Shown here in pieces: positions 1 to 64,000 of a stretch of 64,000 bases of DNA. The stretch spans positions 1,802,546-1,866,545 of the forward strand of contig NZ_CP032157.1 in NCBI RefSeq assembly GCF_003555545.1. Direction: 5' to 3'. A program made the translations under genes and the position numbers. Each line of letters opens with the position of its first letter. Position 1 is the stretch's first letter. The notes under the pieces were generated by a model, which saw only the letters and a list, made by a program, of their open reading frames with translations, did not search any database and was not told the origin of the DNA. Origin of the DNA: Paraflavitalea soli. GTDB lineage: Bacteria > Bacteroidota > Bacteroidia > Chitinophagales > Chitinophagaceae.

Positions 1-944
1 TGACACTGTACATCGTACAGCCCGGCGACCAGGACCCTTTACCCGTTGGAAAGCCCTTACCCAATATCCAGGTATATATCATCGACCAAAACCACCAGCT
101 ATCTCCGCCGGGCATCACCGGAGAGATCGCTATAGCCGGTACCGCTGTAGGAAAGGGCTACTGGAATGAGCCGGCACTCACACAGGCTTCATTCATCAAC
201 AATCCCTTCAGCAGGTTGCAGGAAGGCAACAACGGTGGCGCCATCCTGTACAAGACCGGTGACCTGGGTTACTGGACCGAAGCAGGCGAGCTGGTAGTAA
301 AGGGCAGGGTAGGGAATATGGTAAAGATCAGGGGCAACCGCATCGAACTAAGTGAAATAGAAAAACAGTTGGAGCAAGTGCCGGGTATTTTACAGGCCGT
401 GGTGGCCGACAGGCTGGTGAATGAAGATACCGTCTTGTGCGCGTATTATACCACCGACCGCAGGATTGGCGCAGATGATATCCGCAATAAACTGCTAGCT
501 TTTCTGCCCGGCTACATGCTGCCATCGTATTACATAGAGCTGAAGACCCTGCCGCTATTACCAAGCGGAAAGATCGACCGCGCAACCTTGCCGCCACCTG
601 CTTACATCTCAGATGAAACACCGGAAACTGCCGAAGCCTTCACTGATATGGAGGAGGTAATACTCAAGGTGTGGAAAGAAGTACTGAACCAGCCCGGAAC
701 CATCAACCTAAAAGATAACTTCTTCGATATTGGCGGTCATTCGCTCAGTATGATCATGGTCAACAACAAACTCAACAAAGCATTGTCACGATCCGTGCCT
801 GTGGTACAACTATTCAGGTACCCCACTATCAGGTCATTGGCACAGTACCTCGCCAAAGAAGCAGCACCAGCCATCCCGCAGGACAACATGAAAGATGCCG
901 TGCAGCTGATGGACGATGCCATTGCTTTCTTCTCACAGGAATAA
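1..944 (+). CDS. NRPS, C-terminal part (end of adenylation domain plus carrier protein); 5' end outside window
   Basis: This is the last part of a non-ribosomal peptide synthetase whose reading frame is open from base 3, so the gene begins upstream of the window. Visible A-domain core motifs are YKTGDLGYW (from base 249), the A8 region with KIRGNRIELSEIE, and the A10 lysine motif LPSGKIDR. A peptidyl carrier domain follows with the phosphopantetheine motif DNFFDIGGHSL (Ser codon at 741). The substrate-pocket residues (A4-A5) lie outside the window, so the amino acid cannot be predicted. The protein ends about 40 residues after the carrier domain, with no E or TE domain. The next gene starts 37 bases later with a ketosynthase, so this carrier should hand its aminoacyl or peptidyl chain to a PKS module. 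It is the first visible member of the synthetase operon. Confidence 0.93.
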   Translation, partial: TLYIVQPGDQDPLPVGKPLPNIQVYIIDQNHQLSPPGITGEIAIAGTAVGKGYWNEPALTQASFINNPFSRLQEGNNGGAILYKTGDLGYWTEAGELVVKGRVGNMVKIRGNRIELSEIEKQLEQVPGILQAVVADRLVNEDTVLCAYYTTDRRIGADDIRNKLLAFLPGYMLPSYYIELKTLPLLPSGKIDRATLPPPAYISDETPETAEAFTDMEEVILKVWKEVLNQPGTINLKDNFFDIGGHSLSMIMVNNKLNKALSRSVPVVQLFRYPTIRSLAQYLAKEAAPAIPQDNMKDAVQLMDDAIAFFSQE

Positions 945-981
945 ACCTTTTCTTCTGATACGCTTTTAAAGCACACTATCT

Positions 982-3900
982 ATGGCACAGCAGCAAACAG
1001 GTATGGAAATTGCCGTTATAGGTATTTCCGGCAGGTTTCCACAGTCAGCCGACCCGGCCGCCTTGTGGGAAAACCTGGTGAACGGGAAAGAATGCATCGA
1101 CTTTTTTACCAAAGAAGCGCTGAAAGCCCAGGGCTGCGATCCCGCAGAGGTCGATCATCCCGCTTATGTGCCAGCCAATGCCTTATTGCCCGACAAGGAT
1201 AAATTTCAACCTTCCTTTTTTGGTTACAGCCCCAAAGAAGCACAGGTAATGGCCCCACAGGTGCGCCTCTTGCATGAACTGGTATGGGAATGCCTGGAAA
1301 ATGCAGGCTACAACCCGCATGAGTATGCCGACCCGATCGCCTTGTATGCCGGTACCTCCAACAGCTCTTACTGGGAAAGCCTTACCTATATTTCCGGCCT
1401 GGCCGCCGAGCTGGGCGAATTTGATGCCGAACACCTCAACAACAAGGACACCGCCTGCGCTAAAGTAGCTTACAACCTCAACCTGAAAGGTCCTGTGCTG
1501 GCCGTGCACACCGAATGTTCCACCGGCCTCGTGGCTGTTCACCTCGCTGTGAAAGCCTTATTGACCGGAGAATGCCGCATGGCCCTCGCAGGAGGTGTCG
1601 CCGTCTCTTATTACAGTAAAGGCGGCTATGTATACGAAGAAGGCATGATCCGCTCCGATGATGGACATTGCCGCGTATTTGATGAAAAAGCCAGTGGTAC
1701 CATGCTGGGAGAAGGCGGCGGCATTGTTTTACTCAAACGATTGAACGATGCCATCCGCGATGGCGATCATATCTATGCCGTGATCAAGGGCTCCGCCGTC
1801 AACAACGATGGCAATGAAAAAGTGGGCTTCACCGCTCCCAGTGTAGCCGGCCAGGCAGAAGTGATCCGGAGAGCACAAAAAATGGCAAGGATCAACCCGG
1901 CCGATATCCGCTTTATTGAAACACATGGCACCGGTACCAACCTCGGCGATCCCATTGAAGTGGAAGCCCTGAAGCTGGCATTTGGCGAAGCTGGGAAGTA
2001 TACCTGCGCACTCGGTTCACTCAAAAGCAATATCGGTCACCTGGGTGAAGGCGCAGGCGTAGCAGGATTGATCAAGGCCGTGTTGGCCCTGCACAAAGAG
2101 GTATTGCCCCCTTCCCTCCATTTCGAGACCCCCAATCCGAAGATCGGTTTTAACGACAGTCCTTTTTTTGTAAACAACCACCTTACCCCATTAACCCGGT
2201 CAAATGGTACACCTTTACTTGCCGGCGTTAGTTCCTTTGGCATCGGCGGCACCAATGTGCACGTAGTGCTGGAAGAATACTGCGAAGAAAGAAAGACTAA
2301 GCCTGCCGGCAAATACGAACTCATACCCCTTTCAGCCGATAATACCTGGAGCCTTACAAAGAACCTGGAAAACCTGCAGACCTTTATGGCAAAAGAGCCT
2401 GCCACCAATATCGCAAACCTGGCTTATACCTTGCAATCAGGCAGAAAACATTTTCCTGTTCGTACATTCCTGGTTGGTGAGCAGGTGGAAGGATCATTGG
2501 AACAGGCTATAGCACAATTGTTACAAAAGCCACTGGCAGCCAAACAAACCAAACCCGAAAAGATCGTCTTCCTGTTCCCCGGACAGGGTACCCAATATGC
2601 CGGTATGACCCGCGACTTGTATGAAGGCCTGCCCGGTTTTAAGCAACAGCTCGACGCCTGTTTTGCATTGGCAGCACAAGCCGGCATTCCCCACGACCTG
2701 AAAAATATCCTGTTTGAAGACCAGTCAGGATTGCTCAACCAAACCGAAATAACTCAATTGCTCCTGTTCATCGTAGAATATGCACTGGCCTTACAGTTGA
2801 TGCACCTGGGCATTGAACCCGATATACTCGTTGGTCATAGTATTGGCGAATATGTGGCGGCCTGTATCGCTGGCGTATTTACACCGGAAGAGGCCATCCG
2901 GATCGTAGCCCGGAGAGGAGCGCTGATGCAGCAGGCGCCCCCCGGGAAAATGTTGAGTGTCTCCTCACCGGTGGAAGACTTGCGTCCACTGTTACCGGCA
3001 AGCCTTTCCTTAGCCGCTGTTAACAGCAACAATATCTCCGTGGTATCGGGTACCCAGGAAGAAATAGTAGCTTTCCACGACTTCCTCGAGCAGCGCGAGA
3101 TCCCTTCCCGTATATTGGTTACCTCCCACGCTTTCCATTCTCCTTTAATGGAACCCGTATTGGAAGCCTTCGAAAAGAGTTTTGAAACTATTACCCTGCA
3201 GCAACCGAACAAAACAATACTGTCCAATCTCACCGGCAACTATGCCGACCCAAAAGAACTGGCCACCGCACAATATTGGGTGGGTCACTTGAGAAATACC
3301 GTTCAGTTTCAGGAATGCCTCCGGCACATACCCGACAACAGTTTACTGATCGAGGTAGGGCCGGGGCATTCTTTATCTACTTTTGCCCGGCACAATGGAT
3401 GGCAGGATACCATCAACACCATCCGCCATCCCGATGCACGCACCCATGACCTACTCTTTTATTACCAGGCCATTGGTTCCATCTGGAAACAGGGCATCGA
3501 TATCAACTGGCATCGCTTCAACGATCCTGCCGGTCGGTTAAAACTGCCTTTACCTCCTTATGCTTTCAAAAGAGAAAGGTATTGGATCGATGAAGATCCC
3601 CTCGCTTTGCAACAAAAATTTCTTCAGGGAGCAGACAAAGAAAAAAAGATACCATTTGAAGAATGGTTTCACCAGCCCTCCTGGAAACAAAAACATATTG
3701 ACCTCGCTGCGGGCGTGAATAAAGAGCAGATCGACCATTTGCTCATCTTTCCCCAACGGCAGCTGTTCGAAAAAAAGGAGGTCATTGATCAGCTGCAGGC
3801 TTTGAAAAATACTTCTATTACCATTGTACACCGCAAAGGTGAGATGGATGGACTCACCATTCCCGACAACTGGGTCCTGATCGAAGAAAGCGATAATTCA

Positions 3901-6900
3901 CGCGCTTTCTACGACGACCTGGTGGCCCTCCTGCAAAAGAACAATTGCCTGCCCAGTCATATCCTGCACAGCAGGTCCATTGATGGAGGGAGCAACCCCC
4001 ACTACGATTATCACCAACTCATCACACACCAGCAAGACGGCCTGTTGAATATCCTTCACCTGGCCCAGGCATTGATGCAGGTATCTGTCCTGGAAAAAAC
4101 CTGCCTGCTGATGGTATCAGTACAGCAATTCCTGATACAGGGCACCGAACAGTTGGCGATCAACCAGGCGCCCCTGCAGGCATTGAATATCGTACTGCCA
4201 CAGGAATTCCATAAGATACTGACCAAACACATTGATTTCGGCAGTGAAGGAGATCTGGTCAACCATATCGATAAAGTATTGCAGGAAACACGCTATGATT
4301 TCACCAACAGGACCGTGGCTTACCGCAACGGCATCCGGTGGCTGAGGTCCTATGAACCGGTAAAACTGGGTGAGAAAGCAAAGAACGGATCACTGAAAAA
4401 CAAAGGCGTATACCTGGTCACAGGAGGTCTGGGAGGCGTAGGTACCATCCTGGCCAAATACCTGGCACAGACCTGCGAGGCCACCCTCATCATGTTGTCC
4501 CGCACAGCTATACCCGAAAGGGAAGAATGGGCCGCTATATTGCAGGGCCAGCAACAGGCAATGATCACCCGCATACAGCGCATACAGGAGATCGAAGCCC
4601 TGGGTGGGAAAGTGATAACCGTAAAAGCCGATGTAGGTGATGCTGAAGCCGTAGCCCAGGCAGTGGCTTATGCTGAAAGCATGAGTGGCAAGATCAACGG
4701 CGTAATACACGCTGCAGCCGATACCACCGGGCAATCACATGTTTGCTTTGCAGATCAGTTAAGCAGTACACTGGTGGAAGAACAGTTCTATGCCAAGGTA
4801 AAAGGTGCGATGGTGCTGGCCCATTGTTTTACCAGCAGGCAGCTGGATTTCTTTATGGTCACCTCTTCACTCTCTGCTGTATTGGGAGGAATGGGCTTCC
4901 TGGCCTATGCAGCTTCCAATGCCATCGTGGATCAGTTGCTGAAAAATAAGAACCAGCAGGAGCGGGGCATTACCAGGTGGATAACTGTCAACTGGGATGG
5001 ATGGGAAGAAGAGCAAGCCCCTGCCGCCGCCAGCCAGTCTTATATCTTACCCTCGGAAGGTGCCAAAGCCTTTGGTCTCATCCTTGATAAAGCAGGTCAC
5101 AACGAGGTGGTGGTATGCACCCGTGACCTCGATGCCAAACTGCGCAAATGGGTATACCTGGAAGACATCGGCACAGCCGGTACAGAAAAAGACAAAGAAA
5201 CCACCCTCACTGAAATACAAAGAGCAGAAAGCCTGCCCGAATACCTCGCCCCCCGCAATGAGACAGAAGAAAAGCTGGTAAAAGCATGGCAAAAGATATT
5301 CGGTATTAAGAATATCGGCATCAACGACAACTTCTTTGAACTGGGAGGCGATTCCCTGAAAGCTGTTGTATTGGCCAACAGGATATTCAAGGACCTGAGT
5401 GTGAAAATATCCCTTCAGGATCTCTTCCAATACACTGATATCGCCAACCTCGCCACCCGCATTAAAGGTGTGGAAAGAGCACATTTTGCCAGCATTCCCC
5501 CCGCCAAACCGTCACCTTACTATAACCTGTCTTCCGCTCAGAAAAGGTTCTATTATGTGTATGAGCTCGATCCTGCCTCCCTGGCTTATAACCTGCCCGT
5601 GGTCACCATACTGCGTGGAAAGCTGGATAAAGCAAGGTTTGAAAATGCATTCCGGAAACTCATCCGCCGGCACGAAAGTCTGCGCACTGCCTTTACCAAG
5701 GTAAATGGACAGCCGCGCCAGTTGATCGCCGAAGAGGTGAGCTTTTCTATCGGTTATCTGCCTGGTGAAAAGGACAAGCTGGAAGAGGCCATCGAAGCAT
5801 TTGTAAAACCCTTCGACCTGGCAGTAGCGCCCCTGATGCGGGCCGGCCTCGTTGAAATGGAGGGAGAAGCATATGCCTTGCTGATCGATATCCACCATAT
5901 CATCACCGATGCCGAGTCCAGCGAAATACTCGTCAAGGATTTCATGGCATTTTACAACGAAGCTACCTTGCCGCCCCTAAGGATACAATACAAAGACTTT
6001 ACCGAATGGCAGCAAAGCGTACAACAACAGCAGGCCATTGCTGCACAACAGGCATTCTGGCTGCAGGAATTCCGCGATGGCGCCCTGCCACTCGAAGTGC
6101 CCACTGATTTTCCACGGCCGCTCACCAAGACCTACCAGGGCGACCTGGTAAGTTTTATCATCGGGAAAGAACAGGCCCTGCAAGTAAGAACACTAGCCGA
6201 AGAGAACGGCGCATCCGTATTCATGGTGCTCTTTGCCGTATTCAATATCCTGCAACATAAACTCAGCAACCAGGAAGAGATCGTGATCGGCACTTCTACA
6301 GCCGGCCGCGAACACCCCGACCTGGAGCACGTGATGGGCCTCTTTGTCAATACTCTTCCTGTAAAATGCCAGGTGGAGGGCACACTGACCTTTCAGCAAT
6401 TCCTGGCCAGGGTGAAGACCAAGGTACTGACCTGCTTTGAGCAGCAGTCTTACCCGTATGATGAATTGGTCAATCAACTCAACATAGAACGCAATACCAG
6501 CCGGAACCTCCTGTTTGATGTGATGTTTGCGTATCTCAATATCCAGGAGGCCAAATTGGAATTTCCCGGCCTCACCCTTAGTCCTTATGATTTCAAACAT
6601 CCCGTATCCAAGTTTGATTATACGTTACAGGCTTATGACAACGGAGAGCAGATACACATGAGCATAGAGTATGCAACTGACCTCTTCCGGAGACCCACTA
6701 TCGAACGATTTACCCGCTATTTCAATACTATATTGCAAACCGTCACAGCCACACCAGCTATTCAAGTAGCTGCCATCAGTATGCTGGACCCTGCCGAAAA
6801 AGAAGACCTGCTGATCGGTTTTAACAATACCTGGGCTGCCTTCCCCGACAATAAGACCATTCATCAGTTGATAGAAGAGCAGGTGCAACGGAATCCGGGC

Positions 6901-9900
6901 CGCAGTGCCGTCGTATTCAATGAGCAGCTCCTTACTTATGGGCAGCTGAATGAAAAGGCCAACCGGCTGGCGCATTACCTGCGCCGGCAATACCACCTGC
7001 AGCCTGGTGAACCTGTGTTGCTGAGTGCCCGGCTCTCGCCGGAGTTATTGATAGCCCTCCTGGCCATCCTCAAAGCAGGGGCCGCTTACTTACCCGTCGA
7101 TCCCGCCTTACCCAAAGAGCGGATAAGATTTATCATGGAAGAAGCTGGCGTTCAATTACTGATTACCGACGAAGCGTTATTGCCTCATTTTGACTACTAT
7201 ACCGGTCATACCTATACAATAGATACAACAGTAGAAACCCTTGATACCCCCATAGAAGATCCCACGCCCATCAATACACCCAACGACCTGGCCTATATCA
7301 TTTATACTTCCGGTTCCACCGGCCAGCCCAAGGGCGTAATGGTAGAGCATGGATCCGTAGTCAACTATATTCATTGGGCAGCTGCTTATTACCTCAACCA
7401 GCCGCACCATAGTTTCGCCTTGTTCACTTCATTGTCTGCCGACCTTACCGTTACCTCTGTATTTACACCACTCATTACCGGCCATGAGATCGTCATTTAC
7501 CGCGATCATGAACAACAACCCGCGGTGGAAAGGATATTCCGCGAAGGCCGGGCCAACGTGATCAAACTCACGCCATCCCATTTGAAGATCATCCGCGATA
7601 CTCATTTTCAAACAGGAGAGAACAGGCCCCTGCTGCTCAAATTGATCGTAGGTGGCGAGGCATTGGAAACCGCACTGGCGAGGCGCATTGTACAAAGCCT
7701 GCCCGGAAAAGTAGAACTATTCAATGAGTACGGTCCCACCGAAGCCACCGTAGGTTGTATGATCCACCAGTATACAGACGACGAACAGGATGCATCTGTA
7801 CCCATCGGCTTGCCCATTCATAATACCAGGATCTATTTACTCGACAAATATTTACAGCCCGTAGCAGCTGGCGTTACCGGCGAACTCTACGTGGCCGGTG
7901 CAGGCCTGGCGCGCGGTTATTTCAACAAAGAGCAGCTTACCGCCGAAAAGTTTATCCCCAACCCCTTTGTACCCGGCACCTATATGTACAAGACAGGTGA
8001 TCATGGAGTACAGCGTCCCGATGGATTGCTGTCCTTTAGAGGCCGGATCGACCACCAGGTCAAGATCAGGGGCTACCGTGTAGAGTTGAGCGAGATAGAA
8101 AGCAGGCTGGTATCCTATGAAGGCATCACCGATTGCCTGGTGCTCTTGCACAAAGCACAGCAGGAAGCAAGCCTGGTAGCTTATTATGTATCCACCCAGG
8201 AAACAGCCAAAGAAGCCCTGCGCGATTTCCTGTTACAAACATTGCCCGATTATATGGTACCGGCCTGGTTCATTCGCCTGGAGGCCATGCCCCTCATGTT
8301 GAATGGAAAAACAGACCGCAAGGCCTTGCCCGATCCATTGCAACAAAGAGATACCGAATACGTAATGCCCGTTACCGAAGAAGAAAAAGCCCTCTGTGAA
8401 GCCTGGTGTGAAGTATTACGCATCGATAAAGTAGGCGTACTCGACAAATTCTTTTCCCTCGGCGGCGACTCCATCAAGTCCATTCAGATCTGTTCAAAAC
8501 TGCAGGACAAAGGATACAAGTTCTCTGTACGCGATATGCTGCGCGAGCAAACCATTCAAAAGCAGGCCCTGCGGATGAAGAAAAAAGACCAGCCCATCCA
8601 CCAGGCGCCCATTACCGGCACCAGTCGCTTATCACCCATCCAACAATGGTTCCTGGATGGTCCTGTAGCCGATAAACATCATTTCAACCATTCCATCTTA
8701 TTGCATTTCCCAGAAGGATTGACCATCGAAACGGTCACAGACATCATGGGCAAATTACAGGAACACCACGATGCCCTGCGCATGATCTTTATACAGGATC
8801 TTAATGGATGGCATTGTGAGAACAAAGGTCCTGGGGGACCTGTTGCTATAACAGAACAAGACCTGCGTGAAGCAGTGGCGCCAGCTGAAGCGCTTGGAAA
8901 GCTGGCGCAGACCATCCAGTCTTCCATCGACCTGGAGCAGGGCCCCCTCATGAAGCTGGGATTGTTTCACCTTCCGGATGGCGCCCGTTTATTGATCATC
9001 ATCCATCACCTCGTCATCGATGGCGTGTCCTGGCGTATCCTCCTGGATGATATCGACCGCCTGCACCGCCAGCACACAAAGAAGGAACCACTTTCCCTGC
9101 CTGCCAAAACACTGTCATTCTTACATTGGATTGGTAAGCTGGATACCTATACAAAAAGCAAAAGGTTTATACAGGCAGCTGCCTGGTGGAAAACATACGA
9201 AGTAAAACCAGTAACCGCATTACCACGCGAAGGTGTAGGAGAGAAGACCCTGGCAAGCATGCAACAGGCTGTCTTCCGTCTTAATCGTGCAGATACTACC
9301 GCCTTGCTCACCAAGGTACAGCACCCCTTCGGCAACCAGGTCAATGATATGCTGCTGGCCGCCCTGCTGCTCACCCTGGATGAACAGTGGGGTATACCCG
9401 CCGTTTCTATAGAGCTGGAAGGCCATGGCCGCGAAGACCTGGGCCAGCAGGAAGACATCAGCCGCACCGTTGGCTGGTTCACCATCCAGTATCCTGTATG
9501 GATAGAAAAGGGGAAAGACCTGCGCCATACCCTCAAGGCAGTGAAGGAAGCCCTGCACAGCCTGCCCAATCAGGGTTTCGATTATTTATTGCAGCAATAT
9601 TTTACTACCAACAACAATAATGGCAAACGACAGCTCCCGGCAGCACCCATTAGTTTTAATTACCTGGGACAGTTTGATGAAAGTACCGAACACAATGTAT
9701 TTACCATAGCCGGCGAGCCCCGGGGCGAAGATGTGTCCGCCAGGTACCTCTCTTCTTTTGATTGGGAATTCCTGGGCATGGTGACCGGCGCACAACTCGA
9801 ATTATCGGTCACGTACAGCACCGCACAATACCTGCCCGCAACCATGAACAGGTTTATGGACCAATACCAGCTAAAGCTGCGGGAATTGGTAGCGTACTGT

Positions 9901-11721
9901 CAAACCTACCCCAAAAAAGAATTAACCCCTTCCGACTTTACATACAAACACCTCACCATTGAACAGGTAGACGCCCTGCAAAGCCGGTATGAGATAGAAG
10001 ACATCTATCCTTTGTCGCCCATGCAGCAGGGCATGTTGTTCCATGCAATAGCCGATCCAACCAGTACTGCTTATTTTGAGCAAACATCCTATTGCCTGGT
10101 TGGCCATCTCAACATGGAAGCCGTAGAGAAGAGTTTAAATGCCCTCATGGCCAGGCATCCGGTGCTCCGTACCCGCTTCCTGTACAAAGGATTGGAAAAG
10201 CCACTTCAATTGGTACTGAAGGAACAGTTCATCGAATGCAGCTTTACAGATATCCGGGGAGAGATACGCAATGGCTCCCGCAACAGCGTCTTGCAGGACT
10301 GGCGCGAAGCAGATAAAGCAGCGCTCTTTAACCTGAGCGAAGACGCGCTGATGCGGGTAACAATATTGCAAACAGCCACCGGGGAATACGAATTCATCTG
10401 GTCCCATCACCACATCATCATGGATGGATGGTGTATGGGTATCCTCATCAATGAGTTCAACCTCTTATATGAAAGCTTCCTGCACGGGCAACCCATTCAG
10501 TTGCCGCCTGCCTCTCCTTATGCTACCTATATCCAATGGCTGGAAGAAAGAGACACCGCAGAAGCAGCTCATTATTGGAAAGACTACCTGCAGGGCTACC
10601 ATCAACTGGCTACCATTCCCGCAACGGCATCATTAATAGCTGCCGCAGACCCCTATCACCCGGAACTGGCGCAACTAAGTTTTACCAGGGAGCAAACCAA
10701 CGCCCTGCGTGCCTTATCTGTGCGGTACGGTGTAACTGTCAACACCATTATACAGGTAGCCTGGGGTATTTTATTGCTCAACTACAACCGCACCCGCGAT
10801 GTGGTATTCGGCTGCGTGGTATCCGGCAGGCCGGCCGCTTTGAAAGGAGTGGATACCATGGTAGGGCTCTTCATCAATACCGTGCCGGTGAGAATGACCG
10901 TTGAGGAAGACGAAACGTTGGAGACCTTCCTGCAAAAAGTACAGGCCAATGCCATCGCTGGCGAACCCCATCATTACCATTCCCTCTATGAAATACAGAC
11001 CCAGAGCCAGGCAGGGCGCTCATTACTCGATCACATCATGGTATTTGAGAACTACCCCCTCCTGGATCAATTGGAGCAGCAGGGAGACGGCAAACCTGCC
11101 TGGGTGGTGAAAGATGTACAGGTGCTGGAAGAAACCAACTATCCGCTGTTCTTGGAAGTATTCCTCCTTGATCAGCTTTCAATAGAGATCCATTACAATG
11201 CCCGTATCTATACACGCCAGGAGATCAATGAGCTGGTGCGTCACCTGGCCCATATCAGCGATCAGGTCATCCACCACAGCCACAAGCTGGTAAAAGACAT
11301 CACCATTCCCCTCGCCAAAGGATTGAATGGGCACCACCAGCCTGGGCTTAACGTCTGTCAGCCTGAGCTTGTCGAAGGTGGCACAAGGGTGGGTCGCCTT
11401 TCAGAGGCGGCTCACCCGGGTCAACCACTCACACCCGCTGCCACCGATACCGAAAAAGAACTGGCCCTCATCTGGGCCGATCTCCTGAAGCAGGAGCCGG
11501 AGGAACTCGATATACATACCAGCTTTTTTGAACTGGGGGGCCATTCCCTCAAGGCCCTCAGCCTCGTGAACCGCATCAATAAGCAATTCGGTATCCAGAT
11601 CGAACTGCAAACCATATTCGACAAAGAGACCATCAGGAACCTGGCCGAAGAGATCATCACCATCCGGCAGATACAATATGGTGTAAAGACCGATGAAGAA
11701 GGTTTCGAAGTCGTCATCTAA
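982..11721 (+). CDS. Hybrid PKS-NRPS megasynthase KS-AT-KR-ACP-C-A(Asn)-PCP-E-C-PCP
   Basis: A 3579-residue protein. The ketosynthase (about 6-433) has C179, H315 and H353; the Cys lies in TECSTGLVAVH. The acyltransferase (525-820) has GHSIGEY with S620 and HAFH at 716-719, the malonyl-type signature. No DH is seen. The KR (structural half about 880-1130, catalytic half 1140-1320) has S1296, Y1309 and N1313. The ACP serine is S1458. The first C domain reads HHIITDA (H1638/H1639), with Ala where Gly is usual. The A domain's hand-read code is DLTKIGEVG, one residue from the Asn code DLTKLGEVG. Its PCP serine is S2497. The E domain has HHLVIDG (H2675), predicting D-Asn. The second C domain has HHIIMDG (H3143) and a DCL-like start, SPMQQGMLFH. 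A PCP (S3522) follows directly with no A domain. The acidic tail DEEGFEVVI resembles a docking peptide for the next protein. Expected chemistry: two-carbon extension and ketoreduction of an aminoacyl chain, then two peptide steps. Confidence 0.93.
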   Translation: MAQQQTGMEIAVIGISGRFPQSADPAALWENLVNGKECIDFFTKEALKAQGCDPAEVDHPAYVPANALLPDKDKFQPSFFGYSPKEAQVMAPQVRLLHELVWECLENAGYNPHEYADPIALYAGTSNSSYWESLTYISGLAAELGEFDAEHLNNKDTACAKVAYNLNLKGPVLAVHTECSTGLVAVHLAVKALLTGECRMALAGGVAVSYYSKGGYVYEEGMIRSDDGHCRVFDEKASGTMLGEGGGIVLLKRLNDAIRDGDHIYAVIKGSAVNNDGNEKVGFTAPSVAGQAEVIRRAQKMARINPADIRFIETHGTGTNLGDPIEVEALKLAFGEAGKYTCALGSLKSNIGHLGEGAGVAGLIKAVLALHKEVLPPSLHFETPNPKIGFNDSPFFVNNHLTPLTRSNGTPLLAGVSSFGIGGTNVHVVLEEYCEERKTKPAGKYELIPLSADNTWSLTKNLENLQTFMAKEPATNIANLAYTLQSGRKHFPVRTFLVGEQVEGSLEQAIAQLLQKPLAAKQTKPEKIVFLFPGQGTQYAGMTRDLYEGLPGFKQQLDACFALAAQAGIPHDLKNILFEDQSGLLNQTEITQLLLFIVEYALALQLMHLGIEPDILVGHSIGEYVAACIAGVFTPEEAIRIVARRGALMQQAPPGKMLSVSSPVEDLRPLLPASLSLAAVNSNNISVVSGTQEEIVAFHDFLEQREIPSRILVTSHAFHSPLMEPVLEAFEKSFETITLQQPNKTILSNLTGNYADPKELATAQYWVGHLRNTVQFQECLRHIPDNSLLIEVGPGHSLSTFARHNGWQDTINTIRHPDARTHDLLFYYQAIGSIWKQGIDINWHRFNDPAGRLKLPLPPYAFKRERYWIDEDPLALQQKFLQGADKEKKIPFEEWFHQPSWKQKHIDLAAGVNKEQIDHLLIFPQRQLFEKKEVIDQLQALKNTSITIVHRKGEMDGLTIPDNWVLIEESDNSRAFYDDLVALLQKNNCLPSHILHSRSIDGGSNPHYDYHQLITHQQDGLLNILHLAQALMQVSVLEKTCLLMVSVQQFLIQGTEQLAINQAPLQALNIVLPQEFHKILTKHIDFGSEGDLVNHIDKVLQETRYDFTNRTVAYRNGIRWLRSYEPVKLGEKAKNGSLKNKGVYLVTGGLGGVGTILAKYLAQTCEATLIMLSRTAIPEREEWAAILQGQQQAMITRIQRIQEIEALGGKVITVKADVGDAEAVAQAVAYAESMSGKINGVIHAAADTTGQSHVCFADQLSSTLVEEQFYAKVKGAMVLAHCFTSRQLDFFMVTSSLSAVLGGMGFLAYAASNAIVDQLLKNKNQQERGITRWITVNWDGWEEEQAPAAASQSYILPSEGAKAFGLILDKAGHNEVVVCTRDLDAKLRKWVYLEDIGTAGTEKDKETTLTEIQRAESLPEYLAPRNETEEKLVKAWQKIFGIKNIGINDNFFELGGDSLKAVVLANRIFKDLSVKISLQDLFQYTDIANLATRIKGVERAHFASIPPAKPSPYYNLSSAQKRFYYVYELDPASLAYNLPVVTILRGKLDKARFENAFRKLIRRHESLRTAFTKVNGQPRQLIAEEVSFSIGYLPGEKDKLEEAIEAFVKPFDLAVAPLMRAGLVEMEGEAYALLIDIHHIITDAESSEILVKDFMAFYNEATLPPLRIQYKDFTEWQQSVQQQQAIAAQQAFWLQEFRDGALPLEVPTDFPRPLTKTYQGDLVSFIIGKEQALQVRTLAEENGASVFMVLFAVFNILQHKLSNQEEIVIGTSTAGREHPDLEHVMGLFVNTLPVKCQVEGTLTFQQFLARVKTKVLTCFEQQSYPYDELVNQLNIERNTSRNLLFDVMFAYLNIQEAKLEFPGLTLSPYDFKHPVSKFDYTLQAYDNGEQIHMSIEYATDLFRRPTIERFTRYFNTILQTVTATPAIQVAAISMLDPAEKEDLLIGFNNTWAAFPDNKTIHQLIEEQVQRNPGRSAVVFNEQLLTYGQLNEKANRLAHYLRRQYHLQPGEPVLLSARLSPELLIALLAILKAGAAYLPVDPALPKERIRFIMEEAGVQLLITDEALLPHFDYYTGHTYTIDTTVETLDTPIEDPTPINTPNDLAYIIYTSGSTGQPKGVMVEHGSVVNYIHWAAAYYLNQPHHSFALFTSLSADLTVTSVFTPLITGHEIVIYRDHEQQPAVERIFREGRANVIKLTPSHLKIIRDTHFQTGENRPLLLKLIVGGEALETALARRIVQSLPGKVELFNEYGPTEATVGCMIHQYTDDEQDASVPIGLPIHNTRIYLLDKYLQPVAAGVTGELYVAGAGLARGYFNKEQLTAEKFIPNPFVPGTYMYKTGDHGVQRPDGLLSFRGRIDHQVKIRGYRVELSEIESRLVSYEGITDCLVLLHKAQQEASLVAYYVSTQETAKEALRDFLLQTLPDYMVPAWFIRLEAMPLMLNGKTDRKALPDPLQQRDTEYVMPVTEEEKALCEAWCEVLRIDKVGVLDKFFSLGGDSIKSIQICSKLQDKGYKFSVRDMLREQTIQKQALRMKKKDQPIHQAPITGTSRLSPIQQWFLDGPVADKHHFNHSILLHFPEGLTIETVTDIMGKLQEHHDALRMIFIQDLNGWHCENKGPGGPVAITEQDLREAVAPAEALGKLAQTIQSSIDLEQGPLMKLGLFHLPDGARLLIIIHHLVIDGVSWRILLDDIDRLHRQHTKKEPLSLPAKTLSFLHWIGKLDTYTKSKRFIQAAAWWKTYEVKPVTALPREGVGEKTLASMQQAVFRLNRADTTALLTKVQHPFGNQVNDMLLAALLLTLDEQWGIPAVSIELEGHGREDLGQQEDISRTVGWFTIQYPVWIEKGKDLRHTLKAVKEALHSLPNQGFDYLLQQYFTTNNNNGKRQLPAAPISFNYLGQFDESTEHNVFTIAGEPRGEDVSARYLSSFDWEFLGMVTGAQLELSVTYSTAQYLPATMNRFMDQYQLKLRELVAYCQTYPKKELTPSDFTYKHLTIEQVDALQSRYEIEDIYPLSPMQQGMLFHAIADPTSTAYFEQTSYCLVGHLNMEAVEKSLNALMARHPVLRTRFLYKGLEKPLQLVLKEQFIECSFTDIRGEIRNGSRNSVLQDWREADKAALFNLSEDALMRVTILQTATGEYEFIWSHHHIIMDGWCMGILINEFNLLYESFLHGQPIQLPPASPYATYIQWLEERDTAEAAHYWKDYLQGYHQLATIPATASLIAAADPYHPELAQLSFTREQTNALRALSVRYGVTVNTIIQVAWGILLLNYNRTRDVVFGCVVSGRPAALKGVDTMVGLFINTVPVRMTVEEDETLETFLQKVQANAIAGEPHHYHSLYEIQTQSQAGRSLLDHIMVFENYPLLDQLEQQGDGKPAWVVKDVQVLEETNYPLFLEVFLLDQLSIEIHYNARIYTRQEINELVRHLAHISDQVIHHSHKLVKDITIPLAKGLNGHHQPGLNVCQPELVEGGTRVGRLSEAAHPGQPLTPAATDTEKELALIWADLLKQEPEELDIHTSFFELGGHSLKALSLVNRINKQFGIQIELQTIFDKETIRNLAEEIITIRQIQYGVKTDEEGFEVVI
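11351..11417 (+). repeat. REP-like palindromic element embedded in frame in the C-PCP linker
   Basis: The block begins with cagcctgagcttgtcgaag (about 11359-11377), a sequence I know as a common intergenic repeat of Bacteroidota and several other phyla. A hairpin follows: arm 11387-11399, five-base loop 11400-11404, arm 11405-11417, thirteen pairs of which two are G-U. It is translated in frame into a low-complexity linker containing CQPELVEG, between the last C domain and the last PCP of the synthetase. I noticed no second copy in the window. Its repeat identity is from memory; the hairpin is visible directly. Confidence 0.6.
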
Positions 11722-11780
11722 GCACACCACCATTCACACAATAACATTACCGATAAATAATTATCCTTAAAAACGCTCAT

Positions 11781-14700
11781 ATGAGAATAGAAGAATACGT
11801 AACCGACCTGCGCAAGAAAAAAGATGTGATCATTACCGTCAACAACGAAGAAGTGAAGATCAGCGGTAATAAACAGGCTTTGACCACCGAGCTGATCGAA
11901 GAGATCAGATCGAGAAAATCTGAGTTGCTGGAATATTTCAACGCCATCAACAATCGCAGGTTGGCCGCCACCATTTCGAAAGCAGCACCTGCCCCACATT
12001 ACCAGTTGTCATTGGCACAACGACGTTTGTTCTTCATTCATGAGCTCGACAGACAGTCCCTGGGTTACAACCAGCCCATGATCGTGAAGGTAAGCGGCAG
12101 CCTGGAGCTGGACCGTTTACAGCTGGCCCTCAACAAACTGGTGGCCCGGCATGAAATATTGCGCACCTCCTTTTCCGTAGTGGAAGGCGAAGCCGTACAG
12201 CAGGTACATGATCAGGTAGATTGTCGCATTGCCGTGTACGACGCTGAGGCTGACGATGTGGATGCTGTGATCGATGCTTTCATCCGGCCCTTCGACCTGG
12301 GCAAAGCCTCCTTGCTGCGTGTAGGCGTGATCAGGATGTCGGACACCGAACATATCCTCATGACTGATACCCATCACATTATTGCTGATGGTATTGCCCA
12401 AACCATCCTCGTAAAAGACTTCATGGCCATCTACCATGAGTTACCCTTGCCCGAACTTAGTCTTCAATACAAGGATTATGCAGCCTGGCAAAGAAGCAAA
12501 CCCTACCAGGCATCCCTGGCAGAGAAAAGAAAAGCCTGGATAGACCAGTTTGCCGGATCAACACCCATACTCGACCTGCCCCTCGATTTTCCAAGGCCCC
12601 TAAAGAAGAATTGCACAGGCGATACCATAGAGTTTGAGATCGACGCGATCAACACCAGCCGGCTCCGCCAACTGGCAGAGCAGGAGGGCACCAGCCTCTT
12701 CACCACCCTGTTGTCTGTGTTTTATATTTTACTGCACAAGATCACCAACCAGGAAGATATCGTCATCGGCACACCCGCCGCCGGACGCGAACACCAGGAT
12801 GTGGAGTCCATGCTAGGCGTATTCATCAACACATTGCCCCTGCGCAACTACCCAAAGGGCGACAGCAGTTTCCGGGAATTCCTGCACCAAACAAAAATCA
12901 GAACACTTACCTGTTTCGACAACCAGGCATATCCTTACGAAGATCTCATCAACGAACTCACCCTCGAAAGAGATCCCGGACGTAACCCTTTGTTTGATGT
13001 AGTATTTGCCTATCAGAATTATGAACAGTCCGAATTATCAATGACCGACCTCGTACTATCACCTTACCGCCATCCACATACCGGCTGCGTATTTGATATC
13101 GTACTTACCGCCTTCGAAATTCAGGACAGGGTGGAATTTAATTTCACCTGGCGTAAAGAACTGTTCACAAAGGAAACCATCCAACGGTTTGCGCGGTACT
13201 TCACCAATATTGTTACTGCCGTTACCAGCAACATAGAAACTAAGCTGTCACAGATCAATATATTGCCCGAAGAGGAGCATCACCAGCTGCTACATGGATT
13301 CAACCAAACCCAGGTCGACTATCCGGTGGACGAAACCATCGCAACCCTGTTCCACAAACAGGCCTTGCTTACGCCGGGAAATACCGCTGTAAAGATGGGC
13401 GCTGAAGCCATTACCTACCAGCAGTTGGAAGAGCGCAGCCGCCGGCTGGCCATTTACCTGCAATTGGAAGGTGTAATACCCGATACCCTGGTAGGCGTGT
13501 GCATGAACCGTTCCATCGACATGATCGTAGCCATCATGGCCATCCTGCGTGCCGGTGGAGCTTATGTACCCATCGATCCCGGATATCCGCAGTCACGCAT
13601 TGCCTGGATGATAGAGGACGGCATAGCCAAAGGCAATACCGGCAAACCGAAACTGATACTGGTGCAAGGTCACCTTACGGAAGCCATTAAGCAAATTGTC
13701 CCCGCTGCTGTCACCCTCGTCACCATGCCCTGCAACTGGGATGGCCCCGAGGCAGCAGTCCTGAATGCACAAAGTTTACCTGCCCGGGCCACACCCGAAA
13801 ACCTGGCCTACCTCATTTATACCTCAGGGTCTACAGGTCGGCCCAAAGGCGTAATGATAGAACACCGCAATGTGGTGAGCTTGCTGAAAAACCAAACCAC
13901 TCATTTTGATTTCAACGACAAAGATATATGGACCCTGTTCCATTCCCATTGCTTCGACTTTTCCGTATGGGAAATATTCGGCGCTTTATTGTTTGGCGGC
14001 GCCCTGGTTATCGTATCCAAAGAGACCGCCCGGGATGCCAAACTACTGGCACAGCTCTTATTCGATGAGGGCGTGACCGTGCTCAACCAAACACCCCTCG
14101 CTTTTTACATGCTGCAGGAATTGTATGTCCTGCATTATACCAGTACCCAAATAAGATGGATCATTTTTGGTGGTGAAGCATTGGACCCTGCCCGCCTGCG
14201 TCCCTGGCATACTACCTTCCCCCAAACCAGGCTCACCAACATGTATGGCATCACCGAAACCACCGTGCATGTAACTTATAAAGCCATACAACAGGAAGAG
14301 ATCAATGCAGGCAGCAGCAATATCGGTGCACCCCTTCCTACTTTAAGTTGTTATATTCTTGATCCTTTTCAAAACCCCGTACCCCTCGGCGTGCCCGGTG
14401 AATTGTATGTGGGAGGACATGGACTGGCGCGCGGTTACCTCAATCAACCACAGCTCACCAATGGACGTTTCATTCAAAACCCCTTCCCAATAGCCGGCCA
14501 ATCCCGCCTGTACAGATCGGGCGACCTGGCCCGCTGGCTGCCCAATGGCAATATGGAATACCTGGGTCGCATCGACAACCAGGTTAAGATCAGGGGTTTC
14601 AGGATCGAATTGGGAGAAATAGAAATGGTATTGAATGAGCACGAGCACATCACCAAATGCGTGGTGATTGCCAAGGAATGGGCTGGCAACAAACAATTGA

Positions 14701-17700
14701 TCGCCTATTGTGTGGCCACACAGGAAGAAGAGCCGCTGGATATAGAAGCCGTGCGTGCCTGGCTGGCAAAGCACCTGCCCGATTACATGACCCCTGCCTT
14801 CATTATTCAAATAGACCAGGTGCCCCTTACCCCCAATGGAAAGATTGACCGGGCAGCCTTGCTGGCCAGGGACCTCGTCATCAAAAGTCAGGATGAATAC
14901 GTAGCACCTGTTACCGAGATCGAACGCGTGCTCACCGAAATATGGATGAAAGTATTGTCTGTACCCAGGCTGGGCACCAGGGATAATTTCTTCCGCCTGG
15001 GCGGCGACTCCATCAAAGGCATCAGGCTGGTATACGAAGTAAACAAAGCATCCGGCGCAGGCATTAACGTGGCCGATCTCTATGCCCACCAAACGATCGC
15101 CGAGCTGAGTCCCATCTTATCTCAAAAACGCCGCCAGGAAAATGAAGAACGCGAAAAAGCCGAAGCCCAGATAGCAGCCTTCCAGGAATGGTATACCAGT
15201 GTGATCGGTATCGACGATACCGTGGAGGCCGTATACCCCATGAGCGGCGTAGAAAAAGGCATGTCCTTTTACACCCTCCTGCGCGAAAAAGACGATCAGA
15301 ACGTCAACAATATCTATTTCCACGAACAGAACATTTATTCCATTGCCTTCACCGACTTTAGTTTTGAACTGTTTACCGCAGCCGCCAAACTGCTCATGGA
15401 AAAGCATTGTACCATGCGCATGATCTATGATATCAGCAATGGCGCCCACCTCATCAAAAAGCAGATGGAGCCCGAACTGTATTATATTGATATTACCCAC
15501 CTCTCCTGGCAGGAGCAGCAGGACTTCGGCGTCCGCTACCGCGATGCAGAGCGTGTAAGGGCTACCGAATTCTCCGGTAATACCCCTTTGTGGCGCATGA
15601 CGGTGGTCAAAACAAGAGAACATTACCATTACCTGCTCTTTGATATGCACCACAGCGTACTCGATGGATGGAGTTTGCATGCCTTCCTCACTGAGTTGAA
15701 GAACACTTATGTATTCCTGGCCACCGATCCGCAATACAAACCCGAAAAACTACAGGCCACTTATTTCGATCATATTGTGAGCGAGACCATGGAAGCCAAT
15801 AAGCCCGAGAACAGGGAGTTCTGGCGCAATGAACTGGCCAACTACAGCAGGCTTGTTTTGCCGCCTACCGGTAAAGAACATGTATTTGTAACGAAGATCT
15901 ATGATGTGGATCTCCAGCTCGTCAAAGAAATGGAAGCCACCGCTGCCAAACTCAATACCAATTTCAAACACCTTTGCTTTGCTGCCTATGTATACACCAT
16001 TTCGAAGTTTACCTACGAGCAGGATTTCGTAGTAGGCATCATTACCAACAACAGGCCCCTGGTACCCGATGGGGATAAGCTGCTGGGATGTTTCCTCAAT
16101 GCAATACCCTTCAGGGCCAATGTACCTTATGCAAAGACCTGGCGTGAATACATCCAGTACATCGACCGTAAACTGGTAGAAATGAAACGCTACGAAAGAA
16201 TGCCCTTCCATAAGATACTGGAAGCAGCAGAAGAACCAGCTATCCATGGCAACCCATTATTCGATACCACCTTCAATTACATTGATTTCTGGATCGTGGG
16301 CGAAATGATGAAACATGGTACCGAGCAGGAGATCAATCACCATACCATTGATGATATGGCTTTTGCCAACGACAACCTCGATGTGAACCAAAACACCTTG
16401 TTCGATTTCCACGTGTGGGCCACCAGCCGCAACTTCCAGATCATCATGGAGTATTCTACTGCTATCATGGAAAATCATGATATAGAGCGGTTCTACCAAT
16501 ACTATATGAGCGTGCTGCAGCAATTCCTGCACCAGGTAGACCAGCCAATGCCTGCTTTCTCCATCATGGCACAGGCAGAAAAAGAAAGGATAAACAGCGA
16601 GTTCAACCATACTGCTTTCCCTTATCCAAAAGAAAAGAACATCATTGACCTGTTTGAGGACCAGGTGCGCAGAACACCCGGCAATAAAGCCATCCATTTC
16701 GGGGAAGAGACAATGACCTACCAGCAGCTGGAAGCTCAAACCGGTAAGATCGCTACTTACCTGGTAGAAACCGCCGGCATCCGCAAGGGTGATCTCGTAG
16801 GTATTATGTTGAAACGCGACCTTGACCTTATACCCTGGATATTCGGCATCATGAAAGCAGGTGCAGCTTATGTGCCCATCGATCCCAATTACCCGCCCCA
16901 ATGGATCACCAATATCATGGAAGATGCCGCTCTCAAACTGGTTATTACCAAAACGCCTTTTACCGGCAAGCTGGAAAAGGCAGGAGGGCGGTCACTCAAT
17001 ATCGATACCGTCCGTGAAACTATCGAAGCCTGGCAGGTGAAAGAACTGCCGCCGATCAAAGGAGAAGACCTGGCCTATGTGATCTATACTTCCGGTTCTA
17101 CCGGCAAGCCCAAAGGCGTGCTGATCGAACACTACTCAGTGGTCAACCGCATCCTGTGGATGCAAAGAGCTTATCCCATTACTGAACAGGATGTACTGTT
17201 GCAGAAGACATCCATCATGTTTGATGTTTCTGTATGGGAATTGTTCTGGTGGGCCGTAGCAGGTGCCTCCCTTGTCCTGTTAAAGCCTGGCGGAGAAAAA
17301 GACCCTCTCGAGATCATCGACACCATCGACCGGCACCAGGTGAGCGCCATTCATTTTGTGCCCTCCATGCTGGGCGCTTTCCTCTCCGAGTTTGACAACG
17401 AAGCTTATTATCAGAAGCTGAAGAGCCTCCGGCTGGTATTTGCCAGCGGGGAAGCCCTTAAGACATCACACGTCAGTGCATTTGCCGATACCTTGCACCG
17501 CCATTGCGGATCAAGGCTGATCAACCTGTACGGGCCTACCGAAGCCACCGTGGATGTTACCCATTACGAATGCACGTTTACAGAAGGCGAGACCAGCATT
17601 CCCATTGGAAAGCCCATCGACAATACCCGCATGTACATCATAGATAAGAATAACCAGTTGGCGCCCATCGGCGTACATGGTCAGTTGTGTATTGGTGGAG

Positions 17701-18632
17701 TAGGGTTGGCAAAAGGTTACCTGAACAACGAAGTGCTCACCAATGAAAAGTTTGTCCATTTACCCGCGTTGGACGGAGAGCGCGTATACATGACCGGCGA
17801 TCTGGCCCGTTGGCGGCCCAATGGCGATATCGAATTCCTGGGCCGCATGGATACCCAGGTAAAATTGCGCGGTTTCCGGATAGAAGTAGGGGAGATCGAA
17901 AGCTGGCTAATGAAGTATGAAGCCATCAAAGAAGCCGTGGTTACCGTACTGGGCGAAGGAGAAGAAAAATACCTGGCCGCCTATTATGTGTCTGCTGAAC
18001 CGTTGAAAGAGGATGACCTGCGCGCCTGGCTCATCGAAAAACTGCCCGATTACATGGTTCCCTTCCATTATATACACCTGAATCAAATACCCCTTACCCT
18101 CAATGGCAAGGTCAATAAGAAAGCCCTGCCGCTGCCCGATATGATCGACCAGGCGGGGTATGAAGCTCCCACAGGTCCCATCGAAGAACAATTGGTGGCC
18201 ATATGGGCCGAAGTGTTAAAGCTCGACAAGACTACCTTGAGTGTAAAGAGAAATTTCTTCCAGCTGGGTGGCAACTCCTTATTGGCCATGTCAATAGTCA
18301 ACAAGATCAACAGGGCCTTTGGTACCGGTTTCACCTTATGGAATTTCTTCCGCGTCCCCAGTATCCCGGCATTGGCACTATATATTCAGGAAACATTGGA
18401 TGCGGCACAAGCGTCTGCTGCATCACAAGCATCCGATCCGGAGTTGGAGTTAGCAACAACGCCTGCCGGTGAAGCCGAGGATTATTCCATCCTGGGATTG
18501 AAGGTGATGGAAGCCATGCAGCAGGAACTGGAGAAAGACGGAAAGCTAAGCGAACTCTTTGCCGATCCTGCCATCAGGGAATTGGCCGAAAAGCTGATGG
18601 TTAAAAAAAAAAGCCTGAACCCCGGCGATTAA
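11781..18632 (+). CDS. NRPS with TubC-type docking domain: C-A(Thr)-PCP-C-A(Ser)-PCP
   Basis: A 2283-residue two-module synthetase. Residues 1-56 match a TubC-type N-terminal beta-hairpin docking domain, including a KSELLEYF helix. The first C domain (72-500) has HHIIADG at H198. The first A domain gives the hand-read code DFWNIGMVH, the standard Thr code; its PCP serine is S1077. The second C domain (1147-1580) has HHSVLDG at H1290 but an unusual start, YPMSGVEKGMSFY, closer to DCL-type C domains although no E domain precedes it. The second A domain gives DVWHFSLVD, the Ser code known from EntF-like enzymes; its PCP serine is S2166. An 80-residue Ala-rich and helical tail follows, then KKKSLNPGD and a stop. 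The stop lies 18 bases after a ten-A run, and the next synthetase is open in the -1 frame from there, so this gene and the next may be one polypeptide. Confidence 0.92.
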   Translation: MRIEEYVTDLRKKKDVIITVNNEEVKISGNKQALTTELIEEIRSRKSELLEYFNAINNRRLAATISKAAPAPHYQLSLAQRRLFFIHELDRQSLGYNQPMIVKVSGSLELDRLQLALNKLVARHEILRTSFSVVEGEAVQQVHDQVDCRIAVYDAEADDVDAVIDAFIRPFDLGKASLLRVGVIRMSDTEHILMTDTHHIIADGIAQTILVKDFMAIYHELPLPELSLQYKDYAAWQRSKPYQASLAEKRKAWIDQFAGSTPILDLPLDFPRPLKKNCTGDTIEFEIDAINTSRLRQLAEQEGTSLFTTLLSVFYILLHKITNQEDIVIGTPAAGREHQDVESMLGVFINTLPLRNYPKGDSSFREFLHQTKIRTLTCFDNQAYPYEDLINELTLERDPGRNPLFDVVFAYQNYEQSELSMTDLVLSPYRHPHTGCVFDIVLTAFEIQDRVEFNFTWRKELFTKETIQRFARYFTNIVTAVTSNIETKLSQINILPEEEHHQLLHGFNQTQVDYPVDETIATLFHKQALLTPGNTAVKMGAEAITYQQLEERSRRLAIYLQLEGVIPDTLVGVCMNRSIDMIVAIMAILRAGGAYVPIDPGYPQSRIAWMIEDGIAKGNTGKPKLILVQGHLTEAIKQIVPAAVTLVTMPCNWDGPEAAVLNAQSLPARATPENLAYLIYTSGSTGRPKGVMIEHRNVVSLLKNQTTHFDFNDKDIWTLFHSHCFDFSVWEIFGALLFGGALVIVSKETARDAKLLAQLLFDEGVTVLNQTPLAFYMLQELYVLHYTSTQIRWIIFGGEALDPARLRPWHTTFPQTRLTNMYGITETTVHVTYKAIQQEEINAGSSNIGAPLPTLSCYILDPFQNPVPLGVPGELYVGGHGLARGYLNQPQLTNGRFIQNPFPIAGQSRLYRSGDLARWLPNGNMEYLGRIDNQVKIRGFRIELGEIEMVLNEHEHITKCVVIAKEWAGNKQLIAYCVATQEEEPLDIEAVRAWLAKHLPDYMTPAFIIQIDQVPLTPNGKIDRAALLARDLVIKSQDEYVAPVTEIERVLTEIWMKVLSVPRLGTRDNFFRLGGDSIKGIRLVYEVNKASGAGINVADLYAHQTIAELSPILSQKRRQENEEREKAEAQIAAFQEWYTSVIGIDDTVEAVYPMSGVEKGMSFYTLLREKDDQNVNNIYFHEQNIYSIAFTDFSFELFTAAAKLLMEKHCTMRMIYDISNGAHLIKKQMEPELYYIDITHLSWQEQQDFGVRYRDAERVRATEFSGNTPLWRMTVVKTREHYHYLLFDMHHSVLDGWSLHAFLTELKNTYVFLATDPQYKPEKLQATYFDHIVSETMEANKPENREFWRNELANYSRLVLPPTGKEHVFVTKIYDVDLQLVKEMEATAAKLNTNFKHLCFAAYVYTISKFTYEQDFVVGIITNNRPLVPDGDKLLGCFLNAIPFRANVPYAKTWREYIQYIDRKLVEMKRYERMPFHKILEAAEEPAIHGNPLFDTTFNYIDFWIVGEMMKHGTEQEINHHTIDDMAFANDNLDVNQNTLFDFHVWATSRNFQIIMEYSTAIMENHDIERFYQYYMSVLQQFLHQVDQPMPAFSIMAQAEKERINSEFNHTAFPYPKEKNIIDLFEDQVRRTPGNKAIHFGEETMTYQQLEAQTGKIATYLVETAGIRKGDLVGIMLKRDLDLIPWIFGIMKAGAAYVPIDPNYPPQWITNIMEDAALKLVITKTPFTGKLEKAGGRSLNIDTVRETIEAWQVKELPPIKGEDLAYVIYTSGSTGKPKGVLIEHYSVVNRILWMQRAYPITEQDVLLQKTSIMFDVSVWELFWWAVAGASLVLLKPGGEKDPLEIIDTIDRHQVSAIHFVPSMLGAFLSEFDNEAYYQKLKSLRLVFASGEALKTSHVSAFADTLHRHCGSRLINLYGPTEATVDVTHYECTFTEGETSIPIGKPIDNTRMYIIDKNNQLAPIGVHGQLCIGGVGLAKGYLNNEVLTNEKFVHLPALDGERVYMTGDLARWRPNGDIEFLGRMDTQVKLRGFRIEVGEIESWLMKYEAIKEAVVTVLGEGEEKYLAAYYVSAEPLKEDDLRAWLIEKLPDYMVPFHYIHLNQIPLTLNGKVNKKALPLPDMIDQAGYEAPTGPIEEQLVAIWAEVLKLDKTTLSVKRNFFQLGGNSLLAMSIVNKINRAFGTGFTLWNFFRVPSIPALALYIQETLDAAQASAASQASDPELELATTPAGEAEDYSILGLKVMEAMQQELEKDGKLSELFADPAIRELAEKLMVKKKSLNPGD
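18603..18612 (+). other. Ten-A homopolymer: putative frameshift or transcriptional slippage site joining two synthetases
   Basis: The upstream synthetase reads gtt aaa aaa aaa agc here and stops at 18630-18632. A -1 shift, or one extra A in the transcript or the true sequence, enters the frame of the next synthetase. That frame is open from 18605 and continues into its C-domain start motif. A runs of nine or more are known substrates for bacterial RNA polymerase slippage. An assembly homopolymer error gives the same picture. Confidence 0.6.
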
Positions 18633-21600
18633 CGCCAACCGCAGTAGAGCGACCTGATCAGTTACCCTTATCTTTTGCCCAGGAACGCCTCTGGTTCCTC
18701 GACCGCCTGCAAGGGAGCATACAATACCATATGCCCTTTGTATGCAGGTTGGAAGGAGCGCTGAACGTAGCAATCCTGGAAAGCGCTTTCCGCGCCATCA
18801 TCGCACGCCATGAAGTATTGCGTACTGTGATCCGCGAAGCCAATGGCATTGGCTACCAGGTCATATTGCCAGGCGATACCTGGAGCATACAACAAATAAC
18901 CGCGCAGGAAATACAGGCAGCACAACAAAGTATACAGGAATATATAGAAACATGGACAGCGCAGCCCTTTGACCTGGCCAATGATGCCATGCTCAGGGTA
19001 GCATTGATCAACGAGTCGCCGCGGCAACATTCCCTCGTCGTATTGATGCACCACATAGCTTCTGATGGATGGTCCGTTGGTGTCTTGATAGAAGAATTGG
19101 TAAGCACTTACCAGCAGTTCCTGGTCAACAGGCCATCCCTCCTAAAGCCACTGCCACTGCAATATGCAGATTACGCCATCTGGCAGCGCGATTACCTCTC
19201 CGGTAGTTTGTTGCAAACAAAACTGCATTACTGGGAAACACAGTTGAAAGACCTGGCGCCGCTCGACCTGTCCACCGACTTCCCGCGTCCACTGGTACAA
19301 AGCCTGAATGGCGGCGCCCTCGCCCGCAAGCTGGACCGGTCCTTGACCAGCCGGCTCCATAGTTTGTCCAACCAGGAAGGCGTCACCTTATTCATGACTC
19401 TCCTGGGTGTGTTCAACATCTTATTATGGAAATACACACGCCAATCCGATATCTGTGTAGGTACACCCTTTGCCGGACGACAGCAGGAACAACTGGAAGC
19501 TCTCATCGGCTTCTTCGTCAACATGATCGCCTTACGCAACCAGGTCGATGGCGAACAATCCTTCCCGTCCTTCCTCCACCAGGTAAAGAACAATACCCTC
19601 CAGGCATTCGAACACCAGGATCTGCCCTTCGGAAAAATAGTAGAAGTGCTGGAAGTAGAAAGAGACATGAGTCGAACCCCCGTCTTCCAGGTGATGTTTG
19701 CACTGGAAGAACGCACCGAAACCAGTCAACTCCAATTAGGCGCCGTACAGTTAAAGCCCGCAGAAAGCAACAGCATCAACGCCTCCTACGACCTGTCCTT
19801 CACCATCACCAACGATTCCACGGGCCTGGTCCTCAACATGATCTATGCCAGCGACCTCTTCGAAGAAGATACCATCGACCGCATGCTGGGTCACTACGAA
19901 CAACTACTCCGCGCAGTCGTAAATAATCCCGGCACCACACTTCGTCAGCTGTCCATGATCTCGCCTGCCGAAGAAGCCTGGGTAATCAACACCTGCAATG
20001 ATACCGCAGCCGAGTTTCCTGCTGAAGAGACCATTGCAAGCTTGTTTGCCCGCAAGGCGAAGGAGTTTGCCACCAACACCGCCGTGGTCTTCGAAGGTGC
20101 ACAACTCACCTACGAACAGCTTGATAAGCGCGCCAACCAGCTGGCCCGCTATCTCCGCTCAAAGGGCATCACACAAGAGACCTTCGTTCCCATTTGCTTC
20201 GACCCCTCATTCGATATGATCATCAGTATACTGGCCGTCCTGAAAACAGGAGCAGCCTACGTACCCATTGATCCTACCTATCCCGCCGCCCGCATTGAGT
20301 TCATGATAAAAGATACAGCCGCCACCCTGGCCCTCACAGCTGCTTCCCACAAACATTTGCTGGAGCAGGCTGGCTGTTACTGCATTTGCGCAGGAGAGGA
20401 TGAAGCGTCCGTTAACTCACTACCCGATACCCCGTTGCCACTGGGCATTACCCCACGATCCCTGGCTTATGTGATCTACACCTCTGGCTCCACCGGACAG
20501 CCCAAGGGCGTGCTCATTGAGCAGCGCGGTGTTACCAACCTCATCACTTCCCTCACCAAACGATTTGGCGTCACTACTGACGATCGCATTCTCCAATTCC
20601 TCAATTATTGTTTTGATGTTTCTGTAGAACAGATATTCCTGGCATTCTTTAATGGCGCTACCCTTGTACTCATCAGCAGGCATCAGCGCCTCGACGGATG
20701 GAAAGAAATACTGGTGCGTGACCGCGTTACCCATATGCAGGCCACCGGAGGTTTCCTGACCCAAATGGAAGCAGGCCATTATGGCGGACTCAAACGCGTG
20801 GTGAACTGCGGGGAACCCTGCAGCAAAGAACTCGCAGAAAGATGGTCAGGTTATGCTACCTTCTTCAATGAATATGGCCCTACTGAGATCACCGTCTCCG
20901 CCACCCTCCAGCAATGCGACCAGGCCTACCTCGACCAGGTGGCCACCCCCGATGTAGGCACCCCCCTGGCCAATATGCGGGCATACATCCTCGATGAATA
21001 CGGCAAACCTGTGCCTGTAGGCGTAGTAGGCGAACTATACCTGGCGGGTGTAGGCGTAGCAAGAGGTTACCTCAACAGGGAAGAACAAACCATTCAGCGA
21101 TTCCTGCCCGATCCATTTTATCCCGGGGCCAGGATGTACCGAACTGGTGACCTCGCACGCCGCAAAAAGAATGGACTCATTGAATGCCTGGGCAGGATCG
21201 ACACCCAGGTCAAAGTAAGAGGCTACCGGATAGAGACCGGCGAAATTGAACATGCCTTGCTATCCATACCCGGTGTGCAGCAAGCCGTAGTACTGGCCGT
21301 CGATAAGATCAAAGGGGTAAAACAGCTCATTGCCTACCTCGTAGTCAATGCATCCTTCCACCAGCCCCAGGCCATGCAGCAATTGAAGGAAAACCTGCCC
21401 GAATACATGGTCCCCTCTTTCCTGGTAGAGTTGAAGGCCTTTCCCCTTAACTCCAATGGGAAAGTAGACCGGAAAGTATTGGCAGAGATACCTGTTGAAA
21501 CCAGCAACATACAATACGAAGCGCCTGCAGGCGCATGGGAAGAACGTATGGCCACTATCTGGAAACAGCTATTGGCCATCGATACCATCGGCGCCAACGA

Positions 21601-24600
21601 CAATTTCTTTAAACGCGGCGGGCACTCCCTGTTAGGCATCCGCCTCATCGCCCTGCTGCGTCATGAGTTTGGCATTGAAGTGCAGGTGCGGGAACTATTT
21701 GCAGCGCCAACCATCCGCAGCCTCTGTACCCTGGTAGCTAACCGCAAGCAAACAACCAGCCAGCCACGCATACAACGATACATCCAGCAACAACACGTTC
21801 CCTTATCCTTTGCCCAGGAACGCCTGTGGTTCATCGATAAATTGCAGGGCAGCGTAGCCTACAATATGCCCTGGGTCTTTAAGTTGCAGGGAACCCTGGA
21901 TAGGAATAGGCTGGAAACAGCTTTCCGCCTTCTCATCGACCGGCACAGTATATTTCGTACTGTCATACGCGAAGAAGAAGGTATTGCTTACCAGGAAATA
22001 CTGCCTGCCTCCGCATGGCACATGAAGCATACAGATATTCGTACCATACCCGGCGGGGAAAATGGATGGCAGGTATACAGCAGGCAAGCGATAGCTGCTC
22101 CCTTCGACCTTTCTGCCGATTACATGTTGCGGGTCGAACTGATTACCATCAGTACCTCAGCATATAAGCTCATAGCCACCATTCACCACATCGCCTTCGA
22201 TGGCTGGTCCATCGGCATCATGGTAGAAGAATTAATGGAACTCTATAGTAGCCTCACCCGGCAACGTACACCCAATCTGAAGGAGCTGCCCATCAGGTAT
22301 ACCGACTATGCTATATGGCAAAGACAGTACCTGGCAGGAGAAATATTACAGCAAAAACTCAATTACTGGAAAGATCAATTACAGCATACCGAACCACTGG
22401 CCCTGCCCACCGACCATAAACGTAGCCGGGATAACGGCGCAGGTGGAGCCGTCATCACCCGCGTGCTCAATAGCCAACTGCACCAGTCCCTCCTGCAGCT
22501 TTCCCAACAGCTGGGCGCCACACTGTTCATGACCCTCCTCAGCGCATTCAAGGTATTGCTCCATCGTTACTGTGCACAGTCAGACATCTGTGTAGGCGTA
22601 CCCATATCCGGTCGCCAGCAGCAGGAACTGGAAGGCATGATCGGCTTTTTTGTCAACACACTCGTACTGCGTAGCCAGGTAGAGCCTAATATGCCTTTTA
22701 GCACCTTGCTCGAACAGGTAAAACAATCTACCCTCGATGCGTATGAACACCAGGATCTTCCTTTTGAAAAGATAGTGGAAGCGTTGGAAGTAGAACGCGA
22801 TATGGACCACACACCCGTTTTCCAGGTAATGTTTGCTTTGCAGAACATGCCCGGCAGCAAGACGTTGGAATTGGAAGGTATCCGGTTTTCCGGTGAAATG
22901 GAAGGCAGCGAGTTTGCACAGTTCGACCTTAGCCTCGATGTGAAGGAAGAACCCGAAGGTTTGTACCTCCATATGTTCTATGCCACCGCCTTGTTTTATC
23001 CCGCTACCATCCAGCGTTTGCTCGATCATTTCACCCAACTGCTGCAGGCCATCACCGCCAATAGCGCCACACCCGTAGGAAGCCTCAGCATGCTGGGCGA
23101 AGAAGAAGCTGCCCAAATGACCGGACAACACAACAACAATGTACAACCCGCTTTCCTGGGGCATACCATCGTAGAGCGTTTTGAAGAACAGGTGCGTAGT
23201 ACACCTGCCGCCACCGCACTGGTCTTTGAAGAAAACTCCATCACCTATAAAGATCTCAACGATCGCGCAGACCAGCTGGCCGCTTATCTGCAGGCACAGG
23301 GAGTACAGCCAGAGACATTGGTGCCTGTGTGTTGCAGCAGGTCCATGGATATGATCATAGCCCTCCTGGCCATCATGAAAGCAGGAGGCGCTTATGTACC
23401 CATCGATCCTGCTTATCCTGCAGAGCGCCTGCGCCATATTCTCGAAGACACAAAAGCGTCCATAGCCCTTACCACTATCGCCCACCAACACCTGTTCACC
23501 CCATTGTTTACAGGGACGATCATCCAGGCAGACGGTCCAGCCTGGCAGGGAACTACCTTTACGCGCATTCACCACCCCTTGCAACCACAGCAGCTGGCCT
23601 ATGTGATCTATACCTCCGGTTCTACCGGCAAACCCAGAGGCGTACTGATCGAACACCAGGGAGTAGTCAATATGATCCTTCGCCGTACACAGGCTTATGC
23701 ATTCACAGCCGAGGAACGCGTATTGCTGTTGGCCAGCTATTGCTTTGATGCCTCCGTAGAGCAAATATTCCTGGCCCTGCTCAATGGCCACACCCTCGTG
23801 ATCGCCAGTGAAGAGACCGCCAGGGACAGCTACCATATAGAAGAACTACTGCGCAAGGAAAGGATCACCCACCTTGATACAACACCCGGTATTATCAGCA
23901 CCCTCACTCCCGGCAGCTATGGTTCCCTCAAACGCATTATCTCCGGGGGCGAAGCCTGTCCCCATTCCCTCATAAAGGATTGGTCGCCCTATGTCGCCTG
24001 CTACAATGAGTATGGTCCAACCGAAACAACCGTCACCGTTATAGAGAACGAGGGTAGTCTGTTTTCACCGGCAACAGACACCGTACCCATTGGTGTTCCC
24101 GGTCCCAACGTAACAGCCTATATTTTGGATGCTGCCATGAATCCCGTACCAACCGGTGTTACAGGCGAACTCTATATTGGTGGCATTCAGGTAGCCCGTG
24201 GTTACCTCAACCTGCCCGAACTCACCCAACAAAAATTTGTACCCGATCCATTCACCACTGGTGGGCGATTGTACAGGACCGGCGACAACTGCCGCCGGCT
24301 GCCCAATGGCTATATTGAATACCTGGGCCGGATAGATGAGCAGGTAAAGATCCGTGGCTACCGGATAGAGCCTGGTGAAATAGAGAACACACTCCGGCGG
24401 GCGCCCGGTATTATCCAGGCCGTGGTAATGCTCCTGCAGGATCAACAGGGCAGTACCGCACTGGCAGCATTCGTTGTCACCTCCGGTGAATTTGAAAAAG
24501 GCTCCGCCTTCTCCTGGTTACACAACCAATTGCCCGCCTATATGGTCCCCGCCCGTTTAATACCCGTAGAGAGAATACCCGTCACCGCCCATGGCAAAAC

Positions 24601-27600
24601 CGACAAGCGGGCTTTACAACTGTTGGCCGCCTCCGCAGAAGAGCCGGCCATTCCTTATGCACCGCCACTCAACGAAATGGAAAAAGCAATGGCAGCCATC
24701 TGGCAAACCTTGCTCCGCGTGGAAAGCATCGGCATGCACGATAATTTCTTCAGGCTGGGCGGTCATTCCCTTCTCGGTATGCGCCTCATAGCAGCCATGC
24801 GGAAAGAGCTGGCCATCGAAGTAAAGATCCACGACCTCTTCCTGTATCCTACCATCCGGCAATTGGTGGGCAAGGTCACCAGGTCCTGGCAGGAACCGCA
24901 GGATATCCTGCAGTTGTCTGATGATCTGGCCCTGCGCAGTCCCTTGTCTTTTGCTCAGGAACGCCTATGGTTCATCGATCAGTTGCAGCACAGTGTGCAG
25001 TACCATATGCCTTATATGTTCCGGGTACACGGCAACCTCGATGTGGAAGCCCTTAATAATTCCTTCCGCAACATTATAGAACGGCATGAAGTGCTGCGCA
25101 CCGTCATACGCCAGGAAAATGGCGTGGGCTACCAGTACGTACAGCCTGCCTCAGACTGGAACCTGCAATACCTGCAGGCCGCCGATGTACTGGCTGCACA
25201 CCACAGCTTGCAGCAATACATGGATGAACTGATCGCAACACCTTTCGACCTGGCTAACGATCCCATGATCAAAGTATACCTCATACGCACCGGGGAGCAG
25301 GATTATAAAATGCTGCTCCTGCTGCACCATATCGCAGCCGATGGATGGTCCATCGCCATCTTGCTGCAGGAACTGACTGCAGGTTACCAGGCCATTACCC
25401 AGCAACAGCCCATCGACCTGCCGCCATTGCCCATGCAATACCGCGAATATGCTGCCCGCCAGCGTACACACCTCGCAGGAGAAATATTGGAAGAAAAACG
25501 GCGGTATTGGACAACCCAATTGACAGGCGTTACACCGCTTGAACTTTTCACCGATCATCCCCGCCCGGCCATTCAATCCATACAGGGAAAAACCATCAGC
25601 AAACTGCTCAGTGAAGACCTGCTGGATCAGCTTCTCGCTTATTCCCAACAGCAGGAGGTCACCTTATTCATGACCGTCCTCACCGCCTGGAAAATATTGT
25701 TGTTCCGCTATACCGGGCAAACCGATATCTGTATCGGCAGTCCCACAGCAGGTCGCTTGCAGGTCGAAATGGAAGGCATGATCGGCTTCTTCATCAATAC
25801 TATTCCCCTGCGTAGCCAGCTAAGCGGGGAAGCCTCCTTTGAAGAACTGCTGCATCAGGTAAAACAAACAACACTCGCGGCCTTCGAACACCAGGACCTG
25901 CCCTTTGAGAAAATGGTAGAAAACCTCGACATTGACCGGGACCTGAGCCGCACACCCGTATTTCAGGTAGTCTTCAGCGTGGAAACACCGGCAGCAGAAG
26001 AAGGCCCCGGATTTAATGATTTACACATCATTCCCGAAAGCACTGGTACCGTCACCGCCAAGTTCGACCTGGCCCTTACCCTTACCGCATCTCCTGATGG
26101 CTTATTGCTCAGCATGACCTATTGCAGTGATCTCTTCAGTGAATTGACCATTCGCAATATGCTCACCCACTACGGCCAATTAATGGAGCAGCTGATGGCC
26201 AATAGGAGGTCGCCCGTGGGCGCATTAAAACTCACAGCCAGGGAAGAGGAGAAACAATTGCTATACGCATTCAACAATACAGCAACCACCTATCCCGCGC
26301 ATAAAGACCTGGTCCAGCTATTTGAAGAACAGGTGCTACTAACGCCCAATGCCATAGCCCTTGTATTTGAAGATACCTCGTTCACTTACCGGCAATTGTC
26401 GAAGCGCAGTGATCAACTGGCCCATTACCTCCTCACCAAAGGAGTAGGGGAGGAAACCCTCGTGCCCGTTTGTATGCACCGGTCTGTCGATCTCATCATC
26501 AGTATCCTCGGTATCCTGAAAGCGGGAGGAGCCTATGTACCTATCGATCCGGCCTATCCTGCTTCCCGCATCAGCTACATGCTGGAAGATACAAGAGCAG
26601 CCGTTATACTCTCGCAATCCCAGGTATCCCTGCCCGGTGATTTACCGGCAACCTGTGAAAGTATCAATATTGACCAGATCTCCTTGTCACAATATCCCAC
26701 AGGCAGGCCTTCAGTACTTATACGTCCATCATCCCTGGCCTATATCATGTATACCTCCGGTTCCACCGGTACCCCCAAAGGGGTGCAGATAGAACACAGG
26801 AATATTGTAAGCCTGGTGAAGAACGTAGACTATATGACTTTGGACAATCAGCAGGTCATTCTCTCAACGGGTTCCCCTTCCTTCGATGCCAGCACTTTTG
26901 AATACTGGGCAGCTTTGTTGAATGGCGGCAAACTGGTAATGTGTACACAGGAAACCCTGCTCGATATAAAAGCATTGAAAGCATTGATCGCGCAACAGCA
27001 GCCCACTACCATGTTTTTCACCACCGGCTGGTTCAATGAGTTGATAGAAGCAGATACCAGCCTCTTCCAGTCACTGCAAACCGTGCTGACAGGAGGGGAG
27101 AAGGGGTCACTGGCTCATTTCGCGAAGCTGAGGGATGCATGTCCCCATCTAAAGATCATCAATGCTTACGGCCCCACCGAAAACAGCGCTTTCTCTACTT
27201 CCTTCCCCATGCATACCGCCGACCTGCGCAAGGAAGTGCCCATTGGTTACCCCCTGGCTAATCGACGGACATATATTCTCAACGATCATCGCCGCCTTTG
27301 TCCTGTAGGCGTAGTAGGAGAGATCTGCGTAGGAGGCGATGGATTGGCACGTGGCTACCTGAACCAGCCCGCACTCACCAGCCGCCAATTCATCGACGAT
27401 CCCTTCAATGCCGGTCAGCGCCTGTACAAAACGGGCGACCTGGGTCGGTGGACAGCCAACGGCGCCATTGAATTCCTCGGCCGCAAAGATGAGCAGGTAA
27501 AGATCAGGGGACACCGGATAGAACCCGGCGAAATAGAAAATATATTACTCGCCATCCCCCTCGTACAGCAGGCAGCTGTGATCACCCTGCAGGACAGCAA

Positions 27601-30600
27601 CAAAAACCACAAAGACCTGGTGGCCTTTGTGGTCATGAAAGAGACCGGCACACCAGATCAGCAAACAGTAGCCGAACCAGTGTTCGACAGAGCTGCTATC
27701 CTGGCGCAACTGCAAAGCAGTTTGCCCGCTTACATGATTCCTTCCCGCATAGTACCCATTGCAGCCATGCCCCTTACCGCCAATGGGAAAGTAGACAAAC
27801 AAAAACTGAAAGCCCTGCCCATCACCGACACAGCCGTCAATACCAATACTTACACACCGCCAGCCAATGCAACCGAAGCACAACTGGCAGCCATCTGGCA
27901 AAGACTCCTGTCGCAGGAACAAATAGGCATCCACGACAATTTCTTTTCCATCGGCGGACATTCCCTGCTGGCCATGCGCGTGGTATCCGCCATCCGCCAT
28001 GAGATGGGCATGGAAACAGGTATCCGCGATCTTTTTGCAGCGCCTACCATCCATACATTGGCCACCCTCCTGGCCGATCGGGCACAGGTGAAACTATTGC
28101 CTGCTATACAACCCACCGCTCCGGCAGATAAGATACCCTTGTCTTTTGCCCAGGAACGTTTATTGTTTATCGACCGGTTACAGGGAAGCGTTCAATACCA
28201 TATTCCCATTGTATTGCGACTGGAAGGTCAGCTGCATAATGCCTACCTGGAAAATGCTTTCCGCGCCATCATCCAAAGGCATACCGTTTTACGTACCGTC
28301 ATCCGCGAGGAAAATGGTATCGGTTACCAACACATCATGCCGGCCAACGATTGGACAATGCAGAGCACCCAGGCCGAAGCGCTGGCGTTGTCTGGCATAA
28401 GCAGGCAGCAATGGATAGAGGGCATCATCAGGAAGCCTTTCGACCTGGCCAATGATCCCATGTTGAAAGTAGGATTGCTGGAAATATCCAATAAAGAACA
28501 TATCCTCGTAGTATTGATGCACCACATCGCCTCCGATGGCTGGTCCATCAGCATCCTCGTGAATGAACTTACCGAGCTCTACCAAAGCCAGGCGCAGCAC
28601 CGTGCGCCGTTGTTGAAACCCTTACCCGTGCAGTATACAGACTATGCCATTTGGCAGCGCAACCATTTGTCTGGTGAAGTACTGGAGGAAAAAGTACAGT
28701 ACTGGAAAGACCAGTTGACCGGCCTTACTCCATTGGAATTACAAACCGACCGTCCACGGGCTGCTATGCAAAGCATCAATGGAGCATCCGTTAGTACACT
28801 CCTCGATAAAGCCCTGTTGGATCAGTTGCAACAACTTTCCCAAAGCAGGGAAGCTACCTTGTTCATGACCTTGCTGAGCGCATTGAAAATATTGCTGTTC
28901 CGGTATACCGGTCAGTCCGATATCTGTATCGGCTGCCCCATTGCAGGCCGCCAGCAACAGGAAGTGGAAGGGCTGATCGGGTTCTTTGTCAACACCCTGC
29001 CCCTGCGCAGTCAGTTAGATGCCAATGCATCCTTTGAAGACCTCCTGCAACAGGTGAAGCATACCACACTCGGCGCTTATGAACACCAGGACCTGCCCTT
29101 TGAAAAAATGGTGGAGTCCCTCGATATGGAACGAGACCTCAGCCGTACACCTGTGTTCCAGGTCACCCTCACCTTACAAAACACACCCGATGCCGATGAG
29201 TTTGAACTGGGCGATATCCGCTTCTATGAAGAAAACAACCGCAGCGTGAATGCCAAGTTCGACTTTGGTCTCAGCATCACAGAATCCTCCGATGGCCTGT
29301 ACCTCCACATGGTGTATGGCAGTGATCTTTTTGAAGAGCGCACCATCACCAGCCTGCTGCGCCATTATGAACAACTCCTGCGGCAGATTGTCCTGCACAG
29401 CGAAAGACCCATTGGCAAATTGAAATTCCTGCAGCCGGCTGAAGAGCAGCAATTACGCGTGGCAGACAACAATACCAGCTTTGATGTTCCGGCACAGGCT
29501 ACCTTAATAACGCTCTTTGAAGAACAGGTTCGCAAAACACCCGTATCAACAGCCCTCACCATGGGCACCACCGCTTTAACCTACCAGCAGTTGGATCAAC
29601 GCGCACAACGCCTGGCAACCTATTTGATCAGCAGGGGAGTGACCACCGAAACCCTCGTGCCCATTTGTGTAGACAGGTCTCCCGAAATGATCATCGCCCT
29701 GCTCGGCGTATTAAAATCTGGTGGCGCTTATGTCCCCATCGACCCGGAATACCCCGCAGCCCGTATTCAGTATATATTGGAAGATACAGGTGCTACACGT
29801 ATACTTACCGACAGAGCCAACAGTGCCATGGTAAAAACACATTTTACCGGAGAGGTGATCACTATAGAACAAGCCATCACCGATCCAATCACTGCAACTC
29901 AGGTGCAATTGCCGCCAGCGCCCCATCACCTGGCCTATGTGATTTATACCTCCGGGTCTACCGGCAAACCCAAAGGCGTATTGGTAGAACATCAGTCCAT
30001 CGTGAATTACCTCAGTTACCAGTCCCGCTATTTTGGCATTACGATCGATGACCGCATACTCCAGCTCGCCAGCTATTGCTTCGATGCATCCATAGAACAG
30101 ATATTCCTCCCCCTGCTGAATGGCGCCACACTTGTATTGGTGAGCGAGGCCATTCGTACCGATAAATATTGGTTAGCGGCCTACCTCGAAGAGCAGCGCG
30201 TTACCCATATACATGCCACACCTGCTTTCCTCAATACCATGGAGCCTGGTACCTACGGAGGCCTGAAGCGTGTTGTGGCCGGTGGTGAAATGTGCAGCAA
30301 GGCCCTGGCCAGTCAATGGACCCCATTCGTACATTTCTATAACAAATACGGTCCCACAGAAACCACCATTAGCGTATTGGAGTACCATTGTGAGGCCGGT
30401 GCTCCTATTGCCGGCAACAGCGTACCCCTGGGCAAACCCGTAGGCAATACCGCTGCCTATATACTCGATGCTTCGCAGGAGTTGCTTCCCATTGGCGCAG
30501 CCGGCGAATTGTATATTGGTGGCATCCAGGTGGCGCGTGGTTACCTTCATCAACCCGCACTGAACACTGAAAAGTTCATCCCCGATACTTTTACCGGCCA

Positions 30601-33600
30601 GGGAAGACTATACCGCACGGGCGATACCTGCCGGCGGCTGCACGATGGTAGCATCGAATTCATCGGTCGTAAGGACGACCAGGTAAAGATCAGGGGGTAC
30701 CGTATCGAAACAGGGGAAATAGAACGTGTACTGCAACAAGGCCCAGGCATCAGCCAGGGTGTGGTGATCATACAGGAAGATGTACAAGGCGATAAAACAC
30801 TTGCTGCTTACTATGTGGCAACAAAGGACACCCAAAAGGAAAGTATACTACAATACCTCCGCGAACAATTGCCAGCCTATATGGTACCGCCGGTATTGAT
30901 ACAGGTACAAGATATACCACGCAATACCAGTGGTAAGGCCGACCGGCGTAAACTACAGGCTATGGCTGCTACAGCCGGCCACGGAAATGCTTCCACTTAC
31001 GAAGCACCGGCCAATAGCAAAGAAGAAGCGTTGGTCACCATCTGGCAGCGGTTGCTACGCATAGAAAAGATCGGCGTGCACGATAATTTCTTCCGTCTCG
31101 GTGGTCATTCCCTCATCGCCATGCGGCTCATTGCCGCCATTCGTAAAGAACTGCATACAGAAGCCGGCATCAAAGATATTTTTACGTATCCCACCATCAG
31201 GGAACTGGCCAACAAACTGTTCACCGGTCAACAGCATTCCATACCCGCCCTTATGCCTGTGAAGGATTGGCAGGGGCCCATTCCTCTGTCCTTTGCACAG
31301 GAACGGCTTTGGTTTATCCACCAGCTGCAGGGTAGTACACAATACCATATGCGTTACCGCCTTCAATGGAATGGGCACCTTGATGTGGGATTCCTTACCA
31401 CTGCTTTCCGAAAAATTGTAGAACGGCACCAGGTATTGCGTACAGTTATTGGCCAGGAAGAGGGAGTAGGGTACCAGTCTATCCAGCCAGCCACAGCCTG
31501 GAATCTTCAATACCACCAGGCCGAAGAACTGATGGCAGTCCACGGCAGCGTACAGCAGTTTTGGGATACCATGGCACAAACTCCTTTCGATCTTTCCCGC
31601 GACAATATGCTGAAAGTATGGCTGGTCCGATTCAGTGAGCAGGAGCATTGCCTGTTCATGCTCATGCACCATATTGCCGCAGATGGCTTGTCCGTTAACA
31701 TCCTGCGCGAAGAGCTGGCAGAATTGTACAATAGTTACCTGGAGCATCGGCCGGCCACCTTAAAAGATTTACCCGTGCAATACAGCGACCATGCCATCTG
31801 GCAAAGGAACAACCTGCAGGGGGAGGTATTGAATAATAAGCTCAGCTATTGGAAAAAGCAATTGCAACAGGTGCCGCCATTGGAATTACCGACCGACTTT
31901 CCCCGTCCATCTGTACAAACTGCGCGCGGTGCAGGCATCATTACCAACATCGATAATCAACAACTCGATGCATTGACTAGGCTGGCACAGCAGGAGGGCG
32001 TTACCCTATACATGCTTTTATTAACTGCCTTCAAGGTATTGTTACACCGCTATAGCGGGCAAACAGATATCTGTGTAGGCACACCTGTTGCGGGCCGCAG
32101 TCAACAGGAAACAGAACACCTCATTGGTTTTTTTGCCAATACACTGGCACTGCGCAGCCAGGTGGAAACAGGCAGCACCTTTACAACCTTACTACAACAA
32201 GTAAAGCAAACCACCTTGCAGGCCTATGAGCACCAAGACCTGCCCTTCGAAAAACTGGTAGAAGCCCTGCAGCCCGAGCGCGACCTTAGTCGTACGCCTT
32301 TATTCCAGGTCATGTTTGCCTGGCAGCATACCAATGCCGATACCAGGCCCGTCCTGCAGGGTATTGCGGAGAATGCAGGTACCCAATCCAACCTGCGGGC
32401 AGCAGCTATCACCGTACCATATGACCTTACCATGAATGTGCGGGAATCCCCTACAGGCATACGCTTTTCTTTACTGTATGCTGTTGATCTCTTTTCCCCT
32501 GCTACCATCCAACGCATGCTGGACCAATACATCCACCTGCTGCAAACACTGGTACAAAATAGCCAGGCCCTCATCGGAGAGCTCGCGTTGCCCAACGAAC
32601 AGGAGCGCAGGCAGTTACTCGAAACATTCAACAATACCACCGTTGATTATCCTGCCGACACTTCCATCATCGACCTCTTCGCCCGGCAGGTACAGCAAAC
32701 GCCTTCTGCCACTGCTGTACTGTGCAGGGAGCAAACCATTACCTACCAACAATTGAATGAGTGCTCCACACAATTGGCCCGGCTGTTGGCGGGTAAAGGG
32801 ATCAAAGAAGGACAATGCGTGGCTGTCTGTGTCAACAGGTCCATCAATATGGTCATCGCTATTTTGGCCGTATTGAAGGCCGGCGCGGCCTATGTGCCCA
32901 TCGATCCGGCCTATCCTGCGGAACGTACACGTTTCATGTTGGAAGATTCCCGTACTACCTTGGTGCTTACAGAATCTTCCATCATATTGCCAGGCAACCA
33001 CCAGCGCATTGACCTGGATACAATAGAACTTACCTTGTCCGCTGATCCGCAGATATTACCCACCCCCCTTACTCATCAGCTGGCCTACGTGATCTATACG
33101 TCAGGTTCAACCGGTCGGCCAAAGGGCGTCATGATCAGTCACGAAAGCATGTATGCCTTTATTAGTTGGTGTAAGGACGAGTTTCGCCAAAGCAATGTAG
33201 ACTGCGTATATGCCGTCACATCAATTTGCTTCGACCTTTCCATTTTTGAATTGTTCTATCCCCTCACCAGTGGTATACCAATCAGGCTGCTCGAAAACGG
33301 CTTGCAGATCGGCAATTACCTTCCTCGCGACAAAAACGTATTGATCAATACTGTGCCGTCGATGGTACAGGCCTTGCTGGCAGCAGAAGTCGATCTTTCA
33401 CCAGTATCCGTATTGAATATGGCAGGCGAGCCTATTCCCCAAAGCCTGCTCATGCAACTCGATACCCAGGCAATGGAAGTGCGCAACCTGTATGGCCCTT
33501 CAGAAGATACAACCTATTCTACCATGTACAGGCTCTCCAATGAAGGTCCTGTGTTTATTGGCAAGCCCATTGCCAATACACGTGTCTATATACTGGATCA

Positions 33601-35239
33601 AAGCCAGCGTTTGCAGCCAATAGGAGTGGCAGGCGAGATATGCCTGGCAGGGAAAGGGCTGGCCCACGGTTACCTGCACCAGGAGGCATTAACCAGGGAG
33701 CGTTTTGTCCCGGATCCTTTCAGCCCGATACCAGCACAAACCATGTACCGCACCGGTGACCTGGGCAGGTGGAGAGAAGATGGCAATATCGAATACCTGG
33801 GCAGGATCGACAACCAGGTGAAAATAAGAGGATACAGGATTGAGCCCGGGGAAATAGAAACCGCCTTGCTGAAGTTGCAGGGCGTAAAAGAAGCAGCCGT
33901 GATCGCCATGAACGAAGAACAGGAGAAACAACTGGTAGCCTTTGTGGTGACCGGTGAACAGTACGTAGCTGATAAAGCCATGGAACAATTAAAAGCGGGC
34001 CTGCCCAAATACATGGTACCTGCGTCCATCGTGTCCGTAGAGGCCATTCCTTTAACGCCCAATGGTAAGGTGGACCGGAAGCAACTCGCATTGCTTAAAC
34101 CTGTCAAAACGAAGCGCGCTAAGGTCTTCACGCCAGCCAGTCCTACCGAAGAGATACTGGTGAAGCTCTGGCAGGAAATGCTGGGTCAGCAACAAGTAAG
34201 CGTTACTGATAATTTCTTTGAGTTGGGAGGCCATTCCCTCATCATGATCCGGTTATTGCACCGCATGAAAGGAGAGGGTCTGGTTTTACAATTGCGGGAC
34301 CTATACCAATACCAAACCATCCGCGAACAGGCAAGAGCTATACAACAAATGGTCGTAGCAGAGACGCCCGCAACACAGCAGTCAGCGCCTTCCCCCATCA
34401 TAACGTCGCCTGTCAACAGGCACCTGCTGCTATTACAGCCAACAGGTGAAGGAAGGCCCATCTTCATCGTGCCTGGTTCCAACGGTATCAGTGAAGGGTA
34501 TGATGAATTAGCGACTGAATTTACAGGTGTCTGCCCCGTATATGGCATACAAATGCAGGGTGTGTTTGAGGGCGAAAAACCACTCACCGATATCCGCCAG
34601 ATAGCCGCTTTGCACAACAGGTGGATACGCGAAGTACAACCTTCGGGTCCATATCGCCTGATCGGTCATTCCTTTGGCGCCCATGTGGTCTATGAAATGG
34701 CACACCAGTTGGAGCAGCAGGGGGAAGTGATTGAATGTATTGCTATGCTCGATAAGCATCCACAGAAGCGCAGACTGCGTATTGATGATCCCGTGGCTTT
34801 TGCGTGGCAGGCCGTAGCCGATATGTTCACTACTTACAAATGGACACTCACTGGCAGTGAGCCAGATCTGCTGGCGATGGAAGTCTCTCTGACCGGCGAG
34901 GATGTCATGACCAATTTCCACCAGATAACCACCTGGATAGCCAAAACCCAACCTGATCCTCATGGCGCCCTGGCCCATGGACTCCGCCTGTTGCAGCTCC
35001 GGCTCACCAATGCCTTGCTCGATTATAAGTTGCTGGGCCGGCTCAAAGCACCCCTCATCATCGCCCGCGCAGCAGAAGCCGCCTGGCAGGATTGGGGCGA
35101 AGATCTCGGTTGGCAGAAAAGAACCAGCCAGGCGATTCCATTGCTGGTGCCTGGTGATCATTTCTCTATGATTAAGGAAGCTGGAGCGCGGGTGTTGGGA
35201 GAGATTATAAAAAGAAAATTGGGAGAGTGTTCTGTATAA
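18605..35239 (+). CDS. Five-module NRPS (C-A-PCP) x5 with terminal thioesterase; no normal start codon before first C domain
   Basis: The frame opens after a stop at 18602-18604. No ATG, GTG or TTG occurs before 18731, which lies inside the first C domain and beyond its core motif SFAQERLWFLDRL. Residues are numbered from that ATG (5502 aa). Carrier serines are S966, S2013, S3078, S4127 and S5169. All five C domains have HHIAxDG. Hand-read A codes: module 1 DVEQVCEVS (unassigned); module 2 DAEDIGEVT (acidic pocket, Lys/Orn-like guess); module 3 DAFFLGAAF (Ile/Val-like); module 4 DAEHVGKIS (unassigned; pocket Lys); module 5 DLFNNALTY (Ala). There are no E or methyltransferase domains. The type I thioesterase (5231-5500) has GHSFG (S5314), a probable acid D5341 and H5477, and should release the peptide by hydrolysis or cyclisation. 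As the only TE-bearing protein it ends the assembly line. It probably continues the preceding polypeptide by slippage. Confidence 0.9.
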   Translation, partial: KKKPEPRRLTPTAVERPDQLPLSFAQERLWFLDRLQGSIQYHMPFVCRLEGALNVAILESAFRAIIARHEVLRTVIREANGIGYQVILPGDTWSIQQITAQEIQAAQQSIQEYIETWTAQPFDLANDAMLRVALINESPRQHSLVVLMHHIASDGWSVGVLIEELVSTYQQFLVNRPSLLKPLPLQYADYAIWQRDYLSGSLLQTKLHYWETQLKDLAPLDLSTDFPRPLVQSLNGGALARKLDRSLTSRLHSLSNQEGVTLFMTLLGVFNILLWKYTRQSDICVGTPFAGRQQEQLEALIGFFVNMIALRNQVDGEQSFPSFLHQVKNNTLQAFEHQDLPFGKIVEVLEVERDMSRTPVFQVMFALEERTETSQLQLGAVQLKPAESNSINASYDLSFTITNDSTGLVLNMIYASDLFEEDTIDRMLGHYEQLLRAVVNNPGTTLRQLSMISPAEEAWVINTCNDTAAEFPAEETIASLFARKAKEFATNTAVVFEGAQLTYEQLDKRANQLARYLRSKGITQETFVPICFDPSFDMIISILAVLKTGAAYVPIDPTYPAARIEFMIKDTAATLALTAASHKHLLEQAGCYCICAGEDEASVNSLPDTPLPLGITPRSLAYVIYTSGSTGQPKGVLIEQRGVTNLITSLTKRFGVTTDDRILQFLNYCFDVSVEQIFLAFFNGATLVLISRHQRLDGWKEILVRDRVTHMQATGGFLTQMEAGHYGGLKRVVNCGEPCSKELAERWSGYATFFNEYGPTEITVSATLQQCDQAYLDQVATPDVGTPLANMRAYILDEYGKPVPVGVVGELYLAGVGVARGYLNREEQTIQRFLPDPFYPGARMYRTGDLARRKKNGLIECLGRIDTQVKVRGYRIETGEIEHALLSIPGVQQAVVLAVDKIKGVKQLIAYLVVNASFHQPQAMQQLKENLPEYMVPSFLVELKAFPLNSNGKVDRKVLAEIPVETSNIQYEAPAGAWEERMATIWKQLLAIDTIGANDNFFKRGGHSLLGIRLIALLRHEFGIEVQVRELFAAPTIRSLCTLVANRKQTTSQPRIQRYIQQQHVPLSFAQERLWFIDKLQGSVAYNMPWVFKLQGTLDRNRLETAFRLLIDRHSIFRTVIREEEGIAYQEILPASAWHMKHTDIRTIPGGENGWQVYSRQAIAAPFDLSADYMLRVELITISTSAYKLIATIHHIAFDGWSIGIMVEELMELYSSLTRQRTPNLKELPIRYTDYAIWQRQYLAGEILQQKLNYWKDQLQHTEPLALPTDHKRSRDNGAGGAVITRVLNSQLHQSLLQLSQQLGATLFMTLLSAFKVLLHRYCAQSDICVGVPISGRQQQELEGMIGFFVNTLVLRSQVEPNMPFSTLLEQVKQSTLDAYEHQDLPFEKIVEALEVERDMDHTPVFQVMFALQNMPGSKTLELEGIRFSGEMEGSEFAQFDLSLDVKEEPEGLYLHMFYATALFYPATIQRLLDHFTQLLQAITANSATPVGSLSMLGEEEAAQMTGQHNNNVQPAFLGHTIVERFEEQVRSTPAATALVFEENSITYKDLNDRADQLAAYLQAQGVQPETLVPVCCSRSMDMIIALLAIMKAGGAYVPIDPAYPAERLRHILEDTKASIALTTIAHQHLFTPLFTGTIIQADGPAWQGTTFTRIHHPLQPQQLAYVIYTSGSTGKPRGVLIEHQGVVNMILRRTQAYAFTAEERVLLLASYCFDASVEQIFLALLNGHTLVIASEETARDSYHIEELLRKERITHLDTTPGIISTLTPGSYGSLKRIISGGEACPHSLIKDWSPYVACYNEYGPTETTVTVIENEGSLFSPATDTVPIGVPGPNVTAYILDAAMNPVPTGVTGELYIGGIQVARGYLNLPELTQQKFVPDPFTTGGRLYRTGDNCRRLPNGYIEYLGRIDEQVKIRGYRIEPGEIENTLRRAPGIIQAVVMLLQDQQGSTALAAFVVTSGEFEKGSAFSWLHNQLPAYMVPARLIPVERIPVTAHGKTDKRALQLLAASAEEPAIPYAPPLNEMEKAMAAIWQTLLRVESIGMHDNFFRLGGHSLLGMRLIAAMRKELAIEVKIHDLFLYPTIRQLVGKVTRSWQEPQDILQLSDDLALRSPLSFAQERLWFIDQLQHSVQYHMPYMFRVHGNLDVEALNNSFRNIIERHEVLRTVIRQENGVGYQYVQPASDWNLQYLQAADVLAAHHSLQQYMDELIATPFDLANDPMIKVYLIRTGEQDYKMLLLLHHIAADGWSIAILLQELTAGYQAITQQQPIDLPPLPMQYREYAARQRTHLAGEILEEKRRYWTTQLTGVTPLELFTDHPRPAIQSIQGKTISKLLSEDLLDQLLAYSQQQEVTLFMTVLTAWKILLFRYTGQTDICIGSPTAGRLQVEMEGMIGFFINTIPLRSQLSGEASFEELLHQVKQTTLAAFEHQDLPFEKMVENLDIDRDLSRTPVFQVVFSVETPAAEEGPGFNDLHIIPESTGTVTAKFDLALTLTASPDGLLLSMTYCSDLFSELTIRNMLTHYGQLMEQLMANRRSPVGALKLTAREEEKQLLYAFNNTATTYPAHKDLVQLFEEQVLLTPNAIALVFEDTSFTYRQLSKRSDQLAHYLLTKGVGEETLVPVCMHRSVDLIISILGILKAGGAYVPIDPAYPASRISYMLEDTRAAVILSQSQVSLPGDLPATCESINIDQISLSQYPTGRPSVLIRPSSLAYIMYTSGSTGTPKGVQIEHRNIVSLVKNVDYMTLDNQQVILSTGSPSFDASTFEYWAALLNGGKLVMCTQETLLDIKALKALIAQQQPTTMFFTTGWFNELIEADTSLFQSLQTVLTGGEKGSLAHFAKLRDACPHLKIINAYGPTENSAFSTSFPMHTADLRKEVPIGYPLANRRTYILNDHRRLCPVGVVGEICVGGDGLARGYLNQPALTSRQFIDDPFNAGQRLYKTGDLGRWTANGAIEFLGRKDEQVKIRGHRIEPGEIENILLAIPLVQQAAVITLQDSNKNHKDLVAFVVMKETGTPDQQTVAEPVFDRAAILAQLQSSLPAYMIPSRIVPIAAMPLTANGKVDKQKLKALPITDTAVNTNTYTPPANATEAQLAAIWQRLLSQEQIGIHDNFFSIGGHSLLAMRVVSAIRHEMGMETGIRDLFAAPTIHTLATLLADRAQVKLLPAIQPTAPADKIPLSFAQERLLFIDRLQGSVQYHIPIVLRLEGQLHNAYLENAFRAIIQRHTVLRTVIREENGIGYQHIMPANDWTMQSTQAEALALSGISRQQWIEGIIRKPFDLANDPMLKVGLLEISNKEHILVVLMHHIASDGWSISILVNELTELYQSQAQHRAPLLKPLPVQYTDYAIWQRNHLSGEVLEEKVQYWKDQLTGLTPLELQTDRPRAAMQSINGASVSTLLDKALLDQLQQLSQSREATLFMTLLSALKILLFRYTGQSDICIGCPIAGRQQQEVEGLIGFFVNTLPLRSQLDANASFEDLLQQVKHTTLGAYEHQDLPFEKMVESLDMERDLSRTPVFQVTLTLQNTPDADEFELGDIRFYEENNRSVNAKFDFGLSITESSDGLYLHMVYGSDLFEERTITSLLRHYEQLLRQIVLHSERPIGKLKFLQPAEEQQLRVADNNTSFDVPAQATLITLFEEQVRKTPVSTALTMGTTALTYQQLDQRAQRLATYLISRGVTTETLVPICVDRSPEMIIALLGVLKSGGAYVPIDPEYPAARIQYILEDTGATRILTDRANSAMVKTHFTGEVITIEQAITDPITATQVQLPPAPHHLAYVIYTSGSTGKPKGVLVEHQSIVNYLSYQSRYFGITIDDRILQLASYCFDASIEQIFLPLLNGATLVLVSEAIRTDKYWLAAYLEEQRVTHIHATPAFLNTMEPGTYGGLKRVVAGGEMCSKALASQWTPFVHFYNKYGPTETTISVLEYHCEAGAPIAGNSVPLGKPVGNTAAYILDASQELLPIGAAGELYIGGIQVARGYLHQPALNTEKFIPDTFTGQGRLYRTGDTCRRLHDGSIEFIGRKDDQVKIRGYRIETGEIERVLQQGPGISQGVVIIQEDVQGDKTLAAYYVATKDTQKESILQYLREQLPAYMVPPVLIQVQDIPRNTSGKADRRKLQAMAATAGHGNASTYEAPANSKEEALVTIWQRLLRIEKIGVHDNFFRLGGHSLIAMRLIAAIRKELHTEAGIKDIFTYPTIRELANKLFTGQQHSIPALMPVKDWQGPIPLSFAQERLWFIHQLQGSTQYHMRYRLQWNGHLDVGFLTTAFRKIVERHQVLRTVIGQEEGVGYQSIQPATAWNLQYHQAEELMAVHGSVQQFWDTMAQTPFDLSRDNMLKVWLVRFSEQEHCLFMLMHHIAADGLSVNILREELAELYNSYLEHRPATLKDLPVQYSDHAIWQRNNLQGEVLNNKLSYWKKQLQQVPPLELPTDFPRPSVQTARGAGIITNIDNQQLDALTRLAQQEGVTLYMLLLTAFKVLLHRYSGQTDICVGTPVAGRSQQETEHLIGFFANTLALRSQVETGSTFTTLLQQVKQTTLQAYEHQDLPFEKLVEALQPERDLSRTPLFQVMFAWQHTNADTRPVLQGIAENAGTQSNLRAAAITVPYDLTMNVRESPTGIRFSLLYAVDLFSPATIQRMLDQYIHLLQTLVQNSQALIGELALPNEQERRQLLETFNNTTVDYPADTSIIDLFARQVQQTPSATAVLCREQTITYQQLNECSTQLARLLAGKGIKEGQCVAVCVNRSINMVIAILAVLKAGAAYVPIDPAYPAERTRFMLEDSRTTLVLTESSIILPGNHQRIDLDTIELTLSADPQILPTPLTHQLAYVIYTSGSTGRPKGVMISHESMYAFISWCKDEFRQSNVDCVYAVTSICFDLSIFELFYPLTSGIPIRLLENGLQIGNYLPRDKNVLINTVPSMVQALLAAEVDLSPVSVLNMAGEPIPQSLLMQLDTQAMEVRNLYGPSEDTTYSTMYRLSNEGPVFIGKPIANTRVYILDQSQRLQPIGVAGEICLAGKGLAHGYLHQEALTRERFVPDPFSPIPAQTMYRTGDLGRWREDGNIEYLGRIDNQVKIRGYRIEPGEIETALLKLQGVKEAAVIAMNEEQEKQLVAFVVTGEQYVADKAMEQLKAGLPKYMVPASIVSVEAIPLTPNGKVDRKQLALLKPVKTKRAKVFTPASPTEEILVKLWQEMLGQQQVSVTDNFFELGGHSLIMIRLLHRMKGEGLVLQLRDLYQYQTIREQARAIQQMVVAETPATQQSAPSPIITSPVNRHLLLLQPTGEGRPIFIVPGSNGISEGYDELATEFTGVCPVYGIQMQGVFEGEKPLTDIRQIAALHNRWIREVQPSGPYRLIGHSFGAHVVYEMAHQLEQQGEVIECIAMLDKHPQKRRLRIDDPVAFAWQAVADMFTTYKWTLTGSEPDLLAMEVSLTGEDVMTNFHQITTWIAKTQPDPHGALAHGLRLLQLRLTNALLDYKLLGRLKAPLIIARAAEAAWQDWGEDLGWQKRTSQAIPLLVPGDHFSMIKEAGARVLGEIIKRKLGECSV

Positions 35240-35245
35240 AGTTAC

Positions 35246-35707
35246 CTATATCATTTCGAAGGAAGGTTTCACCATCCCCCAAAACTCATCCAATGCGATG
35301 ATCCGGGGTTTCAAAAAGGAGATAATAGTGGCCCAGTCAGCCTGCTGATGGATATTGACACCCGGGAGCGTTTTGCTGATGCTACTGATCGTTTTGCCGT
35401 ATTCGTCCTGCTTAGCATTCTCCCACACCCAGTCATCTTCTCCCAGCGTAGCTTCGAGGAAGGTTTTTAATTGTTGAAATTGTTCGTAGTGCAACTGCCG
35501 CGTCGTGGGGTTACTGTTCGACAACTGGATCTTTATGACTGCGCGGTCCCGGTCGGCATCCATTTTAAAGTGAATACCGCCAACCCCCGTTTTATAATTG
35601 AGCCAGCTGACTGGTTGCCCCTCAGCCGATAACACCGGCTGCATATACTTGCCGAATGCTGTCCAGAATGCTTGCTTTTGTTTAGATACTTCCTCCCTGG
35701 TGTACAT
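35246..35707 (-). CDS. DUF4268 domain protein
   Basis: A 153-residue soluble protein with no signal peptide. It starts MYTREEVSKQKQAFW and carries the conserved DUF4268 patterns WLNYKTGVGGIHFKMDAD and ISFLKPRIIALDEFW, so the whole protein is one such domain. DUF4268 proteins are common in Bacteroidota; some relatives sit beside nuclease-like folds, but the function of the stand-alone form is not known to me. The gene converges on the synthetase operon with six bases between the two stop codons. A + strand terminator lies beyond it, so synthetase transcripts may run antisense across it. No functional link to peptide synthesis is evident. Confidence 0.8.
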   Translation of the reverse strand: MYTREEVSKQKQAFWTAFGKYMQPVLSAEGQPVSWLNYKTGVGGIHFKMDADRDRAVIKIQLSNSNPTTRQLHYEQFQQLKTFLEATLGEDDWVWENAKQDEYGKTISSISKTLPGVNIHQQADWATIISFLKPRIIALDEFWGMVKPSFEMI

Positions 35708-35772
35708 GCCAATACATTATTATTGCAAGATACGGCCCTTTACCCCACTCATTGATCTTCATCCTTCTTTTT

Positions 35773-35795
35773 AGCCGCAGCCTGCGGTTATTTTT
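35773..35795 (+). terminator. Predicted Rho-independent terminator, + strand (end of synthetase operon)
   Basis: A seven-pair stem (35773-35779 with 35783-35789, one G-U pair) has a three-base loop and is followed by ATTTTT. It faces transcripts from the left and is the first convincing + strand terminator after the synthetase stop, about 530 bases downstream and beyond the convergent DUF4268 gene. Confidence 0.5.
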
Positions 35796-35820
35796 CATCA
35801 TACAGGTACATGTATTCTGC

Positions 35821-35859
35821 TAAAAACAGATAGCACAGCCAAAGGATGACTGTGCTATC
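35821..35859 (-). terminator. Predicted Rho-independent terminator of the SusCD pair, - strand
   Basis: A perfect ten-base inverted repeat, GATAGCACAG (35829-35838) with CTGTGCTATC (35850-35859), is separated by eleven bases. On the - strand it is followed by TGTTTTTA. It lies 39 bases after the SusD stop codon, where the operon terminator is expected. Confidence 0.7.
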
Positions 35860-35897
35860 AAGGGTTAATCCCGTTATGTGCTTGTTTCTACAACAAA

Positions 35898-37301
35898 CTA
35901 TGGTTTATCCCACCACAGCCTGTCAGTTATAAGGGCTGCATGCTGCGGCTGGGGGTTAGATGTTTGCTCCAGTTGCGGATACAGCATTCTGCGTGGTATA
36001 TCCGATAAACTATTGGGCACCCTTGTCAGTAGCGGGAATCCTGTTCTCCGCCAGTCCGTCCAGTTCTCAAAATTTAAGAAGTTGGCGATCACCTTTTCTT
36101 CGATAATACGCTGCAATGCATTGCCAGCCGTTAAGGTTCCTCTTGCAGCCAGGTAAGCGGTAACAGGCCCGCCAGCCGGATCGAGCCCCAGCTTTTGCAT
36201 ATGCGATTTTACCGCATCAGTATAGATCGGTTGTGCTGCAGCAAAACCAGATTTGATGAGCGTAGCTTCAGCTTTGAGGAACAAGGCTTCCGAATACGAG
36301 ACGATATAGTTTTCTGCATCAAGCTTCCTGAAAAAGTTGCCGGGAAGTGAGTAATTCGCCAGCGGCCCAACAGTCGGTGTTCCAATCGCCCTGCCTGTAT
36401 ACAAACCAGTGCCCGTAGCCGGCGCCACCATAATGGGTAAGCGTGGGTCATTCCTGGTTTTTAACGTATCGACAAAAGCCGAGGAAAGTACCAGCGTAGA
36501 CACCGGATCAAAACTCCAATACCATTGTACTTCACCACCTGCGCCACCGGGATATTTGTATTTCAGGTCATCACCATTTGTACCCATACCATTCTGCAGG
36601 GCCTGCAGCGCGAGGTCAGCCTGGGCAGCAGCCGTATTGCCGGGCGCCTTGGTAAGGTGCATATAATAGCGCGCTTTCAAGGTGTATGCCAGCCGCTTCC
36701 ATTTGCCCATATCCCCTTTATAAAAATTATCATCATTGCCCGGTACCTTTCCCAGGTTCTTATTGATATCCGCAATGCCGGCATCCAACAGCGATTGAAC
36801 GGAGGCATAAACGCTTTGCTGCGCATCGTACACCGGGGTAAATTTATTACTGCCCAATAAGGCTTCCTTATAAGGAACATCACCCCACCAATCCGAACCT
36901 GTTGCCAGCGAGAAGGCTGAAAGTATCTTGGCGATACCGGCATAGTGATAATTGCCGTTGCCTTCCGCCTGTGTATTCAGTATTTTCAAATTGTTGAGAC
37001 AATCCACATACACTGTTGTCCAGTCGCCATTCAGTTCCGAATTCACCACCAGGTACGTACCATGATTGGGCACCGGCTGGTTAAGCGCCACTACCTGCAT
37101 ATAGTGCTGTGCCAGTATGGGCGCCAGTCCATCGGCGCCCGACACCAGGCGATGGGATATCGCCAGTTCCACCGGCGCCAGGATCAGCGCTTCCTGTACC
37201 GCGAGGGGCCTGTTGGGATCATCGTTTACATCTATGAATTTCTTGCAGCCGCCTGTTACAAACAGTGTCGCCAGGCAAAGCATATATATTAACTTCTTCA
37301 T
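35898..37301 (-). CDS. SusD/RagB-like outer-membrane substrate-binding lipoprotein
   Basis: A 467-residue protein with a lipoprotein signal peptide ending in LFVTGGC (Cys19), so it should be lipidated and surface-anchored. The mature part has the SusD-family alpha-helical TPR-like pattern, with a run starting FIDVNDDPNRP and a C-terminal WTDWRRTGFPLL motif typical of the family. SusD proteins form the lid of the TonB-dependent SusC pore and bind the ligand first. It follows the SusC gene by 29 bases on the same strand and is followed by a terminator. No glycoside hydrolase lies nearby, so the ligand may be a peptide or other oligomer instead of a glycan; this is only inference. Confidence 0.93.
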   Translation of the reverse strand: MKKLIYMLCLATLFVTGGCKKFIDVNDDPNRPLAVQEALILAPVELAISHRLVSGADGLAPILAQHYMQVVALNQPVPNHGTYLVVNSELNGDWTTVYVDCLNNLKILNTQAEGNGNYHYAGIAKILSAFSLATGSDWWGDVPYKEALLGSNKFTPVYDAQQSVYASVQSLLDAGIADINKNLGKVPGNDDNFYKGDMGKWKRLAYTLKARYYMHLTKAPGNTAAAQADLALQALQNGMGTNGDDLKYKYPGGAGGEVQWYWSFDPVSTLVLSSAFVDTLKTRNDPRLPIMVAPATGTGLYTGRAIGTPTVGPLANYSLPGNFFRKLDAENYIVSYSEALFLKAEATLIKSGFAAAQPIYTDAVKSHMQKLGLDPAGGPVTAYLAARGTLTAGNALQRIIEEKVIANFLNFENWTDWRRTGFPLLTRVPNSLSDIPRRMLYPQLEQTSNPQPQHAALITDRLWWDKP

Positions 37302-37330
37302 AATAATTTCATTTTAGGTGTCAGTGACGG

Positions 37331-40330
37331 TTAAAATCCTGCACGTACGGTAATATTGAAGGATCGCGAAGTAGGGGTAGAGAAAGAGTAAATACCCTGC
37401 GACCCGTTGGAAGAACCAAAGGAGCTCACCTCCGGATCGGCCCCGGTAAAATGAGGACTGTGGATCCACAGGTTTCTTCCCGTAACCGTTAATGATAATG
37501 CCTTAAATGGTGTGCGTCCCAGCAGCGAGGGGCTCACGTTATAACTCAGGCTTACGTTGCGCAGTTTGAGGTAAGTACCATCCTGTATCACCGACTCCGT
37601 AATACCATTGAGCCTTCTGAAATAATCCTGACCCGTAACCATCACGTCATTTGTTCTGCCGGTGGATTCTTTGATGCCCGGCACTATACGGGGCGCCCTG
37701 TCTTCCGTTGCTTTGGGTGTTCCATAAAAATAGCCGTAGCCATCTACATTGTTCTCAATATCACCGCCTTTCTTCATATCAAAGAAGATGCTGAGGCTAA
37801 AATTGCCATAGCGGAAGGTATTGTTCATGCCACCCATCCAGTCAGGCGTAATATTGCCAATAATGCTGTCTGTGGCAGCGCGGATAGGTAAACCTGTATT
37901 GTCCATCAATATTTGCCCGTCGGGGTTACGTTTGTACCGGCCTCCGTATTTAACACCATAAGGTTGCCCTACGATCACCTGTGTAAATCCATTACCCAGC
38001 TGTTGCAGGTCATCATAGATCGCCAATACTTTATTATTGATCTTGGTAAAGTTCAGCCCAAGGTCCCAGCTAAACTTACCGGCTTTGACCACCGTAGCAT
38101 TCACCAATGCCTCTATGCCTTTGTTTTCCATCTCTGCCGAATTCACCGTTGTGCCTGTATAGCCTGTAGATGGTGCGATGGCCACACCGGGTATCAGGCC
38201 GTTCGTTGTTTTCTTCCTGAAATAAGAAACCTCCAGGCTAAGCCTGTTGTTAAACAACCTGGCTTCCACGCCCGTTTCAAATTCACCGATCTGTTCATTT
38301 TTCAGCGAGAGGTTACCCAGTGTCCGGCTCAACAGAAAGCCAGACTGCCCGCTGAGCGGAAACCTGATATTACCAACCGCCGCGGGTTCAAAAGGTGTAT
38401 TGAGCGAGTAGGCCCCTACACCATCATTACCTACCACCGCGTAAGAAACCCTTACCTTGGCAAAACTTAATACCCTTCTCACTTCAGGCGATAGCAGTTC
38501 TGAAAACACAAATCCCAACGCAGCAGATCCATACGGATAAAAGCTATTGTCCTTGGCCAATACCGAGCTGCCGTCATAGCGGCCTGTCAATGACAGGTTC
38601 AGGAGCCTTTTATAATCAACGTTGGCCTGCGCATAAAAACCTACTTTACGCACCTCCGAATGATCTTCCGTAGCCGTGATCGTAGAAGCCGCACTGATAT
38701 TGTCAAAACCATTTACACTTAGCCCAAGGCCGTTTTGCTGGTAGGTTTGCACATAGCGGGAATACAGGTTGTTACCCAGCAGCACCTCCACATTAAAATC
38801 ACCAAACTCCTTGTGTGCATTTACAATGAGATCATGGTTGAACTGCCTGAAGTTGAGGTTGCGTTCTATAATGCGGCCCGTTGGCAAAGCTGCTGATCCG
38901 ATATTCTCTTTGTATTTATCCTGCTCCGAATAGATATCCGCGCCAATCCTTTCTACAATGGACAACCAGGGGAGGGGGGTATAGTTAAAGGTCATGACCG
39001 GCACAAACCTGTTCACAGCAGCCCTGTTGTAAATATTATCTACTACCCAGTATGGGTTATTGCGGGAGAAACGATACAGGCGTTGTGATCCATCCGGATT
39101 GGTAGCCGGTTGAAGGTTATAACTTACCGGCGCAGTCAGCACCGTCCATAGCGGGCTCTCCAGTACATATCCTTCCGGTGAACGGTCGTTTTTGGAATTG
39201 ATATAGTTGAACTGAAAGGTACTCGTCAGGTTCTTATAGATACGTGTAGTATACTTCGTAAACAGCGAATGCCTTTTATAATCCGTGCCGGGCACGGTAC
39301 CATCCTGCGTGAGGTAAGAATAGGAGAGGAAGTAACCGGAGCTGGCGCCGCCACCTTCCACACTCACCGTGCTATTGCTGGTGACACCCGTGCGGAAAAA
39401 ATCATCTGTAGGAGAATACTTCGGAGCAGGCTTACCATTGATGCGCAGCGTATCCATCAATGGCCCCCACACAGCGCTTGTCTTCTGCGTTTCACCATCA
39501 AAGAATACACCGGCCTCTCCCTGCCCATATTTTGTTTGTATTTCCGGTAATAAAGGCCTTTCAAAAGAAAGATCCTGCGAAAAAGTAAGCGCCGGTTTTC
39601 GGCCTTCCTTACCATTCTTGGTAGTGATCATGATCACACCCCGCGCGCCGGAAGAACCATACAGGGTAGTAGCTGCTGCGCCTTTCAACACGTTGATGTT
39701 TTCAATGATAGCCGGATCAATATCTGCCAGGCGGTTCGTACCAGGTCCCGAACTCAGGTTGCCCGTCTCATCGTTGTTGATGGGCACCCCATCCAGCACG
39801 ATCAGCGCCTGGTTATCGCCAAATACAGAAGAGGCGCCGCGGATCACGATCCTGGAAGAACTACCAGGTGTACCGGAAGAGCTGGTGATCTGCACACCCG
39901 ACACTTTACCGGCCATCGCATTTACAATATTGGGTTCCTTTGCTTTCAGCAACTCATCTCCTTTCACTTCCTGTGAACTGAACGTGAGGTTCCTTTTTTC
40001 TTTTCTTACACCGAGCGCCGTGACTACCACCTCATCCAATTGCGTAGAGGCGAGCGCCAATACGACGTTCAGACTTCCATTGCCGGGGGCAACGTTTTGC
40101 GCAGTATAGCCTACCGCGCTGATAACGAGCCGCTCTCCAGGCGATACCTGGATCTCAAAGCTTCCGTCCTTTTCCGATACAGTAGCTCTGTCAGTACCTT
40201 CAATGGTAATGGTGGCGCCTGCTATGGGTGCACCCGTGTTGTCACTGACTTTTCCTTTTACTGATTTCTTCTGTGCGAATGCGAATAAACAGCATACACA
40301 TAGACACGCCAACAAAATTGCATTTTTCAT
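37331..40330 (-). CDS. SusC/RagA-like TonB-dependent outer-membrane transporter
   Basis: A 999-residue TonB-dependent receptor. The signal peptide is MKNAILLACLCVCCLFAFAQ. A CarboxypepD_reg-like beta-sandwich follows (about 22-95; KGKVSDNTGAPIAGATI). A TonB-box-like stretch (QLDEVVVTALG) and the plug domain (NIVNAMAGKVSGVQI, LIVLDGVPINN) lead into a long 22-strand barrel ending in a terminal Phe. It lacks the STN domain, so it is not expected to signal to a FecR protein. It imports an unknown ligand using TonB energy with the adjacent SusD. A good Bacteroidota-type promoter lies 70-100 bases upstream. Its size matches shorter SusC members. Confidence 0.95.
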   Translation of the reverse strand: MKNAILLACLCVCCLFAFAQKKSVKGKVSDNTGAPIAGATITIEGTDRATVSEKDGSFEIQVSPGERLVISAVGYTAQNVAPGNGSLNVVLALASTQLDEVVVTALGVRKEKRNLTFSSQEVKGDELLKAKEPNIVNAMAGKVSGVQITSSSGTPGSSSRIVIRGASSVFGDNQALIVLDGVPINNDETGNLSSGPGTNRLADIDPAIIENINVLKGAAATTLYGSSGARGVIMITTKNGKEGRKPALTFSQDLSFERPLLPEIQTKYGQGEAGVFFDGETQKTSAVWGPLMDTLRINGKPAPKYSPTDDFFRTGVTSNSTVSVEGGGASSGYFLSYSYLTQDGTVPGTDYKRHSLFTKYTTRIYKNLTSTFQFNYINSKNDRSPEGYVLESPLWTVLTAPVSYNLQPATNPDGSQRLYRFSRNNPYWVVDNIYNRAAVNRFVPVMTFNYTPLPWLSIVERIGADIYSEQDKYKENIGSAALPTGRIIERNLNFRQFNHDLIVNAHKEFGDFNVEVLLGNNLYSRYVQTYQQNGLGLSVNGFDNISAASTITATEDHSEVRKVGFYAQANVDYKRLLNLSLTGRYDGSSVLAKDNSFYPYGSAALGFVFSELLSPEVRRVLSFAKVRVSYAVVGNDGVGAYSLNTPFEPAAVGNIRFPLSGQSGFLLSRTLGNLSLKNEQIGEFETGVEARLFNNRLSLEVSYFRKKTTNGLIPGVAIAPSTGYTGTTVNSAEMENKGIEALVNATVVKAGKFSWDLGLNFTKINNKVLAIYDDLQQLGNGFTQVIVGQPYGVKYGGRYKRNPDGQILMDNTGLPIRAATDSIIGNITPDWMGGMNNTFRYGNFSLSIFFDMKKGGDIENNVDGYGYFYGTPKATEDRAPRIVPGIKESTGRTNDVMVTGQDYFRRLNGITESVIQDGTYLKLRNVSLSYNVSPSLLGRTPFKALSLTVTGRNLWIHSPHFTGADPEVSSFGSSNGSQGIYSFSTPTSRSFNITVRAGF

Positions 40331-40408
40331 AATACAGCTGTTTTGGTGAAAGAGTTGTTACATTCCTACGAAAAATGGGCTGTTTACCCATGGTCATATT
40401 AGCTATGC

Positions 40409-40437
40409 CAAATATAACTGACCCTGTTGGGGTTCAA
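40409..40437 (-). promoter_or_regulatory. Predicted Bacteroidota promoter of the susC-susD pair
   Basis: Read on the - strand, TTG (40437-40435), an 18-base spacer and TATATTTG (40416-40409) fit the Bacteroidota consensus TTG-N17-21-TAnnTTTG. The start point would be near 40402, giving a leader of about 70 bases before the SusC start at 40330. The rest of the 40331-40602 spacer shows nothing else I can name. Confidence 0.6.
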
Positions 40438-40602
40438 TGTTTGGTTATTGACAGCTAATGAACAAATATTAACGTTAACAATCTGATAGGGCAAGAACTA
40501 ATCGGCTTGTTGCCTGTATCATAGGCGCAGTTTATCGTTCAGGATAATTAGGGCATTATCCTGAAAACTATTATGGAATGAGGGTGGGTGGGATGTGCTG
40601 TC

Positions 40603-42381
40603 TTACTTTCCGTAAAACCGCCAGTTCGTTTTAAAATCTTTTTTCAAAGGTTGTTTAATGAGAATGGCCCGCAACATTTCTATGGGCATGCTGTTTTCAC
40701 GGAGTATCGCATCATTGAATGATTTTATGTTCATCTTCTTGCCGTCTACCAATTCTTTCTTCAAGGCATAAAGCTGAATACCACCGATCATATACGCAAT
40801 CTGGTACAGCGCGTAATCCGTGCGCCGGAAATAACCCCGCACCTCTGATTCTGCATTCGCCCGTTCGTGTCCCACCCGGTCTACCAGGAAGTCGATACAT
40901 TGTTGCGGCGTCCATTTGCCGAGGTGGTAATTCAACGACAAAATAATGCGGGCACAACGGTGCATACGCCAGAATAGCATACCGATCCTGTCTTCCGGTG
41001 AGCGTGGAAAATTCATATCCCACAACACCAGTTCCCAGTAAAATGCATGTCCTTCTACCCAGAAAGGTGTATCGAACCTGCGATAACTTTTATAACGGTC
41101 TGTCATGAAGCCTTGCAAATGGTGACCGGCTATCAATTCATGATGCACCGTTGACCGGGAGAAATGTGGATTATTACCCCGCATGCTCATCATCTTATCG
41201 TCATAGCTCATCGTATTAGTGGGATAAGAAATAATGAGGTTCTCGCCGCCCAGGAAGAACGGGCTGGTACGCTGCCGTTCAGGACTCATCATGAACATGC
41301 TCCAGTCTTCTTCCGACAGCGGATCGATCGTAACGAGGTCATGTTTCTTTAAGAAGTCGACAGACTGTTTGTACAGGTCGTACATCGCGTCTGGTTGTTT
41401 GCCAGGCTCCACATAAGAATTTTTCACCTTTTCCTGCGCAGCTTTCCAATTGTCACCAAATCCCATTTCGCGGGATGCTTTAAGCAGTTCAGCATCGCAC
41501 CAGGCAAATTCCTTCGTGGCAAGGTCGATCAGTTCCTGTACTGAATAAGGAATGAATTCAAGTCTTAGCTGGCGCGTCACCTCCGCTTCTCCTGCCGGGT
41601 TGGCAGGAATGCCGCTGCCGTCAGCTTTTTGTAATGATTCTATATGGCTCTTCTGGGTAAGGCCGTCAGCATATACCGACAGCAGGCTATCAAGCGCTGT
41701 GTACGTTTTAGGCACCCACCAGGTAAACAAGGGATCATAACTATAATAGAAAGCATAATAGTCTTTTAAAGCCCCCTGCAAACCACCGATGGCGGCAGTG
41801 GCCGTGTTGGCTTGTTTGGAGGGGATGCTATCACCTTTTTTAAGGGCTGCTATTGACTGGCGTACCTGCCCGCAGGCTTCATTCAATTCTTTTGCTACTT
41901 GTGCCCCATTCACGACAGCCCCTCTTCTCCTGGGCGCTATCAGGGTATACAAGCGATCTGAAAAGGGCAGGTAAGGAGCGATCTGGTTGTATTTCCGGTC
42001 TTCTTCTTCCAATCTGAATTGGGCATCTTCCAGTTTCCTGTCAAACAGCAGCCAATCCACCTTGCCATCCTGGCTCATGTCATCAAAATCCACCTGGGTC
42101 ATCTTTTTCCGGTAATCAGCCAGTAGTTTCAACAGTCGTTGTCTTCTTTCAGGAGAGTTGTAATTATCCGGGCCCTGGCGATTCCACCATTCAGAACGCG
42201 TACCGTTGGTAGAATAAAAACGCAGGATACTTTCACGGTCGGCCTGGTAACGGATCATGAGGTCATTCATTTCACTGGTCTGCAGCAGCAACCGCGCTTC
42301 CTTTTTGGAAGGTTGTGCGATACTGATCTCCACCTGCAACAAAAGTGCAAAGAGTACAAAAGCAGTTTGAGTGTATCTCAT
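40603..42381 (-). CDS. DUF885 family metallopeptidase-like secreted protein
   Basis: About 592 residues from the ATG at 42381. An upstream in-frame ATG at 42468 exists, but the later start is preferred because it begins with a proper signal peptide (MRYTQTAFVLFALLLQ then EISIAQ). The C-terminal half carries the DUF885 motif HHELIAGHHLQGF followed by WVEGHAFYWE, a HExxxGHH plus downstream Glu arrangement expected of a zinc peptidase. It is therefore probably a periplasmic or secreted metal-dependent peptidase; this catalytic role is inferred from the motif. It is transcribed toward the SusC gene but has its own 272-base spacer. On the other side it is divergent from the ECF sigma gene. Confidence 0.85.
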   Translation of the reverse strand: MRYTQTAFVLFALLLQVEISIAQPSKKEARLLLQTSEMNDLMIRYQADRESILRFYSTNGTRSEWWNRQGPDNYNSPERRQRLLKLLADYRKKMTQVDFDDMSQDGKVDWLLFDRKLEDAQFRLEEEDRKYNQIAPYLPFSDRLYTLIAPRRRGAVVNGAQVAKELNEACGQVRQSIAALKKGDSIPSKQANTATAAIGGLQGALKDYYAFYYSYDPLFTWWVPKTYTALDSLLSVYADGLTQKSHIESLQKADGSGIPANPAGEAEVTRQLRLEFIPYSVQELIDLATKEFAWCDAELLKASREMGFGDNWKAAQEKVKNSYVEPGKQPDAMYDLYKQSVDFLKKHDLVTIDPLSEEDWSMFMMSPERQRTSPFFLGGENLIISYPTNTMSYDDKMMSMRGNNPHFSRSTVHHELIAGHHLQGFMTDRYKSYRRFDTPFWVEGHAFYWELVLWDMNFPRSPEDRIGMLFWRMHRCARIILSLNYHLGKWTPQQCIDFLVDRVGHERANAESEVRGYFRRTDYALYQIAYMIGGIQLYALKKELVDGKKMNIKSFNDAILRENSMPIEMLRAILIKQPLKKDFKTNWRFYGK

Positions 42382-42474
42382 ACAATCAAAGTTACCGGGT
42401 GACTGCGAAAAAACAGTAATGCTTATTGATGTAGTTTTTACCGTTATTGGTAAGAAAATTCCGCTCACTTTCCC

Positions 42475-42482
42475 TATTTTTG
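42475..42482 (+). promoter_or_regulatory. Possible -7 box of the sigma-factor operon
   Basis: TATTTTTG matches the TAnnTTTG -7 element 65 bases before the sigma-factor start. The nearest TTG (42447-42449) is 25 bases upstream, longer than usual, so the -33 element is weak or absent. A small inverted repeat, CTGCAC-AGC-GTGCAG (42495-42509), lies in the expected leader. Confidence 0.35.
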
Positions 42483-42547
42483 AAAGGATCCGGGCTGCAC
42501 AGCGTGCAGTCTCCTATAGCAACAATTAACCCGATAAACTACACTGA

Positions 42548-43153
42548 TTGCCTTCGGAGCGGCCGTTTAATGAGCAAGAGCTGCTGTCGCGCCTGGCGCA
42601 CGGCGATAAATCAGCGTTCGATACCCTCTACCAGTATTACGAACCCCGGTTAAGGCTATTCTTATACCCTTTCACCGCGTATGATACCGATACGCTCAAT
42701 TCCATTCTACAGGATGTTTTCCTCAAACTATGGCTTAAAAGGACCGACCTCGTGGGCATCGCCTTACTGGAGTTTTACCTGCAACGCATGGCAAAGAACA
42801 AGCTCCTCGACACCCTCCGGCTGAGTCAGATCAGGGAGCGACATGAATCCGGCTATGCCCGCCTGCAAACCGGCGCCGGCGATCCCACCACGGAACAATT
42901 ACAATTAAAGGAATACATGGACATCGCGCGGGAAGGCATGGCGCAAATGCCCGAACGCCGCCGGCTCATCTTCACCCTCTATATAATAAATGGACTGTCG
43001 CTCGATGAAGTGGCGGCGCAGCTAAACCTTTCCAAAGAGGTAGTGAAGAAGCAGCTCCAACTGGCCAAAGTATTTCTGAAAGAATATATTGCCGAAAAAG
43101 GAGACCTGCCGCTGACCATAGCGGGGCTGCTGCTCCTTTCCCTCGTTCAATAA
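42548..43153 (+). CDS. ECF-type RNA polymerase sigma factor
   Basis: A 201-residue sigma-70 family protein of the extracytoplasmic-function type. Region 2 spans about 10-90 (SAFDTLYQYYEPRLR, VFLKLWLKR). Region 4 spans about 130-180 (RRRLIFTLYIINGLSLDEVAAQLNLS, a helix-turn-helix). The start is TTG: an in-frame stop lies immediately upstream at 42545 and the conserved region begins eight codons later. The C-terminus ends in an unusual hydrophobic stretch (LTIAGLLLLSLVQ). The FecR-like anti-sigma gene follows after 56 bases, and an STN-containing SusC after that. This is the standard cell-surface-signalling arrangement in Bacteroidota, so it probably directs transcription of the genes to its right. 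Confidence 0.9.
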   Translation: MPSERPFNEQELLSRLAHGDKSAFDTLYQYYEPRLRLFLYPFTAYDTDTLNSILQDVFLKLWLKRTDLVGIALLEFYLQRMAKNKLLDTLRLSQIRERHESGYARLQTGAGDPTTEQLQLKEYMDIAREGMAQMPERRRLIFTLYIINGLSLDEVAAQLNLSKEVVKKQLQLAKVFLKEYIAEKGDLPLTIAGLLLLSLVQ

Positions 43154-43209
43154 TTTTTTTCCGGGCACCGTCCACTTCGGTTCCCGGGGTTCGTTTTATA
43201 CCTACCGGA

Positions 43210-44391
43210 ATGATCCGACAACATGAAATATTAGTTAAGCTTTCAAGGCGCGAGGCCACTGCAGAAGAACAGGAAGTCTTCCGCCAATGGCTGCAAACAC
43301 TTTCACCGGGACAATTGGAAGCGGTGCTGGATGAATATGGGAATATCATTGCAGACATGCCCGAAGTGCGTGAGGTACACAATCCGGAGCTGCTCACCGC
43401 CATACATGCTGCCATCGACCATGAACCTACGCGCCGTATCCTTCCAATGAGATGGATATGGGCTGCCGCCGCTGTGCTCCTGCTCGCAGTTTCACTGATA
43501 GTATTGCAAACCAATACTGCTACACGATCAACTAAAAGTACCCAACAGGTGGCAGACCTGCCACCTGGTAAAAGCGGCGCCATTCTTACCCTCACCAATG
43601 GCACTCAACTGGTACTCGACAGCCTGGGCAACGGTATCATTGCCAGGGATGGCGGTTCGGAAACGGTATTGCATGATGGTAAACTCATTTATAATGTAAG
43701 GTCAAACAATAGCCAGGAGATCGGATTCAATGAGATGACCACGCCGAAAGGCAGGAATTTCAGGGTAGAGTTGCCGGATGGAACAGTAGTGTGGTTGAAT
43801 GCTGCCAGTTCCATAAGATATCCCACAGCATTCACAGGCGATAAGCGCGAAGTGACGATCAAAGGAGAGGCTTATTTCGAAGTCATGAAAAACGCCAGGA
43901 TGCCCTTTGTGGTGCATGTGGATAACAGGGCCGATATCGAAGTATTGGGAACACATTTCAATGTGGAAGCGTATGATAATATGGCCACCATTAAAACAAC
44001 ACTACTCGAAGGCAGCGTGAAGGTCGGCAGCCGGCCCCGGCAAGAATCGGGAGCAGCCGGCAATACAGCTTCGCAACAATCAGCTATTTTAAAACCTGGC
44101 CAGCAGGCGCAGGTAGAAGAAGGAGTACAGGTAGTAAACAACATTGATACCAGCAAAGTAATGGCCTGGAAGAACGGCCTTTTCAACTTTGAAGACGCTA
44201 CGCTGAAGGAAGTGATGAAACAACTCGAGCGTTGGTACGATATAGAAGTGGTGTACGAAAAGGGAGTACCTGATATTGTATTTGGCGGCGAAATGACCAA
44301 GAATATCTCGCTGGCCGGCCTGTTGCTTATTCTTGAAAAATCAGATATACATTTTCGACTGGAAGGAAGAACACTCGTTGTCTTGCCTTAA
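43210..44391 (+). CDS. FecR-type anti-sigma factor / signal transducer
   Basis: A 393-residue inner-membrane protein. The N-terminal cytoplasmic part (1-80) should hold the sigma factor. A single membrane helix follows (about 82-100, WIWAAAAVLLLAVSLIVLQ). The periplasmic part has the FecR domain (PKGRNFRVELPDGTVVWLNA, GEAYFEVMKNARMPFVV, EVLGTHFNVEAY) and a C-terminal DUF4974 domain (FNFEDATLKEVMKQLERWYD). In this family the periplasmic domain senses the STN domain of a ligand-loaded TonB receptor. The next receptor gene has exactly such a domain, so the pair is almost certainly functional partners. The stop overlaps the start of a short open frame as TAATG. Confidence 0.93.
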   Translation: MIRQHEILVKLSRREATAEEQEVFRQWLQTLSPGQLEAVLDEYGNIIADMPEVREVHNPELLTAIHAAIDHEPTRRILPMRWIWAAAAVLLLAVSLIVLQTNTATRSTKSTQQVADLPPGKSGAILTLTNGTQLVLDSLGNGIIARDGGSETVLHDGKLIYNVRSNNSQEIGFNEMTTPKGRNFRVELPDGTVVWLNAASSIRYPTAFTGDKREVTIKGEAYFEVMKNARMPFVVHVDNRADIEVLGTHFNVEAYDNMATIKTTLLEGSVKVGSRPRQESGAAGNTASQQSAILKPGQQAQVEEGVQVVNNIDTSKVMAWKNGLFNFEDATLKEVMKQLERWYDIEVVYEKGVPDIVFGGEMTKNISLAGLLLILEKSDIHFRLEGRTLVVLP

Positions 44392-44558
44392 TGATCAAAA
44401 CGGCCGGCATAAAAAATCCGGATGTGTTGACGCACCTCCGGATAAGATTTAGCTGGTTGAAAACAGAGCTGGTACTCATATTTAACAACCAAAACCTGGT
44501 AAAGGTATGCAAAAAACTGCTTACGGTGATCTCCTGCTCACTGTTGTTCTCCTATTGA
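44391..44558 (+). CDS. Short open frame (55 codons) overlapping the FecR stop and SusC start; possible coupling peptide
   Basis: An ATG overlaps the FecR stop codon (TAATG), and the frame runs 55 codons, ending at TGA inside the first part of the SusC gene in another frame. The arrangement would allow ribosomes to carry over from FecR toward the SusC start. It may equally be a chance frame; the peptide resembles nothing I know. It also contains the hairpin at 44416-44443. Confidence 0.25.
   Translation: MIKTAGIKNPDVLTHLRIRFSWLKTELVLIFNNQNLVKVCKKLLTVISCSLLFSY
44416..44443 (+). other. Stem-loop between fecR-like and susC-like genes
   Basis: ATCCGGATGTG (44416-44426) pairs with CACCTCCGGAT (44433-44443) with one mismatch around a six-base loop. 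It is not followed by a T run on the + strand, so a terminator is unlikely. It may be a processing or attenuation structure separating regulator from transport mRNA levels. Confidence 0.35.
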
Positions 44559-47500
44559 CCGGCACGTTCGCCCTTGCGCAATCGGTTACCCTCGCCGGAA
44601 AAGACATTCCGTTAAAACAGGTGTTCATGGCCATCAAAAAACAAACCGGCTACGTCGTGTTCTACAACCAGCACATGCTGACCGATACCAAACCCGTCAC
44701 CCTCAGCGTCACCCGCATGCCGCTGGAGGAGGTGCTGCAGCTCGTGTTTACCGATCAACCTGTGAACTACATCATCCAGGATAAAACGATCATACTGTCC
44801 CGCAATGCTGCTGCGAAAGCAGCTATCAATATCACCATCACGATCGATCCTGACCTGACGGTCAATGGCGCCATACGCGCCGACAACGGCGATGCGTTGC
44901 AGGGTGTGTCCATCCGCGTGAAGAATACCGGCAACGGTACGACTACAGATGCCTTCGGCGGTTTCCAGCTTAAGAAGGCCGCGGCCAATGCCGTGATAGA
45001 GGTCTCCATGATCGGTTACGAGACCGTGGAATTTATCGTGGTGAAGCAGCAGGATAAATTTCAACTGGTACCCAAAAGCAAAGTCACTTTTACGGCGGAC
45101 AACAGCAACCCGGCCATGATCTACCTGACCCTGACGTTGAACAAATCCCTGAGCATCCTCGATGAGGCGCAGGTGATCGCCTATGGAAGAACATCCCGTC
45201 GCTATGCCACCGGCAGTATAGGCACGGTGAAGTCGGAAGACATCCAGAAGCAACCGGTGATGAACGTGTTGCAGGCATTGGAAGGAAGGGTAGCAGGCCT
45301 GGTGATGACGCCTGCCACAGGCAACTCTGCGGCGCCCATCAAACTGGAGATACGCGGCAGGAACGCATTGAACCCAAACGCACTGACCGAACCCTTGTAC
45401 GTGATCGATGGCGTGCCGCAGGGTACCCTGAATGTGGGCGTCCTGAGCAATGCAGGGATCAATGCCGGACCTGTGCAGGCCGGGCGTACCAACACGGCAG
45501 GCGAAAGCCCCTTGTTGTTCCTCAATCCCCGCGACATTGAAAGCATCGATGTGCTGAAAGATGCAGACGCTACCGCCATCTATGGGGCCAGGGGCGCCAA
45601 TGGCGTGGTCATCATCACCACCAAAAAAGCAAAGCCCGGGCCAACGCGGTTCAGCATCAACGTCACCCGGGGGCAAACGCATATTCCCAAAAAGCTCGAC
45701 CTGATGAATACGGCGCAATACCTGGCCGTGCGCCGGGAAGCCTTCCGCAATGATGGTATCACGCCCGACCAATACACGGCCCCCGATCTTACCATCTGGG
45801 ACCAAAACCGCCAGGTAGACTGGCAGGATTATTTCTTTGCCCCCGGCGAACAACTGTCGGCCGATGCCAGCGTGTCTGGCGGTATTGCCAATACCAATTA
45901 TATTATTTCAGGCAGTTATCAATCGCAGCAGGAACTGATGAACCAGGGCGGTAAAACACAGCGGGGCTCCCTGGCAGGAAACATTACACATACGAGCCTC
46001 GACCAGAAGTTCCAGATCAATTTTTCCAGCCGCATCGCCGTCACCAGTGCAGATGCCATTGCACCCGGATGGTTTATCCATACGCCGCCCAATGCGCCCG
46101 ACGTGTACAACGAAAAAGGGGAGTTCAACTTTGTTCCTTACCGCGGTCAGTACAGCAGTTTATTCCCGTTCAGCGAATTGAAAAGACCTTCTGAAAGCAA
46201 AAGCAATATCATCAATACCGATCTGCGGTTGAGCTATGAGCCCGTTAAAGGATTGACCTTCTCCGTCAATGCAGGCTACAATTTTACCAGCAACAACAAT
46301 GCTTTGTACTCGCCCGCTGCCTCCTATGATGCTGCCTATGGCAACCTGTCGAGCGCTATCTTCGGAAAGTCGACTGCCAATAACTGGATCGTGGAACCGC
46401 AGTTACAATACCGGTCATTCATCGGTGGCAAAGGCAATCTGTCCGTTCAGGTTGGTGGTAGTTTGCAGAACGTAAAAAATGAAGGCCTATCCACCGTCAG
46501 CCTGGGATTCCCTAATGACAACCTGATCAGAAGCCCCAACAATGCAGCGTTCAGTCAGTTGTTTGAAGGCTCCGGCGAATACAAATACGTGGCTGCCTTC
46601 GGGATCATCAACTTCCGTTGGGACAATAAATACATCGCCAACCTGAGCGCACGGCGCGACGGTTCTTCCCGTTTTGGTCCCGGTAAACAGTTCGGCAACT
46701 TCGGTTCCGCAGGTCTGGCCTGGATCGCCTCCGAAGAAGAATGGATGAAAGCCATACTGCCTGCCTGGTTTACCTTCGTTAAACTGCGGGGATCCTATGG
46801 CATCACCGGCAGCGATGCTGTGGACGATTATGAGTTCCTGACCCGCTGGAGCAATAGCGTGGACCTCGGCGGCTCCAACCTGTTGTACGACTATAACGGC
46901 ACACCCGCTTTCAACCTCGTAAGGCCCGTCAACCCCGATTTCAGGTGGGAGACTACCCAAAAGCTCGATGTAGCCCTCAACCTGGGTTTCCTGCACGACC
47001 GGATCAACATCGAAGCAGGTTATTACAGGAAGTCGTCCGGCAACCAGCTCACCAATATGTCTACGCCGGATTATACCGGCTTCCCCTCCATCCGCGCCAA
47101 CTGGCCTGCCGTCGTGCGCAACGAAGGGTGGGAGATAAGCCTTAATGGAAGGATACTGGATACCAAAGACTGGCACCTTTCCGTCAGCTTCAACATGGCG
47201 ATCAATAAGAATAAGCTCGTCGAATATCCCGGACTGGAATCATCGCCTTATGCCGATCTGTACGCCATTGGCCAGTCGCTGAGCCTGAAATACCTGTTTC
47301 ATTACACCGGCATCGATCCGGCAACGGGTGATTTCCTGCTGGAAGACCACAACAAGGACGGGTCGATCAGCTTTTTCAGTTCCGTCATTCCGCAAACACC
47401 ACAGGACGACCGCTACATCGTATACAACCTCGATCCTAAGTATACCGGTGGCTTCGGTGTGCAGGTAGGGTACAAGGCATTCACCCTCAGCAGCCAGTTC

Positions 47501-47905
47501 AGCTACAGAAAGCAATTGGGCCTGGACCCTTACTTCAGCCTGCAACTGGGAAAGATGCAAAACCTTGTCCTGCCGGCTGAAATAGCCAACAACCACTGGC
47601 AGCAACCAGGCGACCAGGTGCTTTATCCCAAATACACCACCGGCATATTGAACAGCTCCATCACCAATTCCGACCGGTATTATACAGATGCCTCTTATGT
47701 AAAGCTGTCCAACCTTGCCGCCTCCTACGACCTGCCGGCAAAGCTGCTGCAAAAGCTGCACATCCAGGCATGCCGGTTCAGCATCAGTGCGCAGAACCTG
47801 CTCACCATTACCTCGTACCGGGGTATCGATCCGGAAATACAAAGCATTAACGGCGGCTCGCCGATCGCCCGGACCATTGCTGCCAACCTGAACTTCACTT
47901 TCTAA
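44507..47905 (+). CDS. SusC/RagA-like TonB-dependent transporter with N-terminal STN signalling domain
   Basis: A 1132-residue outer-membrane receptor. The signal peptide is about residues 1-24 (LLLTVVLLLTGTFALAQ). An STN domain follows (about 26-95; LKQVFMAIKKQTGYVVFYN, PLEEVLQLVFTDQPVNYII), the part that contacts FecR-type transducers. Next come a CarboxypepD_reg-like domain (about 118-180), the plug (NVLQALEGRVAGLVM, PLYVIDGVPQG) and a long barrel ending in LNFTF. It should import a ligand and report its presence through the upstream FecR/sigma pair. SusD follows after 11 bases. It belongs to the same operon as the ABC and MutS-like genes, so the imported ligand or signal is presumably what those genes deal with. 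Confidence 0.95.
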   Translation: MQKTAYGDLLLTVVLLLTGTFALAQSVTLAGKDIPLKQVFMAIKKQTGYVVFYNQHMLTDTKPVTLSVTRMPLEEVLQLVFTDQPVNYIIQDKTIILSRNAAAKAAINITITIDPDLTVNGAIRADNGDALQGVSIRVKNTGNGTTTDAFGGFQLKKAAANAVIEVSMIGYETVEFIVVKQQDKFQLVPKSKVTFTADNSNPAMIYLTLTLNKSLSILDEAQVIAYGRTSRRYATGSIGTVKSEDIQKQPVMNVLQALEGRVAGLVMTPATGNSAAPIKLEIRGRNALNPNALTEPLYVIDGVPQGTLNVGVLSNAGINAGPVQAGRTNTAGESPLLFLNPRDIESIDVLKDADATAIYGARGANGVVIITTKKAKPGPTRFSINVTRGQTHIPKKLDLMNTAQYLAVRREAFRNDGITPDQYTAPDLTIWDQNRQVDWQDYFFAPGEQLSADASVSGGIANTNYIISGSYQSQQELMNQGGKTQRGSLAGNITHTSLDQKFQINFSSRIAVTSADAIAPGWFIHTPPNAPDVYNEKGEFNFVPYRGQYSSLFPFSELKRPSESKSNIINTDLRLSYEPVKGLTFSVNAGYNFTSNNNALYSPAASYDAAYGNLSSAIFGKSTANNWIVEPQLQYRSFIGGKGNLSVQVGGSLQNVKNEGLSTVSLGFPNDNLIRSPNNAAFSQLFEGSGEYKYVAAFGIINFRWDNKYIANLSARRDGSSRFGPGKQFGNFGSAGLAWIASEEEWMKAILPAWFTFVKLRGSYGITGSDAVDDYEFLTRWSNSVDLGGSNLLYDYNGTPAFNLVRPVNPDFRWETTQKLDVALNLGFLHDRINIEAGYYRKSSGNQLTNMSTPDYTGFPSIRANWPAVVRNEGWEISLNGRILDTKDWHLSVSFNMAINKNKLVEYPGLESSPYADLYAIGQSLSLKYLFHYTGIDPATGDFLLEDHNKDGSISFFSSVIPQTPQDDRYIVYNLDPKYTGGFGVQVGYKAFTLSSQFSYRKQLGLDPYFSLQLGKMQNLVLPAEIANNHWQQPGDQVLYPKYTTGILNSSITNSDRYYTDASYVKLSNLAASYDLPAKLLQKLHIQACRFSISAQNLLTITSYRGIDPEIQSINGGSPIARTIAANLNFTF

Positions 47906-47916
47906 AACCAACCGAC

Positions 47917-49371
47917 ATGCGAAATCAACCTTCTATACTGTTTGCCATGGCCCTCTGCCTGTTGACAGGCTGCAAAAAGCTGATCGAAATAGATCCGCCA
48001 AAGACCACCATCTCCACCGGACAATTGTTTTCCGACAATGCACAGGCAGAATGGGCGGTGGCCGGCCTGTACAGTAAGCTGATACATGGAACCGAATTTG
48101 CACTGATGAACGGCGCCGGCGAAAAGAACTTCGGCGCCGGCCTGTCCACCATCCTGGGAAGCCTTTCTTCCGATGAAATGTACAATGCAGATGGCCCCGG
48201 CCGGAGTGAACTGTATTACCTCAACATCAACCACCTTACCACCGCCAGGTCCATCATGCCCGGTTATGCCTGGAAATCTGCTTACAAGACGGTGTACGAC
48301 GCCAATGCCGTACTGGAAGGCCTGGCTGCCTCCACCACCTTGCTGGACAGTGTACGGAAAGAGCTGCGGGGTGAGGCGCTGACCCTGCGTGCTTTTGCTT
48401 ATTTCTACCTCGTCAACTTCTTTGGCGATGTGCCGCTGGCCCTCACCATCGACTATAGCAAAACCGGTGGCCTGTCGCGCTCCCCCGTAGCTAAAGTGTA
48501 TGAACAGATCACCAAAGACCTCGTGGAAGCAAAACCGTTGCTGGCATCCGATTTCTCAGTAGGCAAGGATGAGCGCGTGCGGGTGAACGCCTGGTTTGCA
48601 GAAGCCCTGCTGGCCAGGGTGTATTTGTATACCGGCCACTACCAGGAAGCAATGAACAGCGCCGGCAAAGTGATCGGGAAGACGGACTATTTCTCCCTCG
48701 AACAGGACCTGTCGAACGTGTTTACGGCCACCAGCCGGGAAGCCATCCTGCAACTGAAACCCAACCCGGAAAACAGCGGCTTCAAAAATGCCACCCCCGA
48801 AGGATATCTATTCCGGCACCAGTTGCTCACTGTTGCCTCCACCTATCGCTTCACCAACCAGTTGCTCAATGCGTTTGAAGCCAATGACAAAAGAAAAACC
48901 ACCTGGATGCTGGAAGATGGCGGCAGCTTCACCGCCTATAAATACACGTTGGGGCCAACCGATGCTGTGCAATACGGACCACAGCCACAGTACTACATGG
49001 TGATGCGCCTGGCCGAACTGTACCTCATCCGCGCAGAAGCATCCCTGCTGTTGTCGGAAGGCAACAAACAGGCAGCCATCAACGATCTCAATGCCCTGCG
49101 GCCAAGGGCCGGGCTGCTGCCCCTGCCGGCTACCCTGAGCGCTGCGCAGGTCACCGAGGCCATTGCCAATGAACGCCGCTTTGAATTGTTTGCCGAGTGG
49201 GGCCACCGGTGGCTGGACCTGAAACGGACCGGCAAAGCAAAAGCCGTTCTGTCACAAATAACCGCCAAGCAGCCCTGGGCAGGCGACTTCCAGTTGCTGT
49301 ACCCCATACCAGCCACGGAGATCATCAACAATAAAAACATCACCCAAAATCCCGGCTATGAAGTGCAGTAA
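47917..49371 (+). CDS. SusD/RagB-like outer-membrane lipoprotein
   Basis: A 484-residue SusD-family lipoprotein with lipobox LLTGC (Cys19). It opens with the family's typical KKLIEIDPPKTTIS segment, shows TPR-like helices (SAYKTVYDANAVLEGL, LRGEALTLRAFAYFYLVNFFGDVPL) and ends with the conserved NERRFELFAEWGHRWLDLKRTG region. It caps the SusC pore encoded directly upstream. The next lipoprotein gene overlaps its 3' end by 14 bases, which suggests translational coupling and joint action at the cell surface. Confidence 0.95.
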   Translation: MRNQPSILFAMALCLLTGCKKLIEIDPPKTTISTGQLFSDNAQAEWAVAGLYSKLIHGTEFALMNGAGEKNFGAGLSTILGSLSSDEMYNADGPGRSELYYLNINHLTTARSIMPGYAWKSAYKTVYDANAVLEGLAASTTLLDSVRKELRGEALTLRAFAYFYLVNFFGDVPLALTIDYSKTGGLSRSPVAKVYEQITKDLVEAKPLLASDFSVGKDERVRVNAWFAEALLARVYLYTGHYQEAMNSAGKVIGKTDYFSLEQDLSNVFTATSREAILQLKPNPENSGFKNATPEGYLFRHQLLTVASTYRFTNQLLNAFEANDKRKTTWMLEDGGSFTAYKYTLGPTDAVQYGPQPQYYMVMRLAELYLIRAEASLLLSEGNKQAAINDLNALRPRAGLLPLPATLSAAQVTEAIANERRFELFAEWGHRWLDLKRTGKAKAVLSQITAKQPWAGDFQLLYPIPATEIINNKNITQNPGYEVQ

Positions 49372-50101
49372 AATATTCCTCATCGTATTGACGGCCCTTT
49401 GTGCCGCTTGCGAAAAGCAGACTGTCAACAACGGGCAGCCCTTTACCTTCTCAGTCTTCAACGGCCTGAACGATGGCGTATTGTTGTATGGCAATTACAG
49501 CGGGACCCAACCTTTCACCTATAAGTACTCGCAAATGATCTTCAGCAGACAGATGTCCAAGGTCAGCTTTGGAACGCCGCAGGTGTGGGCCCGGTATTTT
49601 GCCTCCCCGGATACCCTGGCTAAAGATCAACCTGTATTCGATAAACGGTTCGATCTTGTCAATGGCAGATCCTACACCCTGTACCTGCTGGGCGAAAAGA
49701 CGCAGACAGATCACCTCTTTGTTGAAAACAAGTTCAGCCCCCACAAAACGGGCGACAGCCTCACGTACCTGCAGGTGGTGAACCTCAGCAACGACCAACC
49801 CATCAGTGTGAACATACAGGGCGAGGCCAACGGAAGCCTGATCAAAAACCTTCCGTACAAACAGGTGTCGTCCATCCTGGCCATCCCCGCCGGTCACAGC
49901 CGTGCCGCTTATGTGTTTGAATTCCGCGATGCCGCCAGCGGCGACCTCTTGTGGACAGAAGAGGTAACGGAGATCAACGGAGCGAACACCGATTTCAACC
50001 GTTTCCTCTACAGGAACTGGGCGATGATCTTCTCCGGTAAACGGAATGCATCGGACAACAACGCCCTGAAAATTACCAGGACATACTATCAGGAAAAATA
50101 A
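49358..50101 (+). CDS. Lipoprotein, DUF4397-like beta-rich domain (weak)
   Basis: A 247-residue protein with a lipoprotein signal (LTALCAAC, Cys18). The remainder is beta-rich without membrane segments. The segments FSVFNGLND and SLTYLQVVNLSNDQP, and the closing extended part, remind me of two Ig-like or DUF4397-like repeats, but I am not certain of the family. It overlaps the SusD gene by 14 bases and precedes the ABC ATPase by 13, so it is part of the unit and likely an accessory surface or periplasmic protein of the SusCD complex. Confidence 0.7.
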   Translation: MKCSKIFLIVLTALCAACEKQTVNNGQPFTFSVFNGLNDGVLLYGNYSGTQPFTYKYSQMIFSRQMSKVSFGTPQVWARYFASPDTLAKDQPVFDKRFDLVNGRSYTLYLLGEKTQTDHLFVENKFSPHKTGDSLTYLQVVNLSNDQPISVNIQGEANGSLIKNLPYKQVSSILAIPAGHSRAAYVFEFRDAASGDLLWTEEVTEINGANTDFNRFLYRNWAMIFSGKRNASDNNALKITRTYYQEK

Positions 50102-50114
50102 CCAGTAGAATTTT

Positions 50115-51047
50115 ATGAGTGCAATTGTAAGGGTAGAGAAACTCTCCCATAGGTATGCCAGTGCCTGGGCCATCCGCGATATCAGTTTCGAGATCAATAA
50201 AACAGGCGTTGTGGGCCTGTTGGGTTCCAACGGGGCCGGCAAATCGACCACCATGAACATCATGTGCGGCGTATTGAACCAGACCGAAGGCGAAGTGTTC
50301 ATCAACGGCATCGATAAGCGCGTCAATGCAAGGCTGGCCAAACAGCAGCTTGGCTTTCTGCCGCAAACCCCGCCTTTGTACACCGATTTCACCGTGAATG
50401 AATTCCTCACCTATGCCGCCGACCTGCGGGGCATGGAGAAGAAAACGATAAAGCAGGCCGTGGCCATTGCTATGGACCGCACCGGCATCACCCACTTCAG
50501 TGAGCGGCTCATCAAAAACCTGTCGGGCGGCTACCGGCAACGGGTAGGTATTGCACAGGCCATCATTCACCGGCCCAAACTGGTGATCCTCGATGAGCCC
50601 ACCAATGGACTGGACCCCAACCAGATCATCGAGGCGCGCAAGCTCATCAAAGAGATCGCCATCGATCACACCGTGCTGCTGTCGTCGCATGTGCTGTCGG
50701 AGATCAACCTGCTCTGCCGCGACATCATCATGATCGAAGGCGGCCGCATCGTATTTGCCGACTCGATGGATGCTTTCAACAACTATGTGCAGCCGCAGTC
50801 GATGCTGGTGACCATGGAAGTGATACCGCCTGAATCCGAGCTGCTGAAAGTGCCCGGCGTTACCAAAGTGCAATACCTCTCCAACACCCAATGCCGTATC
50901 TACTTTTCCGGCTCTGCAGACATCACCCAGGTGTTCATCAAAGAAAGCGTGCAGCGCAACTGGCGGCTGAAAGAGATCGGGTTGGAGAAGTCGCTGTTGG
51001 ACGATGTGTTCAAACAATTATCTCACCAGTCTCAATTTGCACGCTGA
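50115..51047 (+). CDS. ABC transporter ATP-binding protein (GldA-like)
   Basis: A 310-residue ABC ATPase. Walker A is GSNGAGKST (37-45, K43), the signature LSGGYRQ (136-142), Walker B LVILDEP (D160, E161) and the H-loop LLSSHVL. A C-terminal extension of about 85 residues is typical of the ABC-2 export class, which includes GldA, CcmA and NatA. The next gene starts two bases later and encodes a membrane/periplasmic GldF-GldG-type fusion, so the ATPase should energise that subunit and possibly its paralogue further on. I do not name it gldA, because its neighbours are quite unlike the gliding-motility locus. Confidence 0.93.
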   Translation: MSAIVRVEKLSHRYASAWAIRDISFEINKTGVVGLLGSNGAGKSTTMNIMCGVLNQTEGEVFINGIDKRVNARLAKQQLGFLPQTPPLYTDFTVNEFLTYAADLRGMEKKTIKQAVAIAMDRTGITHFSERLIKNLSGGYRQRVGIAQAIIHRPKLVILDEPTNGLDPNQIIEARKLIKEIAIDHTVLLSSHVLSEINLLCRDIIMIEGGRIVFADSMDAFNNYVQPQSMLVTMEVIPPESELLKVPGVTKVQYLSNTQCRIYFSGSADITQVFIKESVQRNWRLKEIGLEKSLLDDVFKQLSHQSQFAR

Positions 51048-51049
51048 CC

Positions 51050-53347
51050 ATGAAGAACACTTTGAAAATAGCCAGGGCTGAATTGTTGAACCTGTTCTAT
51101 TCGCCCGTAGCCTGGCTTGTGATCCTGTTCTATTGTATCGTCTGTGGAGTGGCCTTTACAGAACCGATGACCCTCTATTACCGCTTGCAGAAAGTGTTTA
51201 TGGAAGCAGAGCCCCACTGGACGGGCTTTGATGGAACAGGATTGACGGCCGAGCTCACCGGCACCGTAATGCGTAAACTGGCGGCCAATATATTCCTGTT
51301 CATCCCTTTGCTCACCATGGGCACCATCAACCGGGAGGTCAATGCAGGCACCATCAAACTGTTGTATTCTTCTCCCATCAGGACCCGGGAAATAGTGCTC
51401 GGTAAATACCTGGGGCTACTATCCCTGATGGTCACCCTGATGCTGATCACGACGGTCTTCCTGGTGTCGGCTTTCCTGATCACCCTCAGCCCGGAGATCA
51501 ACCACCATTTTGCGGCGCTGCTGGGCATCTTCCTGCTGGCCAATGCTTACATCGCGATAGGCGTATTCATATCCTGCCTCACCAACTACCAGATCGTGGC
51601 CGGCGTACTGACCTTTGCCGTTTTCTTTATGCTCAATACGATCGGAGGCCTCTGGCAGCAGTACGACCTGTTCAGGGACTTCACCTGGTTCCTGTCGATC
51701 TCCGGAAGGACCTATTATTTCCTGAACGGGCTGATCTCTACCCGGGATATTTTTTACTTCGCATTGATCACCGTGCTCTTCCTGGGCTTCGCCATGATCA
51801 AACTGCGCAGCACGCAGGAGTCCAAGCCCTGGACAGTAGCTTTCAGCCGTTATATGGCACTTTTTGTAGCTGTGCTGTTGGTGGGTTATTGCTCCGGACG
51901 GCCCGGCCAGGTGAAATACTGGGACCTTACCCGTCGAAAGATCAACACCATCTCCACCAGCACGCAAAGTGTGTTGAAGGAGCTGGATGGGTCACCCCTC
52001 ACCGTTACCCTGTACACCAACCTGTTTGGCGCCAACGCGCTGCACGGGCTGCCACAAAACAGGAACTTTTACCTGTGGCAGTTCTGGGAGCAGTACCGGC
52101 GGTTCTATCCCAACATGCAGTTCCGGTTTGTGTATTACTACGATCATTATTCCGAAGATAGTACGATGTTCAGGATGCATCCTGCACTCAACATCGACCA
52201 GATCGCCGAAAAAGTGTCCAAAGAATTGGGCATCCGGAAATCCATTTTCATGCCGCCTGCCGCCATCCGCCGCACCATCGACCTGCACCAGGAAGGATCG
52301 CAACTGGTGATGCAACTGGCCTACAAAGGCAAAACGACCTGGCTGCGCACTTTCCGGGATAATGCCGTGTGGCCTAACCAGGATTGTGTGGCAGGCACCA
52401 TCGCCCGGCTGACGAGAGACCGCGTGCCCAAATTCCTGTTTACCGCCGGGCATTATGAACGTAATCCCTGGAAAGGAAACGAAAGAGATTATGGCGAACA
52501 TGTGTTGAGTGTTGCGTCGAGGACCAGCCTCATCAACCTGGGCATGGACGCCGATACGATCAACCTGCTGACAGCCGATATACCTGCCACCACAGCCGCG
52601 CTGGTGATCGCAGACCCGAGAACCGAGCTGCAGCCCGCAGAACAAAAGAAGGTCAACGCCTGGTTGCACAAAGGCGGTAATGCGCTGGTCCTTGCCGAAA
52701 TGAAGAAACAGTCCATCATCAATCCCTTGCTGCGCCCCTTGGGCGTGCAGGCAGACATGGGTACCATCGTGCATCCCAACGAGCATGAAATGCCGCACAT
52801 CCTGTTGGGGCAGCTCACGCATGCCGGTTCCACCCTGGCGATGGAGAGAGATATGTACGATTACAGTCGTGGGGCCGTCAAAGTGTTGAACAATCCCATC
52901 GAAGGGGGCGTCAACCTCCGTTATACGGCAGACTGTGGCTACCAGGTACAGCCCCTCATCAGCATCAAGGGCAATGACAAGACCTGGATAGAGAATGGCA
53001 TACTGGTGGTGGACTCCGCAGCACCTTCTTTTTCCGCTGCTGAAGGAGATATCCGGCTGGACCAATACACCCTGGGCGTTTCCCTCACGCGTGGTAAACA
53101 ACGGATATTGATAACCGGTGATGCCGACATGCTCACCCCTTTCAGAAGACGGGTAGGCAACGCCTTTTACAGTTGGCTGCTGGACAACCGCTACCCGTTC
53201 TACGCCAACTATCCCGGCCCTACAGACAAGTTCTTTACCGCCCGGCCGGTTACCATCAAGGTGTTAAAAGTGGTATACACGTATGTGGCGCCTGCCCTTG
53301 TGCTGCTATTCGCTATTGTTTTACTGGTAAGAAGGAAGAGAAAATAA
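51050..53347 (+). CDS. GldF-GldG fusion-type ABC-2 permease with large periplasmic domain (copy 1)
   Basis: 765 residues from the ATG at 51050. A longer in-frame ORF begins at 50891 inside the ATPase gene, but MKNTLKIARAELLNLFYS is the conserved start, two bases after the ATPase stop. Residues 1-270 form the six-helix ABC-2 permease (GldF-like): first helix WLVILFYCIVCGVAF, a conserved INREVNAGTIKLLYSSPI cytoplasmic motif, and IVAGVLTFAVFFMLNTIGG. A further helix (YMALFVAVLLVGY) leads to a GldG-type (ABC_transp_aux) periplasmic region with LDGSPLTVTLYTN, FTAGHYERNPW and a redox-independent Rossmann-like core. A C-terminal helix (VAPALVLLFAIVLLV) and RRKRK end the protein. In Flavobacterium GldF and GldG are separate proteins. 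The gene is paralogous to the one at 55999. Confidence 0.9.
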   Translation: MKNTLKIARAELLNLFYSPVAWLVILFYCIVCGVAFTEPMTLYYRLQKVFMEAEPHWTGFDGTGLTAELTGTVMRKLAANIFLFIPLLTMGTINREVNAGTIKLLYSSPIRTREIVLGKYLGLLSLMVTLMLITTVFLVSAFLITLSPEINHHFAALLGIFLLANAYIAIGVFISCLTNYQIVAGVLTFAVFFMLNTIGGLWQQYDLFRDFTWFLSISGRTYYFLNGLISTRDIFYFALITVLFLGFAMIKLRSTQESKPWTVAFSRYMALFVAVLLVGYCSGRPGQVKYWDLTRRKINTISTSTQSVLKELDGSPLTVTLYTNLFGANALHGLPQNRNFYLWQFWEQYRRFYPNMQFRFVYYYDHYSEDSTMFRMHPALNIDQIAEKVSKELGIRKSIFMPPAAIRRTIDLHQEGSQLVMQLAYKGKTTWLRTFRDNAVWPNQDCVAGTIARLTRDRVPKFLFTAGHYERNPWKGNERDYGEHVLSVASRTSLINLGMDADTINLLTADIPATTAALVIADPRTELQPAEQKKVNAWLHKGGNALVLAEMKKQSIINPLLRPLGVQADMGTIVHPNEHEMPHILLGQLTHAGSTLAMERDMYDYSRGAVKVLNNPIEGGVNLRYTADCGYQVQPLISIKGNDKTWIENGILVVDSAAPSFSAAEGDIRLDQYTLGVSLTRGKQRILITGDADMLTPFRRRVGNAFYSWLLDNRYPFYANYPGPTDKFFTARPVTIKVLKVVYTYVAPALVLLFAIVLLVRRKRK

Positions 53348-53359
53348 ATAAACAGCAAC

Positions 53360-54652
53360 ATGTTATTACAAACGGACGATCAAACTATGGAGGACTTACG
53401 CCTGTTTGCCAGGCGCGAGCAACCCGGTATCTACGATATTTACAACAACACATTCACGCGCGGCGGCGAAGCGGTGCTGGAAGAAATGTTCCGCAACCCC
53501 TTGTCCGACCGGGAGCAGATCATCGCGCGCTCATCCGTCATAGCCGCCTTTGCCAAACTGGGCACTACGTTTCCCTTCCGGCCCGTGTTGCTCGACAACA
53601 TTGAAAAGTACCTGTCGCAGTCCGCGCAGCACCGCGACGGGCAAAGAGGCACACTGGGAGAAAAAGAGATCGCTGCCGGCGTGATGGCCGCCATCGAATT
53701 GTTGCATGCCGTGCGTGACTTTGTAGAAAAAGGCGATGCCGTGAAAGTGGAAGGGCTGTCGCAGCAGCGCAAGAATATGACCTTGTTGTTACAGGACGAG
53801 GGGTTGCAGCCGGTGTTCAACGAAAAGCCCGGCGCCAAACTTTCCTATGCAGCTATCACCGCCTACGATATACTGGTGCGGGTGCGCGAGCGGAAGAAGT
53901 TCATCGACGTGCTTCACTTCATCTACCTCGTGGATGTGTACATTTCCGTAGCCACCATGGCCAACAAGCACCAGTTCATTTTCCCCGTCGTGCACACCGG
54001 TCCCGGGCGCGTAATCAACGTGCAAGGCGTTTTCCATCCTGCTTTGAAAGCACCCATTGGCAATGACATCAGGATGGATGGCCAGCGCTCTGTCGTATTC
54101 CTCACCGGCGCCAACATGGCCGGCAAGTCTACCTTCCTGCGCTCGCTCAGCATTGCCGTTTACATTGCGCACATGGGCTTTCCCGTAGCGGCCAAAGCCA
54201 TGGAGTTCTCCATCATGGACGGTCTTTACACCACCATCAACCTGCCCGACAACCTCGGCATTGGCGCCAGCCATTTCTATGCAGAAGTGCTGCGCGTAAA
54301 GAGAATAGCCGTCGAACTGAACGCAGGCCGCTCCATCTTTGTCGTGTTCGATGAACTGTTCAGGGGTACCAATGTAAAAGATGCGCACGAAGGCACCGTG
54401 GAGATCACCCGGGCATTTGCCCGGAAAAGCAACAGCCTGTTCATCATTTCCTCCCACATCGTGGAAGCCGCCAATACCCTGAAGCAGCAACCGACGATCG
54501 GCTTCTATTACCTGCCCACCCGCATGAACGGCAACACACCGGAGTACACCTACACCTTGCAGGAGGGCGTCACCGACGACCGGCATGGCATGATCATCAT
54601 TCGCAATGAAAACATCCTCGACATTTTAGCAGCAGGAAAAAAGAACGGTTAA
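53360..54652 (+). CDS. MutS-related ATPase without mismatch-recognition domains (copy 1)
   Basis: 430 residues, half the length of MutS. The N-terminal part resembles the MutS core/lever domain III (YDIYNNTFTRGGEAVLEEMF versus LLNKTxTxxGxRLL). The C-terminal part is the domain V ATPase: Walker A TGANMAGKST (K256), the signature-like SHFYAEVLRV, Walker B FVVFDELFRGTN (D331, E332) and an H-loop in IISSHIVEA. Domain I (with its Phe-X-Glu mismatch reader) and connector domain II are absent, as is the Smr nuclease of MutS2. The Walker A differs from the usual TGPNMGGKST at two positions. It starts 12 bases after the GldFG fusion and is followed two bases later by a paralogue, so the two probably form a heterodimer serving the transporter. 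Function unknown. Confidence 0.88.
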   Translation: MLLQTDDQTMEDLRLFARREQPGIYDIYNNTFTRGGEAVLEEMFRNPLSDREQIIARSSVIAAFAKLGTTFPFRPVLLDNIEKYLSQSAQHRDGQRGTLGEKEIAAGVMAAIELLHAVRDFVEKGDAVKVEGLSQQRKNMTLLLQDEGLQPVFNEKPGAKLSYAAITAYDILVRVRERKKFIDVLHFIYLVDVYISVATMANKHQFIFPVVHTGPGRVINVQGVFHPALKAPIGNDIRMDGQRSVVFLTGANMAGKSTFLRSLSIAVYIAHMGFPVAAKAMEFSIMDGLYTTINLPDNLGIGASHFYAEVLRVKRIAVELNAGRSIFVVFDELFRGTNVKDAHEGTVEITRAFARKSNSLFIISSHIVEAANTLKQQPTIGFYYLPTRMNGNTPEYTYTLQEGVTDDRHGMIIIRNENILDILAAGKKNG

Positions 54653-54654
54653 TT

Positions 54655-55971
54655 ATGAACTTCACCATAGACAGACAATCCCTCGATGAACTGAACCTGA
54701 TGGGCAAATTCCGCAGCGGATCAGTGTATTTTCTTTTCAATAAAGTAAAGACAAGAGGCGGCGAACAGCTATTGGACCAGTTGTTCAGCACACCCCTGAC
54801 CGACGAAGAAGCGATCAACCAACGCGTGGCCATGTTCCGGTTCTTCCGGCAGGCCGGCCTGGAGTTTCCCTTCGATGCCGGCCAGGTAGGACTAATGCGG
54901 GAATACATCGATGCTGCCGGCAGCCAGGGGCGCGTTGCTACACACCTGCACGTGGTGCTGAAGAAAACATTGTCCAGCCTGGCCCGCGACGGGCAGTACA
55001 AAGTATTGATCCAGGGTTTGCAGGCCACCATCGTCACCCTCAAAAAATGCCACGCCTTTGCCGCTATGCTGGCACAAATGGGCGGTGCTTATGGCGAAAG
55101 GGCCAAAGCCATTCAGAACATCCTCGAAACGCCGGCCCTCATGCAGTTGATCGGAACAGATATCTACAAAGCGATCCCGGTAAAGACCATCGCTGCTTAT
55201 GACCACCTGCTGAAAACAAAAGCGAACAGGTCCATCAAACAAGTGCTTCATTTCATTGCCGAGATCGATGTCAACATCACTGTCGGCAGTGTGGCCGCAG
55301 AGAAAGGCTTCACCTGGGCGCATGCCCTTCCCCGGCAGGCCAATACGTTGTCGGCCACCAACCTCAAACATCCCTGCATCGACAAAGCCATTGGCAATGA
55401 CCTGCAGATGGCCGTCGACCGCAACGTCATCTTCCTCACCGGCGCCAACATGGCCGGCAAGTCTACCTGGATGAAGACCATCGGCATCTCCCTGTACCTC
55501 GCACACATCGGTTTCCCCGTGGCCGCGCAATCGATGGAGTTCTCTATACGTGAAGGCATTTATTCCAGCATCAACGTGGCCGATAACATTGCGCTGGGCT
55601 ACAGCCATTTTTATGCGGAAGTGGTGCGCGTAAAGAATGCCGCCGAGGCCACCAGCACCGGCAAATACCTGCTGCTGATGTTCGATGAGTTGTTCAAAGG
55701 CACCAATGTAAAAGACGCTTACGATGGCACACTGGCCGTAACAGAAGCCTTTGCGGAATACAGGAACTGCCTGTTCATCGTGTCTACCCACATCATCGAA
55801 GTGGGGGAGGCCCTCAAAGCTAAAAAGAACATCCGGTTTACCTACATGCCTACCATCATGGAAGGATCGGTGCCGCAATACACTTACCGGTTGCAGCCCG
55901 GCATTACCGAAGACCGGCAGGGTATGTTGATCATCAGGAATGAAGGCATCCTTGAACTGATCGGTCACTAA
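54655..55971 (+). CDS. MutS-related ATPase without mismatch-recognition domains (copy 2)
   Basis: 438 residues, paralogous to the preceding gene over the full length and starting two bases after its stop. The core-like N-terminal region (KVKTRGGEQLLDQLFSTPL) precedes the domain V ATPase, with Walker A TGANMAGKST (K269), SHFYAEVVRV and Walker B LLMFDELFKGTN (D344, E345), and an H-loop in VSTHIIEV. All ATPase residues appear intact, so both copies should be active; divergence between them elsewhere suggests a heterodimer. No DNA-mismatch or nuclease domain is present and no signal peptide, so it acts in the cytoplasm. Flanked by GldFG fusions on both sides of the pair. Confidence 0.88.
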   Translation: MNFTIDRQSLDELNLMGKFRSGSVYFLFNKVKTRGGEQLLDQLFSTPLTDEEAINQRVAMFRFFRQAGLEFPFDAGQVGLMREYIDAAGSQGRVATHLHVVLKKTLSSLARDGQYKVLIQGLQATIVTLKKCHAFAAMLAQMGGAYGERAKAIQNILETPALMQLIGTDIYKAIPVKTIAAYDHLLKTKANRSIKQVLHFIAEIDVNITVGSVAAEKGFTWAHALPRQANTLSATNLKHPCIDKAIGNDLQMAVDRNVIFLTGANMAGKSTWMKTIGISLYLAHIGFPVAAQSMEFSIREGIYSSINVADNIALGYSHFYAEVVRVKNAAEATSTGKYLLLMFDELFKGTNVKDAYDGTLAVTEAFAEYRNCLFIVSTHIIEVGEALKAKKNIRFTYMPTIMEGSVPQYTYRLQPGITEDRQGMLIIRNEGILELIGH

Positions 55972-55998
55972 AGAACCAAACTTATTTATTCCAACGTC

Positions 55999-58317
55999 AT
56001 GAAAATGATCTGTAAAATAGCCAGGGCCGAGTTCAGGAACCTGTTTTATTCGCCCATTGCCTGGCTGATCCTGCTGGTATTCTACATCGTATCCGGGTTC
56101 CGGTTTGTAGATCCCCTCGTGGATATAGCGCGGGTACAGGAAGCCAACCTGGAGACCAACCCCACCTGGGATGGATTTCCAACAGCCCTTTCGATCGCCA
56201 TCTTCATCGCCCCGATAAAAAGCGTGCTGGAAAAACTCTACCTGTTCATCCCGCTGCTCACCATGGGCGTGATCAACCGCGAAGTGAACGCCGGCACCAT
56301 GAAGCTGCTGTATTCATCGCCCATCCGTGTGCGCGACATCGTGCTGGGCAAATACCTTGGCCTGCTCGTCTTCAATGTCATGGTGCTTGCCATCGTAGCC
56401 ATCCTCTTTGCTACCGGGTACTGCACCATCATCCATGCCGAAGTGGCCTGGTACCTCGCCATCCTGCTGGGGTTCTTTTTACTGTCTGCCGCGTTCATCG
56501 CCATCGGGCTGTTCATCTCCAGCATAACGCAGTACCAGGTAGTGGCCGGCATCCTCACCTTCGTGGTATTTTTTATCCTCGAGAACCTGCAGGAAGTATG
56601 GCAACAGTATGATTTCTTTCGCGACCTCACCTACTTCCTCGCCATGACCAACAAGGCCGAAGAGATGATCGGCGGGCTGATCACCACCAGCAATGTGCTG
56701 TACTTTGTGATCATCATTGTGATGTTCCTGGCTTTTACCCTCATCAAACTGCGGAGCACGCAGGAGTCGAAATCCTGGAAAGTATCCTTCGGGCGCTACA
56801 CACTGGTGAGCCTGGTGACGCTGACCATCGGTTATGCGTCCTCGCGTCCCGGTTATGTGGGTTACCTCGACCTGACGCGCGACCGGCTGAACACCATTCA
56901 TCCTGCCATGCAGCAGGTGTTGAAAGAGCTGGACGGTTCGCCGCTGACCATTACCCTGTACACGAACCTGCTTGGCAAATCATCGCCCATGGATGGCCTC
57001 CCGCGCAGTCGCAACAAATACATCTGGCTATACTGGGAAAAGTTTGTGCAGTTCTACCCGCATATCCGGTACCGGTTCGAGTATTATTACGACGTCAACG
57101 AATCGAACCAGGAGATCATGGCCTCTTTCCCCGGTAAAACGGTAGACCAGGCAGCCGCCACCATGGCGGAACTGTACGATGTGGACGTCAACAGTTTTAA
57201 AAAACCGGAAGCAATCAGGAAGCTCGCCAACCTGCAACAGGAAGACAACCTCGGCCTGCTGATGGAACTGGAGTACAAAGGCCGGAAACAATTCCTGCGC
57301 ACCTACCCCGACACTAAGATATTCCCCGAGCAAACGCACGTAGCGGGCACCATCAGACGGCTGGTACGGCCGGCCAACCCGGCCATCTATTTCACCACCG
57401 GGCATTATGAACGCAGCCCGTTCAGGAATGGTGAGCGCGAGTATGGGCCCAACACCAATTACAAACAAAGCAGGTATGCCCTGCTCAATATGGGTGTTGA
57501 TGTGGACACCGTTTCCCTGGCGCGGCAAAACATCCCGGCCAATACAGCCTTCCTCGTAGTAGCTGATCCGAAATCGGCGCTGGACACCACAGAGCAGCGG
57601 AAGATCATCGACTACCTCGACAAAGGCGGCAATGCCATCTTATACGGTGAACCCGGCAAGCAGGGCATGCTCAACCCACTGTTGCAAACGATCGGCGTCA
57701 CCCTCGACCCCGGCACCATCGTCATTCCTGACAAACACGACCTGCCCCATACGTTCAATACCAGCGTTACGAAGACCGGCACCCATATGGCCAACGAAGA
57801 AATGCTGTTCAAAGCGGTGCAGAAAGACAGGACAGGCAGCATCTACCTCTCCGGTGGCGCCAACATCAGTTTCCGGCCGGTAAACGGATTTACCATCGAA
57901 ACGATCTGCGACAAAACACCGGAACGCGATGGATGGATCGAGAACGGCGTGTACACCGGCGATTCGGCCGCCCCTGTTTTTTCAGCCGCAGAAGGTGACG
58001 TGAAGCGATCCACGTTTGTGATCGGTATCCGGTTGAAACGGACCATCAACGGCAAAGAACAAAGGATCATGGTGTCCGGCGACGCCGACTTCATGACGCC
58101 GAGGCGCGTCTATGGCGGAGACATCCGCAATGGCATGTTCAGTTGGATGCTGTACAACGACTATCCCGTTTATACCAGCTACCCGGACCCCATTGATACC
58201 AAAGTGACAATAGGCTTTGATGCAGCGCGCGCGCTGTATATAGTGTATGTCTACATCATACCGGCCATTGTTCTGTTGGGGGCCACCTTATTATTGATCA
58301 GGCGAAAAAGAAAATAA
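55999..58317 (+). CDS. GldF-GldG fusion-type ABC-2 permease with large periplasmic domain (copy 2)
   Basis: 772 residues, with the same architecture and many identical motifs as the protein encoded at 51050. The N-terminal permease (WLILLVFYIVSGFRFVDPL, INREVNAGTMKLLYSSPI, VVAGILTFVVFFIL) is followed by the GldG-type periplasmic region (LDGSPLTITLYTN, FTTGHYERSPF, VSGDADFM), a C-terminal membrane helix (YVYIIPAIVLLGATLLLI) and the basic tail RRKRK. The two copies probably assemble as a heterodimeric membrane unit driven by the single ABC ATPase gene at 50115. It lies 27 bases after the MutS-like pair and seven before the thioredoxin gene. Confidence 0.9.
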   Translation: MKMICKIARAEFRNLFYSPIAWLILLVFYIVSGFRFVDPLVDIARVQEANLETNPTWDGFPTALSIAIFIAPIKSVLEKLYLFIPLLTMGVINREVNAGTMKLLYSSPIRVRDIVLGKYLGLLVFNVMVLAIVAILFATGYCTIIHAEVAWYLAILLGFFLLSAAFIAIGLFISSITQYQVVAGILTFVVFFILENLQEVWQQYDFFRDLTYFLAMTNKAEEMIGGLITTSNVLYFVIIIVMFLAFTLIKLRSTQESKSWKVSFGRYTLVSLVTLTIGYASSRPGYVGYLDLTRDRLNTIHPAMQQVLKELDGSPLTITLYTNLLGKSSPMDGLPRSRNKYIWLYWEKFVQFYPHIRYRFEYYYDVNESNQEIMASFPGKTVDQAAATMAELYDVDVNSFKKPEAIRKLANLQQEDNLGLLMELEYKGRKQFLRTYPDTKIFPEQTHVAGTIRRLVRPANPAIYFTTGHYERSPFRNGEREYGPNTNYKQSRYALLNMGVDVDTVSLARQNIPANTAFLVVADPKSALDTTEQRKIIDYLDKGGNAILYGEPGKQGMLNPLLQTIGVTLDPGTIVIPDKHDLPHTFNTSVTKTGTHMANEEMLFKAVQKDRTGSIYLSGGANISFRPVNGFTIETICDKTPERDGWIENGVYTGDSAAPVFSAAEGDVKRSTFVIGIRLKRTINGKEQRIMVSGDADFMTPRRVYGGDIRNGMFSWMLYNDYPVYTSYPDPIDTKVTIGFDAARALYIVYVYIIPAIVLLGATLLLIRRKRK

Positions 58318-58324
58318 CAAACTC

Positions 58325-59182
58325 ATGAAAAAAGTATTCTTTCAATTACTCGCATTATTCCCTTTGTGTGCGGCAGCGCAGCAGCACTACGAGATCAAAG
58401 GAAAAGTAGGCAACTACAACGATCCTGTTAAGGTATACCTCGCTTACAGGATCGACGGCAACCTGGTGCTCGATTCGGCCCGCATGGAACAGGGATCCTT
58501 TCAATTTAAAGGCCAGGTGCCTTCCACCCTGGTAGCAGCACTTGTTTTAGACAGGGCATCCGTCGGTATCACGAACATCAGTAATCTTACTGCCGACATG
58601 GCGCAGTTTTATCTCGGTAATGAAAGTATTACCGTTACCAGTGCCGATTCCATGAAAAACATTACCATATCCGGCTCCCGCATCAAGGATTCTGTCATAG
58701 CAGCGCAAAAACTGGCGGCACAAAAACTGGCTGAGGAAATGAAAAACTTTGAACCGGGCAAAATGGCCCCTTTGTTCGCCCAGCCCGATTCCAGCGGCAA
58801 AATGATCAACCTGTCTGCCTTCCGTGGGAAAGTAGTGCTGGTGGATTTCTGGGCAAGTTGGTGCATGCCTTGCCGCCAGGAAAATCCCCACCTTGTAAGA
58901 GCTTACGAAAAGTTCAAACAAAAAGGATTCGAGATATTCAGCATATCGGTAGACGATGCCGCACGCAGAGCAGACTGGCTGAACGCCGTCCGGACAGACA
59001 ATATGCAGTGGACGAATGTCAATGACCTGAAAGGAGGTGATAAAAATGAGGCGGCCCTGTTGTACCACGTACAAACCATTCCACAAAGTTACCTGCTCGA
59101 TCGCGACGGGAAAATACTGGCCGTCAACCTGCGGGGCGAAGACCTGGATAAAAAATTGGAGGAACTGTTTTCCAACCACTAA
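58325..59182 (+). CDS. TlpA-like periplasmic thioredoxin-fold protein with DUF4369-like N-terminus
   Basis: 285 residues. The signal peptide MKKVFFQLLALFPLCAAAQQ directs it to the periplasm. An N-terminal beta-domain (YEIKGKVGNYNDPVKVYLAY) is of the DUF4369 type. The C-terminal thioredoxin fold has the active site WCMPC (C180, C183) and the cis-Pro region TIPQSYLLDRDG. It is shorter than typical DUF4369-TlpA proteins of about 370 residues, with a reduced middle part. The role is likely disulfide reduction or isomerisation of periplasmic proteins, perhaps of the GldG-like domains or a secreted substrate; the partner is inferred only from neighbourhood. It is embedded in the operon, seven bases after the second GldFG gene and nine before the protease gene. 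Confidence 0.9.
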   Translation: MKKVFFQLLALFPLCAAAQQHYEIKGKVGNYNDPVKVYLAYRIDGNLVLDSARMEQGSFQFKGQVPSTLVAALVLDRASVGITNISNLTADMAQFYLGNESITVTSADSMKNITISGSRIKDSVIAAQKLAAQKLAEEMKNFEPGKMAPLFAQPDSSGKMINLSAFRGKVVLVDFWASWCMPCRQENPHLVRAYEKFKQKGFEIFSISVDDAARRADWLNAVRTDNMQWTNVNDLKGGDKNEAALLYHVQTIPQSYLLDRDGKILAVNLRGEDLDKKLEELFSNH

Positions 59183-59191
59183 ACAACACTC

Positions 59192-60115
59192 ATGAAAAAA
59201 TACGGATTGTTGGCAAGCCTGTACCTGATTGCACAAAGTAGTCTTTTCGCGCAGGAACCAGCCTATATCAATTACAATGCTGCCCTCGGTGGCGCCCTGA
59301 CCTCCTTCGTACAAAAAGCAGATACCGCTTTGTGGAGCGCCTCACTCGCTTCCCTGCAAAAGAGCGCCCGGACGGTACAGGAAGAAGCGCCGGTGGGACT
59401 GCCGCTGGAGAAAAAAGGCACTACCAAAAAAGCGTTTACCGACGAAGCCCTGTATGCCAACCGGAAAAGTGGAGTAGTGGTCATCGGCAATCTCCGCAAG
59501 GGTACCGCAGGCAACAACATCAACTTCGAAGTAAAAGGAACTGGTTTTTTCATCACCAAAGAAGGACACTGCGTTACCAACTTTCACGTGGTGCAGGAGC
59601 TGTTGCAAAGCACTCCTCCCACGGATGGGCTGGTGTACTTTGTGATCACCGAAGATAGGAAGGTCTATGCGATCAACGGTCTGCTGGCGTATTCAAAGAA
59701 CAACGACCTGGCAGTGCTCAGCATCAACGGCGGCGGGCAAGGGTTCAATGCCATTCCGCTCGGTCAACCGGCCGTGGTGGGTGCGCCGGTATACTGTATC
59801 TCGCACCCTGCCGGGGAATTTTATTATTTCAGCAAAGGAATGGTGGCCCGCAACTTAATTCGTGACAGTACTGCCTTGGGTGTTACGTACAGCGCCAGCG
59901 GCAAAACACCCATCCGGATGGAAGTCACTGCCGATTACGGCGGCGGCTCCAGCGGTGGTCCCCTCATCGATCAATACGGCAACCTGGTGGGCATCGTGGC
60001 CACCACCAGTACCATTTACCTGAATGAACAACTGCCGCAGGGAGTACGCCAACATCCGCAAATGGTGATAAAGGATGCGGTACCAGTGAAAGCATTGACA
60101 GGCTTGTTGCAATAA
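59192..60115 (+). CDS. Secreted trypsin-like (S1C/DegP-type) serine protease
   Basis: 307 residues with a signal peptide (MKKYGLLASLYLIAQSSLFAQ). The S1-like fold carries a complete triad: His132 in VTNFHVV, Asp172 in NNDLAVL and Ser254 in GGGSSGGPL (GSSGG in place of the common GNSGG). There is no PDZ domain after the catalytic part, unlike DegP. About 70 residues of poorly conserved sequence lie between the signal peptide and the protease fold. It is expected in the periplasm or outside the cell. Being in the transporter operon, it might process an imported or exported peptide, or another protein of the unit; this is inference. Confidence 0.88.
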   Translation: MKKYGLLASLYLIAQSSLFAQEPAYINYNAALGGALTSFVQKADTALWSASLASLQKSARTVQEEAPVGLPLEKKGTTKKAFTDEALYANRKSGVVVIGNLRKGTAGNNINFEVKGTGFFITKEGHCVTNFHVVQELLQSTPPTDGLVYFVITEDRKVYAINGLLAYSKNNDLAVLSINGGGQGFNAIPLGQPAVVGAPVYCISHPAGEFYYFSKGMVARNLIRDSTALGVTYSASGKTPIRMEVTADYGGGSSGGPLIDQYGNLVGIVATTSTIYLNEQLPQGVRQHPQMVIKDAVPVKALTGLLQ

Positions 60116-60127
60116 AAACAATTAACC

Positions 60128-60895
60128 ATGACAGCTATGCTCGGCGGCTTTGCCACCATCCTCATCATTACATTGCTGCGCTATTTTTTGATCGCAGGCC
60201 TGGTATTCCTGGTCGTTTACCAGTGGCTGCCTGCCGTGCTGCACCGCAGTAAGATCCAGCAGCGCACCGCTGCCCGGAAGGATTTCATCCGGGAGATCGC
60301 CCATTCCGTGTCTTCCAGTATCCTGATAGCGATCGCCGTCGTCATCGCCTTGTCTGGCAGCATACGGCCTTTCACCCACATCTACGCCGGCATCAACGAT
60401 TACCCGTTGTGGTGGATACCCGTGTCCTTGTTGCTTTCACTCGTTGTACACGATACTTATTTTTACTGGATGCACCGCCTACTACACCACAAGCGGCTAT
60501 TTAAGATCACCCATGTCGTGCACCACCAGTCCACCAATCCATCGCCCTGGGCAGCGTATTCCTTTCATTTTATCGAAGCGTTCCTGGAAGGGGCCGTCGT
60601 GATCGTGCTGGTGTTTGTGTTGCCGGTCCATGCCGTCACCCTCATGCTTTTTGCCCTCACGTCTTTCGTGATCAATGTATACGGACACCTCGGCTATGAG
60701 ATCATGCCCGAAGGGTTCAGGCGATCAGTCCTGTTCGAAGTATTGAACACTTCCACGTACCACAACCTGCACCATTCAAAGTTCAAAGGAAATTATGGGC
60801 TGTACTTCCGGATCTGGGACAGGTGGATGGGCACCGAAAACCCTGAATATGTAAAAGAGTATGATAAGATACAACAGCGAAGATTTGGGCGCTGA
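60128..60895 (+). CDS. Membrane di-iron fatty-acid hydroxylase / sterol desaturase family protein
   Basis: 255 residues with about four membrane helices (for example LIITLLRYFLIAGLVFLVVY). The histidine motifs of the fatty-acid hydroxylase superfamily are HDTYFYWMHRLLHH, HVVHHQSTNP and YHNLHH; together they would bind two iron atoms. Such enzymes hydroxylate or desaturate lipids in the membrane. Last gene of the packed run, 12 bases after the protease gene and followed by two hairpins. It may modify a lipid needed by, or carried by, the transporter, or a lipid tail; the substrate cannot be told from sequence. Confidence 0.9.
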   Translation: MTAMLGGFATILIITLLRYFLIAGLVFLVVYQWLPAVLHRSKIQQRTAARKDFIREIAHSVSSSILIAIAVVIALSGSIRPFTHIYAGINDYPLWWIPVSLLLSLVVHDTYFYWMHRLLHHKRLFKITHVVHHQSTNPSPWAAYSFHFIEAFLEGAVVIVLVFVLPVHAVTLMLFALTSFVINVYGHLGYEIMPEGFRRSVLFEVLNTSTYHNLHHSKFKGNYGLYFRIWDRWMGTENPEYVKEYDKIQQRRFGR

Positions 60896-60904
60896 AAAAG
60901 CTAC

Positions 60905-60957
60905 GGTAACTTTCCCCGTTTAGTTACCCAAGGGAGTCGTGTTCCGGCACGCTCCCT
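60905..60957 (+). terminator. Tandem hairpins at operon end; second is a probable terminator
   Basis: The first hairpin is GGTAAC (60905-60910) with GTTACC (60923-60928). The second pairs 60931-60941 with 60948-60957 (ten pairs, one bulged T, loop TTCCGG) and is followed by TATTTCCCC. The weak T tract lowers confidence, but the place, ten bases after the last gene, fits an operon end. Confidence 0.5.
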
Positions 60958-61048
60958 TATTTCCCCCTCTCCAACCTCGCCCTTTTGCTTTAACAACATC
61001 CCTGCATCCAGCTTTGTTTGCGAAAAAAAATATAGTTGAAAATCAGTA

Positions 61049-61076
61049 TTTGGATATGTTATACCTGATACTTTTG
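61049..61076 (+). promoter_or_regulatory. Possible Bacteroidota promoter of the rph-like gene
   Basis: TTTG (61049-61052) and TACTTTTG (61069-61076) match the -33 and -7 elements, but the 16-base spacer is shorter than the usual 19. The start would be near 61083, giving a leader of about 85 bases before the ATG at 61167. Apart from this and the hairpins above, the 60896-61166 spacer holds nothing I recognise. Confidence 0.4.
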
Positions 61077-61145
61077 ACTTTGTATAGCCTTGAAAATGCC
61101 ATCAGTATCTATCAGGTACGGGCGGAAAGCCAAGGCCCACTTTGA

Positions 61146-63794
<2,649 letters not shown>

Positions 63795-63830
63795 CCAACA
63801 TGCCCCCCCACAACTATTGCTGAAAGTCTG

Positions 63831-64000
63831 TTACTTACAATGCACTTCCTTGTAATAAGCCGCTGCTTTGTCCACCGAGGCTTGCGACACATTGATCTGG
63901 CTGCTGCTTTCCCGGACCGAACGGGCGATAAGCGTTTTGTTCTGTTCGTAGGAAAGCGGCGTAAATAACTTCGATACATTCCCTTTTTGTGAGGATCCCA
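63831..64000 (-). CDS. Unidentified protein, C-terminal fragment; 5' end outside window
   Basis: On the - strand a frame open from the window edge ends at a TAA at 63833-63831. It encodes 55 residues containing LFTPLSYEQNKTLIARSV and ending AAAYYKEVHCK. The residue composition looks like real protein and it converges on the rph-like gene with a 36-base gap, but I cannot assign a family from this fragment. Confidence 0.45.
   Translation of the reverse strand, partial: GSSQKGNVSKLFTPLSYEQNKTLIARSVRESSSQINVSQASVDKAAAYYKEVHCK

Follow-up and report, generated by a model that had tools for sequence, protein, structure and literature searches.

The DNA analysed here, called the window below, is a stretch of 64,000 nucleotides from Paraflavitalea soli. 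At positions 50115 to 58317, five genes are encoded on the plus strand in the order of an ABC ATPase (GldA-like, 310 aa, 50115..51047; Pfam ABC_tran, 1.6e-32), GldFG1 (765 aa, 51050..53347), MutSa (430 aa, 53360..54652), MutSb (438 aa, 54655..55971) and GldFG2 (772 aa, 55999..58317). The gaps between these genes are 2, 12, 2 and 27 bases; an earlier note on this DNA had given the order and the gaps exactly to the base. These five genes form the inner section of an operon that extends further on the same strand. Upstream, the operon contains genes for an ECF sigma factor (42548..43153; Pfam Sigma70_r4_2, 8e-11, and Sigma70_ECF, 5e-08), a FecR-type anti-sigma factor (43210..44391; FecR, 9e-17, and FecR_C, 5e-16), a SusC/RagA TonB-dependent outer-membrane transporter (44507..47905; NCBIfam TIGR04056, 652.9 bits, above the cut-off of 368.25), a SusD/RagB lipoprotein (47917..49371; SusD_RagB, 1e-24, and SusD-like_3, 2e-25) and a DUF4397-like lipoprotein (49358..50101; DUF4397, 8e-07, 30.1 bits, slightly below the cut-off of 30.6). 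It should be mentioned that the start codon given for the ECF sigma factor is TTG, the first start in the open reading frame, and the real start may be internal. Homologues of the DUF4397-like lipoprotein are found at the matching position in other units of this type, which are described below. Downstream, two companion genes encode a TlpA/AhpC-TSA thioredoxin-like protein with a DUF4369 domain (58325..59182; AhpC-TSA, 2e-21, and DUF4369, 3e-14) and a trypsin-like protease (59192..60115; Trypsin_2, 8e-23). Genes of the NRPS/PKS type are also present upstream in the window.

Sequence features of the MutS-like, ABC and GldFG proteins

The ATPase domain (MutS_V) was detected by Pfam in both MutSa and MutSb with an E value of 1e-26. 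The core domain (MutS_III) was detected with 2.5e-06 in MutSa (28.4 bits, below the cut-off of 34.1) and 3.3e-09 in MutSb. At E≤0.001, no other Pfam domain was matched: as the earlier note had stated, a mismatch-recognition domain is not found, and the same is true of the connector, clamp and Smr domains. Because MutS_I, II and IV domains were not found, the suggestion in that note that the pair clamps DNA is weakened. The four ATPase motifs that it had named are present in both proteins; by comparison with MutS, we take them to be Walker A (GANMAGKST), Walker B (FDELF[RK]GTN), the signature (SHFYAE) and the H-loop His. The key catalytic residues are kept in 54 of 54 MutSa and 54 of 54 MutSb proteins. 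For this count, and for the correlation and tree analyses, we used the 54 of 57 units that possess two MutS genes of more than 400 aa or a fusion; L166 (one MutS gene), L170 (two MutS genes parted by another open reading frame) and L182 (split MutSb) were excluded. With its catalytic residues intact, the pair is apparently active, as judged from the sequences. The NCBIfam MutS model gave 125.8 and 124.5 bits, below its cut-off of 480, and the cut-offs of all MutS models were missed; the mutS2 model gave 59.1 and 66.3 bits, below 400, with no Smr match. The nearest solved relatives, both by sequence and by fold, are MutS and MSH proteins. More distant, single MutS-like relatives exist away from GldFG genes.

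The genes for MutSa and MutSb are closely joined. The median gap between them is -4 (49 units), so that the reading frames overlap, and in six units the two are naturally fused. Six of 54 does not represent a frequency, because five of the six (L147-L151) were selected as fusions. One natural fusion (L149) was modelled from an alignment of the six fusions only (pLDDT 75.8, pTM 0.58), and the placing of its halves relative to each other is unreliable. The tree is compatible with a single ancient a/b duplication, with branching that is mirrored between the two sides. MutSa and MutSb are each not strictly one clade: there are 5 and 6 label changes, a number inflated by pair members labelled as single, and at least 4 are forced by well-supported branches. 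We consider that one old duplication best explains the pair.

The key residues of the ABC ATPase are invariant in 53 of 53 aligned units. Its score against NCBIfam GldA was 266.3 bits (cut-off, 402.6), and the two GldFG proteins gave 83.0 and 76.5 bits against GldF (cut-off, 288.5); thus, all three scores are below the cut-offs. Each GldFG protein contains ABC2_membrane_2 and ABC_transp_aux domains, and GldFG2 shares 46% identity with GldFG1 in a search of the own genome. In GldFG1, as indicated by Pfam and the hydropathy profile, the ABC-2 membrane part is followed by a periplasmic GldG/IFT52-like (GIFT) domain and a C-terminal transmembrane helix. Its AlphaFold model (pLDDT 88.2, pTM 0.84) matched the IFT52 N-domain (5fmr and 5fms), NosDFY chains and the PmtCD exporter in the PDB.

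Recurrence and co-divergence of the unit

We laid out 74 loci, including the window, and 59 MutS pairs were found among them. A GldFG gene is directly upstream of 55 of the 59 pairs, and an ABC gene is also present in 54 of these 55; the one that lacks it (L164) is at a contig end. The earlier note had asked whether such pairs lie mostly away from GldFG, and the result ran in the opposite direction. Its view that the MutS pair belongs with GldFG in one conserved unit is supported. Its proposal that the MutS pair replaces the ABC motor is not: an intact ABC gene accompanies the pair, which is thus not a substitute for that motor. The placement between two GldFG genes is real in the window, but it is seen in only 4 of 57 units and was rejected as the defining order. 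The order that is conserved in two families is SusC-SusD-(lipoproteins)-ABC-GldFG-MutSa-MutSb, and both this order and the set of genes are found again in further genera and families. The same-strand run includes SusC in 52 and SusD in 56 of the 57 units. Three contigs from Bacteroidales metagenome-assembled genomes were matched, and two of these (L067 and L069) possess the same parts in another order, with SusC-SusD downstream. In L068, a MutS pair has no SusCD in the following 7 kb; in L154, a pair lies beside an M16 gene, and neither ABC nor GldFG is present within the 19 kb fetched.

Copy number differs greatly among genomes. In the P. soli genome, two such units were found versus 105 SusD matches. 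In one relative (G630), about 56 MutS groups were found, 55 of them within 6 kb of GldFG (among 102 of 112 matches listed), versus a mean of 5.8 and a maximum of 12 in 500 draws of random placement. The unit spans about 11.25 kb (median over 43 units, drawn from several genomes). When this span, which was not taken from G630, is applied to 56 groups in 7.8 Mb, this unit would make up roughly 8% of the G630 genome. Across the family, the spread is patchy (32 of 394 genomes); copy numbers in that scoring, with up to four candidates per genome, are lower bounds. A scan of a viral collection confirmed no relative, and phage cargo was rejected as an explanation. In the literature searched, we found no description of the unit; an earlier mention is possible in Krishnan et al. 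2020 (Nucleic Acids Res.).

The median identity across units is 24% for SusC, 49% for MutS and 58% for ABC. Thus, the outer receptors vary while the inner parts remain alike. The correlations of distances (40-54 units per comparison) were 0.93 for MutSa-MutSb, 0.89 for ABC-GldFG and 0.95 for SusC-SusD. Cross-pairs gave 0.48-0.75, and the highest value of 200 shuffles was 0.24; once thinned to 35 units, the cross-set correlations were 0.41-0.66. Partial correlations (40 units) were 0.38-0.59 for MutS versus ABC/GldFG and 0.42-0.57 for MutS versus SusC/SusD. Because MutS is no more closely tied to ABC/GldFG than to SusC/SusD, these values give no special support to a direct contact between MutS and GldFG.

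Downstream companions and the candidate ligand

Genes on the same strand with gaps of less than 300 bases were taken as downstream companions. By this rule, 35 of the 57 units have companions and 22 have none. We scanned 44 of the 57 companions; the others are the two window genes, four Bacteroidales lipoproteins and seven that are late in the operon or run off the stretch. The families found in the 44 proteins include S41 (9), M16 (8), S9 (2), Met-zincin (1), Trypsin_2 (1) and Beta-lactamase (1), and two companions are glycosidases (GH95 and GH2). The five peptidase families and the one beta-lactamase-family protein are downstream in 21 of 35 units, or 20 without the beta-lactamase family, which by itself is not a peptidase family. 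No peptidase was seen in 14 of the 35, and M16 is present in 8 of the 57 units.

As controls, we took 20 of the 105 SusD sites of the P. soli genome, hand-picked because their open reading frames measure 471-542 aa. Companions were present at 15 of the 20, and up to four were taken per locus. The 39 proteins scanned were glycosidases and others, and no peptidase family was matched among them at E≤1e-12; in this comparison, a single genome supplied all control loci with companions and many genomes supplied the units, and related units have companions in common through shared ancestry. Two further matches lie outside the 300-base rule: a same-strand 1045-aa open reading frame, 992 bases past SusD at L202, matches a tricorn-type S41 seed (2.3e-15), and a match to the beta-lactamase seed lies about 6 kb downstream at L206. 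The sequences of SusC and SusD were rejected as a guide to the substrate; their nearest solved entries are mixed and do not single out peptides. We slightly favour a peptide or protein as the ligand. Our estimate for this ligand, and for the reading as a whole, was lowered on two grounds: the S41-seed match close to SusD in a control locus, and the fact that membership of the beta-lactamase family does not in itself make a protein a peptidase.

Proposed function and comparison with known systems

We tentatively propose, at close to an even chance, that the unit is a SusCD-linked acquisition system, likely for peptides or small proteins, and that the five ABC-GldFG-MutS genes encode its inner-membrane and cytoplasmic half. 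SusC and SusD would take the ligand across the outer membrane using TonB energy and would signal via FecR and the ECF sigma factor. In the periplasm, the ligand may be degraded by companion proteases and thioredoxins. A dimer of GldFG would be powered by the ABC ATPase, and its GIFT domain in the periplasm may act either on the ligand or on some other protein of the envelope, through transport or mechanical transmission. MutSa and MutSb would be an obligate cytoplasmic heterodimer, probably free of DNA, and their ATP cycle may remodel or gate the inner part of the machine. We infer the heterodimer and its location as well as the substrate class, the direction of transport and the contact between MutS and GldFG proteins. 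A bolder form of this proposal, which we regard as doubtful, is that the DNA-free MutS-core heterodimer is a cytoplasmic clamp or power-stroke motor that pulls a polypeptide or other polymer inwards past ABC-GldFG. It would be a second, unrelated ATPase engine within one transporter, with about 56 copies in a genome of one genus and apparently a different outer-membrane receptor for each.

The MutS pair might instead be a maturation or reactivation ATPase like KamC, the lysine 5,6-aminomutase reactivase. It would load a cofactor or metal onto, or strip it from, an enzyme or carrier that the importer serves, leaving the transporter untouched, and the unit would acquire a protein- or peptide-bound cofactor. 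In agreement with this idea, receptors for iron and cofactors are typically under ECF sigma/FecR control. According to a passage in a review (PMC9164220), MutS-like proteins occur in adenosylcobalamin enzyme operons and a role in metalloprotein assembly has been proposed. Both MutS proteins match the NCBIfam model of KamC (NF052383), but the scores (92.9 bits for MutSa and 105.4 for MutSb) are far below the cut-off of 300. Furthermore, enzymes of B12 or other cofactors do not recur in the companion families listed (25 of 59 in one listing). We consider this explanation unlikely. Export or protection is rather improbable: ABC-GldFG would clear antimicrobial peptides or export products, the proteases would be degraders and MutS would be a stress ATPase. 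ABC-2 families are mostly exporters, and the solved NosDFY and PmtCD structures matched by the GldFG model are in line with this. However, SusC and SusD, which are importers as far as known, share the same-strand run in nearly all units. In addition, PADLOC assigned neither the MutS nor the GldFG proteins to a defence model; seven models were matched by the ABC ATPase, an outcome that we take as generic ABC similarity, and a defence system was rejected.

The extreme copy number in one genus and the patchy spread could also be explained by hitch-hiking, in which the MutS genes of a mobile or duplicating block share no joint function with the transporter. This is improbable in view of the catalytic residues retained in all 54 pairs, the co-divergence of the genes, the overlapping reading frames, the Bacteroidales loci in which the same parts are arranged differently and the viral scan. 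A function on DNA (repair, or handling of DNA imported through the envelope, with the place in the operon only regulatory) is very improbable, although the closest solved relatives are MutS and MSH proteins. The domains for mismatch recognition, connector, clamp and Smr were not found by Pfam, and the own genome separately encodes a MutS of full size (frame of 896 aa) and a protein the size of MutS2 (frame of 708 aa). Because about 56 MutS groups are present in one genome, 55 of them beside GldFG, repair is an unlikely role. MutS proteins are textbook DNA-repair ATPases. If the acquisition system is real, the conserved MutS pair with SusCD and GldFG would represent a non-DNA, cell-envelope role for the MutS fold. 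The open role of GldA/F/G is touched as well, because the relative described here lies outside gliding and has candidate substrates.

Several known systems resemble the unit or parts of it. MutS, MSH and MutS2 proteins have the core (III) and ATPase (V) domains and the ATPase motifs in common with the pair, and MSH2-MSH3 and MSH2-MSH6 consist of two different subunits, as a MutSa-MutSb dimer would. The pair differs in its small size (430-438 aa), with recognition, connector, clamp and Smr domains not found. KamC is a MutS-type protein whose family name points to a role other than on DNA; lysine 5,6-aminomutase genes were not found in the window operon, and elsewhere none is among the companion families listed (25 of 59). 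The gliding complex GldA-GldF-GldG has the same families and domains, including, by fold, the IFT52-like periplasmic domain. In the unit, however, GldF and GldG are fused, one ABC protein is combined with one or two GldFG proteins, and these are linked to SusCD and MutS. We know of no counterpart of GldFG and the MutS pair in the Fus and YddB-PqqL systems, of which FusD and YddA are ABC proteins. As described in PMC6793856, such a system likewise combines a TonB-dependent receptor, an M16 protease and an inner-membrane transporter (FusD); neither MutS nor SusD is mentioned in the main text of that paper. The unit differs in having SusCD instead of FusA, and the window operon encodes Trypsin_2 and no M16. 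Finally, SusCD/RagAB loci with ECF sigma/FecR are alike in the outer-membrane half (a SusC above the NCBIfam cut-off with SusD adjacent), in lipoproteins of the DUF4843, PKD_2 or DUF4397 families and in companion enzymes. In contrast to these loci, the unit possesses the conserved inner module ABC-GldFG-MutSa-MutSb.

Organization of the operon

The five genes singled out in the earlier note, for an ABC ATPase, GldFG1, MutSa, MutSb and GldFG2, are located at 50115-58317 of the window, all on the + strand, and these positions and the gaps of 2, 12, 2 and 27 bases were exact. However, the operon extends beyond this set on both sides. The upstream part encodes an ECF sigma factor (42548-43153, +), FecR (43210-44391, +), SusC (44507-47905, +), SusD (47917-49371, +) and a DUF4397-like lipoprotein (49358-50101, +), and the downstream part encodes a TlpA-like protein (58325-59182, +) and a Trypsin_2 protease (59192-60115, +); SusC was assigned by NCBIfam and the others by Pfam. 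From SusC onward, the intergenic distances are less than 30 bases or the genes overlap. Pfam assigned ABC_tran to the ABC ATPase, ABC2_membrane_2 and ABC_transp_aux to both GldFG proteins, and MutS_V with MutS_III to each of MutSa and MutSb. No further MutS domain was detected in the pair (Pfam, E ≤ 0.001). As the earlier note had claimed, the ATPase motifs are kept: in each of the 54 units compared, both MutSa and MutSb have the Walker A Lys and Ser-Thr, the Walker B Asp-Glu, the signature Ser and the H-loop His. The residue after DELF is Arg in a-type versus Lys in b-type proteins (52/54 each). The key residues of the ABC ATPase are intact in 53 of 53.

Hybrid PKS/NRPS genes (982-18632, +) encode a 3579-aa protein with ketosynthase, acyltransferase, KR, condensation and adenylation domains and a 2283-aa NRPS, and are followed by a 5502-aa ORF (18731-35239, +). 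A second SusD-like/TonB-receptor pair (35898-40330, -) is on the opposite strand, and a DUF885 protein gene (40603-42468, -) diverges from the sigma factor gene. After the protease come a fatty acid hydroxylase-family protein (60128-60895, +) and a PPDK_N/PEP-utiliser protein (61167-63794, +). Hydroxylase homologues are present upstream, on the opposite strand, of three other units (L180, L181 and L185).

Gene order and distribution of the unit

We mapped the gene order of 74 loci with a MutS-like gene, including the window, which were chosen by MutS matches and not by GldFG; 13 of them come from one genome, G006, and are thus not independent. A tandem MutS pair or fusion was found in 59 loci and no adjacent pair in 15. 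GldFG is directly upstream of the pair in 55 of the 59, with an ABC gene before GldFG in 54. Thus, the proposed co-occurrence of the MutS pair with GldFG was borne out. As for the four remaining pairs, that of L068 is at a contig edge, L174 is rearranged, its GldFG and ABC genes being close by on the opposite strand, L154 (11655-18003, +) contains a LytTR response regulator, the MutS pair and an M16 peptidase in this order, with no GldFG or ABC gene in the stretch, and the fourth is L168. In L162 (4333-14316, -), a lone MutS-like gene follows SusC, SusD, GH92 and GH125 on the same strand.

Fifty-seven units have GldFG before MutS. Their same-strand runs include SusD (56), ABC (56), SusC (52), FecR (31) and sigma factor (24) genes, where some stretches stop short of these genes. 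The earlier note had the MutS pair set between two GldFG genes; this is true of the window, but of only four of the 57 units. Two GldFG genes occur in 11 units, and in the other seven both are upstream, one copy preceding the ABC gene in L052. The median overlap between the MutSa and MutSb genes is 4 bases (49 units). L067 and L069, the two Bacteroidales loci whose flanks are complete, contain the same parts, with SusC, SusD, DUF4843 and PKD_2 genes downstream.

The P. soli genome (one contig, 8.44 Mb) encodes eight MutS_V genes. Two pairs are in units, namely the window and a second locus within 936-955 kb (SusC-SusD-lipoprotein-ABC-GldFG-MutS-MutS). A single 437-aa relative adjoins a gene that we read as dihydroorotase-like. 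A 595-aa MutS-like protein (L011:8143-9930, +) has hydrophobic segments at its N terminus, and MutS-like matches in reading frames of similar size (about 600 aa) occur in many relatives; such proteins are possibly a membrane-bound MutS family. Within the family, 32 of 394 genomes, from 10 of 101 genera, encode unit-type MutSb, as do 14 of 151 in a second family (profile E ≤ 1e-120). Among these 14, five (L159-L163) proved to have a solitary MutS gene and no GldFG, and G821 (L166) has one MutS gene after GldFG. In an even sample of the phylum, 16 of 395 genomes match (E ≤ 1e-60), with adjacent pairs in three among the matches listed. The relatives that have names comprise at least Sphingobacterium faecale and three MAGs of Bacteroidales.

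One genus, represented by G630 and G006, shows extreme multiplication of the unit. In G630 (a single contig of 7.8 Mb) there are 112 MutS (E ≤ 1e-60) and 90 GldFG matches, and G006 has 50 and 36. The 102 MutS matches listed for G630 fall into 56 groups, of which 46 have two members and 10 have one, and 55 of the 56 are within 6 kb of a GldFG (random mean 5.8, maximum 12 in 500 placings); four GldFG matches have no MutS within 8 kb among the matches listed. Two G630 units, L148 and L149, were mapped in full. G630 has at least 150 SusD genes (150 of 198 candidates scored); should each MutS group include one, about 28-37% of them would belong to the module. At least one listed copy in the genus has an internal stop and others are truncated; therefore, gain and decay may both continue.

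Downstream companions and co-divergence

Companions are same-strand downstream genes separated by gaps of less than 300 bases. We scanned 44 of 57 companion proteins by Pfam (25 of 59 families listed) and found Peptidase_S41 (9), Peptidase_M16 (8), Peptidase_S9 (2, both in L064), Thioredoxin (4), and Met-zincin, Trypsin_2 and Beta-lactamase (one each); the thioredoxin-like label of one GH2 companion was disregarded. A peptidase-type or Beta-lactamase companion is present in 21 of the 35 units with a scanned companion (20 without the beta-lactamase-family protein), and two units have glycosidases. As a control, 39 companions of 15 other SusCD loci of P. soli comprised glycosidases, lectins and others (E ≤ 1e-5, 25 of 72 families listed), with no peptidase family at E ≤ 1e-12. 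Beyond the 300-base rule, a same-strand 1045-aa ORF located 992 bases past SusD in control L202 matches a tricorn-type S41 seed, and control L206 has a beta-lactamase-seed match about 6 kb downstream. Thioredoxin-seed matches occur in two control stretches. That five unrelated types of peptidase share this position suggests that the ligands are peptides or proteins, and we somewhat favor a ligand of this kind.

Pairwise distances correlated within MutSa-MutSb (0.93), ABC-GldFG (0.89) and SusC-SusD (0.95), and at 0.48-0.75 between these sets (40-54 units); none of 200 shuffled controls per comparison exceeded 0.24. The pattern was kept after thinning to 35 units (0.41-0.66 between sets). We read it as three two-protein sub-complexes with a common history. 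A rapidly built tree agrees with a single early MutSa/MutSb split followed by mirrored branching, although it does not recover each type as one clade (the labels require 5 and 6 changes, of which 4 or more are forced). Departures come from L157, from a few long branches, from the Bacteroidales pair, whose order may be swapped, and from the pair members of L154, L168, L174 and L166, which carried the label "single". Six units have natural MutSa-MutSb fusions, five of which were selected for being fusions. It is very probable that the two MutS proteins function together as a pair.

Possible function and comparison with known systems

The predicted structure of GldFG1 (pLDDT 88.2, pTM 0.84) best matches the IFT52 N-terminal domain, oligosaccharyltransferase complex chains, which we take to be OST48, and NosDFY chains. 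These matches fit a membrane domain of NosY type joined to a GIFT domain. NosDFY uses ATP to drive a movement that is conveyed to the periplasm, and it is not known to transport a solute. Contact of MutS with ABC-GldFG is conceivable but less likely than not; by partial correlations, MutS is not tied more closely to ABC/GldFG than to SusC/SusD.

A role in DNA repair would accord with the nearest solved proteins by sequence, MSH2, MutS and MSH3, and with the model of a fused pair (pLDDT 75.8, pTM 0.58; relative placing of the halves unreliable), which matches MutS and MSH structures. MutS2, which has a role on ribosomes, is also among the solved relatives (7qv3, 8qpp). We consider it very probable that the pair does not act in DNA repair. 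The reading of the whole unit as a SusCD-linked system for peptide or protein acquisition with a second, MutS-type ATPase has, in our estimate, just under an even chance.

We found no description of MutS with SusCD and GldFG in literature that was represented partly by titles and the beginnings of abstracts. We class the unit as a SusCD locus whose inner module is conserved and unusual. KamC, by its NCBIfam name, is a lead for a MutS-type ATPase outside DNA repair, and so is the reported presence of such ATPases in adenosylcobalamin operons (PMC9164220). The nearest functional analogy is the Fus system, which combines a receptor, a protease and an inner-membrane transporter (PMC6793856).
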